Origin: Sneathiellales bacterium
Lineage (GTDB): Bacteria; Pseudomonadota; Alphaproteobacteria; JANQFL01
NCBI GenBank assembly: GCA_028277845.1
Contig: JANQFL010000117.1
Span: 1-64,000 of the forward strand
Direction of reading: 5' to 3'
DNA: 64,000 nt
Part shown: piece after piece, positions 1 to 64,000 of the stretch
Position numbering within the stretch: position 1 is the stretch's first letter
Layout of the letters: every line of letters begins with the position of its first letter
Translations under genes and position numbers: made by a program
The notes under the pieces: model-generated
The model's database searches: none
What the model was told of the DNA's origin: nothing
Seen by the model: the letters and a program-made list of their open reading frames with translations, nothing else

Positions 1-1
1 G

Positions 2-649
2 GCGACCGAGGAGCTGTCCTCGTCGATCTCCGAGATCAGCCGCCAGGTGACCGATTCGGCCCGCATCGCCGGCGAGGCCACCACCGAGGCCGAACGCACC
101 AACGCCACCATCCAGGGCCTCAACGACTCCGCCCAGAAGATCGGCGACGTGGTCGAACTGATCAACGACATCGCCTCCCAGACCAATCTGCTGGCGCTGA
201 ACGCCACCATCGAGGCGGCCCGCGCCGGCGAGGCCGGCAAGGGCTTCGCCGTGGTCGCCTCCGAGGTCAAGAACCTGGCGACACAGACCGCCCGGGCCAC
301 CGAGGAGATCGCCAACCAGATCACCACGGTGCAGACCGAGACGGAAAGCGCGGTCGGCGCCATTCAGGGCATCACGGCGACCATCGGCAAGATCAACGAG
401 ATCGCGACATCCATCTCATCCGCCGTCGAGCAGCAGGGCGCGGCGACCGGGGAGATCAGCCGCAATGTCCAGGAGGCCGCCCGTGGCACCCAGGAAGTGT
501 CCTCCAACGTGGCCGGAGTGACCCAGGCGGCTCAGGAAACCGGCAGCGCGGCGGGCGAGGTCCTATCCGCCGCCGGCGAGCTGAACCAGCAGTCCAATTC
601 GCTGAACAGCGAGGTCGAGGGCTTCCTGCGCAAGATCCGCGCCGCCTAA
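2..649 (+). CDS. Methyl-accepting chemotaxis protein, C-terminal signalling part (5' truncated)
   Basis: The reading frame is open from the window edge, so only about the last 215 residues are visible and the start lies outside. The visible part is a long alpha-helical heptad sequence with the conserved hairpin tip of the MCP signalling domain ([20 protein letters not shown], then [17 protein letters not shown]). This tip binds CheW and CheA at the inner face of the membrane. The tail after the hairpin is a Ser/Gly/Ala/Glu-rich coiled coil ending in FLRKIRAA, with no CheR-docking pentapeptide. The sensor and membrane segments cannot be seen, so the ligand is unknown. No chemotaxis genes follow it. 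The family call is secure. Confidence 0.95.
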
Positions 650-920
650 GCCGCAGGAAACAGTTGGGGTTCTATGCTCGAACGTCCGGCGTTTTGAACT
701 ACTCCGTGACAATCAACGCGTGATGACGCGATGAACCGCAACACCATGCGCATGTTGTTCCGCAGATGCGATCCCATCCCGTGATGTTCGATCGACAACA
801 TTGACCCGCGCGCGTCTGAGCCTGGTTTTGATTGCGCCAAATTCAACCTGGTGTCACATTTGCCGCGACAGGCACGGTATAGAGTGTGCTGCAGCAATAG
901 TTTGAGAACGCTTGGGAAAT

Positions 921-2603
921 ATGCCACTGCAATTCACTTCGCAGAGCGAAGCACGCACACTGATCGGTCAAGAATCATTTGTTACGGAATGGCGCAATCT
1001 CAACGACCGCTGTGGATGGAGTACCTTCTATCAAGGCGTCGAATTCGTCCAAACGTGGTTCCAGCACTATTCGGATATCTATCAGCCAATCGTCATCCTT
1101 GACCGCCTGCCGAACGGTACTCTCTCGCATTTGCTGCTTCTCGCGCATGACGTGGAATCCGGTCTCGTTACCGTTCCGGGCGCACATCAAGCGGAATACC
1201 AATGCTGGCTTTCGTCAGGAGACGGTGACGACACCTTTCTTGCCGATGCGTTCGCGGCATTGTCCGAGCGGCTGCCACTGACCCAACTTCGGTTCAAATT
1301 TCTGCCCGCTATCCTCATGGAGAACATTCGTGACGTGCTCGATCGCATGTCCATCCCGTGGACATTGCGGGAAGAAGAGTGCCCGATCGTCGACCTTGCC
1401 GAAGAACCCTGGACGTCGCTCAGGAAAAAAAGCAACAAAAGCAAGCTATCAAGATTGCGAAAGGCCGGACCGCTGGAGCTGAAGATTTTGACCTGTCCGC
1501 ACGACAATGAGCTTGATGGGTTGGATGCTGCAGTTCGCGCCGTCGCGCCGATGTACGATTTACGCCAGGGTGCCACCAGCAATACGTCCCCGTTTCTCGA
1601 AGACGACAACAAGCTGCCTTTTCATTTGTCTCTTCTGGCCAAAGCCGATGATTTCAAGGCGATCACGCTGAACAGCGGCGATGACACCATTGCCGCTCTG
1701 ATCGGCCCTCTCAAGGACGGTATTTTCAGTGTCGGTGTCTTTGCACACACACCGTTTCTAGCCCGCCATTCTCCGGGCAAGTTCATACTTCTTCTGGCCG
1801 AGCAAGCCTTGTCCGAGGAAGGCGCGACGGAAGTCGACTTGACACCGGGTGGAGACTGGAAATGGCGATTTGCCAACGGAAAAAAAACCGTCGGTGAACT
1901 GACGTTCTTTCTGAACCAAACGGCGTACCGAAAAACCCTGTACAAAGAGAAGGCCGAACAGGCGGCAAAGTCATTACTGGCGGTCGTCGGCATGACACCC
2001 GGTTCGGCACGCAATGCCGTCAATCTGTTGAAATCCCTGTCCGTTTCTCGTGTCGTCAACAAGCTGAAATCCATTTCAGCCGGCCGTCAAACCCGCGAAT
2101 TTCGCGTGTACGCCTTTCCCGCCGAAAAAGCCGCCGCATTGTCGCCTCCGGACTGCAGCTTCAATACGGATTCGATGGACGACTTCTTGCAGTTTCAGCC
2201 CACCGAATCATGGCACACACGGCAAGCCTTCCTGGGTTCCGTGATCGGACGGTTCGAGTCGGGAGTGAAAGGTTACTCGTTTGCGAAGGATGGCGTTCTG
2301 TTGCACAGCGGGTGGCTGGTGCCCCGTCAGAAGGAATCGTTCTTCGACGAGGTCGGGCAAAGATATGTCTATCCCGACAATTGCAGCGTCTTGTTTGATT
2401 TTTACACACACCCGTCCGCACGGGGGCAAGGGCTCTACCAAGCGTCATTGACCCGCATGCTCATCGACAGCGCACACATCCAGGGCACCCAACAGATTTA
2501 CATCTCGGTGCTCGCCGACAACGCGCCATCCCGGCATGTGATCGAAAAAGTGGGTTTCGAATACATTGAGTCCGTGTACGGGCGGCCCGCCTCTTCAGCG
2601 TGA
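921..2603 (+). CDS. BioF2/CelD-type acyltransferase fused to a C-terminal GNAT domain
   Basis: This is a protein of about 560 residues with two acyltransferase-like halves. Residues ~1-330 resemble the BioF2/CelD (Acetyltransf_6) family found near polysaccharide genes, including the basic stretch RKKSNKSKLSRLRKAG. Residues ~390-555 form a second GNAT domain with the acetyl-CoA loop ARGQGLY and a C-terminal NAPSRHVIEKVGFEYIE. The ATG at 921 is preferred over an in-frame TTG at 912; neither has a strong ribosome site. Its end overlaps the end of the polysaccharide deacetylase on the other strand by 9 nt. The pairing suggests acyl modification of a surface glycan (inference). Base composition looks more AT-rich than most of the window, as in an accessory gene. 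The substrate is unknown. Confidence 0.8.
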   Translation: MPLQFTSQSEARTLIGQESFVTEWRNLNDRCGWSTFYQGVEFVQTWFQHYSDIYQPIVILDRLPNGTLSHLLLLAHDVESGLVTVPGAHQAEYQCWLSSGDGDDTFLADAFAALSERLPLTQLRFKFLPAILMENIRDVLDRMSIPWTLREEECPIVDLAEEPWTSLRKKSNKSKLSRLRKAGPLELKILTCPHDNELDGLDAAVRAVAPMYDLRQGATSNTSPFLEDDNKLPFHLSLLAKADDFKAITLNSGDDTIAALIGPLKDGIFSVGVFAHTPFLARHSPGKFILLLAEQALSEEGATEVDLTPGGDWKWRFANGKKTVGELTFFLNQTAYRKTLYKEKAEQAAKSLLAVVGMTPGSARNAVNLLKSLSVSRVVNKLKSISAGRQTREFRVYAFPAEKAAALSPPDCSFNTDSMDDFLQFQPTESWHTRQAFLGSVIGRFESGVKGYSFAKDGVLLHSGWLVPRQKESFFDEVGQRYVYPDNCSVLFDFYTHPSARGQGLYQASLTRMLIDSAHIQGTQQIYISVLADNAPSRHVIEKVGFEYIESVYGRPASSA

Positions 2604-3617
2604 GCGCAACGCGGACACAAGATTGCGCTTGAGTTCGAGAAACCCCGACAACTCCGCTTCGATTTCCAGTTGAGACACATATTGCCCGTCCAGGATGCGC
2701 GACAGGGAATACCGGTGCGTATTGCTGTCGTTGAGTCCGGCTTCGACCGTCGTCGACGACTTCACGCCGTGCTTTTCCATGAACCGGTACATGGATGAAC
2801 TGTGAACGCCGCTGGGATAGCAAAAGTGGTTCAACGGCCCTTTCACGTTTCCTTCCAGCCTGTCGCGGTTCAAGGAGATCTCCGCGTCGATGCGCTCAGG
2901 CTCTTCCAGGGTCAGGTCGTGATTGTGCGTATGCAATTGCACGTCGATGCCGCGTTCGGACATGTCCGTGATTTCGCCGTACGTCATATTGTGGAGCTGT
3001 CGGGAGTCATGCAAGGTCGTGAAATCCAAACCGGCACCGTCATAGAGTTCCCGGCAGGCTTCGAGCCTTTGCTGTTCCGGCAAGGCCATAATACGCCCGA
3101 TGAGATCTTGAGCCGCCGCATCCTTGTCGTGCGCCAGGTCGACGGTGTCCCGTCCGTCACCGTTCCTGAGCGAGGCCGGCAATACGATCTCCGACCGTTT
3201 CGCGATGTTGCACATGTGTTGGACGGCGATTTCAAAATGCGGCAGTTGGCTGTCGACGGCCGCGGTGGTGATGTACACCGTGGCCGGCATCTCCAGTTCG
3301 GAGAGAACCGGAACCATATGTTTGTAGGTCCCGTACCAGCCATCATCGATGGTGACGACCACGGCACAGTCCGGCAGGCTCCCGTCATAGAGTTTTTCGA
3401 CGGCCTCATCGAGACCCAGCACGGGAAAACGGGAGCGCGACAGCCATGCCATTCTGCTTTTGAACGTTTCGGGTTTCATGAAAATCCGATTCCCGAAATG
3501 GCCGTCCGACCACCAAATTCCGTGATATCCGAGTATCCGCAACTTGCGGCGCGTCAAAACCCGCGACAAAGCCAGCAATCCAAGGATTTTGGCGACGAGA
3601 AACACCGTTGTACGCAT
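2595..3617 (-). CDS. Polysaccharide deacetylase family protein (NodB-like)
   Basis: The protein has 340 residues. An N-terminal hydrophobic stretch (residues ~3-17, VFLVAKILGLLALS) may anchor it in the membrane. NodB-homology motifs follow: the metal-binding TIDDGW in place of the usual FDDG, HTHNH for the H-x3-H metal site, and HFCYPSG as the third motif. Such enzymes remove N- or O-acetyl groups from glycans at the cell surface. It converges on the BioF2/GNAT gene with overlapping ends and may act on the same glycan, which is inference. No glycosyltransferase lies nearby, so the target sugar cannot be named. Confidence 0.85.
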   Translation of the reverse strand: MRTTVFLVAKILGLLALSRVLTRRKLRILGYHGIWWSDGHFGNRIFMKPETFKSRMAWLSRSRFPVLGLDEAVEKLYDGSLPDCAVVVTIDDGWYGTYKHMVPVLSELEMPATVYITTAAVDSQLPHFEIAVQHMCNIAKRSEIVLPASLRNGDGRDTVDLAHDKDAAAQDLIGRIMALPEQQRLEACRELYDGAGLDFTTLHDSRQLHNMTYGEITDMSERGIDVQLHTHNHDLTLEEPERIDAEISLNRDRLEGNVKGPLNHFCYPSGVHSSSMYRFMEKHGVKSSTTVEAGLNDSNTHRYSLSRILDGQYVSQLEIEAELSGFLELKRNLVSALRSR

Positions 3618-3935
3618 AACTCAATATCTCACGAGATGGTCTCAAGCCGGACGGGTGTCCGGCGAAATAGACAATATGTGCCCCAGGGTAGGCTAGGCAA
3701 GTCAACGAACCGTTTGCTTTTCTTGACTGGATTGCGATCGGCAGGTTTCCCAATACTTGACGGATAGTATTCTGCGGCTGCCTGTTTCCAGCGGGTTATG
3801 AGCCTGCACGCTCACTCCCGGCCCGCAGCATCAAAATGCCGGTTCCACTCGTAAAGAAAAAGCCTCTAAGATCGGCCCACAACAAAATGGGCCCGGGGCG
3901 GAAATGATGGAAGCGGTGCAGGCTTCTCGTTCGGT
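3618..3935. other. Divergent intergenic region, no gene seen
   Basis: This 318-bp gap lies between the starts of the deacetylase (minus) and the LivH-like gene (plus). It holds a perfect 6-bp inverted repeat, CCGGAC at 3647-3652 and GTCCGG at 3657-3662, about 30 bp before the deacetylase start, and two TTGAC motifs near 3724 and 3757 that could be -35 elements. I could not pair either with a convincing -10. No coding frame, RNA gene or terminator is supported. Confidence 0.4.
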
Positions 3936-5339
3936 ATGAATGGAATGAGGCGCAGCGGTGCACCGGGCGGACACCGGCGGGCAATCCGTAAATTCGCGGC
4001 CGTGTGGTTCGTGGCTCTGTCGGCCATCGTCTTGCTGGCATCCTGTAGCCGGTCGGACGTCGAACAAGTCAGGCTTTGCCAAAGCATAATCCCGGCACTG
4101 GAAAATACGGACAGCACCGTCACTTTCGGCGCGGCCACCGTGCCGGAAAACGAGACCTACGCTGTTCGTATCGCGTACACGACCGGAGATGATCCCGATC
4201 CGCATTGGATCATCTGTCGCTTTACGGGCGGCAGGCTGTCATCGCAGCGGCTGGGGCTGATCGGTGTCGAAACGGATCGCGCGGGGAAACTGTCCGATGT
4301 CAAACTCCACATCCTGCGCCGGTTCTGGCTGGGCAGTTTTCAGCTCCGGCACCAGGAAAGTGCGGCGTCAGGCGGCGACTTCTCCTCCCGGATCGGTGCG
4401 TACACACTGCAACAGACGATCAATGCCAGCGTCGTAGGCTGCGTCTACGCCCTGCTTGCGATCGCCTACACCCTGGTGTTCGGCATTCTGTCGCGCATCA
4501 ACCTGGCCTTCGGCGACCTGACCATGCTCGGCGGTTTCACGACATTGGCGGGCGTGCAACTGGCCGCTTCCATGGGCGCGACGTCCATCGCCCTCGTTCT
4601 TCTGGCACTACTGGTGCTTTCCGCAATCGCGACGGCGGCGTGGGGCAGCGCGACCGAGCGGCTGGTGTTTCGTCCGTTGCGCCAAGCCCGGGGGCAGTCC
4701 GCGCTGATCGTTACCATCGGACTGGCGATCGCCATCCGGGAACTGATCCGGTTGCAGCACGGCGCCGGCGAACGCTGGTTGCAGCCTGTTCTGAGCGACA
4801 CCATCGTCCTACTGACACAGGCGGGCTTCACCGTCACGATCACGCCATTTCAAATTCTGATCGTGTCGGCCACCGTGCTCCTGTATGTGGGCCATACCCG
4901 ACTTGCCGAGCGACGCTCCTTTGGTTTCCGCTGGCGTGCCTGTGCCCAGGACCGGTTCATGGCAGCCCTGTGCGGTGTCGACGTCAACAGAGTGGTGGCC
5001 ACGACGTTTGTCGTCGCGGGCGCCTATGCCGGGCTGGCCGGCTGGACCATCGCCATGAACTACGGCAGCGTGAGCTTCTACATGGGCGCCGTATTGGGTT
5101 TCAAAGCATTGACGGCCGCTGTCATCGGCGGGATCGGATCGGTCAGCGGCGCCTTTATCGGTGGCCTGGCACTGGGGCTGGCGGAAACGATGTGGTCGGC
5201 GTTCCTGCCCGCGGATTACCGCGATGTTTTCGTTTTCGCCCTTCTGGCCGCGACCCTGATCTTCCGCCCCAATGGCTTGCTGAACAAGCCGACACCGGAA
5301 TCGGCCACTGGCGTGGGTGAATCCAAGCACTCCAACTGA
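3936..5339 (+). CDS. LivH-type ABC permease with an N-terminal lipoprotein-like extracytoplasmic domain
   Basis: The C-terminal ~325 residues are a branched-chain amino acid (LivH) permease: it begins TLQQTINASVVGCVYALLAI, continues FGILSRINLAFGDLTMLGGF, and ends with GFKALTAAVIGGIGSVSGAF and IFRPNGLL. In front lie ~140 extra residues: a basic start, a hydrophobic segment and a lipobox LASC with Cys at residue 37, then a soluble polar stretch. LivH proteins are usually ~290 residues, so this is a fusion. No LivM, LivG, LivF or binding protein is adjacent, so it is an orphan. The frame is open throughout, with no sign of a frameshift. The soluble part could be a tethered sensor or binding domain (inference). 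The ligand is unknown. Confidence 0.8.
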   Translation: MNGMRRSGAPGGHRRAIRKFAAVWFVALSAIVLLASCSRSDVEQVRLCQSIIPALENTDSTVTFGAATVPENETYAVRIAYTTGDDPDPHWIICRFTGGRLSSQRLGLIGVETDRAGKLSDVKLHILRRFWLGSFQLRHQESAASGGDFSSRIGAYTLQQTINASVVGCVYALLAIAYTLVFGILSRINLAFGDLTMLGGFTTLAGVQLAASMGATSIALVLLALLVLSAIATAAWGSATERLVFRPLRQARGQSALIVTIGLAIAIRELIRLQHGAGERWLQPVLSDTIVLLTQAGFTVTITPFQILIVSATVLLYVGHTRLAERRSFGFRWRACAQDRFMAALCGVDVNRVVATTFVVAGAYAGLAGWTIAMNYGSVSFYMGAVLGFKALTAAVIGGIGSVSGAFIGGLALGLAETMWSAFLPADYRDVFVFALLAATLIFRPNGLLNKPTPESATGVGESKHSN

Positions 5340-5537
5340 CAGTTCAACGTGCCGAATGGCTGTGTATTGAAAGACCTCAACCCTTGCACTTTCGGCCCAT
5401 AAGAGTACGCTTAATTCCCTGAGCGCCGCACAAGAGCGCCAGTTTTCGACAGGGAATGCTGGACCAGGCTCCAGGGAACGTGGAGCGTCGGCCCAATCTT
5501 CGCGCGGGCAACCGGTAACCGAGGAAAGTGGTATCCC

Positions 5538-5855
5538 ATGTTGGATGTGGAACGGATTAAGAAACAGTTGGAAGCCCGGCTCGAGGAACTCGGAGAACGG
5601 GTTCACGACATCGAGGACGATCTGCGATCGCCCTCCAATCCCGATTTTGCCGAATATGCCACCGAGGCCGAGGGCGACGAGGTCCTGCAAAGCCTGGAAC
5701 GGTCGTCGCTGCAGGAAATCGAACAAATCCGTTCCGCGCTCGAACGGATCGCCGAAGGCTCGTACGGCGAATGCGTCACGTGCGGCGAGCCGATTCGGGA
5801 GAAACGCCTCGAAGCGCTGCCCTACGCGACGACGTGCATCAAATGCGCCTCGTAA
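5538..5855 (+). CDS. DksA/TraR-family C4 zinc-finger protein
   Basis: This protein of 105 residues has an N-terminal coiled coil rich in Glu and Arg and a C-terminal C4 zinc finger: Cys79-x2-Cys82-x17-Cys100-x2-Cys103, in GECVTCGEPI and TTCIKCAS. DksA-like proteins insert the coiled coil into the RNA polymerase secondary channel and modulate transcription with ppGpp. It is shorter than E. coli DksA (~151 residues), closer to the short TraR/YbiI class, and lacks an obvious DxxDxA coiled-coil tip, so true DksA function is uncertain. It is monocistronic; the plausible -35 TTGCAC at 5384-5389 has only a weak -10 behind it. Confidence 0.85.
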   Translation: MLDVERIKKQLEARLEELGERVHDIEDDLRSPSNPDFAEYATEAEGDEVLQSLERSSLQEIEQIRSALERIAEGSYGECVTCGEPIREKRLEALPYATTCIKCAS

Positions 5856-5867
5856 CGGCCAGCCCCG

Positions 5868-6302
5868 TCAAACCGATTCCGCACTGACGACGTTCTTTTC
5901 CAACACCTCCCGAAACGTGTCCGGAATTGGGATCGCGGATCGCGACACCGGATCGAAAAATACCTCGATCATATCCTGGCTGGCGTGCAGGTCTCCGTTT
6001 TCCGCGTGAGTCATTCTTTGCGCTACCGTAACGCTTTTTGATCCGACCCGGGAAAAGCCCGATTGGATGACCACCATATCGCCCGCTTTCAGTTCTCGAA
6101 CGAAGTTCGTCGTGGTTTGCCCGATGACCGTATGGAAGCCCTGATCTTCCATGGTCTTGTAACCGATACCGAGCTTGGGCCACAGCGCGAACCCGGCGTC
6201 GTCGAAAAAATGCGCATACCAGCGCACGTTCATATGGCCGAACTGATCGCAGTGCCACGGAAACACCACGCCCCGAAACGTTTCCTGCCAGGCCGACATC
6301 AT
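5868..6302 (-). CDS. Hotdog-fold acyl-CoA thioesterase (4-hydroxybenzoyl-CoA thioesterase-like)
   Basis: The 144 residues match single-domain hotdog thioesterases. The motif WHCDQFGHMNVRWYAHFFDDA holds the conserved Asp (CDQFGHMN) that acts in the 4-hydroxybenzoyl-CoA/YbgC class. It is the last gene of a minus-strand run SDR - acyl-CoA dehydrogenase - thioesterase, 21 bp after the dehydrogenase, so it probably releases CoA from an intermediate or end product of the same acyl-CoA pathway. There are two adjacent Met codons at the start; the first is taken. The acyl substrate cannot be read from sequence. Confidence 0.85.
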   Translation of the reverse strand: MMSAWQETFRGVVFPWHCDQFGHMNVRWYAHFFDDAGFALWPKLGIGYKTMEDQGFHTVIGQTTTNFVRELKAGDMVVIQSGFSRVGSKSVTVAQRMTHAENGDLHASQDMIEVFFDPVSRSAIPIPDTFREVLEKNVVSAESV

Positions 6303-6323
6303 CGTTCCCCGTTGTTCAGCATC

Positions 6324-7523
6324 TCAGACACCCCACTTCCAGAAATCCAGTCCTTCGTTCTTATGGAACCGGGACAGGACCATCTTGTGCACTTCCGACG
6401 CGCCGTCAACGAGCCGTGCCTGGCGGGCATAGCGGTACATCCACTCAAGCAGGGTATCCTTCGAATACCCTTTGGCGCCGCATAGCTGGATCGCCGTGTC
6501 GACGCACTTGTGCAGCGTGTCGGCAACATGGATCTTGGCCATGGACACTTCCTTGCGGGCAAAATCGCCCTGGTCCAGTTTCCAGGCCGCGTGCATGGTC
6601 ATGAGCCGGCCGACCGAGATTTCCTTGGCGGCCTCCCCCATCATCCACTGTACGCCTTCATGGTCGATCAGCTTCATGCCGAAGCTTTCCCGCGCGTTGA
6701 CATATTCGGACGCGATGGCCAGCGCGCGCTTGGACATGCCCAGCCAGCGCATACAGTGGGTCAGACGCGCCGTACCCAGACGGATTTGCGTGACTTTCAG
6801 GCCGTCGCCGATCTCCAGCAACCGGTCTTCGTCCGGGATCTCCAAGCCATCGAATACCAGTTCGCAGTGACCGCCGTGTTCTTCGGGGCCCATGATCGGG
6901 ATGCGCCGCTCGATGCGCCAGCCGGGCTGGTCCGCATGGAACAGGAACGCGGTCAGACCTTTGCGGGTATCGTCCGAGGTTCGGGCGATCAGGATGTAAT
7001 GACCGGCGCCTTCCGCACCCGTGATGAACCACTTGCGCCCGCTGATGATCCACTTGTCACCCCTCTTCTCCGCTTTCGTCAGCATCTGCGACGGGTCGGA
7101 ACCGCCGCCCGGCATGGGTTCGGTCATGACGAACGACGAACGCATCCGGCCGTCGATGATCGGTTGCAGCCATTTATCCTTCTGCGCCGGCGTACCGCAC
7201 TTTTCCAGCACGATCATGTTGCCGTCGTCGGGGGCCGAACAGTTGAACACCAGAGCGCCAAACGGCGAATAACCCATTTCCTCGTAACACGCCGCCATAC
7301 CGACAATACCGACGCCTTGGCCGCCCCGCTCCCTCGGCATTTGAAACGCCCACAAGCCTTCCGCCTTTGCCTTGTCACGCAGCGGTCCAAGTACGTCCTC
7401 GCGGATCATTTCGTGTTCGTCGTAGTTGGCGCGGTCCGCTTCGGCCGGTAGCACATGCTCGGCGACAAACGCACGGACGCGTTTCCGGTAGTCCTCGATT
7501 TCGGGCGACAGCGTAAAATCCAT
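6324..7523 (-). CDS. Acyl-CoA dehydrogenase
   Basis: This is a full-length FAD-dependent acyl-CoA dehydrogenase of 399 residues. The N-terminal helical domain starts MDFTLSPEIEDYRKRVRAF, the beta domain carries FVMTEP and WFITGAEGAG, and the C-terminal helical domain contains QLCGAKGYSKDT and DGASEVHKM, the region that carries the catalytic acid in the ACAD10/11-like subgroup. It oxidises an acyl-CoA to the 2-enoyl-CoA and passes electrons to ETF. A good ribosome site (GAGAGG, about 8 nt upstream) supports the start. It lies in an operon with an SDR upstream and a thioesterase downstream, opposite a TetR gene. Chain length or branching of the substrate is not evident. Confidence 0.93.
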   Translation of the reverse strand: MDFTLSPEIEDYRKRVRAFVAEHVLPAEADRANYDEHEMIREDVLGPLRDKAKAEGLWAFQMPRERGGQGVGIVGMAACYEEMGYSPFGALVFNCSAPDDGNMIVLEKCGTPAQKDKWLQPIIDGRMRSSFVMTEPMPGGGSDPSQMLTKAEKRGDKWIISGRKWFITGAEGAGHYILIARTSDDTRKGLTAFLFHADQPGWRIERRIPIMGPEEHGGHCELVFDGLEIPDEDRLLEIGDGLKVTQIRLGTARLTHCMRWLGMSKRALAIASEYVNARESFGMKLIDHEGVQWMMGEAAKEISVGRLMTMHAAWKLDQGDFARKEVSMAKIHVADTLHKCVDTAIQLCGAKGYSKDTLLEWMYRYARQARLVDGASEVHKMVLSRFHKNEGLDFWKWGV

Positions 7524-7582
7524 AAATCGTGCCTCTCAATTGACTTCAGAATGGTGACTCTGAATGGATGAAACGATTGGCG

Positions 7583-8347
7583 TTATTGGGCGACGATGCC
7601 GCCGTCGACGATCAGCTCGGAACCGGTGACATACGCGGACTCCTCGGACGCCAGATAGACGACCATGTAGCCGACATCATCGGGCCGGCCGAGCCGTCCC
7701 ATCGGCACCTGGCGTTGCAGTTTCGCCAAAGTCTTGTCCGGGTCTGAACTGCCGCCGATCATCTTGTGCAGCATGGGCGTGTCGATGAACGTCGGATGCA
7801 CGCTGTTGCAGCGGATATTGTAGCCCTGGCGGGCGCAATGCAAAGCAACCGACTTGGTCAACAATCGCACGCCTCCCTTGCTGGCGTTGTATGCCGCCAA
7901 GTTGTGTCCGCCGATGATACCCGACACCGACGACAGGTTGATGATGGAGCCGCCGTCACCGTGCTGCTTGATCGCCTTGACGCCATATTTGCAGCCGAGA
8001 AACACGCCGTCCAGGTTGATGGCCATCATGCGGCGCCAGGCGTCCAAAGTGGTTTCTTCGACATTGTTCATGTCGGCGATGCCGGCACTGTTGACCACCA
8101 CGTCGAGCCGGCCGAAGCGATCCGTGGCGGCTTCGATGGCGGTGATCCACTGATCTTCGCTGCTGACGTCGTGACCGACGAATATCGCGTCACCGCCGAT
8201 ATCGGCTGCAACTTCGGCACCCAAGTCGGTGTTGATATCGGTCAGAACCACCCTCGCGCCTTCGGACACCAGAAGCCGCGCCGAGGCCTCGCCCAGGCCC
8301 GACGCCCCACCCGTGATCAACGCGACCTTGCCGTCTACTCGCCCCAT
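7583..8347 (-). CDS. Short-chain dehydrogenase/reductase (SDR)
   Basis: A classical SDR of 254 residues: the NAD(P) motif TGGASGLG near the N-terminus, NNVEE and NSAG in the central sheet, and the active-site Ser plus Y-x3-K (LSSVSG and YNASKGG). It ends with the usual LIVDGG. The ATG at 8347 is chosen because GGGGAG/GGAG lies just upstream and the family start MGRVDGKVALITGG follows; the frame stays open 17 codons further upstream. It is the first gene of the operon with the acyl-CoA dehydrogenase and thioesterase, and probably acts as a 3-hydroxyacyl-CoA or alcohol dehydrogenase there (inference). Confidence 0.92.
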   Translation of the reverse strand: MGRVDGKVALITGGASGLGEASARLLVSEGARVVLTDINTDLGAEVAADIGGDAIFVGHDVSSEDQWITAIEAATDRFGRLDVVVNSAGIADMNNVEETTLDAWRRMMAINLDGVFLGCKYGVKAIKQHGDGGSIINLSSVSGIIGGHNLAAYNASKGGVRLLTKSVALHCARQGYNIRCNSVHPTFIDTPMLHKMIGGSSDPDKTLAKLQRQVPMGRLGRPDDVGYMVVYLASEESAYVTGSELIVDGGIVAQ

Positions 8348-8379
8348 CCTCGATCTCCCCGTCTGATGCCACCGGACCG

Positions 8380-8485
8380 GTATGCAACGCTGCGCCACCG
8401 GCCGTCAATTGTTTCTATACATATGAAATGCACGACGGCCGCACAGGACACCCTGGACGCGCGCGCCTCTTTACAATACCGTAAA
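8380..8485. promoter_or_regulatory. Divergent SDR/TetR control region with a candidate operator
   Basis: On the minus strand TTGACG (8403-8408) and CATACC (8380-8385) are 17 bp apart, a fair sigma-70 promoter for the SDR operon. An inverted repeat TTTAC-N6-GTAAA at 8470-8485 lies 27 bp before the TetR start and is a typical size for a TetR operator. Binding of the neighbouring TetR protein is inferred from position only. Confidence 0.4.
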
Positions 8486-8511
8486 ATAACGCTTCAAGAA
8501 GGGCGGAATAT

Positions 8512-9168
8512 GTGGGCAAGGATGACGCGGGGGAAACCGGCCCGCCAAAACGCCACGGGAACGGATCGCTACGAAGCACAACGCAGTTTGGCATGAAACG
8601 ACGGGAAATCATCTTAAAACGGGCGGGCGAACTGTTCGAACGGGACGGCTTCGCCGACACGTCGCTCCAGGACATCGCGGACGCCGCGGGTATCGCCCGC
8701 GAGGGCATTTATTATTACTTCAAGAACAAGACGCAGATCCTGCTGGAGCTGATCATGCCGGTCAGCCAGTCGCTGCTGGCGGGCTTGCAGGCCCTGTTGG
8801 ACTCGGATGCGGACAGTGTCGACAAGTTGCGCGCGGCCATGCGCAATCATCTCGGCGCCTTCAATCCGGACTATATCGAGATGACCCTGGCCCTGCGTAA
8901 CGTCTACAGCGAGCAGGAAGACGAAAAGCTGGCCGAGCTCAATGCCCTGTGGAAAGACTATGAGAAATCCTGGGTCGATCTGATCATTCAGGGCCAGGAG
9001 CGTGGCGGCTTCGTCGGCGACCTGGATCCCAAGATCGTCGCTTTCGGTATCCTCGGTATGTGCAACTGGATGTCGCGCTGGTACGACCCGGACCGGTCCG
9101 CCACCATCGACGAGATTTCAGACATCTTCTACCGGCTGGTGGCGGACAAGTTCGCGCTGGCGGGTTGA
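8512..9168 (+). CDS. TetR/AcrR-family transcriptional regulator
   Basis: The protein has 218 residues. A TetR helix-turn-helix occupies residues ~30-75 (ILKRAGELFERDGFADTSLQ, then DIADAAGIAREGIYYYFKNK), followed by an all-helical ligand/dimer domain. The GTG at 8512 is preferred because GAAGGG lies a good distance upstream; an ATG at 8593 would remove 27 residues but keep the DNA-binding domain. It diverges from the SDR - acyl-CoA dehydrogenase - thioesterase operon, a common layout in which the regulator senses an acyl-CoA and represses both directions. The effector is inferred, not shown. Confidence 0.9.
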   Translation: MGKDDAGETGPPKRHGNGSLRSTTQFGMKRREIILKRAGELFERDGFADTSLQDIADAAGIAREGIYYYFKNKTQILLELIMPVSQSLLAGLQALLDSDADSVDKLRAAMRNHLGAFNPDYIEMTLALRNVYSEQEDEKLAELNALWKDYEKSWVDLIIQGQERGGFVGDLDPKIVAFGILGMCNWMSRWYDPDRSATIDEISDIFYRLVADKFALAG

Positions 9169-9180
9169 ACGACGCGTCCG

Positions 9181-10587
9181 CTACCGTCCTGGATCTATCG
9201 GCGTGAACACGCCCTGTGACCGCTCGATCGTTTCCGCCGCGTCGAGACATGCGTCTTCATGAAAACGCGGCCCGATGATTTGCACGCCCATTGGCGGACC
9301 GTCACCAACCTGGACCGGCACCGCCACGCTGGGCAGGCCGATGAGATTGCACAGTTCCGTCAATTCCAGCGACCGGACGAACCGCTTGGCTTGCGCCCGA
9401 CCGGCGATATCGTAACCGACCTTGAACGGGCGCATCGTTGAAACCGGCCCGAGCACGAGCGTGTGGTCGTCGAGGAACCGCGACCACGCCGCGGCAATGC
9501 GGTGCCTCTCCCCGATGGCATCCATGTAACCGTTCAGGTCGGAGTCCGTGCCGCCCATGATGTGATCCAGGAAGATGCGCGCGCCGTCCGAAACCAGGGC
9601 CCGCAACTGGGGCAGGAAATCCGCGAACTCCATATCGGAAATGCGCTGGATGACCGCAGATGATTCCGCGACCAAGGGCGGGTCCATGGCCTCGACGGCA
9701 TAACCGGCATCGGACAGAATATCGGCGGCCCGCCTGATGCCGGCGGCAACCTCATCGTCGACGCCGCACCCGCCCGGATCCTCGGTGACGGCAACGCGGA
9801 CCGGTTCCGGCGCATCCGGTTCCGGCCATGCCGCCGGCGTCCATTCGGGATCGGCCGGGTCGGGCCGGCTCATGACACGGAGCGCAATACGCAAATCCGC
9901 CACATGCCGGGCAATGGGTCCGTTCACGGCCGCAACCTGCTCGTAGAAGCGCGGCGGCTGGGGAAACATGGCGGTCGCAATACGGGATACCCGGCCGAGG
10001 CTGGGCCGGATCCCCGTCACCCCACAGCAATAGGCGGGATAGCGGATCGATCCACCCATGTCGTTGCCGATGCCCAAGGGCGTCATGCCCGTCGCCACGG
10101 CCACGGCGTCGCCGCCGCTGGATCCGCCGGGTGTTGTCTCCCGGTCCCACGGATTGAGCGTTGCACCGTACAGGTCGTTGTCGGTGTGCCAGCGCAATCC
10201 ATAGTCCGGCAGATTGGTGCGACCGATCGGGATCGCCCCGGCGCGTTTGAGATGGGCGACGACCGGCGCATCCCTGGACGACTTCAAATCCCGGTGCGCG
10301 GTGACGCCGTGGGTCGTGGCGGTCCCGGCAACGTCGATATTCTCTTTGATGGTGACCGGCACGCCGTGCAGCGGGCCGACCGCTTCGCCATTGGCCACCC
10401 GGGAATCGGCCGCGTCGGCCGCGCGCATGGCCTCGTCCTCCAAGGTACGGACGACGGCATTGATCCGGGGGTTGATGGACTTGATCCGGTCCAGGTGGGA
10501 GCGCACCACGGATGCGCTGGAAACCGTAGCGGCACGAATGGCTTGCGCCTGCTCGGCGGCGCTCATCTGCCACAGTTCTTTTGTCAT
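9181..10587 (-). CDS. Amidase (amidase-signature family)
   Basis: The ~468 residues carry the amidase-signature fold with its Ser-cisSer-Lys triad: Lys in GVPVTIKENIDVAG, the Gly/Ser loop TPGGSSGGDAVAVATG, and the nucleophile Ser in NDMGGSIRYPA. These enzymes hydrolyse carboxamides in the cytoplasm; there is no signal peptide. The start is uncertain: the Met at 10587 (MTKELWQMSA) fits the family N-terminus, but in-frame starts at 10605 and 10623 exist and none has a strong ribosome site. It stands alone, tail to tail with the TetR gene. GatA is unlikely because no gatB or gatC is present. The substrate is unknown. Confidence 0.88.
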   Translation of the reverse strand: MTKELWQMSAAEQAQAIRAATVSSASVVRSHLDRIKSINPRINAVVRTLEDEAMRAADAADSRVANGEAVGPLHGVPVTIKENIDVAGTATTHGVTAHRDLKSSRDAPVVAHLKRAGAIPIGRTNLPDYGLRWHTDNDLYGATLNPWDRETTPGGSSGGDAVAVATGMTPLGIGNDMGGSIRYPAYCCGVTGIRPSLGRVSRIATAMFPQPPRFYEQVAAVNGPIARHVADLRIALRVMSRPDPADPEWTPAAWPEPDAPEPVRVAVTEDPGGCGVDDEVAAGIRRAADILSDAGYAVEAMDPPLVAESSAVIQRISDMEFADFLPQLRALVSDGARIFLDHIMGGTDSDLNGYMDAIGERHRIAAAWSRFLDDHTLVLGPVSTMRPFKVGYDIAGRAQAKRFVRSLELTELCNLIGLPSVAVPVQVGDGPPMGVQIIGPRFHEDACLDAAETIERSQGVFTPIDPGR

Positions 10588-10781
10588 GGTAAGGGTGTCT
10601 TTCATACGAACGCGTGGACGCATGATTACGCAGCGCCAACAAGCAACCGTTGGCCCCGATACGGGAGCGTAATCGATGGATCGTGTGTCGGTCAGGTTCG
10701 CATGGGCGGCAGTTTACGGGCACAGCATCGAAAATTTCAAGCAAATCGTCTTTCCCAATTACGCGCTCGATGGTAAGTTTT

Positions 10782-10796
10782 GTTCCCTATTTGTTC
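10782..10796. promoter_or_regulatory. Candidate LexA (SOS) box GTTC-N7-GTTC
   Basis: A direct repeat GTTC-CCTATTT-GTTC matches exactly the GTTC-N7-GTTC consensus of the alphaproteobacterial LexA. It lies 31 bp before the start of the VOC gene, which is followed after 39 bp by recQ. An 8-base match will also occur by chance in 64 kb, so the support comes from its position in front of a DNA-repair helicase. Confidence 0.55.
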
Positions 10797-10826
10797 AAAA
10801 CTCAAGATAAGGATATCGCGACCGCC

Positions 10827-11219
10827 ATGGATCAGCATTTCATTTGCGCCAATCCCGTATTGCCCGTCGAAAACGTCAAGGAAACAGCCAAATTCTATGA
10901 AGACAAGCTGGGCTTCAAGACCACCCTTCTGTGGGAAGATCCGGCCTACGGCGTGGTCAAGCGAGGTAACGCGGCCATCGAATTCGGTGACAAAAGGAAG
11001 GCCCACGCTGGGACGGGCGTTGTCATCGTCCGGGTTGCCGATGCCGACGCCATCCATGCCGAATGGCAGGAAAAAGGCATTGAATTCGTCGGCGACCTGG
11101 CCGACCGGGAATACGGCAGCCGCGACTTCCGGGTGCGCGACAACAACGGCAACATGCTGATCGTCGGACACGATTTGGAAAATCACGCGGACCTGATACA
11201 AAAGGGCAATCGCGCCTGA
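10827..11219 (+). CDS. VOC-family protein (glyoxalase/bleomycin-resistance fold)
   Basis: This protein of 130 residues has the paired beta-alpha-beta-beta-beta modules of the vicinal-oxygen-chelate fold: VLPVENVKETAKFYEDKLGF at the front and EYGSRDFRVRDNNGNMLIVG at the end, as in bleomycin-binding and glyoxalase-like proteins. The ATG at 10827 starts the family N-terminus; AAGGAT lies 14 nt upstream. It precedes recQ with a 39-bp gap and shares a candidate LexA box, so it may be part of a DNA-damage response, for example binding a damaging compound (inference). VOC proteins are diverse and the ligand cannot be read. Confidence 0.85.
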   Translation: MDQHFICANPVLPVENVKETAKFYEDKLGFKTTLLWEDPAYGVVKRGNAAIEFGDKRKAHAGTGVVIVRVADADAIHAEWQEKGIEFVGDLADREYGSRDFRVRDNNGNMLIVGHDLENHADLIQKGNRA

Positions 11220-11258
11220 CGGCGCGCCCTTTCTCCTCGCGCCTGCCCGGACGACCCT

Positions 11259-13088
11259 ATGCACGCACTTCCGGCCGATTCACCGGCCTTCCGCATTCTG
11301 AACGACGTGTTCGGCTACGCGTCGTTCCGTCCGGGCCAGGAACAGGTCATCGCCAGCATCCTCGATGGGACCAGCGTGCTGACCGTGATGCCCACCGGCG
11401 CAGGCAAGTCGCTGTGCTATCAGGTGCCGGCCCTGGTCAAGGACGGGTTGACGCTGGTCGTCTCGCCTCTTGTGGCATTGATGGAGGATCAGGTGGCGGC
11501 CCTCAAGCTGGACGGTGTCGCCGCCGAAACCATCAATTCGTCGCGCGACCGGGAAACCAACGTGGACGCCTGGCGCCGGGTGGCGTCGGGCGCGGCCCGC
11601 TTGTTGTATATCTCGCCCGAACGTTTGATGACCGACCGCATGGTGACGGCATTGCGCAAACTGCCGCTGGTGCAGATCGCCATCGACGAGGCCCATTGCA
11701 TTTCCCGCTGGGGTCCGTCGTTCCGACCCGATTACGAGTCGCTCGGCCGGCTGTCCGAGCTGTTCCCCGGCGTGCCGGTATCGGCCTTCACCGCCACCGC
11801 CGATGCGGTGACGCGCGAGGACATCGCCGAGAAGCTGTTCCGCGGACAGGGACGCACCTTCGTCACCGGATTCGATCGGCCCAATATCCGTCTCGCCGTG
11901 GAGATGCGCCGCGACTGGAAACGCCAGTTGCTCGATTTCGTCAAGGAGCGGCCGAACGAGAGCGGCATCGTCTACTGCCTGTCGCGCAAGAAGACCGAGG
12001 AAACTGCGGAACTGCTGGTCCGGAACGGCCTGCGCGCCCTGCCCTACCATGCCGGCATGGACAGCGCCGTCCGCGCCGCCAACCAGGACGTGTTCATGAC
12101 CGAACCGGGCGTCGTCATGGTCGCCACCATCGCTTTCGGCATGGGTATCGACAAGCCCGACGTGCGCTATGTCTTCCACACCGACCTGCCCGGTAACATG
12201 GAGGCCTACTACCAGGAAATGGGCCGCGCCGGACGCGACGGCAGACCGGCGGATGCGTTCATGCTCTATGGCCTCAACGACATCCGCCAGCGCCGGGTGT
12301 TCATCGAGGAGGAAGGTGGCGACGACGAACACCGGCGCCGCGAACACAAGCGCCTCGACGCCCTCATCGCCTATTGCGAGACACCCGCATGCCGGCGCAA
12401 GGCGTTGCTCGCCTATTTTTCGGAAGACGCCGATGATTGCGGCAATTGCGACATCTGCCTCAACCCGCCGGTGCTGGCCGACGGCGCGGTCCATGCCTGC
12501 AATGCCATCAACGCCGTCCTGCAGACCGGCGAGATGTTCGGCGCAGCCCACATCATCGACGTGCTGCGCGGCGCCAACACCGACAAAATCTGCAGCCTGC
12601 GCCACGACGAGCGCGCCGCCTACGGCACCGGCCAGGACGAGGACAAGGACACCTGGCGCTCGATCCTGCGCCAGATGGTGGCGGCGGGTTATCTGCGCCT
12701 CGACATCACCGGTTACGGCGGCCTCAGCGTCACCGACGCCGGTCGCGCGTTGCTGAAGAACGACGGCGACGGCTTCCAGTTCCGCCGCGACGCCGTGCGC
12801 GCGAAGGCGAAAACCAGCCGCCCGTCCCGCAAATCGCGTGACGTCGAGATGGCCGACCTGTCCGAACGCGACGACGCCCTGTTGGGCGCCTTGAAGAAAC
12901 TGCGCTCCCAATACGCCCGTCAGCGCGGCGTGCCGGCCTATGTCATCTTCCGTGACCGCTCCCTCATCGACATGGCCCGCAGCAAACCCGCCAACCATGC
13001 AGAATTCGCGGAATGTTTCGGTGTCGGTGAAGCCAAACTGCGCGACTTCGCCGAACCGTTCATGAAGCTGATCGCGGAGTTCGAATAG
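11259..13088 (+). CDS. recQ: ATP-dependent DNA helicase RecQ
   Basis: A full-length RecQ of 609 residues: motif 0 FRPGQEQVI, Walker A PTGAGKS (residues ~45-51), the DEAH box in AIDEAHCISRWG, motif VI QEMGRAGRDG, the RQC zinc site with four Cys (CETPACRRKALL, CGNCDIC), a winged helix, and a C-terminal HRDC domain from about residue 530 (SERDDALLGALKKLRSQYA). It unwinds DNA 3' to 5' in recombinational repair and fork restart. It probably shares a transcript with the VOC gene upstream, under the SOS-type box. Confidence 0.97.
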   Translation: MHALPADSPAFRILNDVFGYASFRPGQEQVIASILDGTSVLTVMPTGAGKSLCYQVPALVKDGLTLVVSPLVALMEDQVAALKLDGVAAETINSSRDRETNVDAWRRVASGAARLLYISPERLMTDRMVTALRKLPLVQIAIDEAHCISRWGPSFRPDYESLGRLSELFPGVPVSAFTATADAVTREDIAEKLFRGQGRTFVTGFDRPNIRLAVEMRRDWKRQLLDFVKERPNESGIVYCLSRKKTEETAELLVRNGLRALPYHAGMDSAVRAANQDVFMTEPGVVMVATIAFGMGIDKPDVRYVFHTDLPGNMEAYYQEMGRAGRDGRPADAFMLYGLNDIRQRRVFIEEEGGDDEHRRREHKRLDALIAYCETPACRRKALLAYFSEDADDCGNCDICLNPPVLADGAVHACNAINAVLQTGEMFGAAHIIDVLRGANTDKICSLRHDERAAYGTGQDEDKDTWRSILRQMVAAGYLRLDITGYGGLSVTDAGRALLKNDGDGFQFRRDAVRAKAKTSRPSRKSRDVEMADLSERDDALLGALKKLRSQYARQRGVPAYVIFRDRSLIDMARSKPANHAEFAECFGVGEAKLRDFAEPFMKLIAEFE

Positions 13089-13200
13089 AGCACCTGGTCG
13101 AAACGCGGATCAAGAAGTTGCGTTCCGCCATTTCGATGTTGTTAACCGATTGCCTGTACGACTTCGTGGTTGTTCACCGGGGCAGGCATGGGGGAACGAT

Positions 13201-14001
13201 ATGCTGCACACCGTGAAGCGGCTGATTAACTATCTGCTTTTCACCAAAAAGCCGGCGTGGGTCGCCCGGAACTGGTCGGGCGCGACGGATCACGAAGTCG
13301 CCTACTGGAACACATGGGTGGCCGACGACGGCGGGAAATATGCCGAAGACTTCAAGGACCGCCTCAACCCGAATTTCCCGCTTCAAGATCAGTTCACGGC
13401 TCTCCTGAATGCGCCGGAAGGCACCGAGGTCACGATCGTCGACGTGGGCGCCGGGCCCTGTACCTATATCGGCAAGGTCTACCCGGGCCGAACCGTCAAC
13501 CTGATCCCCGTGGATCCACTTGCCGATCAGTATGCCGAAATATGGTCCAAGAACGGCCTGACGGTTCCCATACCCACCAGGAAATGCATGGGCGAAGACC
13601 TTCGGAGCATGTTCGAAGACCACACCGCGAACCTCGTCTATTCCCGCAACGCGCTGGACCACGCGATCGACCCGATCAAGATCATTCGCGGCATGATCGC
13701 CATTTGCAAGCCGGGTGGTCACGTCCTGATCGACTTGGAAGAGAATGAGGGCCAGAACGAAGGTTATGCCGGCCTGCACCAATGGAATTTCGGACGGGAG
13801 AAAGGTGACCTCATCCTCTGGCGTCCCGGGTTCAAGGTGCCTTTAGGACAATTCATGTCGCAGTGCGGTGACTTGAACGTCACGGGCCGGGACGGTTGGA
13901 TTTCGATCTGTCTCCGTGTGGGTGAGTCCTGGACCTTCCCGACCGAAGTTTCGTCCGCCGGAACGTCGTCTCTCGTCAAATACGCCGAAGACCTTGCGTG
14001 A
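13201..14001 (+). CDS. Class I SAM-dependent methyltransferase
   Basis: The 266 residues show a Rossmann methyltransferase core: motif I VDVGAGPCTYIG, an acidic strand end IPVDPLADQY, LVYSRNALDHAIDPIKII for motifs II-III, and CKPGGHVLIDLEENEG for motif IV. The ATG at 13201 is preceded by GGGGAA at 7 nt, better than an in-frame TTG 51 nt upstream. The N-terminal ~75 residues are family-specific. It follows recQ by 112 bp without visible promoter elements and is followed directly by a relic sequence. Codon usage is less GC-biased than recQ. The acceptor is unknown. Confidence 0.8.
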   Translation: MLHTVKRLINYLLFTKKPAWVARNWSGATDHEVAYWNTWVADDGGKYAEDFKDRLNPNFPLQDQFTALLNAPEGTEVTIVDVGAGPCTYIGKVYPGRTVNLIPVDPLADQYAEIWSKNGLTVPIPTRKCMGEDLRSMFEDHTANLVYSRNALDHAIDPIKIIRGMIAICKPGGHVLIDLEENEGQNEGYAGLHQWNFGREKGDLILWRPGFKVPLGQFMSQCGDLNVTGRDGWISICLRVGESWTFPTEVSSAGTSSLVKYAEDLA

Positions 14002-14013
14002 TGAGCGTTGTCG

Positions 14014-14067
14014 GAGGAGCATCGCGTTCTTCGTGTTCCATAACGCCCTGATCAAGCTGGCGGCCGG
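14014..14067 (+). pseudogene. Relic of the 5' part of the EamA transporter gene
   Basis: These 54 bases match 15141-15194 inside the intact EamA gene at 49 positions, without gaps. They would encode FFVFHNALIKLAAG against FFVFNDALIKLAAG in the gene. There is no start codon, and the similarity stops abruptly on both sides. At 14073-14092 a further 20 bases match the 3' end of recQ (13071-13090) at 17 positions, including TAG. The stretch 14002-14228 contains no other gene. It looks like debris of a duplication or rearrangement. Confidence 0.7.
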
Positions 14068-14228
14068 TGCCGACCGCGGAGTTCGAGTAGACGTTCGTCT
14101 CGGACTTGGCGTACCGAGGTGTGATCTTATACGCCGCGTTTCTCGGGGTTTTGCATTTGGTTGCGGCCGAAACACGTTCCGGCATTGCCGTTCCGCCGAC
14201 AGACTCGTCTTCCGAGCAAAGACCGTTC

Positions 14229-14918
14229 CTACGCCGTGAGCGAGTACTGTTGCGTCAAGCGGTCCGAAACGGCCGTCATTGGCTGATCGTCCGGACGCCA
14301 GAATTGATGCGATGGACTGCGCCCATCAAGAATCCGCAAGCATGCGGCGACGATTTCCGCATCGAAAATAGTGCCGGCTCCGTTCTCCAGTATCAAAGTC
14401 ACGTCACGAAGAGTCTTGCCGGGCCGGTAAGGTCTGTGAGAGAGAACCGCATCGACAGTGTCGGCGACACCGATAATACGTGCTTCCAGCCGTATCTGAT
14501 TGCCCCTAAGTCCTTGCGGGTAACCTGATCCATCCAGCCTTTCATGATGATGAAGAATGATCTCGCCGATAGGCCAGGGAAAATCGACGGTTTCGAGCAA
14601 CCGGGCCCCATTCCTGCAGTGTGTGGTTACGAGCGCGAATTCCTCGGCGGTGAGTTTTCCCGGTTTCGACAAGATCTCGAGTGGAATACTGATTTTACCG
14701 ATGTCGTGGAGGGTTGCCGCGACACGCACGGCCTCGATCTGCTGATCGTCCAACATCAAATCCTGTGCGATACACCGCGCAAGCCGCGCCACATTTTGTT
14801 GATGGCTCGCGGTGTAGGGATCCCTCATCGCTACAACACCGGAGAGAACATTGATGAGTTGGTACAGATGCCTCGATTTTCTGTTCGAATCGGCACTGAA
14901 AGTTGTATGTCCCGTCAT
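14229..14918 (-). CDS. Stand-alone HD-GYP cyclic-di-GMP phosphodiesterase
   Basis: The protein of 229 residues consists almost only of an HD-GYP domain: His71-Asp72 in HDIGKISIP, His100, HHHER (123-127) and the name-giving LDGSGYPQGL, then RIIGVADTVDAVLSHRPYR. All metal-binding positions are present, so it should hydrolyse cyclic di-GMP. No receiver, PAS or membrane domain is attached, so its input is unknown. The gene and its upstream region (14919-15096) are clearly AT-richer than the surroundings. It lies between the EamA relic and the intact EamA gene, on the opposite strand. Confidence 0.92.
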   Translation of the reverse strand: MTGHTTFSADSNRKSRHLYQLINVLSGVVAMRDPYTASHQQNVARLARCIAQDLMLDDQQIEAVRVAATLHDIGKISIPLEILSKPGKLTAEEFALVTTHCRNGARLLETVDFPWPIGEIILHHHERLDGSGYPQGLRGNQIRLEARIIGVADTVDAVLSHRPYRPGKTLRDVTLILENGAGTIFDAEIVAACLRILDGRSPSHQFWRPDDQPMTAVSDRLTQQYSLTA

Positions 14919-15096
14919 TGCGATTCTCTACCTAAAGAAGCGAATATATAACATGTAAACAATTAAAGAGTTACTAAGCATGGAAACTCGCCTGGGGCTC
15001 TTGACGGGCATGGGAGCAGCCGCAAGCGCGCGATTGCCCCAGCTTGCAACAAATAACCTATTGCTTTCCCGCCCCTAATCCCCGATCAAACGCCTC

Positions 15097-15996
15097 ATGT
15101 CGCAGATGTCGGATAATGTGCGCGGGGCCGCGTTGATGGTGGGGAGCATGGCGTTCTTCGTGTTCAACGACGCCCTGATCAAGCTGGCGGCCGGCAGTCT
15201 GAACATCTTCCAGGTCATGTTCCTGCGCGGCATGCTGGCAACGGCGCTGTTGGCGCTGATCGCCTGGAAACGCCGGGAGCTGTTTCCCAGGCTGGCACGG
15301 GGCGAGTGGCGGCTGGTGGGCTACCGCATGGCCGGCGAGCTGGGCGCGACGTTGTGTTACCTGACCGCCCTGTTCAACATGCCCATCGCCAACGCCACGG
15401 CAATCCTGCAGTCCCTGCCGCTCGCCGTCACATTGGGGGCCGCGGTGTTCCTGGGTGAGACGGTGGGCTGGCGGCGCTACCTGGCCATTCTGATCGGCTT
15501 CGCCGGTGTCCTGATCATCGTACGGCCCGGGTCCGAGGGCTTCAACGCCTATGCGATCTGGGCGCTGGCCGCGGTGGCGTTCATCGTGCTGCGCGACCTG
15601 ACCACCCGCGCCCTGGCCACCCATGTGCCATCCATCTTCGTGGCCATGGCGGGATCGGCTGCGATCATGCTGGCAGGAATGGTGTTGTCGCCGACCATGG
15701 ACTGGCAGCCGGTGGACCTGCGATCCGCGCAGTTGCTGGCCGCGGCAGCGGTGTTCCTGGTCTTCGCCTATCTAACCAGCGTCATGACCATGCGGGTCGG
15801 CGAAATCAGTTTCATCTCGCCGTTCCGCTACACCATTCTGCTCTGGGCCATTATCCTCGGGGTCGTCGTGTTCGGCGACATCCCCGACGGCTGGACCCTG
15901 CTCGGCAGCGCCATCATCGTCGCCATGGGCATCTACACGTTCTACCGGGAACGCAAGGTATACCGGGCCACCGTGGCAGTGAAGGCGGGGGACTAA
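15097..15996 (+). CDS. DMT-superfamily transporter with two EamA domains
   Basis: The 299 residues form ten predicted membrane helices in two EamA repeats. The first begins GAALMVGSMAFFVFNDALIK and contains the conserved LGETVGWRRYLAILIGFAGV; the second runs from ~155 (AIWALAAVAFIVLRDL) to the C-terminal YRERK. It is an inner-membrane metabolite exporter or importer of unknown substrate. It converges on the HyuA-HyuB gene with a 4-bp overlap of the ends. A 54-bp decayed copy of its 5' part lies 1.1 kb upstream. Confidence 0.9.
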   Translation: MSQMSDNVRGAALMVGSMAFFVFNDALIKLAAGSLNIFQVMFLRGMLATALLALIAWKRRELFPRLARGEWRLVGYRMAGELGATLCYLTALFNMPIANATAILQSLPLAVTLGAAVFLGETVGWRRYLAILIGFAGVLIIVRPGSEGFNAYAIWALAAVAFIVLRDLTTRALATHVPSIFVAMAGSAAIMLAGMVLSPTMDWQPVDLRSAQLLAAAAVFLVFAYLTSVMTMRVGEISFISPFRYTILLWAIILGVVVFGDIPDGWTLLGSAIIVAMGIYTFYRERKVYRATVAVKAGD

Positions 15997-18900
15997 ACCT
16001 CCCCCAACCCGCCGCCGCCCGGCAGCTCGAGCACCAGGTGGCGGCCGGCGGGCACGATCTGCTTGCCCTTGCCCTTCAACACCGTGCCATCGTCGAGGCG
16101 GACCTGGCCGGCATCACCGGGACCGCCGCCGGCGCGGCCGCGGGCGGGATGGTCGATGCGGTCGAACAGGGCGAAGACGGCGAACGGCGCGTCCTCGCCG
16201 TGGGCGATTTCGATGATCTGGCCGTCGCCACCCGTGTGCCTCCCCTCGCCACCCGAGCCGATGCGGTACTCCTTGCGCTGGAACACCACCGGTGCGATGG
16301 ATTCGGTGATCTCAACCGGCGTGTTACGCACGCCCGAGGGATAGGCCGTCGCAGACAGGCCGTCCTTGCCCGGCCGCGCGCCGGTGCCGCCGGAGTGGAA
16401 GATGGTCACGGCGAACGGCGTGGCGTCGCCGTAGGGCAGATCGCCGGTCAGGCCGTGGCCGCCCGAGAGCATGGGGTTCCACAGGCTCGACGAGCCCTCC
16501 GCCGGGATCTCGCCCGGCAGGGCCTGGTCGAGGCAGCCCATGACCACGTCGGGCAGCATCTGGCCGATGACGTGGCGTACGTTGACGGCACACGGACGCG
16601 GCGCGTTGAGGATCGACCCCTCCGGCGCCGTCACCGTGATCGGTTCCAGCGATCCCGTGTTGTTGGGAATATCGTGGCCGACGAAACAGCGGATACCGAA
16701 ACAGGTATAGGCCTGGCAATAGGTCAGCGGCACGTTGATGCCGTAAGGCGAGACGTGCGACGTGCCCGCATAGTCGACGGTAATCCGGCTGTCCTTGACG
16801 GTCATCGCCGCCGCCAGGTCGACAGGCCGGTCGTAGCCGTCGACGGTCATGGTGTTCTCGTAACGGCCGTCAGGCAGCTTGGCGATGGCGTCCTGCATGG
16901 CGGCGCGCGAGGTCTCGATGATGTGGTCGCCGATGAAGCCGAGATCGTTGAGGCCGAACTCCGCCATCAAGTCGAGTAAACGGCGGGCACCGACGTCGTT
17001 GCTGGCGGTCAGGGAGTACAAATCGCCCACCACCTGGGCCGGCTCACGCACGTTGGCCCGCACGATGTCGAACACGCTCTCGTTGGCCTCACCGCCGTCG
17101 AACAGGCGCATGATGGGAATGCACAAGCCTTCCTCGAACACCTGGCCGCCGTCGGGGCTGAAACCGGGCCCGCCGATGTCGACCACGTGCACGGTCGAGG
17201 CGAACAGCGCCACCGCCCGGTCGCCGCCGAACACCGGCGTGACCACGGTGAAGTCGAACAGGTGCCCGGTGCCGAGCCACGGGTCGTTGGTGACGAACAC
17301 GTCGCCCGGTTTCATGGTGCCGATGGGAAACTTTTCGAGGAAATAGCCGACCGACGCGGCCATGGCGTTGACGTGGCCCGGCGTGCCGGTGACCGCCTGC
17401 GCCAGCATGCGCCCGGCCGGGTCGAACACGCCCGCCGACAAATCGCCGGCCTCACGCACCGTGGTCGAGAACGCCGTGCGGATGATGGCCTGGGCCTGTT
17501 CCTCGACGATGGAAATCAGCCGGTCCCACAGCACCTGCTGGCGGATCTCGCCGGCGATGCCCGTTTGCACCTGCACCGACGGGCGCGCGGCCTGTCGATC
17601 CAGCAGCAAATCGCCCGCGGTATTGATCCGGGCCTGCCACTCCGGCGGCACGATCGTGCTGGTCTGGGCCTCCTGAATCACGCCGGGACCGGTCAGGCAA
17701 TCGCCGGAAGACAACGCCGTCCTTTCGTAAACCACGGCCTTGAGTAGCTCCGCCGAACCGGGAACACGAATGTCGCGTGTAAGGTCGCCGGACACGACGG
17801 CACCGTCCTGCACCGCCTCCTGTTTGGCGGCTTCCGGCGACGGTGCCGACACGGTCACGGACCAGGTGAGAACCTCGATCTCCGCGTCCGGAATCAGCAG
17901 GCCGAACTGCGCCTCGTAGGCACGGTCGAATGCTTGGCGCAGGATGTCGTCGCACGCATCTTTGAACGCGTCGTGCGGGATCTCCACCTTGACCTCATGG
18001 CCTTGTCCGACGTACCGGGCGTAACCGTGCCATTGCGCCGAAAGTACGCCGTCGGGGGCGCCAAGGCGGACCACCGACGCCGCTTCCTCCTGCATCTCGG
18101 CGAACAGGGTTGCGACGGCGGCGGCGTCCATTCGGTCGAGCCGGGTATAGCGACTGCGCACCACCTCGTAGGCGATCGGCGCCAATAGGAAGCCGACCGC
18201 CGAACCGACGCCGGCGCTGGCCGGCACGACGATGCGGTCGATGCCGAGCTTCTCGGCCAGGCGTGTGGCGTGCAGGGGCGCCGCGCCGCCGAAGGCGATC
18301 AGGGTGCGGCCGGACAGGTCCTTGCCCCGTTCGGCAGCGTGCACCCGGGCCGCGCTCGCCATGTTCTCGTCGACGATTTCGATCACCCCCATGGCCGCCG
18401 CCGCCGTATCGAGACCGAGCGCTTGACCGATATGCTGCTGCAGTGCTGCCTCGCTGGCCGCCGTATCCAGCGTGATCTGGCCGCCGGCGAAACCGTCCGC
18501 GCCGATGCAGCCAAGCAACAGATTGGCATCGGTGACCGTCGGTTTTTCGCCGCCCTGGCCGTAGCAGGCCGGACCCGGGTCGGCGCCCGCGCTTTCCGGG
18601 CCGACATGGATGCGCTTCAGGGCATCGACATGGGCGATGGAGCCGCCACCGGCGCCGATCTCCACCATCTCCACCACGGGGATCTTCACCGGCATGCCGC
18701 TGCCCTTCATGAAGCGGTGCGCCCGGTCGACCTCGAACTCGCGGCTGAGGACCGGTTCGCCGTCGTCGATCAGGCAGATTTTCGCGGTGGTGCCGCCCAT
18801 GTCGAAGGACAGCACTCGCTCCTCGTCCAGCGCACGGGCCATATGAGCTGCCAGGATGGCGCCCCCGGCCGGGCCGGATTCCACCAGCCTGACGGGAAAG

Positions 18901-19655
18901 CGCGACGCCGTCTCGATGGTCACCAGGCTGCCGGCCGACGTCATGAGCAGACAGGGGCAGCCAAAGCCCTGCCCGGCGAGTTGGCTCTGCAAGTCGGCCA
19001 AATAGCCGGCCATGGCCGGCTGCACATAGGCATTGGCGCAGGTGGTCGACTGGCGTTCGTATTCGCGGATTTCCGGACAGACCTGGGACGACAGCGAAAC
19101 CGATACGCCGGGCAGCGCCTCGGCCAGCATCCGCGCGACGTGTTCTTCGTGGGCGGGATTGGCATAGGCGTGCAGCAATCCGATGGCGATGCTTTCGACG
19201 CCTGCCTGTTGCAGTTGCGGCACCAGGGCGGTAACGCTGGACCCGTCCAACGGCTGCAGCACGTCGCCCCGGTAGTCGATCCGCTCGAAGACCGGCAAGC
19301 GCAGCGCGCGCGGCACCAGCGGCGGCAGCCGGTCGGCGAAAATGTCGTATTGGTCGAAACGGTTTTCGTAGGCCATCTCGAGGGAATCGCGGTGGCCCTC
19401 GGTGGTGATCAGCGCTGTCACGGCCCCCTTGCGCTCGATCAGCGCGTTCGTGGCCAAAGTCGTGCCGTGCAGGATGAGGTCCACGTCCGCCGGCGCCGTG
19501 CCGCTGTCCGCCAATACCCGGCCGACACCGGCCATGAAACCGTCGGCCGGCCGCGCCGGTGTGGTCAGCACCTTCGCCGTGGTCTGCGCGCCGCCGCGAT
19601 CCAGCACGATGTCGGTAAAGGTGCCGCCGATATCGACGGCCAGGCGAACAGTCAT
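15993..19655 (-). CDS. Fused hydantoinase/oxoprolinase (HyuA-HyuB in one chain)
   Basis: This protein of 1220 residues joins a HyuA half (about 1-680; ATP-binding DIGGTFTDIV at the N-terminus, ILHGTTLATNALIERKGA, LSFDMGGTTAKICLI) with a HyuB half (about 695-1220; AIIRTAFSTTVREAGDLSAG, VFVTNDPWLGTGHL, Gly-rich LELPGGGGLGEV at the end). This is the layout of eukaryotic-type ATP-dependent 5-oxoprolinase; bacterial HyuA and HyuB are more often separate. It opens a cyclic amide with ATP hydrolysis. AAGGA upstream supports the start. 5-oxoproline is the default substrate, a hydantoin being the alternative. Confidence 0.92.
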   Translation of the reverse strand: MTVRLAVDIGGTFTDIVLDRGGAQTTAKVLTTPARPADGFMAGVGRVLADSGTAPADVDLILHGTTLATNALIERKGAVTALITTEGHRDSLEMAYENRFDQYDIFADRLPPLVPRALRLPVFERIDYRGDVLQPLDGSSVTALVPQLQQAGVESIAIGLLHAYANPAHEEHVARMLAEALPGVSVSLSSQVCPEIREYERQSTTCANAYVQPAMAGYLADLQSQLAGQGFGCPCLLMTSAGSLVTIETASRFPVRLVESGPAGGAILAAHMARALDEERVLSFDMGGTTAKICLIDDGEPVLSREFEVDRAHRFMKGSGMPVKIPVVEMVEIGAGGGSIAHVDALKRIHVGPESAGADPGPACYGQGGEKPTVTDANLLLGCIGADGFAGGQITLDTAASEAALQQHIGQALGLDTAAAAMGVIEIVDENMASAARVHAAERGKDLSGRTLIAFGGAAPLHATRLAEKLGIDRIVVPASAGVGSAVGFLLAPIAYEVVRSRYTRLDRMDAAAVATLFAEMQEEAASVVRLGAPDGVLSAQWHGYARYVGQGHEVKVEIPHDAFKDACDDILRQAFDRAYEAQFGLLIPDAEIEVLTWSVTVSAPSPEAAKQEAVQDGAVVSGDLTRDIRVPGSAELLKAVVYERTALSSGDCLTGPGVIQEAQTSTIVPPEWQARINTAGDLLLDRQAARPSVQVQTGIAGEIRQQVLWDRLISIVEEQAQAIIRTAFSTTVREAGDLSAGVFDPAGRMLAQAVTGTPGHVNAMAASVGYFLEKFPIGTMKPGDVFVTNDPWLGTGHLFDFTVVTPVFGGDRAVALFASTVHVVDIGGPGFSPDGGQVFEEGLCIPIMRLFDGGEANESVFDIVRANVREPAQVVGDLYSLTASNDVGARRLLDLMAEFGLNDLGFIGDHIIETSRAAMQDAIAKLPDGRYENTMTVDGYDRPVDLAAAMTVKDSRITVDYAGTSHVSPYGINVPLTYCQAYTCFGIRCFVGHDIPNNTGSLEPITVTAPEGSILNAPRPCAVNVRHVIGQMLPDVVMGCLDQALPGEIPAEGSSSLWNPMLSGGHGLTGDLPYGDATPFAVTIFHSGGTGARPGKDGLSATAYPSGVRNTPVEITESIAPVVFQRKEYRIGSGGEGRHTGGDGQIIEIAHGEDAPFAVFALFDRIDHPARGRAGGGPGDAGQVRLDDGTVLKGKGKQIVPAGRHLVLELPGGGGLGEV

Positions 19656-19737
19656 CCAACTTCCTTACATGTCACGGAACAGGGGAACTACGACCGCACA
19701 TGGTGCGCAAACTTCCGTCAGAAAACAACTGCGCCCC

Positions 19738-19762
19738 GGAGAAACTTGTAACTGGTTTCTCC
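19738..19762 (-). terminator. Stem-loop after the 5'-nucleotidase gene, weak terminator candidate
   Basis: Arms GGAGAAAC (19738-19745) and GTTTCTCC (19755-19762) form a perfect 8-bp stem with a 9-nt loop, 35 bp after the stop of the nucleotidase. On the minus strand the T-rich tract follows only after about 10 nt, so it may instead be a 3'-end protective hairpin. Confidence 0.4.
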
Positions 19763-19796
19763 AGGGCACGTCAGCTTGCCCTTTCGGCGCGGAGGT

Positions 19797-21308
19797 TTAC
19801 TCCGTAATACGGCCTTCCGTCTTCGGTGAGATATCACCGATTTTCGTAATGTAGTTCATCACCATTGTCGCCATCAGGGTGGCGCCTGATGCGTCGATGA
19901 CCTGCTCGCCCTTTTTCAGCGCGGCATATCCGTCCCCGCCGTTGGCGATGTAGTCGTTGGTCGCCAGGGTATAGAACTTGCCGGGATCGAGCATCGATCC
20001 GCCGACTTTGACTTCTGTGACACGTTTGCCACGGGGTTTGCTGCGGTCGAACTTGACCGTCATACCCGACACGTGCGGGAAGCGGCCCGCCGTGTCCTCG
20101 ACCCGGCTGACGCCGTTCTCCAAGGCCGCCAGCAGGTCGGCCCCTTTCAGCTTCATCATGATGGTGACGTTGCCGAACGGCAGTTCGGTCAGGATGTCCT
20201 TACGGGTCAAGGTGGTGCCGGGATCGTATGTGCGGTCGCCGCGAATGCCGCCGCCGTTGGTCAGTGCCACGTCGGCCCCGACGCCGTCCTTCAGGGCATC
20301 GGCGATCAGGTTGGCGAAATTGCTTTCCCGGGTCCGCACGGTCGCCCGGCGGCTGTCCAGTTCCACCGAGGTCTTGCCGACGGCCACCGACAACTGCTTG
20401 TCCAGCTCGGCTTCATATTCCTTCACCTTTGCGGCGATTTCGGCGTCGTGTTCAACACCGGCGGTGGCCAGGAAGCGCCATTGCGGCGCGATCGAGACAC
20501 GAATACCGCGGCGGGTTTCCCGTTTGTTGAAAGTGACGTCGGCCACCGCCAGATAGTGCGCGTCGTAGCCCGCCTTGAGGATCAGCGTGCCACCCTCGAA
20601 GAAGGTGATGGGATCGTGATCGTGGCCGCCGAGGATGACGTGAATGCCGCGCACGGTGCGGGCCAATTCACGGTCTTCGGCGATATCCAGGTGGGTGATG
20701 GCGATGATGGCATCGGCGCCGGCATCCTTCAGCGACTTCACAGCCGCCTTGGCGGTTTCCATCACCGGCTTGAAGACCACGCCGGATTCGGGACTGGACA
20801 GGTGCTCGGTTTCAGGCGTGAGCAACGCGAAGTATCCGACTTTCAGTTCGCCCAGATCCCGCATCACCGTCGCGGCCGCGCCGCCCCAGGGTTTGCCGGA
20901 CGTGTCCAGTACATTGGTCGCAATCCAGGTGAACTTGGACTGGCCCATGCGCTCATCCAGGATGTCGTTGCCGAAATCGAACTCGTGATTGCCCAAGCCA
21001 GCCAGATCGACACCGATGGCATTCATCATTTCGATCATCTGCCGGCCCTTGGTCAGGCCCGACATCACCGACGGTGAGATCAAGTCGCCACCGAGGGTCG
21101 TGACGTGATGCTTGGCGCCGGCCCGCTCCTGCTTGAGCAAGGTCATCAAGGGCGCCATGCCGCCTTTGCCGCGTTTAGGTGAAATCTCGTAAACGTCGTT
21201 GATATGCAATATGCGCAGTGTTTCGGATTGTGCCCATGCGGTGACGGGCAAACCGAAAGCCAGCACCAAGGCCAACGGTGCCGCGAGGCGTCGAATAAAA
21301 CGGATCAT
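19797..21308 (-). CDS. Periplasmic 5'-nucleotidase / bifunctional metallophosphatase
   Basis: The chain has 503 residues. A Sec signal peptide (RFIRRLAAPLALVLAFGLP...AWA, cut near residue 27) leads to a calcineurin-like metal domain with GGDLISPS, GNHEFDFG, ITHLDIAED and GGHDHDP, then a C-terminal 5'-nucleotidase substrate domain (LTNGGGIRGDRTYDPG, YTLATNDYIANGGDGY). The first metal motif reads NDVYEI, with Tyr where UshA has His. The start at 21308 has a textbook AGGAGG. It should strip phosphate from nucleotides in the periplasm, so it fits the nucleoside importer and catabolic genes that follow on the other strand. It could equally be a 2',3'-cyclic phosphodiesterase type. Confidence 0.9.
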   Translation of the reverse strand: MIRFIRRLAAPLALVLAFGLPVTAWAQSETLRILHINDVYEISPKRGKGGMAPLMTLLKQERAGAKHHVTTLGGDLISPSVMSGLTKGRQMIEMMNAIGVDLAGLGNHEFDFGNDILDERMGQSKFTWIATNVLDTSGKPWGGAAATVMRDLGELKVGYFALLTPETEHLSSPESGVVFKPVMETAKAAVKSLKDAGADAIIAITHLDIAEDRELARTVRGIHVILGGHDHDPITFFEGGTLILKAGYDAHYLAVADVTFNKRETRRGIRVSIAPQWRFLATAGVEHDAEIAAKVKEYEAELDKQLSVAVGKTSVELDSRRATVRTRESNFANLIADALKDGVGADVALTNGGGIRGDRTYDPGTTLTRKDILTELPFGNVTIMMKLKGADLLAALENGVSRVEDTAGRFPHVSGMTVKFDRSKPRGKRVTEVKVGGSMLDPGKFYTLATNDYIANGGDGYAALKKGEQVIDASGATLMATMVMNYITKIGDISPKTEGRITE

Positions 21309-21399
21309 GGCTGACCTCCTGTCATTGTTTTCTTGAATTCGTAAATCCAGAAACTTTGTTTTCATTCCAAGTCAAACTGGTGGCACTCATATTAAAGGC

Positions 21400-21434
21400 A
21401 AAGGCCGCCGGTGACGATGCCGCCGGCGGCCTTT
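21400..21434 (-). terminator. Strong terminator of the acid phosphatase gene
   Basis: Arms AAAGGCCGCCGG (21400-21411) and CCGGCGGCCTTT (21423-21434) pair perfectly over 12 bp around an 11-nt loop. On the minus strand a T-rich tail follows. It lies 56 bp after the stop of the HAD phosphatase and before the nucleotidase promoter region. Confidence 0.75.
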
Positions 21435-21489
21435 CTTCTCAATGGTCTATCGGGTCCGTATGACAGACCAGTGATAACGACCGCTCGAC

Positions 21490-22368
21490 TTATTCTCCGG
21501 ACCAGGCGTCAACGGAGTCGAGCTTCATTTTGCGCTTTTCATCGCCGGACAATTTGTAATTAAAGCCGTAGGGCGCGGATTCCCACGAACCGTATGTCGG
21601 ATTGGCGACCGCGATCCAGCTCTTGCCCCACTTGTCGGCATGACTGACCAGCGTGTTGTTGCGCTCCGTCAACGTCCCCTTGTAGTTGTCGACGAAGTCA
21701 CCGAAATTATCACCGAGCAGCAACAGAATGCGGTAGTCCTTGGCGACGTGCTCGCGGCGGTTGCCTTTTTTGGAACCCCACTCCTTGCGTTCGCGCTTCA
21801 ACAGAACCGTGTCCACATTGCCGCCCATGGGATATCCGTAGGCTTCCAGGTTCTTGCGGGTCGCCTCTTCCAGCTTTGTGTTGCGGTTCGAGACATAGAA
21901 CACCTTCACGCCCTTGCTGTCGGCGTATTTCGTGAACTCGAGCGAGCCGGGAATCGGCTTGGACGAGATGGTGTTGACGAACTTGGCCCAGGTCTTGGGA
22001 TGGAAGCTCTTGTCGTTCTTGACCATCCAGCCCTGATAGCCGGAATTGTCGAGCACTGTCTCGTCGACATCAAGAATGACGGCCGGAGGCAGGTTCTGGT
22101 AATTGCCGGTCTGCTCGGTCGCGGCGGTCCAGTTCTTGTCGGCCAGCGCCCGATCCAGCATGATGGTCGCTAGGCTGTAGGCCGTCAGCGCCGTCGCTTT
22201 GAACTCGACCGAAGTCTGGGTCCAAAGGGTGGCGTTGAGGTTGTCGTTTTGCGGCACCGCATCGGCCGCCGGCGCAGTTTGAATACCGGCCATTAGTGCA
22301 CACATAGCCGCAGCTGAAACAAGCCCGGTTTTCAATGATTTGGCGCTCGATTTGAAAGTCGATTGCAT
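21490..22368 (-). CDS. Secreted HAD acid phosphatase, class C / e(P4)-like 5'-nucleotidase
   Basis: The chain has 292 residues with a signal peptide (KSLKTGLVSAAAMCALMAGI...APAADA). The HAD motif I is AVILDVDETVLDNSGYQGWM, motif II lies in VFYVSNRN, and motif IV in ILLLLGDNFGDF; this set marks the class C (lipoprotein e(P4)) group. No clear lipobox is present, so it is probably free in the periplasm. Members dephosphorylate nucleoside monophosphates and NMN. GGGAGGTG supports the start at 22368. It diverges from the RutR-like TetR gene across three tandem operator-like boxes and adds a second nucleotide phosphatase next to the 5'-nucleotidase. Confidence 0.88.
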   Translation of the reverse strand: MQSTFKSSAKSLKTGLVSAAAMCALMAGIQTAPAADAVPQNDNLNATLWTQTSVEFKATALTAYSLATIMLDRALADKNWTAATEQTGNYQNLPPAVILDVDETVLDNSGYQGWMVKNDKSFHPKTWAKFVNTISSKPIPGSLEFTKYADSKGVKVFYVSNRNTKLEEATRKNLEAYGYPMGGNVDTVLLKRERKEWGSKKGNRREHVAKDYRILLLLGDNFGDFVDNYKGTLTERNNTLVSHADKWGKSWIAVANPTYGSWESAPYGFNYKLSGDEKRKMKLDSVDAWSGE

Positions 22369-22443
22369 AGTTATCGCACCTCCCATTATGCGTTGTTCAT
22401 TGCTGTTTTCTGCAACTTGGTCAGGCGTACAACACCCCCGTCT

Positions 22444-22466
22444 CGAGCGGCCTGACACGCCGCTCG
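22444..22466. promoter_or_regulatory. Inverted repeat between the operator boxes and the acid phosphatase
   Basis: CGAGCGG (22444-22450) and CCGCTCG (22460-22466) form a perfect 7-bp inverted repeat with a 9-nt centre. It would lie in the 5' leader of the acid phosphatase message or act as a further protein site. Function is not shown. Confidence 0.35.
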
Positions 22467-22496
22467 CTGTAACAGATTTGAAATTAAACGGTCACT

Positions 22497-22563
22497 TTGA
22501 CGCCCAAGTCAACTATCATTGACGAGCTAGTCAAATCGAATCCATACTTGATCAATTGGTCAG
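22497..22563. promoter_or_regulatory. Three tandem TTGAC-N6-GTCAA boxes (RutR-like operator)
   Basis: Box 1 is TTGAC-GCCCAA-GTCAA at 22497-22512, box 2 TTGAC-GAGCTA-GTCAA at 22519-22534, box 3 TTGAT-CAATTG-GTCAG at 22548-22563. Each is a 16-bp dyad; boxes 1 and 2 have perfect 5-bp arms. From memory the E. coli RutR site is TTGACCA-N2-TGGTCAA, the same frame. They lie in the divergent region between the acid phosphatase and a RutR-like TetR gene, 62 to 128 bp before the latter's start. Two or three dimers could bind side by side. Confidence 0.65.
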
Positions 22564-22624
22564 GTTCCCGGACACCCGACGACCGGCCTAGAAAAAAGAC
22601 CACCGCGAGGCTGCACGAGTCCTG

Positions 22625-23263
22625 ATGAATACCCCGATGATCACCGTCCCGCAGACGCAGCGACCGGTGCGCGAGCGCATCCTGGAAGCGGCCGAAGCCG
22701 TATTTGCCGAATCGGGGTACGAAGGCGCGACGGTGACCGATATCGCGGCCCGCGCCGGGCTGCCGAAATCCAACCTGCACTACTATTTCGGTACCAAGGA
22801 AGCCTTGTACGAAGCCGTGTTATTCAACACCTTGTCCATGTGGGACGATGCGTTCCAGGTGCTGCGGGCCGAGCGCGATCCGGCCGAAGCACTGGCCGAG
22901 TGCATTCGCTTGAAGATGGACCTGTCCCGCAAGCGACCCAACGCCAACAAGGTGATGACCGGGGAAATGCTGCAAGGCGCCCCCCGGCTGAACACGTTTC
23001 TCAACACCACCTTGCGCGACCAGGTCGCCCAGTCCATGGCGGTCCTGAACCATTGGATCGAATTGGGCAAAATGGACGCCGTCAGCCCGATGCATGTGCT
23101 GCTTAGCATCTGGGCCATGACGCAGCAATACGCGGACTACAATCCGCCGATTAAGGCGTTGCTGGAAAAGGAAGAACTCGAAGAACGCGACTACGACGCG
23201 GCGACCGACGCGATCGTGCAACTGGTTTTACGGGGGTGCGGCGTCCCCCAGGCGACGGCATGA
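22625..23263 (+). CDS. TetR-family regulator resembling RutR
   Basis: The protein has 212 residues. The N-terminal helix-turn-helix (ATVTDIAARAGLPKSNLHYY) is followed by a C-terminal domain with EALYEAVLFNTLSMWDDAF, GEMLQGAPRL and a stretch ending WAMTQQYAD, which resembles E. coli RutR, the uracil/thymine-responsive regulator of pyrimidine and purine metabolism (recalled, not searched). It lies between the acid phosphatase and the nucleoside import and catabolic operon and follows three RutR-like dyads. I infer that it controls the phosphatase and itself, and possibly the importer, in response to a base or nucleoside. An alternative ATG lies at 22637. Confidence 0.85.
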   Translation: MNTPMITVPQTQRPVRERILEAAEAVFAESGYEGATVTDIAARAGLPKSNLHYYFGTKEALYEAVLFNTLSMWDDAFQVLRAERDPAEALAECIRLKMDLSRKRPNANKVMTGEMLQGAPRLNTFLNTTLRDQVAQSMAVLNHWIELGKMDAVSPMHVLLSIWAMTQQYADYNPPIKALLEKEELEERDYDAATDAIVQLVLRGCGVPQATA

Positions 23264-23308
23264 GCCGGCGCGGCGCCCAAACGCCACAACGGTCGGCCCG
23301 GCTATCAA

Positions 23309-23357
23309 TTGACGGACCGGCCAGCGCTACTCATACTCGAACGGAAATGTCCGTTCG
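23309..23357 (+). promoter_or_regulatory. Promoter and operator of the nucleoside import/catabolism operon
   Basis: TTGACG (23309-23314) and CATACT (23332-23337) are 17 bp apart, a good sigma-70 promoter. Directly behind the -10 lies a perfect inverted repeat, CGAACGGA (23338-23345), AATG, TCCGTTCG (23350-23357), which would cover the transcription start: the classic site for a repressor. It differs from the TTGAC-N6-GTCAA boxes, so a second regulator may act here. The binding-protein gene starts 42 bp further on. Confidence 0.65.
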
Positions 23358-23399
23358 TTGAACTGATTGACGGATCATAACAACAGGGAGCAACGAACC

Positions 23400-24377
23400 A
23401 TGAAGCGTACGATCCTAGCCGCGGTTGCGGCGACAGCCATTGCCACTACGGCATCGGCGGCTGATTTCAAGCCGGCCGTCGTCTTCGACATGGGCGGCAA
23501 GTTCGACAAGTCGTTCAACGAAGCCGCCTATAACGGCGCCGAGAAATTCAAGAAGGACACCGGTATCGCCTACCGGGAGTTCGAAGTCACCAACGTATCG
23601 CAGCGCGAGCAGGCCCTGCGCAACATGGCCCGCCGCGGCGCCGGCATCGTCGTCGCCATGGGCTTCGCCCAGGCCGCGGCCGTCGAAAAGGTGGCCAAGG
23701 AGTATCCCGACGTGAAGTTCACCCTCATCGACATGGTGGTCGATCTGCCGAACGTGCAGTCGGTGGTGTTCAAGGAACATGAAGGCTCGTTCCTGGTCGG
23801 CATGGCCGCCGCCATGGCTTCCAAGACCGGCAAGGTCGGTTTCGTCGGCGGCATGGACATTCCGCTGATCCGCAAATTCGCGCTGGGTTATGTGGAAGGC
23901 GCCAAGTACGTCAACGGTAACGTCGAGGTGTTCCAGAACATGACCGGCACAACCCCGGCCGCCTGGAACGACCCGACCAAGGGCGGTGAGTTGGCCCGCA
24001 GCCAGTTCGACCGTGGCGCCGATGTGGTCTACGCGGCCGCGGGCGGCACCGGCATCGGTGTCTACCAGGCCGCCAAGGACAGCGGCAAGCTGGCCATCGG
24101 CGTGGATAGCAACCAGAACTACCTGCATCCGGGCACCATGCTAACGTCGATGATCAAGCGCGTCGATGTGGCCGTGTACGACGCCTTCAAGTCGGCCAAG
24201 GACGGCACCTGGAAGGGCGGCATCAAGGTTCTCGGCCTGGCCGAGGAAGGTGTCGGCTACTCCATCGACGAACACAACCGTTCGCTGATCTCCGCCGACA
24301 TGGAGGCCAAGCTTGAGAAAGCGCGGTCGGAAATCATCGCCGGTAAGATCAAGGTTACCGACTACATGATGAAGTAG
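23400..24377 (+). CDS. BMP-family nucleoside-binding protein of an ABC transporter
   Basis: The chain has 325 residues and a clear signal peptide (KRTILAAVAATAIATTASA, cut before ADFK). The mature part is a BMP/PnrA/Med-type periplasmic binding protein: VFDMGGKFDKSFNEAAYNG at the front, then IGVDSNQNYLHPGTMLTSMI. PnrA-like proteins bind purine nucleosides. GGGAG supports the start. It heads the operon of the ABC transporter, cdd, pnp, deoC, aldehyde dehydrogenase, deoA and deoB, which makes nucleosides the likely ligand. No lipobox is visible, so it is free in the periplasm. Confidence 0.92.
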   Translation: MKRTILAAVAATAIATTASAADFKPAVVFDMGGKFDKSFNEAAYNGAEKFKKDTGIAYREFEVTNVSQREQALRNMARRGAGIVVAMGFAQAAAVEKVAKEYPDVKFTLIDMVVDLPNVQSVVFKEHEGSFLVGMAAAMASKTGKVGFVGGMDIPLIRKFALGYVEGAKYVNGNVEVFQNMTGTTPAAWNDPTKGGELARSQFDRGADVVYAAAGGTGIGVYQAAKDSGKLAIGVDSNQNYLHPGTMLTSMIKRVDVAVYDAFKSAKDGTWKGGIKVLGLAEEGVGYSIDEHNRSLISADMEAKLEKARSEIIAGKIKVTDYMMK

Positions 24378-24394
24378 TTTGACGGCTCCCGTTG

Positions 24395-24420
24395 CCCGGG
24401 TTCCCCAAGTGGAACCCGGG
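24395..24420 (+). other. Intercistronic stem-loop after the binding-protein gene
   Basis: CCCGGGTTCC (24395-24404) and GGAACCCGGG (24411-24420) form a perfect 10-bp stem with a 6-nt loop, 17 bp after the stop codon. Such hairpins between a binding-protein gene and its ABC genes usually protect the 5' message or partly stop transcription, so that more binding protein is made. No long T run follows directly. Confidence 0.7.
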
Positions 24421-24458
24421 TTGCGGCCGTTTTCATACATTTCCAAGATCGGTCGGTT

Positions 24459-26036
24459 ATGACCCAGGCGCAATCCGGTCCTGCCGCCGCAGGGAATTTG
24501 CCCCCTGCCCTGGCGCTCCACGGCATCAACAAACGGTTCAGTACGGTGCACGCCAACAAGGACGTTTCCTTGTCGGTGGCCAAGGGCACCATTCACGGCA
24601 TCATCGGCGAAAACGGTGCCGGCAAGTCCACCTTGATGAGCATCGTCTACGGCTACTACCAAGCCGACAGCGGTACCATCGAAGTCGATGGCGAGCGGGT
24701 TTCCATCAAGGAGCCGCAGGATGCTCTGGGTGTCGGCATCGGCATGGTGCATCAGCACTTCATGCTCGTGAACACGTTCACGGTGCTGGAGAACGTGGTG
24801 CTTGGAGTCGAGGGCGGCATGACGCTCGGCACCGGCATGGACGCCGCGCGCAAGGAACTGGAGCACCTGGAAAAGGAATACAGCCTGGAGGTCGACCCAG
24901 ACGCCATTATCGGCGACTTGCCGGTCGGTCTGCAGCAGCGGGTCGAAATCCTCAAGGCACTCTACCGTGGCGCCGAGACACTGGTGCTCGACGAACCCAC
25001 CGGCGTGCTGACTCCGCAGGAAGTCGACCATCTTTTCCGCATCCTGCATGCCCTTCGCGACCAGGGTAAGACGATCATCCTGATTACCCATAAACTGCGT
25101 GAAATCATGGCCTTGACCGACAATGTCACTGTGATGCGTCAAGGCGAAGTGGTGGCCAACGTCAAGACCGCCGACACCAGCCGCGAGCAACTGGCCGAAC
25201 TGATGGTCGGCCGCTCGGTGCTTTTGCGCGTCGAGAAGACGCCAGCCCAGCCGACCGATGTATGCCTCGCCGTCAAGGGCCTCAACGTGATCGACGGCAA
25301 CGGCGTGCGCCGGGTCAAGGACGTGGATTTCGACGTGCGCTACGGCGAGATTGTCGGTATCGCCGGTGTATCCGGCAACGGCCAATCGGAATTGCTCGAA
25401 GCCCTGTCGGGCATTCGCCCCGTCGACACCGGCGACATCCTGTTCAAGGGTGAGAACCTGGCCGCCATGGACGGTCATCTCAGCCGCTGGGTCCGAGAGC
25501 ATGGCATGGGCCACGTGCCGGAGGACCGCCAGCACATGGGGCTGGTGCTGGATTTCCATGCGTTCGAGGACACCATCCTCGGCTACCATCATGACCCGCT
25601 CTACAACCGGCACGGCCTGTTGAACTACAATGCCATCACCGGCCAGTGCGCCGATTGGATGCAGGGCTACGACGTGCGTCCCGCCGTACCGGAACAGAAG
25701 GCCGGCGATTTCTCAGGCGGCAATCAGCAGAAAATTGTGCTGGCACGCGAGATGGAGCGCGATCCGGAACTGCTGCTGGTCGGACAACCGACCCGCGGCG
25801 TCGATATCGGCGCCATCGAATTCATCCACAAGCGGCTGATCGCCATGCGCGATGCCGGCAAGGCCATCCTGCTGGTCTCGGTCGAACTGGACGAGATCAT
25901 GTCGCTGGCCGATCGCATCCTGGTCATGTTCGACGGCATGATCGTCGGCGAGATGCCACAGGGTGAGGCGACGGAACAGCAACTCGGTCTGTTGATGGCC
26001 GGTGAAAGCACCAACGTGCAGCAGGGCGCGTCATGA
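24459..26036 (+). CDS. Nucleoside ABC transporter ATPase with two ATPase domains (NupA/RbsA type)
   Basis: The 525 residues contain two ATPase domains. The first has Walker A GENGAGKST, signature VGLQQRVEIL and Walker B LVLDEPTGVLTPQE; the second has a degenerate Walker A (GVSGNGQSE), signature FSGGNQQKIVLAREM and VGQPTRGVDIG. This is the sugar/nucleoside (CUT2-like) tandem ATPase layout. It overlaps the first permease gene by 4 nt. With the BMP-type binding protein and two BPD_transp_2 permeases it forms an importer of the NupABC/BmpDEFG kind. Substrate specificity is inferred from the downstream catabolic genes. Confidence 0.95.
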   Translation: MTQAQSGPAAAGNLPPALALHGINKRFSTVHANKDVSLSVAKGTIHGIIGENGAGKSTLMSIVYGYYQADSGTIEVDGERVSIKEPQDALGVGIGMVHQHFMLVNTFTVLENVVLGVEGGMTLGTGMDAARKELEHLEKEYSLEVDPDAIIGDLPVGLQQRVEILKALYRGAETLVLDEPTGVLTPQEVDHLFRILHALRDQGKTIILITHKLREIMALTDNVTVMRQGEVVANVKTADTSREQLAELMVGRSVLLRVEKTPAQPTDVCLAVKGLNVIDGNGVRRVKDVDFDVRYGEIVGIAGVSGNGQSELLEALSGIRPVDTGDILFKGENLAAMDGHLSRWVREHGMGHVPEDRQHMGLVLDFHAFEDTILGYHHDPLYNRHGLLNYNAITGQCADWMQGYDVRPAVPEQKAGDFSGGNQQKIVLAREMERDPELLLVGQPTRGVDIGAIEFIHKRLIAMRDAGKAILLVSVELDEIMSLADRILVMFDGMIVGEMPQGEATEQQLGLLMAGESTNVQQGAS

Positions 26037-27151
26037 GCGCCGCCAACAAAGCTCCGCGCTGGGTCACCCTGGCATTGGTGCCGGCCGTCAATCTGATGGC
26101 CGCCTTCTTCATCGCCGGGCTGATCATCACCGCAATCGGTGAAAACCCCTTCGCCGCCCTCGAGGTCCTGGTCTACGGCGCCTTCGTATTTCCGGAGGCG
26201 CTGGGATTCACGCTCTATTACACCACCAACTTCGTCTTCACCGGCCTGGCCGTCGCCATGGCCTTTCACTGCCGGCTGTTCAATATCGGCGGCGAGGGCC
26301 AGGCCTATATCGGCGGCCTCGGCGTCGGTCTCGTCTGCCTGTACATGGGCGGCTGGCCGTTCCCGATCGTTCTGATCGTCGCCATCATGGCCGGGGCGCT
26401 CTTCGGCGGGGCATGGGCCTTCATTCCGGCCTACCTGCAGGCCAAGCGCGGCAGCCACGTGGTCATCACAACGATCATGTTCAACTTTATTGCCGCGGCG
26501 CTGATGACCTACATCATGGTCGAAATCCTGATCAAGCCGGGGCAGCAGTCGCCGGAAAGCCGGGAATTCGACCCTGGGACCTGGCTGCCTTTCGTGCATG
26601 AGATGCTCGGTGCAATCGGTATCGAAGTGGCCCGCTCGCCGCTCAATCTGTCCTTCCTGATCGCTCTCGTTTGCTGCGTGCTGGTTTGGGTATTCATCTG
26701 GCACACACGCTGGGGATACGAAATCAGGACCGTCGGCCACAACGAATCCGCCGCCGTCTATGCCGGCATTTCGCCGTCGCGCAATATCATCATCGCCATG
26801 TGTATCTCGGGGGCCCTGGCCGGCATGGTCGGCATCAACGAGATCATGGGCGTGCAGCACCGGCTGATCCTCGACTTCACCGGCGGTTACGGTTTCGTCG
26901 GTATCGCCGTGGCTCTGATGGGCCGCAACCATCCCATCGGTATCGTGCTGGCGGCGCTGCTGTTCGGTGCGCTCTATCAGGGCGGCAGCGAACTGGCCTT
27001 CGAGATGCCCAACATTACCCGTCACATGGTGGTGGTCATCCAGGGTCTGGTCATCCTGTTCAGCGGCGCGCTGGAACACTTGTTCCGGCCGCGCATCGAG
27101 GCGCTGTTCATCCGTAAGCCGGACGCCGTACCGGCGCAGGCGGCGGAGTAG
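26033..27151 (+). CDS. Nucleoside ABC transporter permease, subunit 1
   Basis: This BPD_transp_2 inner-membrane permease of 372 residues has about ten hydrophobic segments. Typical features are the loop FNIGGEGQAYIGGLG in the first third, AYLQAKRGSHVVITTIMFNFIA in the middle, and GYGFVGIAVALMGRNHPIGI near the end, as in NupB-like permeases of the BMP systems. It overlaps the ATPase gene by ATGA and is followed after 4 bp by the second permease; the two probably form a heterodimer. Confidence 0.94.
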   Translation: MSAANKAPRWVTLALVPAVNLMAAFFIAGLIITAIGENPFAALEVLVYGAFVFPEALGFTLYYTTNFVFTGLAVAMAFHCRLFNIGGEGQAYIGGLGVGLVCLYMGGWPFPIVLIVAIMAGALFGGAWAFIPAYLQAKRGSHVVITTIMFNFIAAALMTYIMVEILIKPGQQSPESREFDPGTWLPFVHEMLGAIGIEVARSPLNLSFLIALVCCVLVWVFIWHTRWGYEIRTVGHNESAAVYAGISPSRNIIIAMCISGALAGMVGINEIMGVQHRLILDFTGGYGFVGIAVALMGRNHPIGIVLAALLFGALYQGGSELAFEMPNITRHMVVVIQGLVILFSGALEHLFRPRIEALFIRKPDAVPAQAAE

Positions 27152-27155
27152 GGTC

Positions 27156-28130
27156 ATGGGCGAGTTTTTCACCATCTTCATCCTGACCCTGGACGCCACG
27201 TTGCGTGTCGCCACCCCGCTGGTCTTGGCCGCCCTCGCCGGCATGTTCTCGGAACGCTCCGGCGTCATCGACATCGGGCTGGAGGGCAAGATGCTCGGCG
27301 CCGCCTTCTCGGCCGCCGCCACGGCCGCCGTCACCGGTTCGCCCTGGCTCGGCCTGATGGCCGGCATCGTCACGTCCATGTGCCTGTCCATGGTGCATGC
27401 CTTCGCCTGCGTCACCCACCACGGCAACCAGGTGGTTTCGGGCATGGCCCTGAACATCGCCGTCGCCGGTCTCGGTCCGACGCTGGGTCTGGCCTGGTTC
27501 CACCAGGGCGGCCAGACGCCCATGCTCGGCCATTCGTCGCGTTTCACCGCCATCGACTGGCCGTTCGCCAAGGCCCTGGCGGACGTACCGCTGATCGGTC
27601 ACATCTATTCCGAGATTTTCAGCGGCCACAACATCATCGTCTACTTCGCCATGGTGGCCGTACCGGTGGCGGCCTATGTGCTGTACCGCACCCGGTTCGG
27701 ATTGCGCCTGCGCGCCGTCGGCGAAAGCCCGGAGGCGGTCGACACGGCCGGCATTTCCGTCGCCGGCATGCGCTACCGCGCCTTGCTGATAACCGGATTC
27801 CTGTGCGGTGTAGCCGGCACTTATCTGTCGACGGCCCACAGCGCCGGCTTCATCCGCGACATGACCGCGGGCAAAGGGTATCTGGCATTGGCGGCGCTGA
27901 TCTTTGGCAAGTGGAAGCCGGTGCCGACCATGCTGGCCTGCCTGCTGTTCGCCTTTGCCGATGCGGTGCAAATCCGCTTGCAGGGTGTCGAGCTGCCGGT
28001 GATCGGCACCATCCCGGTGCAATTCATCCAGGCTCTGCCCTATGTCCTGACGGTGCTGCTGCTGGCCGGTTTCGTCGGCAAGGCCATCGCGCCCAAGGCT
28101 ATCGGCGAACCCTACATCAAGGAACGATGA
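27156..28130 (+). CDS. Nucleoside ABC transporter permease, subunit 2
   Basis: The 324 residues are the second BPD_transp_2 permease: LAGMFSERSGVIDIGLEGKM near the N-terminus and GKGYLALAALIFGKWKP in the last third match NupC-like partners. The ATG at 27156 is 4 bp after the first permease; an upstream in-frame extension would run inside that gene and is rejected. The stop overlaps the cdd start (ATGA), so transporter and first catabolic enzyme are translationally coupled. Confidence 0.94.
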   Translation: MGEFFTIFILTLDATLRVATPLVLAALAGMFSERSGVIDIGLEGKMLGAAFSAAATAAVTGSPWLGLMAGIVTSMCLSMVHAFACVTHHGNQVVSGMALNIAVAGLGPTLGLAWFHQGGQTPMLGHSSRFTAIDWPFAKALADVPLIGHIYSEIFSGHNIIVYFAMVAVPVAAYVLYRTRFGLRLRAVGESPEAVDTAGISVAGMRYRALLITGFLCGVAGTYLSTAHSAGFIRDMTAGKGYLALAALIFGKWKPVPTMLACLLFAFADAVQIRLQGVELPVIGTIPVQFIQALPYVLTVLLLAGFVGKAIAPKAIGEPYIKER

Positions 28131-28531
28131 GTACGCTCGACGACATGATCGCCTTGGCCCGTGCGGCCCAGGCGCGGGCTTACGCCCCCTATTCCAAATT
28201 CAGGGTGGGCGCCTGCGTGCGCACCGAGTCCGGTGAATTGTATGCCGGCTGCAACGTGGAAAACGCCGCCTACCCGCAGGGCCAGTGCGCCGAGGCCTCT
28301 GCCATCGGCGCCATGGTGCACGGCGGCGAGACATCCATCGTCGAGGTGGTCGTCATCGGCGACGGCGACGGACTGTGTACGCCCTGTGGTGGCTGCCGCC
28401 AGCGCCTGAACGAATTCGCCACCGGCGACACGCCGGTGCATGTGTGCGGGCCCGAAGGCCTGCGCAAGACCATCCCGCTGGGCGAGTTGATACCCTACGC
28501 CTTCGGCCCGAAGAACCTGGACACGCCATGA
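28127..28531 (+). CDS. cdd: Cytidine deaminase
   Basis: The 134 residues form a short tetrameric-type cytidine deaminase: zinc ligands Cys in GQCAEASAIG (Glu is the proton shuttle) and the pair in CTPCGGCRQRLNEF, with YSKFRVGACVRTESG and AGCNVENAAYP for the substrate. It converts (deoxy)cytidine to (deoxy)uridine, which the phosphorylase at 32750 can then cleave. The gene overlaps the permease and PNP genes by 4 nt each. Confidence 0.96.
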   Translation: MSTLDDMIALARAAQARAYAPYSKFRVGACVRTESGELYAGCNVENAAYPQGQCAEASAIGAMVHGGETSIVEVVVIGDGDGLCTPCGGCRQRLNEFATGDTPVHVCGPEGLRKTIPLGELIPYAFGPKNLDTP

Positions 28532-29355
28532 CCGACGCGGCTTTCACCTGCGCTGAGAAGATCACCAACGCCTTGAACGGCCTCAAACCGAAGGTCGGTT
28601 TGGTACTCGGCTCGGGACTCGGCGATTTCGTCGACCAGCTCGAGGACGCCCGGGCGTTCGACTACACCGACCTGCCCGGTTTCCCGCAGCCCGGCGTCGA
28701 AGGCCATTCCGGCCGCCTGGTCGCCGGCCGCGTCAACGGCACCGACGTCGCCTGCCTGCAGGGTCGTGTCCACGTCTACGAAGGCCAACCCTTTCAAGCC
28801 ATGCAGACACCGATCCGCACGCTCAAGCAGATCGGCTGCGATACCCTGCTGGTGACCAATGCCGCCGGCAGCCTGATGACGGACGTCACCCCCGGTGATC
28901 TGATGATGATCATCGATCACATCAACCTGCTCGGCGGCAATCCGCTGATGGGCGACAACGACGAGCGCTTCGGCCCGCGCTTCATCGGTATGGACGGCGC
29001 CTATGACGCCGACCTGCAAGCAGCCATGCGCAACGCCGCCAAGGATCTGGATATCACCCTGTGGGAAGGCGTGTACCTCGCCTACACCGGACCCAGCTTC
29101 GAAACGCCGGCCGAAATTCGCGCCTTCCGCACCTGGGGCGCCGACGCCGTCGGCATGTCGACCGCGCCCGAGGTGATCCTCGCCCGCCATTGCGGCCTGC
29201 GGGTGGCCGGGCTGTCCATTCTGACCAATTTGGCCGCCGGCCTGTCCGACATGGAACTCAGCCACGACCAGACCCTGCATTACGCCGCCCTGGCGGCCAA
29301 GAACGTCGAGCGTTTGCTGCATGCCTTTCTCGGGACATTGAACCATGACCAGTGA
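28528..29355 (+). CDS. Purine nucleoside phosphorylase (trimeric class)
   Basis: The 275 residues match the trimeric PNP family (PunA/XapA-like) rather than hexameric DeoD: VLGSGLGDFVDQLE, GFPQPGVEGHSGRLVAG, LQGRVHVYEGQPFQAMQTP, TNAAGSL, AYTGPSFETPAEIRAF and GADAVGMSTAPEVI, where the Met-Ser-Thr segment lines the active site. It splits purine (deoxy)nucleosides with phosphate into base and (deoxy)ribose-1-phosphate, the substrate of DeoB. The gene overlaps cdd by 4 nt and deoC by 11 nt. Confidence 0.95.
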   Translation: MTDAAFTCAEKITNALNGLKPKVGLVLGSGLGDFVDQLEDARAFDYTDLPGFPQPGVEGHSGRLVAGRVNGTDVACLQGRVHVYEGQPFQAMQTPIRTLKQIGCDTLLVTNAAGSLMTDVTPGDLMMIIDHINLLGGNPLMGDNDERFGPRFIGMDGAYDADLQAAMRNAAKDLDITLWEGVYLAYTGPSFETPAEIRAFRTWGADAVGMSTAPEVILARHCGLRVAGLSILTNLAAGLSDMELSHDQTLHYAALAAKNVERLLHAFLGTLNHDQ

Positions 29356-30352
29356 CTCCCTACTCGCGATGGGCCCGACCCGGCGGTCCACATTGAAGCA
29401 CCTGGAAATGTGTAATCCCGGTACGGCCTTGCAGTTGGACTGGCTGCGCGACGTACGGGTCAATCGCAGCGCCGTCGAGCGCCGCGCCGCCACCATGGGC
29501 ACCCGCCGCTCGGTCAAGAAGGCCTGGCAGGCGGCCTGGTTGTTGAAGGCCGTCACCTGCATCGACCTGACGACGTTGAGCGGCGACGACACACCGGGCA
29601 AAGTGCGGCGGATGTGCGCCAAGGCCCGTCAGCCCGTGCGGCAGGATCTGCTCGATACCCTTGGTGTCGGCGACAAGGGCCTGACCGTCGGCGCCGTGTG
29701 CGTTTATCACAATATGATCCAAACCGCCGTCGACGCGCTCAAGGGCAGCGACATTCCGGTGGCCGCCGTGTCGACCGGTTTTCCGGCCGGCCTGTCGCCG
29801 CTTGAGACCCGCCTGCGCGAGATCGAACTGTCGGTCGCCGCCGGCGCCAAGGAAATCGACATCGTCATCGACCGCGGCCTTGTGCTGACCGGCCAGTGGG
29901 AGGAGATGTACGACCAGGTGCGCGCCTTCAAGGACGCATGCGGCGACGCGCATCTCAAGACCATCCTCGGCACCGGCGACCTCAACACCTTGCGCAATGT
30001 GGGCAAGGCCAGCCTGGTCTGCATGATGGCCGGGGCCGACTTCATCAAGACGTCGACGGGCAAGGAATCGGTCAACGCCACCCTGCCCGTCAGCCTGGTG
30101 ATGATCCGCGCCATCCGCGAGTACCGCGAACGCACGGGCCACGTGGTCGGCTTCAAGCCGGCCGGCGGCATCAGCACGGCCAAGGCGTCGCTCGAATACC
30201 TCGTCATGATGAAGGAGGAACTGGGCCGGCCGTGGATGGAGCCCAACCTGTTCCGCTTCGGCGCGTCCAGCCTGCTCGGCGACATCGAACGCCAGCTCGA
30301 ACACCACGTGACCGGCCGCTACTCGGCCAACAACCGCCATCCCATGGCGTAG
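29345..30352 (+). CDS. deoC: Deoxyribose-phosphate aldolase
   Basis: At 335 residues it belongs to the long DeoC subgroup that resembles the animal DERA enzyme; E. coli DeoC has ~259. The Schiff-base lysine lies in FIKTSTGKE and the second active lysine in GFKPAGGIS; VGAVCVYHNMI and KEIDIVIDRG are further family motifs. It cleaves 2-deoxyribose-5-phosphate to glyceraldehyde-3-phosphate and acetaldehyde. The acetaldehyde is a plausible substrate for the ALDH16-type enzyme encoded 29 bp downstream. Confidence 0.95.
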   Translation: MTSDSLLAMGPTRRSTLKHLEMCNPGTALQLDWLRDVRVNRSAVERRAATMGTRRSVKKAWQAAWLLKAVTCIDLTTLSGDDTPGKVRRMCAKARQPVRQDLLDTLGVGDKGLTVGAVCVYHNMIQTAVDALKGSDIPVAAVSTGFPAGLSPLETRLREIELSVAAGAKEIDIVIDRGLVLTGQWEEMYDQVRAFKDACGDAHLKTILGTGDLNTLRNVGKASLVCMMAGADFIKTSTGKESVNATLPVSLVMIRAIREYRERTGHVVGFKPAGGISTAKASLEYLVMMKEELGRPWMEPNLFRFGASSLLGDIERQLEHHVTGRYSANNRHPMA

Positions 30353-30381
30353 TTTGAACCCCGCGAATCAGGAGTGACGAC

Positions 30382-32760
30382 GTGAGCGTCGCAGAAATAC
30401 TCGATTCCATGGACTACGGTCCGGCCCCCGAAAGCGCCGATCAGGCCGAGGACTGGCTTGACGGCCACCAGCGCAAGTTCGGCATTTTCATCGACGGCCA
30501 GTGGCGCGCGCCCAAAGGCCGCAAGCGGTTCGAAACCCTCAATCCCGCCACCAGCCAGCCGCTGGCCCACATCGCCCAGGCCAGCAACGCCGACGTCGAT
30601 GCCGCTGTCGCCGCGGCCCGCAAGGCGCTGCCGAAATGGGCCAAATTGGGGACGCACGGCCGTGCCCGTATCCTTTATGCCCTGGCCCGGCTGCTGCAGA
30701 AACACGCCCGCCTGTTCGCCGTCGTGGAAACCATGGACAACGGCAAGCCGATCCGCGAAACCCGCGACATCGACATTCCCCTGGCTATTCGCCATTTCTA
30801 TCACCACGCCGGCTGGGCCCAGATGCTGGACGACGAGTTTCCCGGCATGGAGGCGCACGGCGTGGTCGGCCAGATCATTCCGTGGAACTTCCCGCTGCTC
30901 ATGCTCGCGTGGAAGGTTGCCCCCGCCCTCGCCGCCGGCAACACGGTGGTCTTGAAACCGGCCGAGTTCACCAGCCTGACCACCCTACTGTTCGCCGAGA
31001 TCTGCGAGGAAGCCGGATTGCCGGCCGGTGTGCTGAATATCGTCACCGGCGACGGCCGCGTCGGCGAACTGATCGTGCGCCATGACGACGTCAACAAGAT
31101 CGCCTTCACCGGCTCGACCGACGTCGGCCGTCTGATCCGCGAGGCCACCGCCGGCAGCGGCAAGGCCCTGACCCTGGAACTGGGCGGCAAGTCGCCGCTG
31201 ATCGTGTTCGAGGACGCCGACCTGGACAGCGCCGTCGAGGGCGTGGTCGACGGCATCTGGTTCAACCAGGGCCAGGTATGCTGCGCTGGGTCGCGCCTTT
31301 TGGTGCAGGAAAACGTCGCCGACCGCTTCATCGCCAAACTGAAGGCACGGATGGAAACCCTGCGGGTCGGCGATCCGCTGGACAAGGCGGTCGACATCGG
31401 CGCCATCATCGCGCCGGTGCAGCTGGACCGCATCAAGGCCCTGGTCGACAGCGGCGTGCAGGACGGCGCCGAACTGTGGCAGCCGAGCTGGGCCTGCCCC
31501 AAGGACGGCTGGTTCTACCCGCCGACCCTGTTCACCAACGTCTCCCCTGCCGCGACCATCGCCCAGGAAGAAATCTTCGGACCCGTGCTGTCAGCCATGA
31601 CGTTCCGCACCCCGTCCGAGGCCGTCGGCCTTGCCAACAACACCCGTTACGGCCTGGCCGCCAGCATCTGGAGCGAAAGTCTCAACCTCGCCCTCGACAT
31701 CGCGCCGAAACTGAAGGCCGGCGTGGTCTGGGTCAATGGCACCAACATGTTCGATGCCGCCTGCGGCTTCGGCGGTTACCGTGAGTCCGGCTTTGGACGG
31801 GAAGGCGGCAAGGAAGGCATGGTGGAATACCTGCGCCCCGCCTTCCGCGCCAAACTGCCGCTGTATGCCGAAAAGAAACCGGCGCCCGAGATCAAACCGC
31901 CTGCGGCCGATACCCACGTCGACCGTACCGCCAAGATGTATGTGGGCGGCAAGCAGGCCCGGCCCGATTCCGGTTACAGCCGGCCCGTGCTGGCGCCCAA
32001 CGGACGCCTGATCGCCGAAGTGGGCGAGGGCAACCGCAAGGACATCCGCAACGCCGTCGAGGCCGCCAGGAAAGCGGCTTCGTGGAGCCTGTCCACGGGC
32101 CACCTGCGGGCCCAGATCCTTTACTACGTCGCCGAGAACCTGGACGCTCGCCGCGAGGAATTCATCGCCCGCATCCGCGCGATGACCGGCGCCCGCTCCG
32201 CCGCCGCGGCCAAGGAAGTCGAGACGTCGGTGCAACGGCTGTTCACCTATGCGGCCTGGGCCGACAAGTTCGACGCCGCCGTGCACAACCCGCCCATGCG
32301 CGGGGTTACGCTGGCCATGAACGAGCCGCTCGGCATCATCGGCATGACCTGCCCGGACGAACTGCCGCTACTCGGTTTCGTCTCGCTGGTGGCGCCGGCC
32401 ATCGCCATGGGCAACTGCGTCATCGCCGTGCCATCGGAGCCCCATCCCTTGTCGGCGACGGATTTCTATCAGGTGCTCGACACGTCCGATGTGCCGGGCG
32501 GCGTGGTCAACATCGTCACCGGTGACAGTGCGGCGCTGATTTCGGTTCTGGCCCAGCACGACGAAGTCGATGCCGTCTGGTGTGTCGGTGACGCGCAGAC
32601 CGGCACCGACGTGGAGCGCCTATCGACGGGTAACCTGAAACGCACCTGGGTCAATCACGGCCGCCGCCCGGACTGGTACGACAACCGGCAGGCCGAGGGC
32701 CGCGCGTTCCTGGCCCGGGCGACCCAGGTCAAGAACATCTGGGTGCCCTATGGCGAATGA
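30382..32760 (+). CDS. Two-domain aldehyde dehydrogenase of the ALDH16 type
   Basis: The 792 residues hold two ALDH domains. Domain 1 (~30-490) is complete: PWNFPLLMLAWK, Glu266 in LELGGKSP and catalytic Cys300 in FNQGQVCCAGSR. Domain 2 (~525-790) starts KMYVGGKQARPDSGYSRPV, keeps the NAD-domain outline but has no catalytic Cys and ends early. This is the ALDH16 layout, in which the second domain is a pseudoenzyme. Because deoC precedes it, oxidation of acetaldehyde to acetate is a likely role (inference). The stop overlaps the start of deoA by 11 nt. The family is secure, the in vivo substrate is not. Confidence 0.88.
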   Translation: MSVAEILDSMDYGPAPESADQAEDWLDGHQRKFGIFIDGQWRAPKGRKRFETLNPATSQPLAHIAQASNADVDAAVAAARKALPKWAKLGTHGRARILYALARLLQKHARLFAVVETMDNGKPIRETRDIDIPLAIRHFYHHAGWAQMLDDEFPGMEAHGVVGQIIPWNFPLLMLAWKVAPALAAGNTVVLKPAEFTSLTTLLFAEICEEAGLPAGVLNIVTGDGRVGELIVRHDDVNKIAFTGSTDVGRLIREATAGSGKALTLELGGKSPLIVFEDADLDSAVEGVVDGIWFNQGQVCCAGSRLLVQENVADRFIAKLKARMETLRVGDPLDKAVDIGAIIAPVQLDRIKALVDSGVQDGAELWQPSWACPKDGWFYPPTLFTNVSPAATIAQEEIFGPVLSAMTFRTPSEAVGLANNTRYGLAASIWSESLNLALDIAPKLKAGVVWVNGTNMFDAACGFGGYRESGFGREGGKEGMVEYLRPAFRAKLPLYAEKKPAPEIKPPAADTHVDRTAKMYVGGKQARPDSGYSRPVLAPNGRLIAEVGEGNRKDIRNAVEAARKAASWSLSTGHLRAQILYYVAENLDARREEFIARIRAMTGARSAAAAKEVETSVQRLFTYAAWADKFDAAVHNPPMRGVTLAMNEPLGIIGMTCPDELPLLGFVSLVAPAIAMGNCVIAVPSEPHPLSATDFYQVLDTSDVPGGVVNIVTGDSAALISVLAQHDEVDAVWCVGDAQTGTDVERLSTGNLKRTWVNHGRRPDWYDNRQAEGRAFLARATQVKNIWVPYGE

Positions 32761-34087
32761 GCAGGCCTTCTTCCCGCAGGAGATCATCCGGCGCAAACGC
32801 GACGGTGCGGTCCTGTCGGACGACGAGATTGCGTTTCTGGTCGGCGGCATCACCGACGATTCGGTGACCGAAGGCCAGGCTGCCGCGTTCGCCATGGCAG
32901 TGTTCTTTCAGGGTATGGAACCGGCCGAATGTGCCAGCCTGACCAAGGCCATGACCCATTCCGGCACCGTGCTCGACTGGTCGGGCGCGGACCTGGGCGG
33001 CCCGGTTCTCGACAAACATTCCACCGGCGGCGTCGGCGACAAGGTCAGCCTGATGCTGGCGCCGATCCTCGCCGCCTGCGGCGCCTATGTGCCGATGATC
33101 TCCGGCCGGGGTCTCGGCCATACGGGTGGCACGCTCGACAAGCTGGATGCCGTTCCCGGTTACGACACCAGCCCGGGCCAGGATACGTTCGTACGGACGG
33201 TCAAGGACGTGGGATGCGCCATCATCGGACAGACCGCCGATCTCGCGCCCGCCGACCGGAGACTGTATGCCATCCGAGATGTCACGGCCACGGTCGAATC
33301 CATCCCCCTGATCACCGCCAGCATCCTGTCCAAGAAACTGGCGGCCGGACTGGACGGTCTCGTGATGGACGTCAAGTTCGGTAACGGGTCCTTTGCCGGT
33401 AGTCGCGACAACGCCGTGGCGCTGGCGCGTTCCATCGTCGATGTGGCCGGCGGCGCCGGCCTGCCCTGCTCCGCCCTGCTGACCGACATGAACCAGATCC
33501 TGGGTCATACGGCGGGTAATGCCCTGGAAGTACGTGAAGCCATTGACTACCTGACCGGCGAACACCGCGACCCGCGACTGCACAAAGTGACCGTCGCTTT
33601 GTGCGCCGAACTGCTTCGGTTGGGCGGCCTGACGGCTTCGGACGAAGCGGCGGCCGCGCAGATCGAGGATGCTCTGCAAACCGGCGTGGCGGCTGAAATT
33701 TTCGGCCGGATGGTCCATGCCTTGGGCGGCCCGACCGATTTGATGGACGATCCTGGAAGGCATTTGCCGAACGCACCTGTCGTGCGTACGGTTCTCCCGC
33801 CGGAGGCGGGATATGTCGCCGAGATGGATACGCGAGCCCTCGGCGTCGCCGTCATGGGACTGGGCGGCGGACGACGCGCCGCCGGCGATACCATCGATTA
33901 CAGGGTCGGCCTCTCGCGCATGGTGTCTTTGGGAAATGCGGTCTCCGCCGATCAACCGGTCTGCACTGTGCACGCCCGCAATGACGATGAGGCGGAACAG
34001 GCGGTCGAAGCCATATTGTCTGCCGTGTCGGTCGGACCCGACGCCGCGGCCGACATGCCTGTGATTCAAGACCGTATCGCGGCATAA
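32750..34087 (+). CDS. deoA: Thymidine phosphorylase
   Basis: The 445 residues have the full thymidine phosphorylase signature: [13 protein letters not shown] at the front, [19 protein letters not shown] for phosphate binding, [19 protein letters not shown], and [14 protein letters not shown]. It splits thymidine, deoxyuridine and possibly uridine to base and (deoxy)ribose-1-phosphate. It acts after Cdd and before DeoB. Length matches E. coli DeoA (440). Confidence 0.96.
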
Positions 34088-34101
34088 CCGGAATTGGACA
34101 C

Positions 34102-35292
34102 ATGCCCCGTGCCTTCATATTGGTGATGGATTCGTTCGGTATCGGCGGCGCTCCCGACGCGGCCAACTTTGGCGACGAAGGATCAGACACTTTTGGCCAT
34201 ATCGCCGCGGCGTGCTCCGCGGGGCGTGCCGACCTGGATGGAGTACGGTCGGGTCCCTTGATCATTCCCAACCTTTTACGACTGGGTCTGGGCGCTGCGT
34301 CCGAACTGAGTACCGGGATCTGGCCGGACGGTGTTGACCGGGTTGATCCGGCTGGGTGCGTCTACGGCGCCGCGCAAGAACGCAGCCTGGGCAAGGACAC
34401 ACCCAGCGGCCACTGGGAAATGGCCGGGCTGCCGGTGGATTACGACTGGGGCTATTTTCCCAAAACCGAGCCGTGCTTTCCCGAAGCGCTGACGAATGCC
34501 CTGATTGCGGAGGCCGGTTTGCCGGGACTGCTCGGTAACAAGCATGCATCGGGGACGGTAATCATCAACGAACTGGGCGATGAACATGTCCGATCGGGCA
34601 TGCCGATCGCCTACACCTCCGCCGATTCCGTTCTCCAGATCGCTGCCCACGAAGACATTTTTGGCCTGGAACGGCTCTACGAGCTATGCGCCATCGCCCG
34701 GCGCTTGGTCGACGACTATCAGATCGGGCGGGTGATCGCCCGGCCGTTTGTCGGCTCGGACGGCCAATACACCCGCACCGCCAATCGAAAGGATCTGGCC
34801 ACGCCCCCACACGGTCCGACTCTACTGGACCAAGTGCTGAACGACGGCGGCCATGTCTTTTCGATCGGTAAAATCGGCGACATCTTCGCCCATGTCTCCA
34901 CCGGCACCGAGATCAAGGCCGATGGCAACGATGCCCTGATGGCCGCCACCATTGACGCCGCCAGATCCGCACCCGACCGGGCCCTCGTCCTGACCAACTT
35001 TGTCGACTTCGACACGCTTTACGGCCACCGCCGGGATGTCGCCGGCTATGCCGCCGCCGTCGAAGCCTTCGACCGCATGCTGCCCGAATTCGAAGCCGTC
35101 ATGAAACCCGGCGACCTGGCGGTCATTACCGCCGATCATGGCTGCGATCCCACCTGGCCGGGCAGCGATCATACGCGCGAGAATGTTCCGGTCCTGATGT
35201 TCGGGAGTTACACGGAAGATTGGTCAAATGACGTGTACGACGGTTTTACCGTGATCGCCGACAGATTGTCGGCCGCGTTGCAGCTTGGCTGA
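34102..35292 (+). CDS. deoB: Phosphopentomutase
   Basis: The 396 residues match DeoB of the alkaline-phosphatase superfamily: [16 protein letters not shown] with the first metal Asp, [11 protein letters not shown] for the phospho-Thr loop, and [20 protein letters not shown] near the end for the second metal site. It converts (deoxy)ribose-1-phosphate to the 5-phosphate for DeoC or the pentose phosphate pathway. It is the last gene of the salvage operon; its stop is 9 bp from the stop of the converging hypothetical gene, with no obvious terminator hairpin. Confidence 0.96.
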
Positions 35293-35301
35293 CCGACCGG
35301 G

Positions 35302-35850
35302 CTATTCCTTGCCCGTGGGGTATTCGATCAGCATCAAGGTGAATCCCTTGCCGGGCCCCGACGCTTGCCACGCATATCCCGATTTCGTCTTGGTGTAGTA
35401 GACCGGCATGTAGCCGTTCGGACCGTGCCAGGATTCACACAGTGTCTGCTTGTTGCGATACCACTGCTTGTGCCAAATCTTGAAGTCCTTGAGCGGATGG
35501 ATTTCACCGTTTACCCAGACGAGTTTGCGAAACCGGCAAAAGAAACGCAGCCCGATCCACACCGGGTCCGCCGGCTGGAACGTCGACGTGACGAACTCGT
35601 GCGTCTGCTTGTCGCGAATGATCGCGAGTCTGCCCTTGGCTCCCTTATACCGTTTTGATTCGGCATATCTTTTGTGTACCGGCCAGGCAGGGTGGCCTTC
35701 CGGGATCTGCTTGAGTTCGAAATAGCTTTTCGTGTGCGGGAAATAGACCGGTTCATTCAGCAGCTGCCCTTTTTCGTCGCCGAAGCTCGGGACCGGTGAG
35801 CCGAGGACAAATCCAAAAAGGACCGCCAACAATATGGATCGCAAAAACAT
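35302..35850 (-). CDS. Small secreted protein of unknown function
   Basis: I do not recognise the family. The 182 residues start with a signal peptide (FLRSILLAVLFGFVLGSPVP, cut near SFG-DEK). The mature part is basic and aromatic, with several Trp, Tyr and His residues and three Cys (FFCRFRKLVW has the first, QTLCESWHGPNG the next). The Met at 35850 is chosen because the longer in-frame extension has no signal peptide and would run into the ligase gene. The gap to that gene is 116 bp. It may share a transcript with the lipoate operon, but nothing in it suggests a role there. Confidence 0.65.
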   Translation of the reverse strand: MFLRSILLAVLFGFVLGSPVPSFGDEKGQLLNEPVYFPHTKSYFELKQIPEGHPAWPVHKRYAESKRYKGAKGRLAIIRDKQTHEFVTSTFQPADPVWIGLRFFCRFRKLVWVNGEIHPLKDFKIWHKQWYRNKQTLCESWHGPNGYMPVYYTKTKSGYAWQASGPGKGFTLMLIEYPTGKE

Positions 35851-35966
35851 CGATCGCGCTCTCGAGTGCCTATCGTGATTCAAGGTATGGATCGTGCCAG
35901 AACCGCCACGGTTCCATTTCAATCCTATAATACAACGGTTAAAAAGTTGTAGAAAGGTGGTGTCCG

Positions 35967-37865
35967 TTACGTGTGAGGACGCATCGGATGCTGGTCGCGG
36001 TGCAATGCTACCGAAGTGTCGGACGCGGTATCGGAACTCATGATATTCCGGATGAATTGAGACGCGCTGTCCAGAACCGCGCGCCGGTTTTGATGGTGTG
36101 GCGCATGGCCACAGTGGGGCACGACAACACGCTGACACGGGTCGGACAGTAACTCTTCGATCCCATCCAACTGGTCTTCGGAAAAAAACTCATCGTCTTT
36201 GCCCTGCAGCAGCAATACCGGGCATTTGACTTTGGCCACATAGCTTTCGATACCCCAGCTGCCGGCCCCGTCCACGGTCCACGCTTCCACCAACCTCTGA
36301 AACAACCGTTCGGTCTTCGAGCCATGAAAGCGCTCGAGCCGGGCCTTCAGATCTCCGTTGCGGAAGTCATGAATCTGACGGTTGATTTCGGCCAATGTCT
36401 TGTCTTCGCGATAGATGTGCGGCGCCTCGGCGACGATCCCCCGGACACGGTCGGGATGAGCGCCGGCAAAGGTCAGGGCCATGGCGGCCCCATCCGAATG
36501 TCCGACCAGGATCGCCTGGTCGATCCGCGCGGCATCCAACACGCTTGGCAAGACTTCGAGGGCTTCTTCCAATATGTAGCCACGATGGAACGGCGGTTCG
36601 AGGGGATCGGAATCGCCGGCACCCAATCGGTCATAGACCAGGGCGGGCAATCCCGTGGCCTTGGCCAGGCGATGTGGAATATCCCGCCACATGCGGGCAC
36701 AGCCGAGCGCTTCGTGGAGAAAGACCAGGGTGGGCGCGTTCTTGGATTGGGTCCCGATCATATGACCGCGCAGGGTTTTACCACCTTCAACCGGGATGAT
36801 GAGCTGACGCACGGCGGCCGCGATCACATCGCGGAAATCCTCGGGTTCCAGGTTGACGAAGTCGGCGGTCGTTTCCTCGAAGAACGCAATAACGGTTTCC
36901 GGTGCCTGAGCCGTCTCGACACCGCGCAACCGTGCCTCCAGGTCGAACACCACGCGCGGCGGTGTGACGAAAAAGTCGCCTGTGATCAAGACCTCGCGGA
37001 TACGGTTGCGGTCGTGGCCTTCCAGCCGGATGTCCGCCCGCAACGTGCCGCCCCGTTTGGTGAGTGAAGCCGTCACGAGCGTGTCGTCGGCTTCCCGGGC
37101 ATCGATCATGGCGACGTAGTCGTCGGTGCCGATTTCCTCGTCGTATATTTCCCGCGCAAGCGTTTCTTCCGTGTCGGTGATTTCCCCGGGGACCGGCGTG
37201 ATCTCCAAGGCGTCGGCGAAGCCGTCCAGCAAGGCCTGTTTGATGGCCGGCACGTCGGGCAGGTCGTCGCCCAGCAGTTCGCGCAGGGTGACGACACGTT
37301 GGCGCGCCGAATCCAAATCCCGTTTGGCCAGTTTCTCGACCGGGACTTTCAGAGCGGCGATCATGTCGGCGGGATCGAAATCGATCAATAATGTGCCCTG
37401 ATAGAACAATGTCGAACCGTCGAAAAACCCGCCGGTGCCGCTGATCTTGCGGCCGTCGACCTCGATGTCGTTGCGCGGGCGGTATTGTGCGTCGACGCCC
37501 AGATTCCGTAAGCCCAGGGCCGCCGCTTCGCAGATGCGCCGGGTCAGTTCAGTAAGATCACTGATGCCGAGCGTCGCACGATCGAACACCAACTCCCAGC
37601 CGATCTGTCCTTCGTCCAGGTACAAACCGCCGCCACCGGTGATACGCCGGCCGATCTGGATATTACGGTCGCGACAATACTGCAGCCGTACTTCGTGATT
37701 GAGGATCTGATGCACGCCCACGAGGGCGCACGGCGGGAACTTGAGGAAGCGGATGGTGTCAGGGATGAAGTCCTGCTTGCGGGCGTCGATCAGCGCCTGG
37801 TCGAAGGCGATGTTCATGCGGGCGTCGCGCACGCCCGTATCGATCACCCGGAAGGACGGTCTCAT
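35967..37865 (-). CDS. Lipoate-protein ligase sLpl(AB) fused to an alpha/beta hydrolase
   Basis: One frame of 632 codons carries three parts. Residues 1-230 are a lipoate ligase catalytic domain: RRITGGGGLYLDEGQIGWEL (73-92) binds the acyl group, and Lys140 in DGRKISGTGGFF is the expected catalytic lysine. Residues ~235-355 match the LplB-like accessory domain. Residues ~362-608 are an alpha/beta hydrolase: LVFLHEALG oxyanion region, nucleophile Ser457 in GHSDGAAM, Asp557 or 558 in GKDDEFF, His587 in CGHAPHH. It is the last gene of the operon with two radical SAM genes and an FAD reductase. The ligase should attach octanoate or lipoate to carrier proteins. I know of no described hydrolase fusion; its role is open. 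Confidence 0.88.
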   Translation of the reverse strand: MRPSFRVIDTGVRDARMNIAFDQALIDARKQDFIPDTIRFLKFPPCALVGVHQILNHEVRLQYCRDRNIQIGRRITGGGGLYLDEGQIGWELVFDRATLGISDLTELTRRICEAAALGLRNLGVDAQYRPRNDIEVDGRKISGTGGFFDGSTLFYQGTLLIDFDPADMIAALKVPVEKLAKRDLDSARQRVVTLRELLGDDLPDVPAIKQALLDGFADALEITPVPGEITDTEETLAREIYDEEIGTDDYVAMIDAREADDTLVTASLTKRGGTLRADIRLEGHDRNRIREVLITGDFFVTPPRVVFDLEARLRGVETAQAPETVIAFFEETTADFVNLEPEDFRDVIAAAVRQLIIPVEGGKTLRGHMIGTQSKNAPTLVFLHEALGCARMWRDIPHRLAKATGLPALVYDRLGAGDSDPLEPPFHRGYILEEALEVLPSVLDAARIDQAILVGHSDGAAMALTFAGAHPDRVRGIVAEAPHIYREDKTLAEINRQIHDFRNGDLKARLERFHGSKTERLFQRLVEAWTVDGAGSWGIESYVAKVKCPVLLLQGKDDEFFSEDQLDGIEELLSDPCQRVVVPHCGHAPHHQNRRAVLDSASQFIRNIMSSDTASDTSVALHRDQHPMRPHT

Positions 37866-37886
37866 CTCGTGTCTTCCCCTCGCCCG

Positions 37887-39149
37887 TCAGTCGTCGCCGT
37901 CCATGCCTTCGAGGGCCAACTGCCGCCGCACCTTTTTGACGTCCTTCTTGTTCAGCTTGAAGGGATAGGACGCGATGTCGCTGGGCGGCGAGTCGCCGTA
38001 GGGCCGGTCGCAGGCGGAAATGTCCTCGGCTTCCTTGCCGGGACAGCCCGACGTGCGGAACGCCGTGCCGGCATCGATGACGGCCTGCAAGTCGCTCTCG
38101 GGCACGCCGAAATCGACCAGGCTGCCGCTCTCGTCGAAACGCATATTTTCCAGCCGGGCTTCGCGGTAGTCGATGAGATAGCGGGCCAGCTGCACCCGGC
38201 GCCACTGGGTGCGGGGCACCGGCGGCAGGTGGTCCATCAACGAGCCCTTCTCGGGGAAGAAGGCGAACATGTGGCTGTGGCCGCCCATGTCGCGCAGGTC
38301 CTGCACCACCTTGAGCACGTCGTATTCGCTCTCGCCCATGCCGACGATGATGTGGGCGCCGAATTTCTCCGGCCCGAAGATCTCGGCCGCCGCCTTCATG
38401 ACATCCCAGTACTTGTCCCAACTGTGCGGCGACTGCACGCCGCGCCCGCGGGTCTGGTCGAAGATGTCCGGATTGGCCGCGTCCAGCGCCACGGTGAAGA
38501 TCTCGGCGCCCAGGTCCTTGAGGTCCTGCACGTCCTGCCGCGCCATGGTGGTCGGATTGGACAGGATGGAGACCGGGATGTGGTCGATGCGCTCGGTCCA
38601 CTTGCGCAACACCGTGCGGGTGTCGTCGTCGGACCGGGGATGGGTGATCATGCTGATGCACATGCGGTGGAACTGGCCCTTGTCGCCGCCCGATTGGATG
38701 ATCTCCAGCACCTCGTCGTAGGGCACGGCCGGCCAGTCGACGCGGATGAAGTTGCGGTCGGCGTAGTCCCGCTCGGCTTCACGGTGACGGGCCAGGCCGC
38801 AGTAAGCACAGTTGGCGCGGCAGCCCTCGGGATAGGTCAGCAACAGGTTGAGGCAGCGTGTGCAGCCGGTGCGGTGCATCTTACCCGGCACGACACCCAG
38901 GGTGATGGCCGCTGCCGTCGACATCTGTACGTAATCGGGCGACTGCATGTAGGGCGTCAGCATGCGGTAGTCGGGCCGGTAAACGCCTTCCGGCCGGGCG
39001 CCGTCCGCCTTGACCCGGCCGCCGTTCTTCAGGTCCTGCGGCACCTGGGCCGGCGCCCGGGGCTTCATGGTTTCGGCGTCGTTGAAATCCTTTTTCGCCT
39101 TGCCCGTAAAGTCCGGTGCGGCATCGCGCGGAAATTCCAAACAGCTCAT
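37887..39149 (-). CDS. lipS2: Radical SAM protein, probable LipS2 lipoyl-synthase subunit
   Basis: The 420 residues contain the radical SAM cluster motif Cys110-x3-Cys114-x2-Cys117 (EGCRANCAYCGLARHR), preceded by a Cys96-x2-Cys99 pair (RTGCTRCLN) and followed by two more Cys near the C-terminus (TSGCPGKEAEDISACDRP); the extra cysteines could bind an auxiliary iron-sulfur cluster that donates sulfur. It is not classical LipA, which has a different Cys pattern. The operon order radical SAM - FAD reductase - radical SAM - lipoate ligase matches my recollection of the LipS1/LipS2 pathway. Which of the two radical SAM genes is LipS1 or LipS2 is assigned by order and is uncertain. Confidence 0.75.
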   Translation of the reverse strand: MSCLEFPRDAAPDFTGKAKKDFNDAETMKPRAPAQVPQDLKNGGRVKADGARPEGVYRPDYRMLTPYMQSPDYVQMSTAAAITLGVVPGKMHRTGCTRCLNLLLTYPEGCRANCAYCGLARHREAERDYADRNFIRVDWPAVPYDEVLEIIQSGGDKGQFHRMCISMITHPRSDDDTRTVLRKWTERIDHIPVSILSNPTTMARQDVQDLKDLGAEIFTVALDAANPDIFDQTRGRGVQSPHSWDKYWDVMKAAAEIFGPEKFGAHIIVGMGESEYDVLKVVQDLRDMGGHSHMFAFFPEKGSLMDHLPPVPRTQWRRVQLARYLIDYREARLENMRFDESGSLVDFGVPESDLQAVIDAGTAFRTSGCPGKEAEDISACDRPYGDSPPSDIASYPFKLNKKDVKKVRRQLALEGMDGDD

Positions 39150-39173
39150 TGCTCGTTTCCCTCGTTGCCGCCC

Positions 39174-40250
39174 TCAGGCGGCCCAATAGTCGTCATAGGC
39201 GATCCAACCCCGGCGCAAGTCCCGTGCGTCGGGTTGACATCCCCGGTCGTAAATCGACAGAAGTTCCCGCCGCCGCCGCACGGCACGGCCGAGCGAGGCA
39301 TCGAACAGGTCGGCCAGGTCTTCCTCGTATTCCTCCACGGACTCGAGATCGCCGGCCAGCAGTTGAACAACGGCACGCCCGGCCAGGGTGCCCGACTGCA
39401 CGGCCGCGGGGATGCCGGCGCCGGTCGCCGGATTGGTCAGGCCGGCGGCGTCACCGACCAGCAGCACCGGCGTCTCCCGCAGCCGGCCATGGGGCGTGAT
39501 GCGCCCGCCGACCGGTATAGGCCCACCGGTGTGTCCGAGGATGTCCGCCCCGACCCGGCCCGCCGCAACCAGCTCGGCATGCAACGTTTCGAGCAGCGGC
39601 TTCAACCGGTGCCGGTGCGCCGGTACGACGCCGAGGCCGAGATTGGCCTTGTCCCCCTTGGGAAACAGCCAGCCATAGCCGCCGACGATATCGGCGCGCA
39701 GAAAAATGTCGGTCGAGGAATTGCGGTCCTTGAGTGGCACGGTGATCTGCCGGGTCTCTACGATCTCCGTGTTCACGCATCCAATGGCCTGACCGACAAT
39801 GCTGCGGGGGCCATCGGCGCCAATGACGGCCCGGGCCCGTATGCGCGCACCGTCGCCCGCATGCACGGTGCCGTCCGCGTCGATGGCGGTGACGGCGACA
39901 CCGGAACGGCAGTCCACCCCGGCCCCCACCGCGCGCTCGGCCAGCATGCGGTCGAAGGACTCGCGATCGATGATGCGGCCAAGGAAATCGGGTTTGCGGT
40001 CCGGCGCATCGGCCTCGACCAGCGTGGTCATGTGGTCGATCGGCTGTGCCGTCACGCCCTCCAGCCGCTTGAGTTCCTGGTCCAGCATGGTGGGCACGAA
40101 TTCGGCGCACTGCACCGGCGCGCCGGGCGATTGCTTGCGGTCGAGGGCCATGACCGATAGATCGGGATTTGCCGTCTTCGCCGCATAGGCCGCACAGCTC
40201 CCCGCCGGGCCAAGACCGGCAATCAGGATATCGCAGTGCTCGTCGCGCAT
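39174..40250 (-). CDS. lipT: FAD-dependent geranylgeranyl-reductase-family protein, probable LipT
   Basis: The 358 residues begin with an FAD-binding motif (DILIAGLGPAGSCAAYAA), have AVIGADGPRS in the middle and LLVGDAAGLTNPATGAGIP near the end, the pattern of geranylgeranyl-reductase-like flavoproteins. No archaeal-type lipid genes are near; it lies inside the operon between two radical SAM genes and before a lipoate ligase. A flavoprotein of this family, called LipT, accompanies LipS1/LipS2 in sulfur-oxidising bacteria (recalled). It would supply electrons to the radical SAM enzymes (inference). Confidence 0.72.
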   Translation of the reverse strand: MRDEHCDILIAGLGPAGSCAAYAAKTANPDLSVMALDRKQSPGAPVQCAEFVPTMLDQELKRLEGVTAQPIDHMTTLVEADAPDRKPDFLGRIIDRESFDRMLAERAVGAGVDCRSGVAVTAIDADGTVHAGDGARIRARAVIGADGPRSIVGQAIGCVNTEIVETRQITVPLKDRNSSTDIFLRADIVGGYGWLFPKGDKANLGLGVVPAHRHRLKPLLETLHAELVAAGRVGADILGHTGGPIPVGGRITPHGRLRETPVLLVGDAAGLTNPATGAGIPAAVQSGTLAGRAVVQLLAGDLESVEEYEEDLADLFDASLGRAVRRRRELLSIYDRGCQPDARDLRRGWIAYDDYWAA

Positions 40251-40262
40251 CGTCTCTCGGTC

Positions 40263-41294
40263 TTAGGCGGCGCAGGCGCGCTGGCCGCCGACGCTGTCGA
40301 CCACCATGGAACAGCAGGCGTGCTGCTGATCGACCGGCCGGCCGATCGCCTCGGCCACCGCCTTCACCCCTTCCGCCGGAAACGCGATGCCGTCCAGGCC
40401 GGCCATCACGGCGTAGGTGTCGGTGACCAGTTTGTGGGCGCCCGCCGGCCGGGCACAGCCGAGCTGCACCGCCACGTCGGGCAAGGTCTGGCGCGACGCC
40501 ATGAACACGGCCGCCACGTCCCGGGTCGGCACGGTGGCGAACATGTCGGGCTTGGGCGCGTAAAACGGCATGACCACCACCAGCACCAGCGCGTCGACGC
40601 CATGGCGCGACACGATGTCGAGGGCGTTGTATTCGCCGAGGATGTCACCGTAATGCAGGCCGATGACGATATGCGGCACCACGTCCATCTTGGTCGACGC
40701 CAGCGCCGCCAGGGTCTGTTCGAAATCGTCCACCGGACGGTCGAGGTGATAGACCTGCTCGATGGTTTCCTGTGCGCCGATGACGTCCATCATGGCCACG
40801 TCGACGCCGGCCGATTCCATCAGCTTGGCCCGTTTCTCGTCCAGCAACGCGGAATGGATGGCGATCTTCAGGTCGGGGAAGTCCCGTTTCAACCCTTCCA
40901 CCACCGGATAATAGCGTTCATAGGGAATCTCGTTGCGCCGGTTGGACCCGCCCGACAGCAGAAAGCCGTTCAGGCCCTGCAGCATGATTAGGTCCCGCAC
41001 CTTGCGGTCCAGTTCCTCGGGCTTGGTTGCCGGGATCATCGGTTCCAGGATCTTGGCCTGACAGTGGTCGCAATCGAGGGCGCAGGCGGCACCGGTGATG
41101 GAAAAGGCCGGAAAGCTGTTCTTGCCGCAGCCCTGGATTTCCTCGGTGGCGTATTCCTTGAACGTGGGCGTGTGAAAACGGATCGGCCGGGCCGCAACGC
41201 TGTCGGCCGAACGCTCGAAGCCCGCGATGATGGCAGGGTCCAAGTCCAAATCGTCGAACGGGTCGATGTCCCGCACGGCGTCATACCAGCCCAT
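40263..41294 (-). CDS. lipS1: Radical SAM protein, probable LipS1 lipoyl-synthase subunit
   Basis: The 343 residues carry Cys71-x3-Cys75-x2-Cys78 (ACALDCDHCQAKI) for the SAM-bound cluster, a lone upstream Cys56 (IQGCGKNS) and three C-terminal cysteines (Cys327, Cys328, Cys341) that could hold a second cluster. A perfect AGGAGG precedes the ATG. It is the first gene of the four-gene minus-strand operon. Together with the other radical SAM protein it should insert two sulfur atoms into protein-bound octanoate. LipS1 against LipS2 is assigned by gene order only. The promoter lies in the 165-bp region shared with the reductive dehalogenase gene. Confidence 0.75.
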   Translation of the reverse strand: MGWYDAVRDIDPFDDLDLDPAIIAGFERSADSVAARPIRFHTPTFKEYATEEIQGCGKNSFPAFSITGAACALDCDHCQAKILEPMIPATKPEELDRKVRDLIMLQGLNGFLLSGGSNRRNEIPYERYYPVVEGLKRDFPDLKIAIHSALLDEKRAKLMESAGVDVAMMDVIGAQETIEQVYHLDRPVDDFEQTLAALASTKMDVVPHIVIGLHYGDILGEYNALDIVSRHGVDALVLVVVMPFYAPKPDMFATVPTRDVAAVFMASRQTLPDVAVQLGCARPAGAHKLVTDTYAVMAGLDGIAFPAEGVKAVAEAIGRPVDQQHACCSMVVDSVGGQRACAA

Positions 41295-41393
41295 GATGTC
41301 CTCCTGCGATTCTTTAAATCAGTATTCCCTAATATAAGAACCGCTTCAAGCATTTCGATCTTACGCCGTCGGTCGCTGGTACAAAAGCATCCA

Positions 41394-41428
41394 TGGACTC
41401 GTTATCGTTATAACGTTATAATGATAAC
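41394..41428 (+). promoter_or_regulatory. rdhA promoter overlapped by a 28-bp near-perfect palindrome
   Basis: TGGACT (41394-41399) and a consensus TATAAT (41417-41422) are 17 bp apart. The stretch 41401-41428 is a dyad with 13 of 14 base pairs matching; its core TTATAACGTTATAA (41408-41421) is perfect and its ends are GTTATC and GATAAC. The dyad covers the -10 and half the spacer, so a bound MarR dimer (encoded at 42799) would block RNA polymerase. The transcript would start near 41429, which rules out the ATG at 41421 as the start of the gene. Confidence 0.75.
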
Positions 41429-41459
41429 AACTTCGATCACGAACGCTGGGATGAAAGCC

Positions 41460-42806
41460 ATGCGTGTTTTCTCGCGAAAAAACCGCCCGGTGCATCTGGG
41501 GCCCTATCCGATGGAGAAGATCCGCCGGGTCGACGAACCGACGACGCTGATCATCGAGGACGAGGTCCAGCGTACGCCGCTGCGCGTCAACGGCTTCTTC
41601 CGGGCCGCCCACGGCGATTTCGGCGCCAAGGCGCAGACCGAGGTGAAGCGGTTCGTCAAGAAGGCACCCATTTCGGCCGCCATGGACCGGGTCATGAAGC
41701 AGTTGTGCAAGGTGCAGGATGGCGAGGTGGCGCCGGAGAAAGCGCCCATCACCAACGACCCGCGCAAACTGGCGGAGCACATGAAGGCCTTGTCCTATTT
41801 CCTCGATGCCGACCTGACCGGCATCTGCGAGGCCAGGGACTATTGCTGGTATTCCCATGACAAGCGCGGCGAACCGATCACGCCCTACCACAGATACGCC
41901 ATCGTCATGATCATCGACCAGGGCTTCGATACCATGGACGGCGCCAGCGGCGACGACTGGATTTCCTCGGCCCAGAGCTACCGCGCTTACATGCGCGGGG
42001 CGGAAATCGCCGATGTCATGGCGGGCTATATCCGCTCGTTGGGTTTCGGAGCCCGCGCCCACACCAACAAGGACAGCCATGTCCAGCACGTGCCGCTCAG
42101 CCTGCTGGCGGGCCTCGGCGAGATGAGCCGGATCGGCGAGATGATCCTCAACCCGTTCGTCGGCCCGCGCATGAAGACGGTCGTGGTCACCACCGACCTG
42201 CCGCTGGAGGTCGACAAACCCATCGATTTCGGCCTGCAGGATTTCTGCGACAAGTGCCGTAAGTGCGCCCGCGAATGCCCCTGCGGCGCGATCCCGTTCG
42301 GCGGCAAGATCATGTACAACGGCTACGAGACCTGGAAGCCGGATTCCGAGGCTTGCACCAAGTACCGCACCACCAACCCGCGCGGATCGGCCTGCGGACG
42401 CTGCATGAAGATGTGCCCGTGGAACAAGGAAGGCCTGATGCACCATCGCCTGGCCATGTGGGCGGCGATCAAGTGGCCCTTCACCCGGCGCTTCCTGATT
42501 TGGCTCGACGACAAATGGAAGTACGGGATGCGCAACAGCACCAAACGGTGGTGGCTCGACCTGGACACCGTCGACGGCCATGTGGTGCGGCCCGACGGCA
42601 TCAACGAACGCGATCTCAATCTGGGCCGGCGCATACCCGATGAAGACCGCACGGCGGTCTACACACCCGACCTGTGGCCGGCGCCCGACAACATGGCCAC
42701 CTTCCCCACCGACCGACGGGAGGGGCAGAAGAAGTTCAAGCAGGCGGAACGGCCGGAAGACGCCCGCCGCCGTCTCGAGTCGCAGGGCGCCGACACCCAT
42801 GTCTGA
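41460..42806 (+). CDS. Cytoplasmic cobalamin-dependent reductive dehalogenase
   Basis: With the ATG at 41460 the protein has 448 residues. Family marks: SYRAYMRGAEIADVMAGYIR with the expected catalytic Tyr (174 or 177), LSLLAGLGEMSRIG, VVVTTDLPLEVDKPIDFG, then two 4Fe-4S sites: Cys263, 266, 269, 273 and Cys299, 312, 315, 319. The part before ~260 is the corrinoid-binding region. There is no Tat signal and no rdhB, so it is a soluble, catabolic-type RdhA; unlike NpRdhA it has no fused reductase, so electrons must come from elsewhere. The stop overlaps the MarR start by 8 nt. The halogenated substrate is unknown. QueG was considered and rejected. Confidence 0.85.
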   Translation: MRVFSRKNRPVHLGPYPMEKIRRVDEPTTLIIEDEVQRTPLRVNGFFRAAHGDFGAKAQTEVKRFVKKAPISAAMDRVMKQLCKVQDGEVAPEKAPITNDPRKLAEHMKALSYFLDADLTGICEARDYCWYSHDKRGEPITPYHRYAIVMIIDQGFDTMDGASGDDWISSAQSYRAYMRGAEIADVMAGYIRSLGFGARAHTNKDSHVQHVPLSLLAGLGEMSRIGEMILNPFVGPRMKTVVVTTDLPLEVDKPIDFGLQDFCDKCRKCARECPCGAIPFGGKIMYNGYETWKPDSEACTKYRTTNPRGSACGRCMKMCPWNKEGLMHHRLAMWAAIKWPFTRRFLIWLDDKWKYGMRNSTKRWWLDLDTVDGHVVRPDGINERDLNLGRRIPDEDRTAVYTPDLWPAPDNMATFPTDRREGQKKFKQAERPEDARRRLESQGADTHV

Positions 42807-43299
42807 GAGTAAGAAGCAAGCCGGCGTCGACAATGCGGACATGAATCTGGAAACGGGTGCCGCCCGCGTCTACCGGCTGGAGGACCAGACCGGCTACCTG
42901 CTGGGCCGGGCGTCGTCGGTCGGCTACCGTAATCTGTCGCAGCGGATCTCCGATCTCGGCATCACGCCGCCCCAGCACTCGGTGATCATGAAGCTCTACG
43001 CCGAGGGCGAGGTTTCGCAGAACAGTCTCGGCCGCCAGGTCGGCATGGAGCCGGCCACCATTCACGGCATCGTCAAACGGCTGTCCGCCAGAGGCGTGTT
43101 GTCCATCCGCCCGGCCGAGGAAGACAAGCGGCGCATGCTGGCCACCTTGACCGATCAGGGCCGTGTCCTGGCCGACGAGCTGGCCTTGCGTTCGGAAGAA
43201 GGCACGGCCGCGACCATTGCGCCACTGACGCCGGAGGAAGTGGCGGAACTCAATAGCCTGTTGCAAAAGATAACGGCCGGCGCGTGCAAGGACGACTGA
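42799..43299 (+). CDS. MarR-family transcriptional regulator
   Basis: The 166 residues contain a MarR winged helix: LGITPPQHSVIMKLYAEG, then LGRQVGMEPATIHGIVKRL for the recognition helix, and the wing RPAEEDKRRML. The start overlaps the end of the reductive dehalogenase gene (ATG at 42799); a later ATG at 42841 is possible. Co-transcription and the large palindrome on the rdhA promoter suggest autorepression relieved by a halogenated aromatic, the usual MarR effector type (inference). Confidence 0.9.
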   Translation: MSESKKQAGVDNADMNLETGAARVYRLEDQTGYLLGRASSVGYRNLSQRISDLGITPPQHSVIMKLYAEGEVSQNSLGRQVGMEPATIHGIVKRLSARGVLSIRPAEEDKRRMLATLTDQGRVLADELALRSEEGTAATIAPLTPEEVAELNSLLQKITAGACKDD

Positions 43300-43333
43300 C
43301 CGGCCGTGCAATCTTCCGCCTGAGCGGGCAGGA

Positions 43334-43654
43334 CTATTCGGAGAGGATCTGTTCCCGGGCGGTGACCATCAGATCGTCCATCTCCCGCCGGACCTGGTGT
43401 TCGGACAGGTCGGACCCGGCCGCCTGAAGGTCGGCCCAGACCTTTTGAAAGACGTCATTGTCACCGGGTTCGTCAAAGTCCGATTTGACGACTTCCTTGG
43501 CGTAGTCCTCCGCAGATGCGCCGGACTTGCCGATTTTTTCGGCAACCCAAAGTCCGAGCAGCTTGTTGCGGCGGACCGTAATCTTGAAACTGTTCTCTTC
43601 ATCGTGCGCGTACTTGGCTTCTGCGGCCTTTTCGCGGTCATTAAACGTGGTCAT
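43334..43654 (-). CDS. DUF1476 protein, zeta-type F1Fo-ATPase inhibitor
   Basis: The 106 residues start TTFNDREKAAEAKYAHDEE and contain RRNKLLGLWVAEKIG and EPGDNDVFQKVWADL, the DUF1476 pattern. In Paracoccus this protein is the zeta subunit whose N-terminus blocks ATP hydrolysis by the F1 sector. The Met at 43654 matches that N-terminus; 14 codons further upstream in frame are ignored. The gene diverges from purC, a neighbourhood common in alphaproteobacteria. Confidence 0.9.
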   Translation of the reverse strand: MTTFNDREKAAEAKYAHDEENSFKITVRRNKLLGLWVAEKIGKSGASAEDYAKEVVKSDFDEPGDNDVFQKVWADLQAAGSDLSEHQVRREMDDLMVTAREQILSE

Positions 43655-43715
43655 TTTATCGACGCTCCCAAGCTGAACTGCGTGCTGAAGGGGCACTAGG
43701 CTTATCCCCGCGCAG

Positions 43716-43742
43716 TTGACAATTCAATACCATATATATGGT
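43716..43742. promoter_or_regulatory. Divergent purC / ATPase-zeta promoter region with a palindrome
   Basis: TTGACA at 43716-43721 is a perfect -35 for the plus strand. Behind it lies a perfect 14-bp palindrome ACCATATATATGGT (43729-43742), whose TATGGT could serve as a -10 only with a short 15-bp spacer. It may be a regulator site for the pur genes. The rest of the 285-bp gap (43655-43939) shows no gene. Confidence 0.4.
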
Positions 43743-43939
43743 GTATTCCCGCGCGAATGAAGGCCTTAATATGGGAGAAATCCGGGTGATTTTTTCCTAT
43801 CCGAATCCGTTGTGTTGCTCAGAACGATGGGATATACCTTGCCCTCCATTCCGGAAGCACCGGTTCGCCCGCCGGAGGCTTCCGGTTTCACGTTTTGGGC
43901 GACCGCACGCGCCCTCCACATCTGAAAAGCGAGAATGCC

Positions 43940-44704
43940 ATGTCGCGCCGTAGGCAAGTCTATGAGGGTAAGGGCAAAGTTCTGTTCGAAGGCCCTGAAC
44001 CCGGTACGTTGGTGCAATATTTCAAGGACGATGCCACCGCCTTCAACGCCCAGAAACGGGGAGTCATCACCGGTAAGGGCGTCATCAACAACCGAATTTC
44101 CGAGTTTCTCATGACCCGGATCGCCGAAATGGGCATCCCCACCCATTTCGTGCGCCGCCTGAACATGCGTGAGCAACTGGTCAAGGAAGTGGAGATCATT
44201 CCGGTCGAGGTCGTCGTCCGCAACATCGCCGCCGGTTCCTTCACCAAGCGCATGGGCGTGCCGGAAGGGACCGCCCTGCCCCGCTCCATCGTCGAGTTTT
44301 TCTACAAGTCCGACGAATTGGACGATCCGCTGATCACGGAAGAACACGTTACCGCCTTCGGCTGGGCCAATCCGCAGGAAATCGACGAGATGGTGTCGAT
44401 GGCGTTGCGCATCAACGACATCATGTCGGGCCTGTTCTACGGCGTCGGCATCCGCCTGATCGACTTCAAGGTCGAATTCGGCCGCCACTATCAGGGCGAC
44501 GAGGTCCGCACCATCCTGGCCGACGAGATCAGCCCGGACAGCTGCCGGTTCTGGGACATCCAGACCAACGACAAGCTGGACAAGGACCGGTTCCGCCGCG
44601 ACATGGGCGGCGCCGAGGAAGCCTACCAGGAAGTCGCCCGCCGGCTGGGCATCCTGCCCGAAGGCGGCCCGCGCGACATGAAGGGCCCCGAGGTGATGCA
44701 GTGA
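43940..44704 (+). CDS. purC: SAICAR synthetase
   Basis: The 254 residues are a complete Pur[49 protein letters not shown], and [12 protein letters not shown] with [12 protein letters not shown] for ATP and metal. It joins CAIR and aspartate in purine synthesis. The ATG at 43940 fits the family start. First gene of purC-purS-purQ-purL. Confidence 0.97.
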
Positions 44705-44729
44705 CACCCAGCAATTTGGGGCCCCAGGC

Positions 44730-44972
44730 ATGAAGGCACGGGTGCACGTCACGCTGAAAACGGGCGTCCTCGACCCGCAAGGCAAGGCCGTTGCACACGC
44801 CCTCGATTCCCTCGGATTCGAGGGCGTCAACGACGTGCGCCAGGGCAAGTACCTGGAACTGGACCTGGCCGAAAACGATCCCGACAAGGCGCACGCGGCG
44901 GTGGACGATATGTGCCGCAAGCTGCTCGCCAACATGGTGATCGAAAACTACGCCATCGAACTGGACACCTGA
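44730..44972 (+). CDS. purS: FGAM synthetase subunit PurS
   Basis: The 80 residues match Pur[35 protein letters not shown] and [17 protein letters not shown]. It bridges PurL and PurQ in the three-part FGAM synthetase. It starts 25 bp after purC. The unusual feature is the 161-bp gap to purQ, which holds a stem-loop. Confidence 0.95.
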
Positions 44973-44992
44973 CGACGAGCACGAGGCGTGAC

Positions 44993-45032
44993 GGAATTCC
45001 ACCGAGATACGAAACAGACTCCGTGGATTTCC
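44993..45032 (+). other. Imperfect stem-loop in the purS-purQ gap
   Basis: GGAATTCCACCGAG (44993-45006) pairs with CTCCGTGGATTTCC (45019-45032) at 12 of 14 positions around a 12-nt loop. PurS and PurQ genes usually sit close together; here 161 bp separate them. It could adjust expression or be an unrelated inserted element. No T tract follows. Confidence 0.4.
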
Positions 45033-45133
45033 CAGTCTCAGACCGTCCGTCCGAACGATCACGGTATGTGCCGCACGACGGCGCGCATCCCGCTTCCGTC
45101 CCCAACACCCTCAGTCAATTGGATGTGGCCACG

Positions 45134-45819
45134 ATGAAAGCCGCCGTCATTGTCTTTCCCGGGACCAACCGCGAGCAGGACATGGTCGACGCCCTGTCGG
45201 CCTGCATGGGTAACGACCCGATCCTGGTCTGGCACGGCGATCCCACCGTACCCGATGTCGATCTGATCGTGCTGCCCGGCGGGTTTTCCTACGGCGATTA
45301 TCTGCGCTCCGGCGCCATGGCCGCCCGGTCTCCGGTGATGCGGGACATCATCGCCAAATCGGAAAAAGGCGTGCCGGTGCTGGGCGTGTGCAACGGTTTC
45401 CAGATCCTGACCGAAACCGGCATGCTGCCGGGCGCCCTGATGCGCAACGCCGATCTGAAGTTCGTCTGCAAGGACGTGCGGCTCAAGGTGGAAACCTCAC
45501 AGAGCCTGTTCGCCGGCGGCTATCAGGCGGGCCAGGTCATCCGCGTTCCCGTCGCCCATCACGACGGCAACTATTTCGCCGACGAGGAAACCCTCGACCG
45601 GCTGGAGGACCGCGGCCAGATCGCCTTCCGCTATTGCGACGAGGACGGCGGCCTGAACCGCGACGCCAACCCCAACGGCTCCATCCGAAACATCGCCGGC
45701 ATCTACAACGAGGCGAAAACGGTGCTGGGCATGATGCCCCATCCGGAAAACATGATCGAATCGGCTCAGGGCGGTACCGACGGTCTCGCACTGTTCTCCG
45801 GCATGGTGGAGGCGCTGTC

Positions 45820-45823
<4 letters not shown>
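45134..45823 (+). CDS. purQ: FGAM synthetase glutaminase subunit PurQ
   Basis: The 229 residues form a class I glutaminase: [26 protein letters not shown], nucleophile Cys in [11 protein letters not shown], and the His/Glu pair in [10 protein letters not shown]. It supplies ammonia to PurL. The ATG at 45134 begins [10 protein letters not shown] as in the family; an upstream extension in the same frame is not credible. The stop overlaps the GTG of purL. Confidence 0.97.
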
Positions 45824-48024
<2,201 letters not shown>

Positions 48025-48046
48025 GGACCGAGGGAGACCAATACCG

Positions 48047-48283
48047 ATGCCGATGGAAGCGGGAGAAATCGAACGCCTGATCCGGGAATCCATTCCCGAC
48101 GCGGTTGTCACGATCGAGGACCTGCGGGGTGACGGCGATCATTACGCCGCCCATGTGGTATCGGCGGAATTCGCCGGCAAATCCCGGGTGCAGCAGCACC
48201 AGATGGTTTACAAGGCGCTGAAAGGCCGCATGGGCGGGGAACTGCATGCCCTGGCCCTGCAGACATCGGCGCCCGGCAGTTAA
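48047..48283 (+). CDS. BolA-family protein
   Basis: The 78 residues match the short BolA/IbaG type: IERLIRESIPDAVVTIEDLR, the loop DHYAAHVVSAEFAGKSRVQQ and the signature MVYKALKGRMGGELHALAL. Such proteins bind a 2Fe-2S cluster with monothiol glutaredoxin, whose gene follows after 51 bp. GGGAG precedes the chosen ATG; an upstream ATG at 47987 inside purL is rejected. Confidence 0.93.
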   Translation: MPMEAGEIERLIRESIPDAVVTIEDLRGDGDHYAAHVVSAEFAGKSRVQQHQMVYKALKGRMGGELHALALQTSAPGS

Positions 48284-48334
48284 CGAGAACAACGAGACAT
48301 GGCTCACTGAGCCGAACAGCGTAAAGGAAACGGT

Positions 48335-48667
48335 ATGAACGAGAACCCGGTATTCGAGCGTATTCGCCAGGACATCGCCGCCAACAAGGTGGTGCTGTTC
48401 ATGAAGGGCAGCCCGGTCTTTCCGCAATGCGGATTTTCCTCGGCGGTGGTGCAGATCCTGACCCACATGGGCGTCAAGTTCAAAGGCATCGACGTGCTGA
48501 TGGATCCGTCGCTGCGTGAAGGCATCAAGGAATTCAGCGAATGGCCGACCATCCCGCAGCTCTACGTCGACGGTGAATTCGTCGGCGGTTGTGACATCGT
48601 CCGGGAAATGTTCGAATCCGGCGAACTGCAGCAGGTCCTGGCCGGCGCGGAGACCGCGCAAGCGTAA
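48335..48667 (+). CDS. grxD: Monothiol glutaredoxin Grx4
   Basis: The 110 residues carry the CGFS active site in [14 protein letters not shown], plus [10 protein letters not shown] and [20 protein letters not shown] for glutathione and cluster binding. It transfers 2Fe-2S clusters together with BolA. AAGGAAA precedes the ATG. Last gene of the pur run before a strong terminator. Confidence 0.96.
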
Positions 48668-48696
48668 GAAAATTCCGAACGATTTCCTTATGGGGA

Positions 48697-48726
48697 AAGG
48701 CGCGTCCAAGGACGCGCCTTTATTTT
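48697..48726 (+). terminator. Intrinsic terminator after grxD
   Basis: AAGGCGCGTC (48697-48706) and GACGCGCCTT (48711-48720) form a perfect 10-bp stem with a CAAG loop, followed by TATTTT. It closes the pur-bolA-grxD unit. Confidence 0.9.
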
Positions 48727-48914
48727 GTGTCGAGCGTGTTATCCGGCTTATCCGCATAGCCGTTATGGTTACCGGAAATTCTACCCTAAAGAGGAACGTT
48801 CCGGTTTTGTGGGCCGAAAACGATTAAAAGTCTCAATGACCCGTTAACCTCCTCCTTACTAAGCTAAACGGTAATCAGTCGGGGGAGCGCGTCTTTGATT
48901 ATCCGGTCTTGAGA

Positions 48915-50564
48915 ATGCCCCGTCGTACCCACGTTCATACGCCTCAGTGTGTTGACGACATTGCCACCGCGCCTTCCCAGGGCACGACGGGTGAACCCAC
49001 GGCTGTTCAAAACAAACCCAACGGCATGACGAGCCTGGATGAGCGGTTTGACCTGGTGTCCGATCTCAGTTCCGAATGGGTCTGGGAAATGAACGCCGAT
49101 CTGCGCTTCGTCTATTTCTCTCCCAGCTTCGAGCATCTCACAGGCATGTCGATTTCAGACGTAATCGGCAAGACCCGGTTCGAGATGAGTACGGACAACG
49201 AGGACGAATCATCACAACGACATATCGACGATCTCATCGCCCGGCGGGATTTCCGCAACTATACCTATCATGTGGAAACGCTCGACGGACGCCGACTGCA
49301 CATCCGTACCAGCGGCAAGGCGGTGTACGACGAAAACGGCACATTCCAAGGCTATCGGGGTGTCGCGGCGGATGCGACGGATAAGGTCATCGCCGAGCGC
49401 CGCGCCGCGATGGCCGAAGTCAGCCTGCTCGAGGCGATTCAGAAGGCGCCGACGGCCTTGGCCCTTTATGACCGCAACGACTGTCTCGTCGCCTACAACG
49501 ACCATTACAAATTCGACATTCTCGGCAAGGCGGCTCATGTCATCAAGGCCGGAATCACGTTCCGGGACCTCGCAAGGAAGGTAGCCGAATCGGGTATCAT
49601 CGACGGCATCGACGAGGACCTGGAGGATTGGCTCGACCGGCGCGTCGAACGGCACCGTAATCCGCAGGGTCCGGTCAACTTTCACCTCTCGGATGGGCGA
49701 TGGGTCCAGGGGGTCGAGTTCATCCTGGATTCCGGTTCGGTGCTCAGCACGTTTACCGACATCACCGACTTGAAACAGCGGGAAGCGGAGTTGCAGGCCG
49801 CCAAGGATGCCGCCGAACTGGCTGACCGGATCAAATCGGAATTTCTTGCCAATGTCAGTCACGAGTTGCGCACGCCGCTCAATGCTATCCTCGGCTTCTC
49901 GCAGATCATGCAGGACCAGCTGTTCGGCCCGATCGGCGACGACCGGTACATCAACTATTCGCGCGACATCCACGACAGCGGCACCCATTTGCTGGCCGTG
50001 ATCAACGACATCCTCGACCTGTCGAAGATCGAATCGGGCAAGGCCGAACTGTACGAGGAGGTGTTCCGGCCGGAAATCGAGGTCGAAGCCTGCATGCGAT
50101 TGATGCAGGAACGGGCGATGGACGCCGGCGTCCAACTGACATGCGATATTGCGGACGAACTGCAATCGGTGCATGCGGATCGGCGCAAGTTCAAGCAAAT
50201 CCTCATCAATCTACTGTCCAATTCCGTCAAGTTCACGCTGTCGGGTGGACACGTCCAGGTAACGGCGGGGCTGGATCAACGGGGCGGATTGGAACTGATC
50301 GTGCGCGACGACGGCACCGGCATGGATCCCGATGATATTCCCGTCGCGCTCACGCCGTTCCGCCAGATCGACGGTTCATTGTCACGCAGTCACGAAGGCA
50401 CGGGCTTGGGCCTTCCCCTCGTCAATTCATTGTGCCAACTTCACGGTGGCTCCCTGTCCTTGGCGAGCCGCAAGGGAGTCGGCACCACGGCCACGGTCAG
50501 GTTCCCTGCCGAACGTACGGTGACGGAAAGGGAGCAGCAAGTTGCCGGAGCCGAACAGCGATAG
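48915..50564 (+). CDS. PAS-domain sensor histidine kinase
   Basis: The 549 residues have no membrane segment. A PAS domain (~residues 40-160, VWEMNADLRFVYFSPSFEHL), a second degenerate PAS-like part (~175-290, ALALYDRNDCLVAYND), a HisKA H-box (FLANVSHELRTPLNAILGFS) and a HATPase domain (NLLSNSVKF, DDGTGMD, GTGLGLPLV) follow in order. It is therefore a soluble kinase sensing an internal signal. No response regulator is adjacent. The ATG at 48915 is preferred over a TTG 6 nt upstream. Its end overlaps the next gene by 23 nt. Confidence 0.93.
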   Translation: MPRRTHVHTPQCVDDIATAPSQGTTGEPTAVQNKPNGMTSLDERFDLVSDLSSEWVWEMNADLRFVYFSPSFEHLTGMSISDVIGKTRFEMSTDNEDESSQRHIDDLIARRDFRNYTYHVETLDGRRLHIRTSGKAVYDENGTFQGYRGVAADATDKVIAERRAAMAEVSLLEAIQKAPTALALYDRNDCLVAYNDHYKFDILGKAAHVIKAGITFRDLARKVAESGIIDGIDEDLEDWLDRRVERHRNPQGPVNFHLSDGRWVQGVEFILDSGSVLSTFTDITDLKQREAELQAAKDAAELADRIKSEFLANVSHELRTPLNAILGFSQIMQDQLFGPIGDDRYINYSRDIHDSGTHLLAVINDILDLSKIESGKAELYEEVFRPEIEVEACMRLMQERAMDAGVQLTCDIADELQSVHADRRKFKQILINLLSNSVKFTLSGGHVQVTAGLDQRGGLELIVRDDGTGMDPDDIPVALTPFRQIDGSLSRSHEGTGLGLPLVNSLCQLHGGSLSLASRKGVGTTATVRFPAERTVTEREQQVAGAEQR

Positions 50565-51390
50565 ATCAGACTTCGGCACGATCGGTGTGGCGGGCTGCGG
50601 CGCCATGGGACTGCCCATGGCGGAACGGCTGCGCGACGCCGGATACGATATCTGGGGTTACGATGTTCGGCCCCTCGATGAATTCGGGTCGTTCGCAGAG
50701 CGCATGCTCAACAACCCCGTCGACTTCGCCGCCCGTTGCGAGACCGTCATCACAGTCGTCCGAGACGCCCGGCAAACGGACGCGGTGCTGTTCGACGACC
50801 AGGCGCTGTTTACACGGGACGCGCCGCCGGCCCGGCTGATCGTGTCATCCACCTTGTCGCCGCGCTATATCGCGAACCTGCCGGACCGTCTCCCACCGGG
50901 AATCGAATTGATCGACGCACCCATGTCCGGCGCACCCGTGGCCGCGAAAGCCGGTACCCTCACCTTCATGGTCGGTGGCACCGACGATGTCGTCGACCAC
51001 TGCATGCCGCTGTTCCAAGCGATGGGTGACGCCATCCATCGCCTGGGCCCGTTCGGCAGCGGCATGACCTGCAAAGTGTTGAACAACTACGCCGCTGCGT
51101 CATCGGTCGTGGCGGTGCGGCGAATCTACGATGCCGCGCAACAACTGGGCGTCGACCGCGAGCGCCTGCGGTCGGTCATGGCGGACAGTTCCGGCAGCAC
51201 CTGGTTTGGCGACACGTTCGACCGCATTTCCTGGTCACACGAAGGCTACGATCCCGCCAACACCATCGGCATCGTCGAGAAGGACGTCCGCGCCATGCTC
51301 GATGCCGTCAATCCGGACGGCGACAGCGGCAATCCGTTCGACGACGCCATTTTGGCCGGACTGCGTGCATTGCTCCCCATCGACCGTTAA
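50542..51390 (+). CDS. 3-hydroxyisobutyrate dehydrogenase-family oxidoreductase
   Basis: The 282 residues match beta-hydroxyacid dehydrogenases: Rossmann motif GVAGCGAMGLPMAERL, DAPMSGAPVAAKAGTLTFMV for substrate binding, and the catalytic Lys in GSGMTCKVLNNYAAASS. It starts with TTG at 50542, supported by AAGGGAG just upstream. The gene overlaps the histidine kinase gene by 23 nt. The substrate could be 3-hydroxyisobutyrate, tartronate semialdehyde or a relative. Confidence 0.9.
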   Translation: MPEPNSDRSDFGTIGVAGCGAMGLPMAERLRDAGYDIWGYDVRPLDEFGSFAERMLNNPVDFAARCETVITVVRDARQTDAVLFDDQALFTRDAPPARLIVSSTLSPRYIANLPDRLPPGIELIDAPMSGAPVAAKAGTLTFMVGGTDDVVDHCMPLFQAMGDAIHRLGPFGSGMTCKVLNNYAAASSVVAVRRIYDAAQQLGVDRERLRSVMADSSGSTWFGDTFDRISWSHEGYDPANTIGIVEKDVRAMLDAVNPDGDSGNPFDDAILAGLRALLPIDR

Positions 51391-51439
51391 GATCGAGGGA
51401 ACACGAACGAAACTCTTAAGGGGGGGGGATTGTCCAACC

Positions 51440-52465
51440 ATGTCGTCTGCCGTGGGGAAAGCCGCCAAGCTCGCGGCCGCACTCGTCCTGATCAACACAC
51501 CGCGTTCCGTCGCGGCAATGATGTACCGCAACAAACTGGAAACCGTCGACGGCAATACCATCGACCCGATGGCCCGATTGATCGGCGGACTGATCAATAA
51601 GTTCCGCGTGCCCGGCCAACTGCCCACTGTCGAGGAATCCCGCCAGCAACTGGCCAATCTGTCCAAACTGCTCGATGCCCCGGCGCCCGCCCTGGCCGGC
51701 ACGCGCGGCATGACAATACCCGCGGCGCCGAAGCCTGTCCCGGTGCGTGTCTACACACCGGCCGGCGACGACGAAGAACGCGGCGTCCTGGCGTTCTTTC
51801 ACGGCGGCGGCTGGATCCAGGGCAGCATCGAAACCCATGACGGCATGTGCAAGCGCCTCGCCGCCTGGTCGAATTTTGTCGTGGTGTCGGTGGAGTACCG
51901 CTTGGCGCCCGAGAACAAGTTTCCGGCCGGGCTCGAAGACTGCTACACCGTCTATAAGTGGCTCCTCGACAACGCCGGCGAGATCGGCGGCGATAGCGCC
52001 GGCGGCAACCTCGCGGCGGCGATCTGCGGCCTATCCCGCAAGGACGGCATTCAGCAGCCGGTGCACCAGGTGTTGATCTATCCCGGCCTGGATTTCCGAA
52101 TGGCCACCCATTCCCACCAGTCGCTCGCCAACACGTATATGCTGAGCAAGGACCGCATGGACTGGTACACCGGCCTTTATCTAAACAGTGATGACGACAA
52201 GTCGGACCTGCGGGCTTCGCCGCTGCAGGAAACCGACTTTGCCGGCTGGCCGTCGGCGACCGTCGTCACCGCCGGCTTTGATCCGCTCAGGGATGAAGGC
52301 AAGCAGTACGCGGATGTTCTCAACGTGGCCGGCGTCGACGCCCAATACCGCTGCTTCGAGGGCATGTTCCACGCCTTCTGTTCCATGCCCAAGGTGTTTG
52401 TCCAGGCGGACGAAGCATTACGGTTCTGTGCCGACGGATTGAAACGGGCAGCCACAGCGACATGA
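51440..52465 (+). CDS. HSL-family (fold-3) esterase, apparently with an internal in-frame deletion
   Basis: The 341 residues include LAFFHGGGWIQGS (oxyanion hole), VSVEYRLAPENKFPAGLEDC, the nucleophile motif GGDSAGGNLAAA, an Asp in AGFDPLRDEG and His in GMFHAFCSMP. In the family a strand of ~9 residues, usually like DPARIAVGG, precedes the nucleophile; here LLDNAGEIG runs straight into GDSAGG, so that strand seems lost. The protein may not fold. A run of nine G (51420-51428) lies 11 nt before the ATG and may act as, or disturb, the ribosome site. About 80 N-terminal residues are extra to the hydrolase core. Confidence 0.82.
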   Translation: MSSAVGKAAKLAAALVLINTPRSVAAMMYRNKLETVDGNTIDPMARLIGGLINKFRVPGQLPTVEESRQQLANLSKLLDAPAPALAGTRGMTIPAAPKPVPVRVYTPAGDDEERGVLAFFHGGGWIQGSIETHDGMCKRLAAWSNFVVVSVEYRLAPENKFPAGLEDCYTVYKWLLDNAGEIGGDSAGGNLAAAICGLSRKDGIQQPVHQVLIYPGLDFRMATHSHQSLANTYMLSKDRMDWYTGLYLNSDDDKSDLRASPLQETDFAGWPSATVVTAGFDPLRDEGKQYADVLNVAGVDAQYRCFEGMFHAFCSMPKVFVQADEALRFCADGLKRAATAT

Positions 52466-52485
52466 TCCACACCATCGCGACGCAG

Positions 52486-53412
52486 TCAGTCGCCGCGGAC
52501 ATGTTCCCTTAGAAATTCCAGAACACGGGCATAGGCGTCGCGGCGTGCCGGTTCGTTGGTGCCGATCAGCGGCGCCTGCCCGTCCTCGGTCAACGAGCCC
52601 AGGCGCTGTTGTAGTGACAGATTCGGTACGTCGAAAGAATGCACCGCGTCCGGATAGAGGATGATACGGGCCGGATGGCCCCGCTTGCGCACCGCCTCGA
52701 TGAACGCCACACACGGCTCCGGCTTGGTCCAATTGTCAGCGCCGCCCTGCAACACCAGCAGCGGTGATACCGGCCGCCAGGTACCGGGGGCGACCGTCGT
52801 ATACGGCGACGACTGGTGTCGAACGCTGCACGCACTGGGATAGAACGCGACGGCCGCGCTGAAATCGTATCTCGGCGGTGGTGACGGACGTCCGATGCTT
52901 TGCGCACTGACGGTCAAAAGCACGATTCCACCGCCCTGGGACCAGCCCATCAGCACAATCCGGCGGGGATCAATGCGCGGGGATGACTGAAGATAGGCCA
53001 ACGCCGCGTAAGCATCGCCTGGCCGTTCATGGTACATGCGCTTGCGTGCGTCACTCGGTCCACATGTCTCGCCGATTCCGCGAGAGCCGGCACTATCCAC
53101 CATCAACACAGCATAACCGGTGCCGTTCAGATGCTCGGCCCACGCTGTGTAGATGGAACGGATCCGGCCTTTTTTCCGCAGTCCACTACATCCGTGCAGG
53201 AAGACGACGGCCGGGGCGCGGCGAGTATCCCTTGGCCACGAAAGATACCCCGTCAATTTGGGTAAACCGTCGGTCCCTCGAAACGTCACCGTTTCGACGG
53301 CCAGACTCGTGGCGGAAGAACAGGCGATCAGGACACCAACGAATACGACCGACATCGTCAGCCTGGAGATTTGTGCCCACGACGGTGTCGAGCGAAGGTC
53401 GACGTCAAACAT
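52486..53412 (-). CDS. Dienelactone-hydrolase-family lipoprotein
   Basis: The ~308 residues have an N-terminal hydrophobic segment with lipobox VLIAC, so the protein is probably anchored at the periplasmic side. The hydrolase part shows VVFLHGCSGLRKKG, nucleophile Ser in LMGWSQGGGIVLL, and a His in YPDAVHSFDVPN. The Met at 53412 is preferred over the one at 53355 because the signal then has basic residues, but neither has a strong ribosome site. The gene starts 11 bp after the stop of the MORN gene on the same strand, so the two may be co-transcribed. Confidence 0.8.
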   Translation of the reverse strand: MFDVDLRSTPSWAQISRLTMSVVFVGVLIACSSATSLAVETVTFRGTDGLPKLTGYLSWPRDTRRAPAVVFLHGCSGLRKKGRIRSIYTAWAEHLNGTGYAVLMVDSAGSRGIGETCGPSDARKRMYHERPGDAYAALAYLQSSPRIDPRRIVLMGWSQGGGIVLLTVSAQSIGRPSPPPRYDFSAAVAFYPSACSVRHQSSPYTTVAPGTWRPVSPLLVLQGGADNWTKPEPCVAFIEAVRKRGHPARIILYPDAVHSFDVPNLSLQQRLGSLTEDGQAPLIGTNEPARRDAYARVLEFLREHVRGD

Positions 53413-53423
53413 CGCCGGTAATG

Positions 53424-55016
53424 TTACTGCGCGGCCGCCTTGAAGCGGATCGTGCCGTTCTCGGCGAAGCAGACGCCTTCGCGCTGCTGCGAGGCGATCC
53501 AGCCCTTGCCCTCTCCCTGGATCCTGCCCTTGCGCCAATCACCGGCGCAACGGTCGCCGCTGGCGAAGGTGTACATGCCCTTGCCGTGGAACACGCCGGC
53601 TCGGTATTCGCCCTCATAGCGCCGGCCGCCCTCGCCCTGCCACACGCCCTGGCCATGCAGGGTGCCGTTCTTGAACCCGCCTTCATAGCGGGTGCCGTCG
53701 GCCAGGACGAGCGTGCCTTCGCCCTCAAATCGGTCGTTCACGAACGCGCCTTCATAGTGGGTGCCGTCGGTGTCTTTCCAGACGCCCTGTCCGTGGCGCC
53801 GACCGTCCTTGAAGTCACCTTGGTATGTCGCGCCATTGGCCAGTTTCAGGGTGCCCTTGCCATTCTTGCGCCCATCGACGTAACCACCTTCGTAGATCGA
53901 CTTCTTGGTCGTGCGCTTGCCTTGGCCGTGGAACTTTCCGGCCTTGTATTCGCCCTCGTAGCGGTCCCCGGCCTTCCCGAGGAACACACCGGCGCCGTCG
54001 TATGTCCCGTCCTTGAAAGTCCCTTCATAGACACCGTGCTTGTTACTGAGCCTGCCTTGACCGTTGAACTTGCCGGCAGCGAATTCACCCTCGTAAACCG
54101 CGCCACTGGCGTAGGTGTATTTGCCGCGGCCGACGAACTGTCCCTGCGCGAATTGTCCTTCGTACCGGGCGCCATTGTCGTAGCTCATGACGCCCTCGCC
54201 ATGGATCGCGCCCTTGACGAAGCTGCCTTTGAACTGACCGGCGGCCAGCTTGATGGTGCCGTGGCCGTGCTTGGCACCGTCGACAAACGCGCCGTCATAC
54301 ACCGTGCCCTTGTCTTTTAGGACACCATGGCCATGAAACCGGCCATCACGGAAGTCGCCTTCGTAGCGGCCGCCGTCCTTGCCGTCCCACACGCCCCTGC
54401 CGGTCCAGCGGCCTTGCACGAACTGGCCGGTGTAGACGCCATCGGCATTTGTGTAGGTGCCCTTGCCATGAAATTTACCGGCCCGGAATGCCCCTTCGTA
54501 CCGGGTACCATCCGGTTTGCCGTAGGTGCCTTTGCCGTGCATGCGGTTGTTGTCGAATCCGCCGGTGTAATGGGTGCCATCGGCCCATTGATAGGTGCCC
54601 AGTCCGGTCCGGACACCGTTGACGAAATCCCCCTCGTAGCGGTCGCCGTTGGCATAGGCCAGGACGCCGCGGCCGCTTTGCAGACCGTCGGTAAACATGC
54701 CCTCATAGCGGTTGCCCTCGGCGGTCTCGAAGACTGCGGAACCGTGGCCTTTACCGTTTTTCAATGTGCCGCGGAAAACCGATTGCCGGGCCTGGCCGTC
54801 CTTGCGGTAGCTCCAGGTCAGTACGCCCTCGCCGTGGCCCTGACCGTCCTTGCAGCCGCCGGTCCAATGCACGGTTTCATCGGGCTGCGGCGCGGCATTC
54901 CAGACCGCGCAGTTGGCTTGGTTTTCCAACCCCTGCCAGCGCCCGCCGCTTTGCGCCGCCGCTAGAGACGGTACGATCAACAGTACGGCAAGCGTTGCGG
55001 CCCGATGCATCGACAT
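53424..55016 (-). CDS. Secreted protein of 20 MORN repeats
   Basis: The 530 residues begin with a signal peptide (HRAATLAVLLIVPSLAAA). I count 20 consecutive MORN repeats of ~20-23 residues, of the form RYEGxFxxGxxHGxGxxxx, from about residue 60 to 505; the first two and the last are the most divergent. The short tail has one Cys. GGGGAGG supports the ATG at 55016. MORN repeats form an elongated beta-structure that binds lipids or proteins. It may be secreted to the periplasm or outer membrane. Its long opposite-strand open frames are a by-product of the repeats. Confidence 0.93.
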   Translation of the reverse strand: MSMHRAATLAVLLIVPSLAAAQSGGRWQGLENQANCAVWNAAPQPDETVHWTGGCKDGQGHGEGVLTWSYRKDGQARQSVFRGTLKNGKGHGSAVFETAEGNRYEGMFTDGLQSGRGVLAYANGDRYEGDFVNGVRTGLGTYQWADGTHYTGGFDNNRMHGKGTYGKPDGTRYEGAFRAGKFHGKGTYTNADGVYTGQFVQGRWTGRGVWDGKDGGRYEGDFRDGRFHGHGVLKDKGTVYDGAFVDGAKHGHGTIKLAAGQFKGSFVKGAIHGEGVMSYDNGARYEGQFAQGQFVGRGKYTYASGAVYEGEFAAGKFNGQGRLSNKHGVYEGTFKDGTYDGAGVFLGKAGDRYEGEYKAGKFHGQGKRTTKKSIYEGGYVDGRKNGKGTLKLANGATYQGDFKDGRRHGQGVWKDTDGTHYEGAFVNDRFEGEGTLVLADGTRYEGGFKNGTLHGQGVWQGEGGRRYEGEYRAGVFHGKGMYTFASGDRCAGDWRKGRIQGEGKGWIASQQREGVCFAENGTIRFKAAAQ

Positions 55017-55034
55017 CCCATTCCTCCCCGGCAA

Positions 55035-55069
55035 ACAAAAAAGCCGCCCACGGTAACACGGGGCGGCTT
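55035..55069 (-). terminator. Intrinsic terminator of rpsD
   Basis: On the minus strand AAGCCGCCC and GGGCGGCTT (complements of 55061-55069 and 55041-55049) form a 9-bp stem with an 11-nt loop, followed by a run of T (complement of 55035-55042). It lies 50 bp after the rpsD stop and directly before the MORN gene. Confidence 0.9.
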
Positions 55070-55118
55070 AAAGACTAGTGCGGAACTGCGCCCAAAATGG
55101 GGCGCAGGCCGGAAATTC

Positions 55119-55736
55119 TTAGCGGGAGTAGTATTCGATGACCAGGTTCGGTTCCATGCGCACCGGATACGGCACATCGGCCAGTTTCGGCGTGCGCACG
55201 AACGTGCCCTGCATCTTCTGGAAATCGACGTCCATGTAGTCGGGCACATCGCGTTCCGGCGATTCGATGGCTTCCAGGATCAACGCCATGGTGCGGGAAC
55301 GTTCACGCACCGAAATGACATCGCCTTCCTTGACCCGGTAGCTCGGGATCGTGACCCGGCGGCCGTTGACCATAATGTGGCCGTGATTGACCACCTGGCG
55401 GGCGGCGAACACGGTCGGCACGAATTTCATGCGGTAGACCACGGCATCCAGGCGGCGTTCCAGCAGGCCGATCAGGTTCTCCGAGGTATCGCCCCGGACC
55501 TGCTCGGCTTCGCCATAGATGCGGCGGAACTGCTTCTCGGTGATGTTGCCGTAATAGCCGCGCAGCTTCTGCTTCGCCGACAGGTGAACGGCGAAATCCG
55601 AAGGCTTGCGCCGGCGTGCCTGGCCGTGCTGGCCGGGACCGTATTCGCGCTTGTTGACCGGGCTTTTCGGCCGGCCCCAGAGATTTTCTCCAAGGCGGCG
55701 GTTGATCTTGTATTTCGACTTCAGGCGCTTGCTCAT
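55119..55736 (-). CDS. rpsD: 30S ribosomal protein S4
   Basis: The 205 residues are a complete S4: [20 protein letters not shown] at the N-terminus, [13 protein letters not shown], the S4 RNA-binding domain [20 protein letters not shown] and [20 protein letters not shown]. It is a primary 16S rRNA binder. Here it is monocistronic with its own promoter and terminator, as is common in alphaproteobacteria. Confidence 0.98.
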
Positions 55737-55807
55737 GGGCCCCGACTAAGTTTGATTTTTGGCAAAAACAAAGGCCGGCACCCCTTGGGCCCGGTCCGAA
55801 GGCGCGT

Positions 55808-55835
55808 AATATACGCCGCAAAACCCGGTTGTCAA
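55808..55835 (-). promoter_or_regulatory. rpsD promoter
   Basis: On the minus strand TTGACA (55835-55830) and TATATT (55813-55808) are 16 bp apart, a near-consensus sigma-70 promoter about 70 bp before the S4 start. It explains separate expression of rpsD from the operon upstream. Confidence 0.8.
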
Positions 55836-55859
55836 ACCGATTCGCAGGTCATTTTTGGC

Positions 55860-56774
55860 TTATTTCGCCAGAAATTCCCGAATTATCCGATTAATCCGGT
55901 CAGGTTCCTGATGAAAGACCCAGTGGCCGGCTCCCTCGATCCGGTGAAGGGTCAGGTCTTCGACAATGTCATCAAGGCCATCCAGCAGGCTGGGCCGCAG
56001 GGCCGTGTCGTTCATGCCCCAGATGACGCAGGTCGGCACCCGAACCCGGAAGTCCGCCGGATCCAGGTCCGGCGGTGGCGGGCCGTCGTAACCACCGTCT
56101 TCGTTCGGTGGACGCAGCGGCGAGGCCTTGTACCAGTTGAGACCGGCCTCCAGGGCGCCGGGTTGGGACCAGGCTTCCAGATAGGCGGCCTTGTCGGCTG
56201 CACTGACGACGCCGTTGGTATCCCAGCTCCCGAATGAAAACCGCCACAGCATGGCATAGTCGTCCCGCGCCAGTTTTTCCGCCGCCTGCGGCATACGGAA
56301 GAAGTTCATGTACTGGCTGCCGGCGATCTGGTCGGGATTGGATTTCAGATCCCGGGCGAACAGGGCCGGATGGGGCGCATTGAGAATGACCAGTTTCTCG
56401 ACCATGTCGGGATGGGCGATGGCGAAGTTCCAGGCGATGGCGCCGCCCCAGTCATGGGCCACCAGCACGCAGGAGCTTTGCCCCATAGCACGGATGAACT
56501 GGCGCAGATCCTCGACGATGAACTGCGGGCGGTATTCGCCCACACCCTTGGGTTTCGAGGACAGGTTGAAGCCGCGCATGTCCGGCGCGACGGCCAGATG
56601 GTCCTGGCCGAATTCGACCAACTGGTGGCGCCAAGTGTACCAGAAGTCGGGGAAACCATGCACGAATACCATGGCCCGACCACCGCCCTTGCGGGCGTAA
56701 TGCAGGCGCACGCCATTGACTTCGGCGTAGTCGAACGAAATGCCCGCCCCCTCGGCGTCGAATTCAGCCATCAC
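55860..56774 (-). CDS. Alpha/beta hydrolase, epoxide hydrolase/haloalkane dehalogenase type
   Basis: The 304 residues have VFVHGFPDFWYTWRHQL (HGxP oxyanion motif), the nucleophile Asp in VAHDWGGAIAWN, an Asp in IWGMNDTALRP and the His in GAGHWVFHQEPD. An Asp nucleophile with HGxP fits soluble epoxide hydrolases and fluoroacetate dehalogenases. The start overlaps the end of trmJ by 11 nt; two Met codons are adjacent. Last gene of the nadE-to-hydrolase run. The distance to the reductive dehalogenase (14 kb) gives no reason to link them. Confidence 0.88.
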   Translation of the reverse strand: MMAEFDAEGAGISFDYAEVNGVRLHYARKGGGRAMVFVHGFPDFWYTWRHQLVEFGQDHLAVAPDMRGFNLSSKPKGVGEYRPQFIVEDLRQFIRAMGQSSCVLVAHDWGGAIAWNFAIAHPDMVEKLVILNAPHPALFARDLKSNPDQIAGSQYMNFFRMPQAAEKLARDDYAMLWRFSFGSWDTNGVVSAADKAAYLEAWSQPGALEAGLNWYKASPLRPPNEDGGYDGPPPPDLDPADFRVRVPTCVIWGMNDTALRPSLLDGLDDIVEDLTLHRIEGAGHWVFHQEPDRINRIIREFLAK

Positions 56775-57534
56775 TTGTCGTTCCCCGTTGCGTGCGCCGG
56801 GCCAGCGCCTTGATGATGCCGCGCAGGGTGCGCACGTCCTGTTCCAGCAATTCGGCCCGCTGGAAGATGTTGCGCAGGTTGCGCACCATGGACGGCTTCT
56901 TTTCCGGCACCGGCGCGAAATAGCCGGCCTCGTCCAGGCTGTTTTCCAACTGATCCAGCATGCCGATCAGTTCTTCCTTCGTTGCCGGCCGCTCGCCGGT
57001 CTCCGGGACGGGCTGCGCCCCGGGCGGCGGTGCGGTGAAGCACTCATAGGCCATCACGGCCACGGCCTGGGCCAGGTTGAGGGATTGAAACGCCGGATTG
57101 AGCGGCACCGTCAGTACCGTATCGGCCAGAACCACGTCCTCGTTGGTCAGACCGGAGCGCTCCCGCCCGAACAGAATGCCGAATTTCCGGTCTTGTTTAT
57201 CCTCACGCATGGTAGCGATGGCTTCGCGTGGAGAAACCACCGGCTTGGCCATTTCCCGGCGGCGGGCGGTGGCGGCAAAGACCCCTTGCAAATCCCCCAC
57301 CGCCTCTTCCGTCGTATCGAACACGCGGACGAAATCGATGACGGCCGTCGCGCCCGACGCCATGGCGATGGCCTTCTGATTGGGCCAGCCGTCGCGGGGA
57401 TTGACGATGCGCAGGTCGGTCAGGCCGAAATTGTGCATGACCCGCGCCGCCGCACCGATGTTTTCGCCCATTTGGGGTTCGACCAGGATGATCGCCGGGT
57501 TCAGATTGGTCTGCTGCTGTCCACTCATGGCCAT
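56764..57534 (-). CDS. trmJ: tRNA 2'-O-methyltransferase TrmJ
   Basis: The 256 residues are a SpoU/SPOUT methyltransferase: ILVEPQMGENIGAAARVMHN, FGILFGRERSGLTNEDV and LNPAFQSLNLAQAVAVMAYE, the three knot motifs. TrmJ methylates position 32 of tRNAs. The C-terminal ~80 residues form the usual helical extension. One base separates its start from the rarD stop. Confidence 0.92.
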   Translation of the reverse strand: MAMSGQQQTNLNPAIILVEPQMGENIGAAARVMHNFGLTDLRIVNPRDGWPNQKAIAMASGATAVIDFVRVFDTTEEAVGDLQGVFAATARRREMAKPVVSPREAIATMREDKQDRKFGILFGRERSGLTNEDVVLADTVLTVPLNPAFQSLNLAQAVAVMAYECFTAPPPGAQPVPETGERPATKEELIGMLDQLENSLDEAGYFAPVPEKKPSMVRNLRNIFQRAELLEQDVRTLRGIIKALARRTQRGTTSDG

Positions 57535-57535
57535 G

Positions 57536-58465
57536 TCAGTCGATTCGCCCGGCGGTCTTTATATCACGGGCCGGCTTGAAGGAATCGCGGGAATACAGCA
57601 CCAGCGCCAGCCAGATCAATCCGAACGTGACCATGTGGGTCCGAGTGAAAGCCTCGCCGTAGGCGAACACCGCGAGCAGAAACTGCATGGACGGCGCGAT
57701 GTACTGGAACAGGCCCACCGTCGACAGCTGCAGCCGCCGCGCCGCCGCCGCGAACCACAGCAGCGGCAGAGCCGTGATCACGCCGGTCAGCACCATGAAG
57801 AACAGGTCCCGGTCGATACCCGGCTGGTAGACCGCGGTATCGCCCAGCCACACCAGATACCCGATGGCGAACGGCACCATCAGTAGGGTTTCAACGAACA
57901 GCCCATCCAGGGATTCCACCTTTATGACCTTGCGCACATAACCGTAGATGCCGAACGTTCCGGCCAGCCACAGCGAAATCCACGGCAGCCGTCCGAAGCC
58001 GACGGTCAGGATAAGCACCGCGACGCCGGCGAGGACGACGGCGACGGTCTGCAACGGGCTCAGGCGTTCGCGCAGCATCACCATGCCGATGACGACGGAC
58101 AGCAGCGGGTTGATGTAATAGCCCAAGCTGGTTTCCAGAACCTGGTCGGAATTGACGGCCCAGATGTAGATAAACCAGTTACCCGAGAGCAGCACCGTCG
58201 TCAGGAACAGCCACAGTACCTGCTTGGGCGCACGGAACACCCGCATCACTGATTGCCAACGCCGGCCGACGGTGACCAGCACCGCAACGAAGGCGACCGA
58301 CCAGAAAATTCGGTAGGCCAGGATTTCGTCCGCCGGAATGTGGTCGAGAAACTTGAAGAACGCGGGATTAAAGCCCCACAATACGAACGCCAGCATGGCG
58401 TACGTGGCACCGAGGCGTTTGATTTGGGCGGTATCCTGTGTCTGCGCCGATGTGTCCGCGGTCAT
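57536..58465 (-). CDS. rarD: RarD-type EamA permease
   Basis: The 309 residues with ~10 membrane helices match RarD: AMLAFVLWGFNPAFFKFLDH, EILAYRIFWS, GNWFIYIWAVNSDQVLETSL, GYYINPLLSVVIGMVMLRER and QYIAPSMQFLLAVFAYGEAF. RarD proteins are DMT-superfamily permeases with poorly known substrates. The start overlaps the cimA stop by 4 nt. Confidence 0.92.
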   Translation of the reverse strand: MTADTSAQTQDTAQIKRLGATYAMLAFVLWGFNPAFFKFLDHIPADEILAYRIFWSVAFVAVLVTVGRRWQSVMRVFRAPKQVLWLFLTTVLLSGNWFIYIWAVNSDQVLETSLGYYINPLLSVVIGMVMLRERLSPLQTVAVVLAGVAVLILTVGFGRLPWISLWLAGTFGIYGYVRKVIKVESLDGLFVETLLMVPFAIGYLVWLGDTAVYQPGIDRDLFFMVLTGVITALPLLWFAAAARRLQLSTVGLFQYIAPSMQFLLAVFAYGEAFTRTHMVTFGLIWLALVLYSRDSFKPARDIKTAGRID

Positions 58466-60078
58466 TCCGCCGCCGCCAAACCCGCGGGTGCGTCATCCTT
58501 CAGCAGCTTGTACGTAATGCTGTCCAACAGTGCATCGAACGACGCGTCGACGATGTTGGGCGACACGCCGACCGTGAACCAGCGGTTGCCCTTGCTGTCG
58601 GCGCTTTCGATCATGACCCGGGTGACGGCGGCGGTACCCTGGGTGAGGATACGGACCTTGAAGTCCACCAGCCGCAGATCATCGATATAGGACGAATATT
58701 TGCCGAGGTCCTTGCGCAGCGCATTGTCGAGCGCATTGACGGGGCCGTTGCCCTCGCCGACCGACATCAGCCGTTCGCCGTCGACCACGACTTTGACCGT
58801 GGCTTCCGAGACCGTAATCAACTCGCCGACCGCGTTGTGGCGGCGTTCGACGATGACGCGGAAGCTTTCCACATCGAAATAGTTGGGCACGGCGCCGAGG
58901 GCACGGCGGGCCATCATCTCGAAACTGGCTTCGGCACCGTCGTAGGAATAGCCCTGGAATTCCTTCTCTTTGACCTCGTCGACCAGCCGGTTGATCTTGG
59001 GATTTTTCGGATCGACCACCAAGCCGATCTCGCGCAGCCGGGCCAGGATGTTGGAGCGGCCGGCCTGATCGGACACCAGGATGTTGCGTTTGTTGCCGAC
59101 CGATTCCGGCGGCACGTGCTCGTAGCTGCGCGGGTCCTTCTCCACCGCCGAGGCGTGCAGCCCGCCCTTGTGGGCGAACGCGGCCGCGCCGACATAGGGC
59201 GCGTGCCGGTCGGGCGCGCGGTTGAGCTGTTCGTCCAGCATGCGCGAAGCCGCAGTCAGGTGATGCAGCCGCTCCGCCGTCACGCCGGTCTCGAACTTGC
59301 CGGCGTAGCCCGGCTTCAGCACCAGAGTCGGGATGATCGACACCAGATTGGCGTTACCGCAGCGCTCACCCAGGCCGTTCAGGGTACCCTGTACCATGCG
59401 CACGCCGGCCCGCACGGCGGCGAGCGAGTTGGCCACCGCGTTGTCGGTGTCGTTGTGGCAATGGATGGCCAAGTGATCGCCCGGGATCACTTCGGCCACA
59501 TCGCCGACGATGGCCTCGATTTCCTCCGGCAGCGTGCCGCCATTGGTGTCGCACAGCACGACCCAGCGGGCGCCGGCGTCGTAGGCCGCCTTGACGCAGG
59601 CCAGGGCGAAGTCTGGGTTGGCCTTGTAGCCGTCGAAGAAGTGCTCGGCGTCGAACAGGGCCTCGCGCTTGCGCTGCACCACGGCGGTGATGGAATCGGA
59701 AATCAGGCCGATGTTTTCGTCGTTGGCGATGTTCAACGCCACGTCGACATGGAAGTCCCAGGTTTTGCCCACCAGGCAGACGGCGTCGACCTGGGCGTTC
59801 ATCACCGGCACCAGGCCGGGATCGTTATCGGCGCTGCGGCCCGGCCGCTTGGTCATGCCGAACGAGGTCAGCTTGGCCGTCTCCAGCTTGGGCGCGTCGT
59901 CGAAGAACGCGGTGTCGCCCGGGTTGGCGCCGGGCCAGCCGCCCTCGATGTAATCGACGCCGAGTTTGTCCAGGGCCTGGGAAATGGCGCGCTTGTCCTC
60001 GACACTGAAATCGACGCCCTCGGTCTGAGCGCCATCCCGAAGCGTGGTGTCGAAGAGATAGATGCGTTCGCGCTTCAT
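58462..60078 (-). CDS. cimA: Citramalate synthase
   Basis: The 538 residues match the long CimA family: catalytic DTTLRDGAQTEGVDFSVEDK, LCDTNGGTLPEEI, HCHNDTDNAVANSLAAVRAG, GERCGNANL, and a C-terminal LeuA-like dimer domain from ~400. It condenses pyruvate and acetyl-CoA to citramalate, a threonine-independent way to isoleucine. The ATG at 60078 overlaps the cysS stop (ATGA) and has GGAGG upstream, better than the Met 5 codons before it. Confidence 0.93.
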   Translation of the reverse strand: MKRERIYLFDTTLRDGAQTEGVDFSVEDKRAISQALDKLGVDYIEGGWPGANPGDTAFFDDAPKLETAKLTSFGMTKRPGRSADNDPGLVPVMNAQVDAVCLVGKTWDFHVDVALNIANDENIGLISDSITAVVQRKREALFDAEHFFDGYKANPDFALACVKAAYDAGARWVVLCDTNGGTLPEEIEAIVGDVAEVIPGDHLAIHCHNDTDNAVANSLAAVRAGVRMVQGTLNGLGERCGNANLVSIIPTLVLKPGYAGKFETGVTAERLHHLTAASRMLDEQLNRAPDRHAPYVGAAAFAHKGGLHASAVEKDPRSYEHVPPESVGNKRNILVSDQAGRSNILARLREIGLVVDPKNPKINRLVDEVKEKEFQGYSYDGAEASFEMMARRALGAVPNYFDVESFRVIVERRHNAVGELITVSEATVKVVVDGERLMSVGEGNGPVNALDNALRKDLGKYSSYIDDLRLVDFKVRILTQGTAAVTRVMIESADSKGNRWFTVGVSPNIVDASFDALLDSITYKLLKDDAPAGLAAAE

Positions 60079-61454
60079 CCTGCGCGCCTCCATGTTGTGC
60101 CCCCGGGGCCGTCCTCCAGCAACACGCCCTGGGCCGCCAGGTCATCGCGGATCCGATCCGCCTCGGCGAAGTCCTTGCTCTTGCGGGCCGCAAGGCGGCG
60201 GGCAATGAGGTCCTCGATCTCCGTCGCCTCGGGGCCGTCGCCCCCTTCCTGGAACCAGGCTTCCGGATCCTGTTGCAGCAGGCCGATGACGGCGCCGCTG
60301 GCCAGTAGGGCACCCTTCAGCCGGACCTTATCGTCCGCGTTGTCTGCCTTGTTGGCCTCGCCGGCCAACGCATACAACACGGCCAGGGCTTTCGGCGTAT
60401 TGAGGTCGTCCTCGAGCGCCGCGATGAAATTCGCGTCGGCCTCCGATTGGTCCACCTGGACATCGGCCAGTTGCCGCAAGGCATTGTAAAGCCTGTCCAA
60501 ATTGGTTTTCGATTGGCGCAGGCCATCGGCGGTCCAGTCGAGCGGCTGGCGGTAGTGCCCGGTCAGCATGTTGAGTCGGATCACCTCGCCCGGCCAGTCG
60601 TCGAGCAGGTCGTGCACGGTGGTGAAGTTGCCGAGCGACTTGGACATCTTCTCGTGTTCCACGGTGACGAAACCGTTGTGCACCCAATAGCGCACGAACG
60701 GCGCGCCGTCGTGGGCGCAGGTGCTTTGCGCCACTTCGTTTTCGTGGTGCGGAAAAATCAGGTCACGCCCGCCGCCGTGGATATCGAATGTCAGGCCGAG
60801 CACCTTGGCGCTCATGGCCGAGCATTCGATGTGCCAGCCCGGCCGGCCCCGGCCCCACGGGCTGTCCCAGCCCGGCAGGTCATCGCTCGACGGTTTCCAC
60901 AGCACGAAGTCCGCCGGATCGCGCTTGAACGGCGCCACCTCGATCCGCGCGCCGGCGATCATGTCGTCGCGGTTACGGCCCGACAGGCTGCCGTAGTTGG
61001 GATCGGACGGCACATGGAACAGCACATGGCCCTCGGCCTCGTAGGCGTGGCCCTTGACGACCAGCGTCTCGATCATGGCGATCATCTCGCCGACATGCTC
61101 GGTGGCGCGGGGCTCAGAATCGGGCCTGAGCGCGCCCAGCGCGTCCATATCCGTGTGGTAGGCGGCGATGGTGCGGGCCGTGATGGCGCCGATGGGCTCG
61201 CCGCTTTCCTGGGCCGCCGTGTTGATCTTGTCGTCGATGTCCGTGAAGTTGCGCACATAGGTGACATGATCGGCGCCGTATTCCTGACGCAACAGGCGAT
61301 ACAGCACGTCGAACACGATGACCGGCCGGGCGTTGCCGATATGGGCGAAGTCGTACACCGTCGGCCCGCAGACATACATGCGTACGTTGGCGGGGTCGAT
61401 GGGTTCGAACGCCTCCTTGCGGCGCGTCAGCGTATTGTACAGATCGATGGTCAC
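60075..61454 (-). CDS. cysS: Cysteinyl-tRNA synthetase
   Basis: The 459 residues are a complete class I synthetase: YVCGPTVYDFAHIGNARPVI with the HIGH-type motif, zinc ligands including the Cys in WHIECSAMS, HHENEVAQSTCAH, and KMSKSLGNF. It charges tRNA-Cys. It lies between gltX (21 bp upstream) and cimA (overlapping). Confidence 0.98.
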   Translation of the reverse strand: MTIDLYNTLTRRKEAFEPIDPANVRMYVCGPTVYDFAHIGNARPVIVFDVLYRLLRQEYGADHVTYVRNFTDIDDKINTAAQESGEPIGAITARTIAAYHTDMDALGALRPDSEPRATEHVGEMIAMIETLVVKGHAYEAEGHVLFHVPSDPNYGSLSGRNRDDMIAGARIEVAPFKRDPADFVLWKPSSDDLPGWDSPWGRGRPGWHIECSAMSAKVLGLTFDIHGGGRDLIFPHHENEVAQSTCAHDGAPFVRYWVHNGFVTVEHEKMSKSLGNFTTVHDLLDDWPGEVIRLNMLTGHYRQPLDWTADGLRQSKTNLDRLYNALRQLADVQVDQSEADANFIAALEDDLNTPKALAVLYALAGEANKADNADDKVRLKGALLASGAVIGLLQQDPEAWFQEGGDGPEATEIEDLIARRLAARKSKDFAEADRIRDDLAAQGVLLEDGPGGTTWRRAG

Positions 61455-61475
61455 GGCGGTTACAGTCCGGAAAAA

Positions 61476-62816
61476 TCACACGTTTTCTCCCCGCAACCGG
61501 GCTTTGGCGCGGGCTGAGCCGATAAGGGGTAGCAGATTCTTCATTTCCGGTCCACGCTCCTGCCCGGTCAAGGCCAGGCGCAGGGGATGAAACAGCCCTT
61601 TTCCCTTGCGCCCGGTCTCGGACTTGAGCGCCCCCGTCCAAGCGGGCCAGGTTTCCAGCGTGAGCTCGCCGTCCGGCAGCCGCTCGGCCGCCAGGGCGCA
61701 GAATTCAACATCCTCGATCACCGGTTCGATGGGATCGTGCACGATGTGCCACCAGGCGACCGCATCGGCCAGCACGTCCAGATTGCCCTGTACCGCTTGC
61801 CAGAACGTCTCGTCGGCGGCGTCAAGATCCAGGGCCCGCAAGCGGTCCGCCACCGCCGCGAACGGCAGGGCGTGCAGGATCTTGGAATTCAGGCGCTTGA
61901 GATCTTCGGGGTCGAACTTGGCCGGTGTGCGGGCGAAACGGGAAATTTCGAACCCGGCCAGCACGTCGGCCATGGCGCCGTGCGGCTCCACGGGGTCGGC
62001 CGAGCCCAGCCGGGACAACAGGCTGACCACCGACATGGCCTCGATGCCCTCGTCCCGCAGGCTTTCCAGCGACAACGAACCGAGCCGCTTCGACAGTCCC
62101 TCGCCACTGGCGCCGGTCAGCAACGCCATGTGGGCGAAGGCCGGCGCCTCGGCACCGATGGCCTTGAACATCTGGATATGCTCGGCGGTGTTGGTGACGT
62201 GATCCTCGCCCCGCACCACGTGGGTGATCGCCATGTCGGCGTCGTCGACCACCGAGCAAAGATGATAGAGCGGCGAGCCGTCGGAGCGGATCACCACCGG
62301 GTCACTGACCGATGCCATGTCGATCACCACCTTGCCCCGCACCAGGTCGTCCCACTCGACGACCTCGCGATCGAGCTTGAAGCGCCAGTGGGGCTGGCGG
62401 CCTTCGGCCTCGTATGCGGCGATCTGTTCGCTGCTCAGGTCCAGGGCGGCGCGGTCGTAGACCGGCGGCTTGCGCTGGGCGAGCTGCAATTTGCGCTTGC
62501 GCTCCAGTTCCTGCGGCGTTTCATAACAGGCGTACAACCGCCCGTCCTGTTTGAGTTTTTCGATCACCTCGGCATAGCGGTCGAGACGGTCGGATTGCTT
62601 GTGTTCCTCGTCCCAGGCCAGGCCGAGCCAGATCAGGTCATCGCGGATGGCCTGGGCGAATTCTTCGGTCGAGCGATCCTCGTCGGTGTCGTCGAGGCGC
62701 AGCACGAACGTACCACCGGCCGCCTTGGCGTACAGCCAGGTCACCAATGCCGTGCGCGCATTTCCGACATGCAGTAGTCCGGTCGGGCTGGGTGCGAAAC
62801 GGGATTTCACGGTCAT
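61476..62816 (-). CDS. gltX: Glutamyl-tRNA synthetase
   Basis: The 446 residues are a class I synthetase: [18 protein letters not shown] with the HIGH-like motif, [12 protein letters not shown] for the Glu pocket, [20 protein letters not shown] and [10 protein letters not shown] for the KMSKS-like loop. Alphaproteobacteria often have two GltX copies, so it could be either. The start overlaps the nadE stop by 4 nt. Confidence 0.95.
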
Positions 62817-64000
62817 GAGTTTCCGCCTGTCTTGTTGCCGGTGTCCACGTCGCGGAACCCGCTGGTAATGGGATAACGCCGCTCGCGGCCGAAGCTGCGG
62901 CGGGTGATCTTGACCCCCGGCGGCGCCTGACGGCGTTTGTATTCGGCGACATACAACATGTGTTCGACCCGGTTGACCAGCTCACGGGCATGGCCGCGGC
63001 CGATGATCTCGTCGACCGGCATTTCCTGCTCCACCAGGCAGTGCAGGATGTCGTCGAGCACGTCATAGGGCGGCAGGCTGTCCTGGTCCACCTGATCGGG
63101 CGCCAGTTCCGCGCTGGGCGGCTTGGTGATGATGTTGCGCGGAATGACTTCGCCCTCGGGGCCGTCGAGCCACGGAAGATGGTCGGTGTTGCGCCACTCC
63201 GACAGCGCATAGGCCGTCATCTTGTAGACGTCCTTCAGCACCGAATAGCCGCCCGCCATGTCGCCGTACAAGGTGGCGTAACCGACCGACATCTCCGACT
63301 TGTTGCCCGTCGTCAGCAGCATGTGACCGAACTTGTTGGACATGGCCATAAGGATGATACCGCGGATGCGGGCCTGGATGTTTTCCTCGGTCGTGTCGCG
63401 CTGACGCCCGGCGAAGACGTCGGACAGCATGCCGTCGAAGGCGCCCACGGCCGGTTCGATGCCGATGGTGTGGTAGGTCATGCCGAGATTGCGGCAGCAT
63501 TGCTCGGCATCGGCGACGCTGTGGTCGGACGAATAACGCGACGGCATCAGCACGCCGATGACCTTGTCCGGCCCCAGGGCATCGACCGCAACCGCGGCGC
63601 TGAGGGCCGAATCGATACCGCCCGACATGCCCAGTAGCACCCCGGGAAACCGGTTCTTGGTCACATAATCGCGCAGACCCGTGACCATGGCCGCGTAAAT
63701 CCCCGGCAGGCGATCGAGCGGCGCGGCCCGGTCGGCTCTGACGCATTGCCAGCCGTCGCCGTCACGCTGCCAGGTGGTCGTCAGCAGCCCTTCGCGCCAC
63801 GCCGGCAATTGTACGGCCAACTGCCGGTCGGCGTTGAGCACGAAGGAGGAGCCATCGAACACCAGTTCGTCCTGGCCACCCAGTTGATTGACGTACATCA
63901 GCGGCAGGCCGCTCTCCACCACCCGCGCCACGGCCAGGTTCAAGCGTTCGTCGGACTTGTCCAGCTCGAAAGGCGAGCCGTTGGGCACGACGAGAATTTC
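62813..64000 (-). CDS. nadE: Glutamine-dependent NAD synthetase (5' truncated by the window)
   Basis: The frame is open to the window edge; ~395 C-terminal residues are visible. They begin in the nitrilase-type glutaminase domain ([20 protein letters not shown]) and contain the whole synthetase domain: P-loop [55 protein letters not shown]. It makes NAD from deamido-NAD with glutamine. First visible gene of the minus-strand run to trmJ. Confidence 0.96.

Follow-up and report, generated by a model that had tools for sequence, protein, structure and literature searches.

Three tandem dyad boxes beside a RutR paralogue and genes for nucleotide and nucleoside scavenging

The boxes and the genes around them

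Three 16-bp boxes lie in a 256-bp divergent gap between the start of a gene for a P4-type 5'-nucleotidase (position 22368) and the start of the gene for P0001, a TetR-family regulator (22625). The whole stretch of DNA analyzed, 64,000 nucleotides in length, is called the window below. The features relevant to this report are as follows; scores refer to the RutR motif described in the next section.

19797..21308, - strand: UshA-like 5'-nucleotidase, at most a candidate target
21397..21440, - strand: strong hairpin with a T-rich tail, a likely terminator separating the P4 gene from the UshA-like gene (-31.5 kcal/mol, z -4.1)
21490..22368, - strand: 5'-nucleotidase, lipoprotein e(P4) family (TIGR01533, 225.9 bits, cut-off 216.05); start 22368 was chosen, behind GGGAGG
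22497-22512, no strand assigned: box 1, TTGACGCCCAAGTCAA, perfect outer arms, score 1.3
22519-22534, no strand assigned: box 2, TTGACGAGCTAGTCAA, 22 bp from box 1, score 11.1
22548-22563, no strand assigned: box 3, TTGATCAATTGGTCAG, 29 bp from box 2, score 20.7
22625..23263, + strand: P0001, TetR-family regulator of 212 aa, a RutR paralogue with a conserved recognition helix and an altered uracil pocket
23309..23324, no strand assigned: possible weak fourth box, TTGACGGACCGGCCAG, on the -35 of a promoter-like site before the transporter gene, score 4.7 (reached in 4 of 1000 gap shuffles)
23400..28130, + strand: BMP/PnrA-type nucleoside ABC transporter (binding protein, ATPase, two permeases)
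28127..35292, + strand: nucleoside breakdown genes (cytidine deaminase, purine-nucleoside phosphorylase, deoC, aldehyde dehydrogenase, thymidine phosphorylase (deoA), phosphopentomutase (deoB))

Beside deoC in the nucleoside operon, a 792-aa protein (30382-32760) contains two aldehyde dehydrogenase stretches. At 15993-19655, hydantoinase A and B subunits are fused in a single 1220-aa reading frame.

The sequences and positions of the boxes, starting at 22497, 22519 and 22548, agree with those of an initial annotation made from the DNA alone. The perfect arms reported there for two boxes are those of boxes 1 and 2, which are the window's two exact matches to the proposed motif, TTGAC-N6-GTCAA; up to two mismatches yield 38 matches. 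Among 100 dinucleotide-shuffled versions of the window, none had an exact pair at most 60 bp apart, and triples inside 55 bp, with up to two mismatches allowed, averaged 0.01 (largest value 1). A motif-blind test gave a weaker result, with four repeated perfect dyads of any sequence (at most 100 bp apart) against a shuffle mean of 0.5 and a largest value of 3 in 20 shuffles. Genome-wide (5.39 Mb), the motif has eight exact matches, boxes 1 and 2 among them, and by our own arithmetic eight random genome places would yield about 0.001 pairs within 100 bp. The box cluster is not due to chance.

The motif performs poorly once it is loosened. The genome scan suggested in the initial annotation gave, with one mismatch, 250 sites compared with 258 for a reversed control; this lack of enrichment makes the loosened motif worthless as a genome-wide marker. 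Among the six other exact sites, those on contigs C6, C52 and C101 fall within open reading frames judged to be coding, another is inside a reading frame of 102 aa that is unlikely to be a gene (C51), and the site on C15 is a canonical RutR box before a second BMP transporter. On contig C93 (L029 7415-7430), a TRAP transporter and a MerR-type regulator flank an exact TTGACGTTTACGTCAA, which resembles MerR-family (LiuR-like) operators rather than those of RutR.

TTGAC is also a -35 hexamer, which is a point against reading the boxes as operators. In the direction of the regulator, the left arm of box 2 is the -35 of a promoter-like sequence, TTGACG followed after 18 bp by CATACT (22543-22548), so box 3 would cover the regulator's transcription start. 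The P4 nucleotidase gene also has a possible -35, formed on the - strand by box 1's right arm (TTGACT, 18 bp, TTTAAT); it was recognized by eye and missed by the promoter scanner. The TTGACG and CATACT pair, with a 17-bp spacer, also precedes the transporter gene. Because the scanner reported 2 promoter-like sites in 2.25 kb compared with 1.0 expected from shuffles, promoter-like sites alone are weak evidence. Conceivably, the dyads are nothing but chance overlaps of the -35 hexamers of divergent promoters: two of the arms could serve as -35 elements, for which there are plausible -10 elements, TTGACG recurs at the transporter promoter, and the loosened motif is not enriched in the genome. However, the remaining arms have no promoter role, the exact pair is absent from all 100 shuffles, and box 3 lies outside the -35 elements and matches a motif derived from other genomes. 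We regard such overlaps as a very improbable explanation. If the boxes are operators instead, steric repression of the promoters that they overlap would be a natural inference.

The RutR motif and its occurrence at orthologous genes

To evaluate the proposed resemblance of the boxes to RutR sites, we used a motif trained on the upstream 360 bp of 109 related regulator genes, accepting dyads with at most one mismatch. Such dyads are present at 64 of the 109 RutR-family promoters, with 75 sites in all, whereas 20 rounds of shuffling gave a mean of 0.65 loci (largest 2). The alphaproteobacterial RutR-family motif derived from these 64 promoters is YTGACCRNNYGGTCAR. Because training sites were gathered with the same dyad arms, the arms are partly built into the motif, but positions 6 and 7 are not. 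Position 6 is C in 95% of the training half-sites (n = 150) and T in the remainder, with G in 0 of 150. In boxes 1 and 2, one half has G at this position and the other half has T.

No place in the window scores higher on the RutR motif than box 3. Its score of 20.7 lies between the 5% and 25% quantiles of the training sites (15.9 and 22.8), and none of 1000 shuffled versions of the gap reached it. Also, box 3 shares 15 of 16 positions with a box, TTGACCAATTGGTCAG, in locus L044. Box 2 ranks second (11.1), slightly below the lowest training site, and box 1 ranks ninth (1.3). The promoter of P0001 thus carries one box that fits the RutR motif and two poor fits, and the resemblance to RutR sites claimed for all three stands for box 3, while the two boxes with perfect arms are the least RutR-like. 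In the genome, the canonical motif with one mismatch is not enriched (65 sites compared with 113 for the control). It has five exact sites, of which three are at RutR-type targets (the C15 transporter, and C34 twice); those on C31 and C42 have no obvious adjoining pyrimidine gene.

The centre-to-centre distances of 22 and 29 bp are as annotated, and correspond to 2.10 and 2.76 turns at 10.5 bp per turn. Box 3 is therefore rotated by about a quarter turn relative to boxes 1 and 2, and the proposal that dimers bind on the same face applies to boxes 1 and 2 and not to box 3. At least two sites with a score of at least 10 were found at 19 of 156 related loci examined. The 20 spacings at these RutR-family promoters are 22 (six cases), 23 (three), 33 (six), 34 (two) and 41, 144 and 303 bp (one each). 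The distance between boxes 1 and 2 (22 bp) thus recurs in the family, and a 29-bp spacing is absent from these 20.

The initial annotation also linked the boxes to two nucleotide phosphatases and a nucleoside operon. We searched for boxes (score at least 8) in about 350 bp upstream of orthologues in other Alphaproteobacteria; for the BMP gene, these came from the best 30 loci (29 others and the window's own) of 86 genomes with a match. Canonical RutR boxes precede 6 of the 29 BMP orthologues examined (shuffle mean 0.13, largest 1) and 3 of 19 P4 orthologues (shuffle mean 0.17, largest 1). At a score of at least 16, four BMP and two P4 orthologues have a box. In G264 and G300, the BMP gene and the P4 gene each have a box. 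Three of the six box-bearing BMP orthologues come from one genus, and 23 of 29 BMP and 16 of 19 P4 orthologues have no box at a score of at least 8. Among the 19 other genomes that have a P4 orthologue, six (G043, G065, G186, G279, G280 and G357) have the P4 and BMP genes on one strand and separated by about 7-9 kb.

The boxes at orthologous genes extend the evidence linking RutR-type control with nucleotide dephosphorylation and nucleoside uptake beyond this window. The proposed link is thereby supported for the P4 gene and the transporter. It is not supported for the second phosphatase: the likely terminator hairpin precedes the UshA-like gene, and the 25 top-scoring motif sites of the window include none upstream of it. 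The UshA-like gene is therefore not clearly part of the putative box-controlled set.

A conserved recognition helix and an altered pocket in P0001

The resemblance of P0001 to RutR was borne out. The E. coli RutR structure 3loc is its best match by sequence (E = 1.8e-34), and the top eight PDB chains by fold are all RutR (TM 0.83-0.89, compared with 0.70 for the next fold; model pLDDT 90.7). TetR_C_3 (Pfam PF08362) is detected at 144.9 bits, compared with a cut-off of 25. P0001 scores below the NCBIfam RutR cut-offs (TIGR03613, 164.5 versus 368; PRK15008, 147 versus 230). A second protein of the same genome, encoded on contig C34 and 44% identical to P0001, is likewise below both cut-offs (193.6 and 176.1), and the cut-offs therefore seem too strict for this class.

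This second protein, rather than P0001, is the genome's RutR. In our tree, the C34 protein groups with other alphaproteobacterial RutR proteins on an end branch of 0.33, and P0001 has a branch of 1.36 and no supported partner; the tree is a quick one with long branches, 5 of the 109 translations were left out because of stops, and the placement of P0001 is unsure. Genes for rut or reductive pyrimidine (pre/pyd) functions adjoin the C34 copy and not P0001. The C34 cluster (L024) includes dihydropyrimidinase, amidase, a transporter and, by our own reading, genes resembling preT and preA, and it has three canonical boxes scoring 25.6, 25.6 and 17.4. Two of the C34 boxes are 115 bp apart, between the amidase and dihydropyrimidinase genes. 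Sequence comparison and gene neighbourhood thus identify the C34 protein as the RutR orthologue and P0001 as a divergent, long-branch paralogue. Contig C15 (L026 4835-4850) carries a box, TTGACCGATTGGTCAA, with a score of 27.2, about 70 bp before the second BMP transporter, whose binding protein is 29% identical to that of the window. This C15 operon is a likely target of the C34 RutR. RutR and nucleoside uptake are paired independently in Zavarzinia-type loci (L051, L054, L066, L121 and L128), where an intact-pocket RutR adjoins a distantly related BMP transporter (28-29% identity).

We found no close orthologue of P0001 in 384 other genomes drawn from the class, in a collection of 84,980 species (403 stretches matched, 209 relatives, best 80 used) or in 397 other genomes drawn from the phylum; its own family and its own order are each represented by its own genome alone. 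The top identity to P0001 among the matches listed is 55%. Of 493 plasmid records, one has its best place at 60-80% identity. This record is outside the best 10, and the match is probably short, because ranking was by coverage times identity. Among the papers listed by our literature searches, no title or abstract opening describes a P0001-type paralogue or P4 or BMP targets.

The recognition helix of P0001 is unchanged, with K, N, H, Y, Y, F, T and K as in 102-104 of 104 relatives. Given this conservation, the off-motif boxes 1 and 2 would be either weak sites or sites of a drifted P0001 motif. It might be proposed that box 3 is the sole functional operator, bound by the C34 RutR, and that boxes 1 and 2 serve a drifted P0001 or neither protein. 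Of the three boxes, box 3 alone agrees with the canonical motif and with the C34 boxes, and P4 and BMP genes in other genomes have canonical boxes, with no regulator gene found next to BMP there. However, P0001 has the same recognition helix as RutR, the 22 bp from box 1 to box 2 is a distance typical of the RutR family, and regulators beside divergent operators are usually autoregulated. We consider a role for box 3 alone unlikely.

The ligand pocket is a different matter. As described in PMC10891134, RutR contacts uracil through W77 and W167, which stack on it, through Q171, through Y97 by way of a water molecule, and through Q179 of the other monomer. P0001 retains three of these five contacts (W73, W163 and Q167), and has C93 in place of Y97 and P175 in place of Q179. 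Among 104 related proteins (the 109 loci minus 5 with stops), the Y97 position is Y in 104 and the Q179 position is Q in 103. Adding 47 loci from the phylum search gives 154 rows, of which 140 have the complete W-Y-W-Q-Q quintet, and the C and P pair occurs only in P0001. Other changes in its ligand domain are S112N and A116T, at invariant positions, and F115M and F164L, at 90% positions. The pocket of the C34 RutR is intact.

Sensing of pyrimidine bases by the neighbouring regulator, as initially annotated, is therefore doubtful, with two of five uracil contacts gone (Y97C and Q179P). This loss indicates that P0001 most likely answers to another ligand; judging from its residues, it most likely reads RutR boxes yet senses something else. 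That the ligand is a nucleoside is a guess that suits the neighbouring genes. P0001 could nonetheless be a plain pyrimidine-base sensor for which W73, W163 and Q167 suffice and C93 and P175 are tolerated. The three retained contacts include both stacking tryptophans, and single pocket positions vary in some RutR-family proteins (14 of 154 rows, including P0001, differ from WYWQQ). Moreover, Y97 touches uracil via water alone (PMC10891134). Against this explanation, Y97 and Q179 are conserved in 104 and 103 of 104 relatives and their double loss is unique among 154 rows, the invariant residues S112 and A116 are changed as well, and the genome already has an intact-pocket RutR. We judge a plain base sensor somewhat unlikely.

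Second RutR copies in other Proteobacteria (L230-L232, L235, L236 and L241, and also L238 and L245) have L or I in place of W77. Their recognition helix, PNVYYYF, is changed, and they represent further RutR paralogues with altered pockets.

Proposed regulation and relation to known systems

The locus combines a RutR paralogue, two off-consensus boxes and one canonical box at genes predicted to scavenge nucleotides and nucleosides. We propose that the boxes are probably operators of P0001, which would be a RutR paralogue that regulates itself, responds to a new ligand and controls nucleotide and nucleoside scavenging. In this model, P0001 would bind the boxes, occlude the promoters of its own gene and of the divergent P4 gene and thereby repress the two genes, and would probably also repress the downstream operon for nucleoside transport and catabolism. 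Box 3, which is canonical, could be read by both P0001 and the C34 RutR, while boxes 1 and 2 would be weaker or specialized. A ligand (for example, a nucleoside) would free the DNA, and extracellular dephosphorylation, nucleoside uptake and nucleoside breakdown would be switched on.

A more elaborate version is that a RutR duplicate kept its helix while its ligand changed from a base to a nucleoside. The duplicate would compete with the true RutR for box 3, so that two signals, free base and nucleoside, act at one promoter, and boxes 1 and 2 would be private to the duplicate. We hold this version to be rather improbable.

With E. coli RutR (PDB 3loc, 4jyk and 4xk4; PMC10891134), P0001 has in common the TetR_C_3 family, the fold and the DNA-reading helix, and in both cases palindromes of 16 bp stand before the regulator gene and before targets, which are putative for P0001. 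In contrast to E. coli RutR, P0001 lacks two uracil contacts and a rut operon, adjoins a P4 nucleotidase gene and a nucleoside operon, and is under the NCBIfam RutR cut-offs, and boxes 1 and 2 deviate at position 6. A comparative genomics study of the alphaproteobacterial RutR regulon reports RutR in 68 genomes with 273 sites and taxon-specific changes of the motif (PMC5343134). Tandem boxes and the motif rebuilt here are like those of that regulon, and the C34 regulator with its preT, preA and dihydropyrimidinase cluster looks like a standard member of it. P0001, unlike these, is a second, divergent copy.

The analysis points to a natural case in which a regulator apparently has acquired a new ligand with the same DNA reading, while a parent-type regulator is still in the genome. 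In several Alphaproteobacteria, boxes at orthologous genes connect the RutR family with nucleoside uptake and with the extracellular dephosphorylation of nucleotides. The operators of QacR-type TetR proteins are similar in that a palindrome at the start of a promoter allows steric repression, and differ in sequence, ligand class and targets. QacR-type sites are compared with RutR sites in a figure legend of PMC10891134.

Follow-up and report, generated by a model that had tools for sequence, protein, structure and literature searches.

The window, a stretch of 64,000 nucleotides from a Sneathiellales genome (G000), carries at 35967-41294 on the minus strand a lipS1-lipT-lipS2-slpl(AB) operon, in which four open reading frames of 343, 358, 420 and 632 amino acids follow one another with intergenic gaps of 12, 24 and 21 bases:

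40263..41294, minus strand: lipS1, a radical SAM protein and one half of the lipoyl synthase (NCBIfam NF053742 LipS1, 196 bits, cut-off 230)
39174..40250, minus strand: lipT, an FAD-dependent reductase of the geranylgeranyl-reductase superfamily (TIGR02032, 180.6 bits, cut-off 158.8)
37887..39149, minus strand: lipS2, a radical SAM protein and the other half of the lipoyl synthase (NCBIfam NF053743 LipS2, 202 bits, cut-off 270)
35967..37865, minus strand: an sLpl(AB)-hydrolase fusion of 632 aa in a single open frame (Pfam; same architecture in G195, G389, G394, G358 and G405)

The LipS1, LipS2, LplB and lipoate-ligase models are the best-scoring NCBIfam matches of these proteins, yet they stay under their curated cut-offs; LipS1 and LipS2 match at E about 1e-58, and the lipoate ligase model reaches 146.5 bits on the fusion protein against a cut-off of 280. 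Together with Pfam and the reading frames, these best matches bear out a sequence-only reading of the locus, which had recognised four minus-strand genes in the order of the sLpl(AB)-LipS1/LipS2 pathway. That reading had also pointed to a CxxxCxxC cluster and extra cysteines in both radical SAM proteins: the cluster lies at residues 71-78 of LipS1 and 110-117 of LipS2, and the extra cysteines are invariant, at C56, C280, C327 and C328 of LipS1 (17/17 sequences) and at C96, C99, C164, C369 and C380 of LipS2 (16/16). LipT, a homologue of which is found in most related clusters, is the probable electron donor.

On the other strand, a gene divergent from lipS1 (window 41064-42806, plus) has a product in which Pfam recognises a 4Fe-4S dicluster domain (Fer4_7) and which by eye resembles reductive-dehalogenase or epoxyqueuosine-reductase-type proteins; a MarR-like regulator follows just downstream. 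Directly 3' of the fusion gene, the product of window 35302-35874 (minus) is small, begins with a signal-like segment and matches the C-type lectin domain PF00059 (26 bits).

The fusion protein joins a complete bipartite ligase to a complete hydrolase, with the following parts:

37215..37826, minus strand: LplA catalytic domain, residues 14-217 (Pfam LplA-B_cat PF21948, 148.6-152 bits)
36813..37046, minus strand: LplB accessory domain, residues 274-351 (NF053749 LplB, 40.6 bits, cut-off 65; match to PDB 3r07_C)
36048..36782, minus strand: alpha/beta hydrolase domain, residues about 362-606 (Pfam PF00561/PF12697)
36495-36497, minus strand: Ser457, the triad nucleophile, in the nucleophile elbow GHSDG
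36192-36194, minus strand: Asp558, the triad acid
36105-36107, minus strand: His587, the triad histidine

The ligase carries the motif RRITGGGG at residues 73-80 and the catalytic Lys140, both noticed from the letters alone, and RRxTGGG and Lys140 are identical in all six fused ligases known to us from this analysis. The presence of the LplB stretch sets the protein apart from the single-domain LipB/LipM octanoyltransferases, and a separate LipB is encoded on contig C123 of the same genome. Likewise, the hydrolase recognised in frame after the accessory domain is indeed part of one 632-aa protein, where Pfam places Abhydrolase_1 and Abhydrolase_6 at about residues 378-598 with 75 and 55 bits. 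It has the nucleophile elbow and the Ser-Asp-His triad of a serine alpha/beta hydrolase, and Ser457, Asp558 and His587 are kept in 6/6 fused sequences and in 36/36 members of the hydrolase family. The triad acid had been given as Asp557/558; position 557 varies between D and E across the fused sequences while 558 is constant, which identifies Asp558 as the acid and removes Asp557. A fold model of the hydrolase built from three sequences was poor (mean pLDDT 51), and the PDB matches say only that it is an alpha/beta hydrolase, the nearest solved structure being 9l75 (E=1.9e-34), titled 'A novel PE hydrolase'.

The three-part layout recurs in six genomes of three orders: G195, G389 and G394 belong to one, G358 and G405 to another, and G000 is the sole genome of its order in the set (loci L003 and L004 are apparently the same records as G195 and G394, which leaves six distinct genomes rather than eight). 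When one genome per species was scanned, two loci with the same layout came up, the second of which ends at a contig edge. A frameshift or missing stop at about codon 358 had been named as the finding that would undo the fusion; the same in-frame junction in five other genomes rules out a frameshift or assembly artefact. The hydrolase halves of the other fused copies are 53-58% identical to that of the window and form, with it, one clade (100/99). Since fused and unfused copies are parted in all four trees, the other three being those of LipS2 (100/99), LipS1 (99/99) and the ligase (95/94, an unrooted split), one fusion event, inherited together with the operon, explains the distribution. In the main text of the papers searched we found no lipoate ligase described as joined to a hydrolase, and the arrangement is apparently undescribed within a known lipoate pathway. 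A precedent for joining a lipoate ligase to a second enzyme of the lipoate pathway is NCBIfam NF053790 (LplA_LipA_fuse), in which the partner is LipA and no hydrolase is present; that model covers only the ligase half of the fusion (101 bits, cut-off 800).

The genome around the operon points to its substrate. A classical lipA lies within an ordinary pyruvate dehydrogenase operon, lipB is a separate gene, and a normal GcvH is also encoded; the idea that the genome might lack lipA and lipB is thus rejected, and the lip operon is not the cell's general lipoate pathway. The sequence-only reading had taken lipA and lipB, alongside a cluster serving something else, as grounds for abandoning it; both genes are there, yet the identity of the operon and the fusion hold. 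On contig C22 we found a second GcvH homologue, of the LbpA type, with DsrE, sHdrC1, B1, A, H, C2 and B2 upstream of it and a LipX-like gene nearby. The host is a sulfur-oxidising alphaproteobacterium. LbpA is encoded in 6/6 fused genomes, and in G195 and G389 LbpA, sHdrB2 and a DsrE2-type gene stand just upstream of lipS1 (the G389 cluster is split over two contigs). Two published studies (PMC10332631, PMC6067878) show that LbpA is left unmodified by the lipoylation enzymes of E. coli and of B. subtilis and requires sLpl(AB), and argue that both lipoylation systems are able to coexist. Given this dependence and the presence of LbpA in every fused genome, the lip operon most likely modifies the LbpA of the sHdr sulfur-oxidation pathway. 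A second ligase type, further removed from that of the window (about 29-35% identity), occurs at L033:8908-9981, L034:8976-10058, L035:8959-10035 and L036:9193-10293, where it adjoins DsrE, LbpA-type or shdr genes and where no lipS1 or lipS2 was found in the examined stretch; it is possibly another LbpA-modifying enzyme.

The closest described counterpart is the lipS1-lipT-lipS2-slpl(AB) operon of Hyphomicrobium denitrificans, which (PMC10332631) encodes these four proteins in an identical order, together with sHdr genes, LbpA, a LipX-like gene and coexisting LipA and LipB. G000 has what marks an sLpl(AB)-LipS1/S2 system: the LipS1/LipS2 pair, an LplA plus LplB ligase linked to lipS1/lipS2, LipT, and LbpA/sHdr genes. 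Unlike H. denitrificans, its ligase carries the extra C-terminal alpha/beta hydrolase, and its lip operon is not beside the shdr-lbpA cluster, the two being on separate contigs.

The nearest stand-alone hydrolases in the class are 38-45% identical to the fused domain and share the GHSDG elbow and the triad. At 14 of the 20 loci examined they stand beside a benzoate-CoA ligase, a long-chain acyl-CoA ligase-like gene or box genes, and at 6 of the 20 a benzoate-CoA ligase lies immediately upstream on the same strand, with 24-101 bp between match ends; 17 control stretches contained no such CoA ligase or box gene. Judged by these neighbourhoods, the hydrolase family thus appears to pair with free-acid-activating enzymes. 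This genetic setting is also that of the box-pathway hydrolase, a predicted 3-hydroxyadipyl-CoA lactonase encoded beside bclA (PMC6449761). That enzyme stands alone with benzoate-CoA ligase, whereas the fused clade is separate and sits in a lipoylation operon; box genes or bclA accompany the unfused relatives alone, and none of the six fused copies has a box or CoA-ligase gene nearby. G000 has an unfused relative of its own (L067, contig C2, 6258-10866; 44% identical), in a cluster of box type that also encodes benzoate-CoA ligase, a flavodoxin and a BoxR-like regulator. Beside unfused lip clusters, no stand-alone hydrolase of the fused family was found in the loci searched; weak matches in L036 and L107 proved to be other alpha/beta hydrolases, with GHDFGG and GHDWGS instead of GHSDG.

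Unfused operons have a hydrolase of another type. Of 12 alphaproteobacterial genomes with an unfused operon, 10 have a gene of the histone-deacetylase type (PF00850, 227 bits) as the immediate upstream neighbour of lipS1, its catalytic motifs being intact, for example at:

L028:5621-6811, PF00850 gene upstream of lipS1
L099:4211-5290, PF00850 gene upstream of lipS1
L100:13021-14118, PF00850 gene upstream of lipS1
L104:4834-5880, PF00850 gene upstream of lipS1
L109:1916-3076, PF00850 gene upstream of lipS1

The ten proteins form one clade (100/100), which is not represented in any of the six fused genomes. A deacetylase on contig C19 of G000 (43% identical) was considered as a counter-example and set aside, as it groups with types unlinked to the lip operon (100/100); the five other fused genomes have only remote homologues or none. 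The main text of the sHdr and lipoate papers searched mentions no deacetylase, and H. denitrificans, by its published locus tags, apparently has a regulator gene at the position upstream of lipS1, so the deacetylase partner is common and not universal. The lip pathway thus appears to be regularly accompanied by a hydrolase, which was exchanged for another type at the fusion. As the swap happened once, the correlation between deacetylase and fusion is a lead and no statistical proof.

We tentatively favour a reading in which the fused hydrolase releases the free C8 acid that the ligase in the same chain needs, in an operon dedicated to LbpA. Octanoate release, editing and recycling had each been suggested in the sequence-only reading, and the present observations serve to rank them. 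By analogy with studied relatives, the ligase half would activate free octanoate or lipoate with ATP and attach it to the LbpA lysine, and LipS2 and LipS1, fed by LipT, would then insert the two sulfurs. The C-terminal domain, predicted to be an active serine hydrolase, would cleave a bound donor, for example octanoyl-ACP or octanoyl-CoA, to free its octanoyl or lipoyl group; donor, freed acid and possible channelling are all proposed. The sLpl(AB) ligases that have been characterised accept nothing but free octanoate or lipoate and have no octanoyltransferase activity (PMC10332631, PMC6067878). Free acid must therefore come from some source, and the passages used of those papers name no cellular origin for it. 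This need, and the company that the hydrolase relatives keep with acid-activating ligases, are what favour acid supply; the intact triad, the title of 9l75 and the full sHdr-LbpA set of the genome are consistent with it. Against it, the box relatives of the hydrolase are predicted lactonases (PMC6449761), the LipB of G000 already draws on octanoyl-ACP, and unfused operons function without the domain, H. denitrificans lipoylating its LbpA by an unfused ligase. More doubtful is the stronger form, in which the fusion would be a self-contained machine for de novo octanoyl transfer, octanoate being freed from octanoyl-ACP or octanoyl-CoA and handed to the ATP-dependent ligase domain. Such a hydrolase-then-ligase pair would take two steps in place of LipB's single transfer and, as a LipB substitute, would answer where sLpl(AB) systems get their free acid.

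It is possible, if somewhat less probable than acid supply, that the hydrolase acts after the ligase, removing wrong, incomplete or dead-end acyl groups (e.g., octanoyl or mono-thiolated octanoyl) from the LbpA lysine, or stripping lipoyl for reuse. Histone-deacetylase-type enzymes hydrolyse acyl-lysine amides, so if, as it appears, the fused hydrolase took the place of such a gene, this would speak for deacylation, and the replaced gene fits editing at least as well as it fits acid supply. On the other hand, alpha/beta hydrolases of this kind usually act on esters and thioesters rather than amides, the relatives of this one accompany CoA-thioester pathways, and the correlation rests on that one evolutionary swap. 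An incomplete mercaptooctanoyl-LbpA, which editing might clear, is described from a heterologous host (PMC10332631).

We consider it unlikely that the hydrolase is a tolerated passenger, taken by chance fusion from an unrelated metabolism of aromatic esters or CoA lactones. Its closest unfused relatives do belong to benzoate metabolism; nevertheless, the triad is kept in all fused copies despite their divergence from the window's, and the single fused clade spans three orders. It is very improbable that the domain acts like human ABHD11 and cleaves S-acyl thioesters formed on reduced lipoyl groups: we know of no acyl intermediates carried by LbpA, and orthology to ABHD11 is rejected on sequence, the bacterial ABHD11-like esterase model PRK10673 (which we take to be YbfF) matching at 26 bits (cut-off 399) and ABHD11 being absent among the PDB matches listed. 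ABHD11 removes glutaryl adducts from lipoate (PMC12643935); as an alpha/beta hydrolase with lipoyl proteins as its substrates it shows that the fold is capable of such work, but it belongs to a different sequence family and is unfused to a ligase.

Whether the hydrolase supplies the acid, as we tentatively favour, or edits the product is the question that the fusion raises. Two unrelated kinds of hydrolase attached to one ligase pathway, one in the ligase chain itself and the other in the unfused operons, suggest that acyl release is part of the pathway, and that hydrolysis may be a regular but overlooked step in the lipoylation of LbpA.
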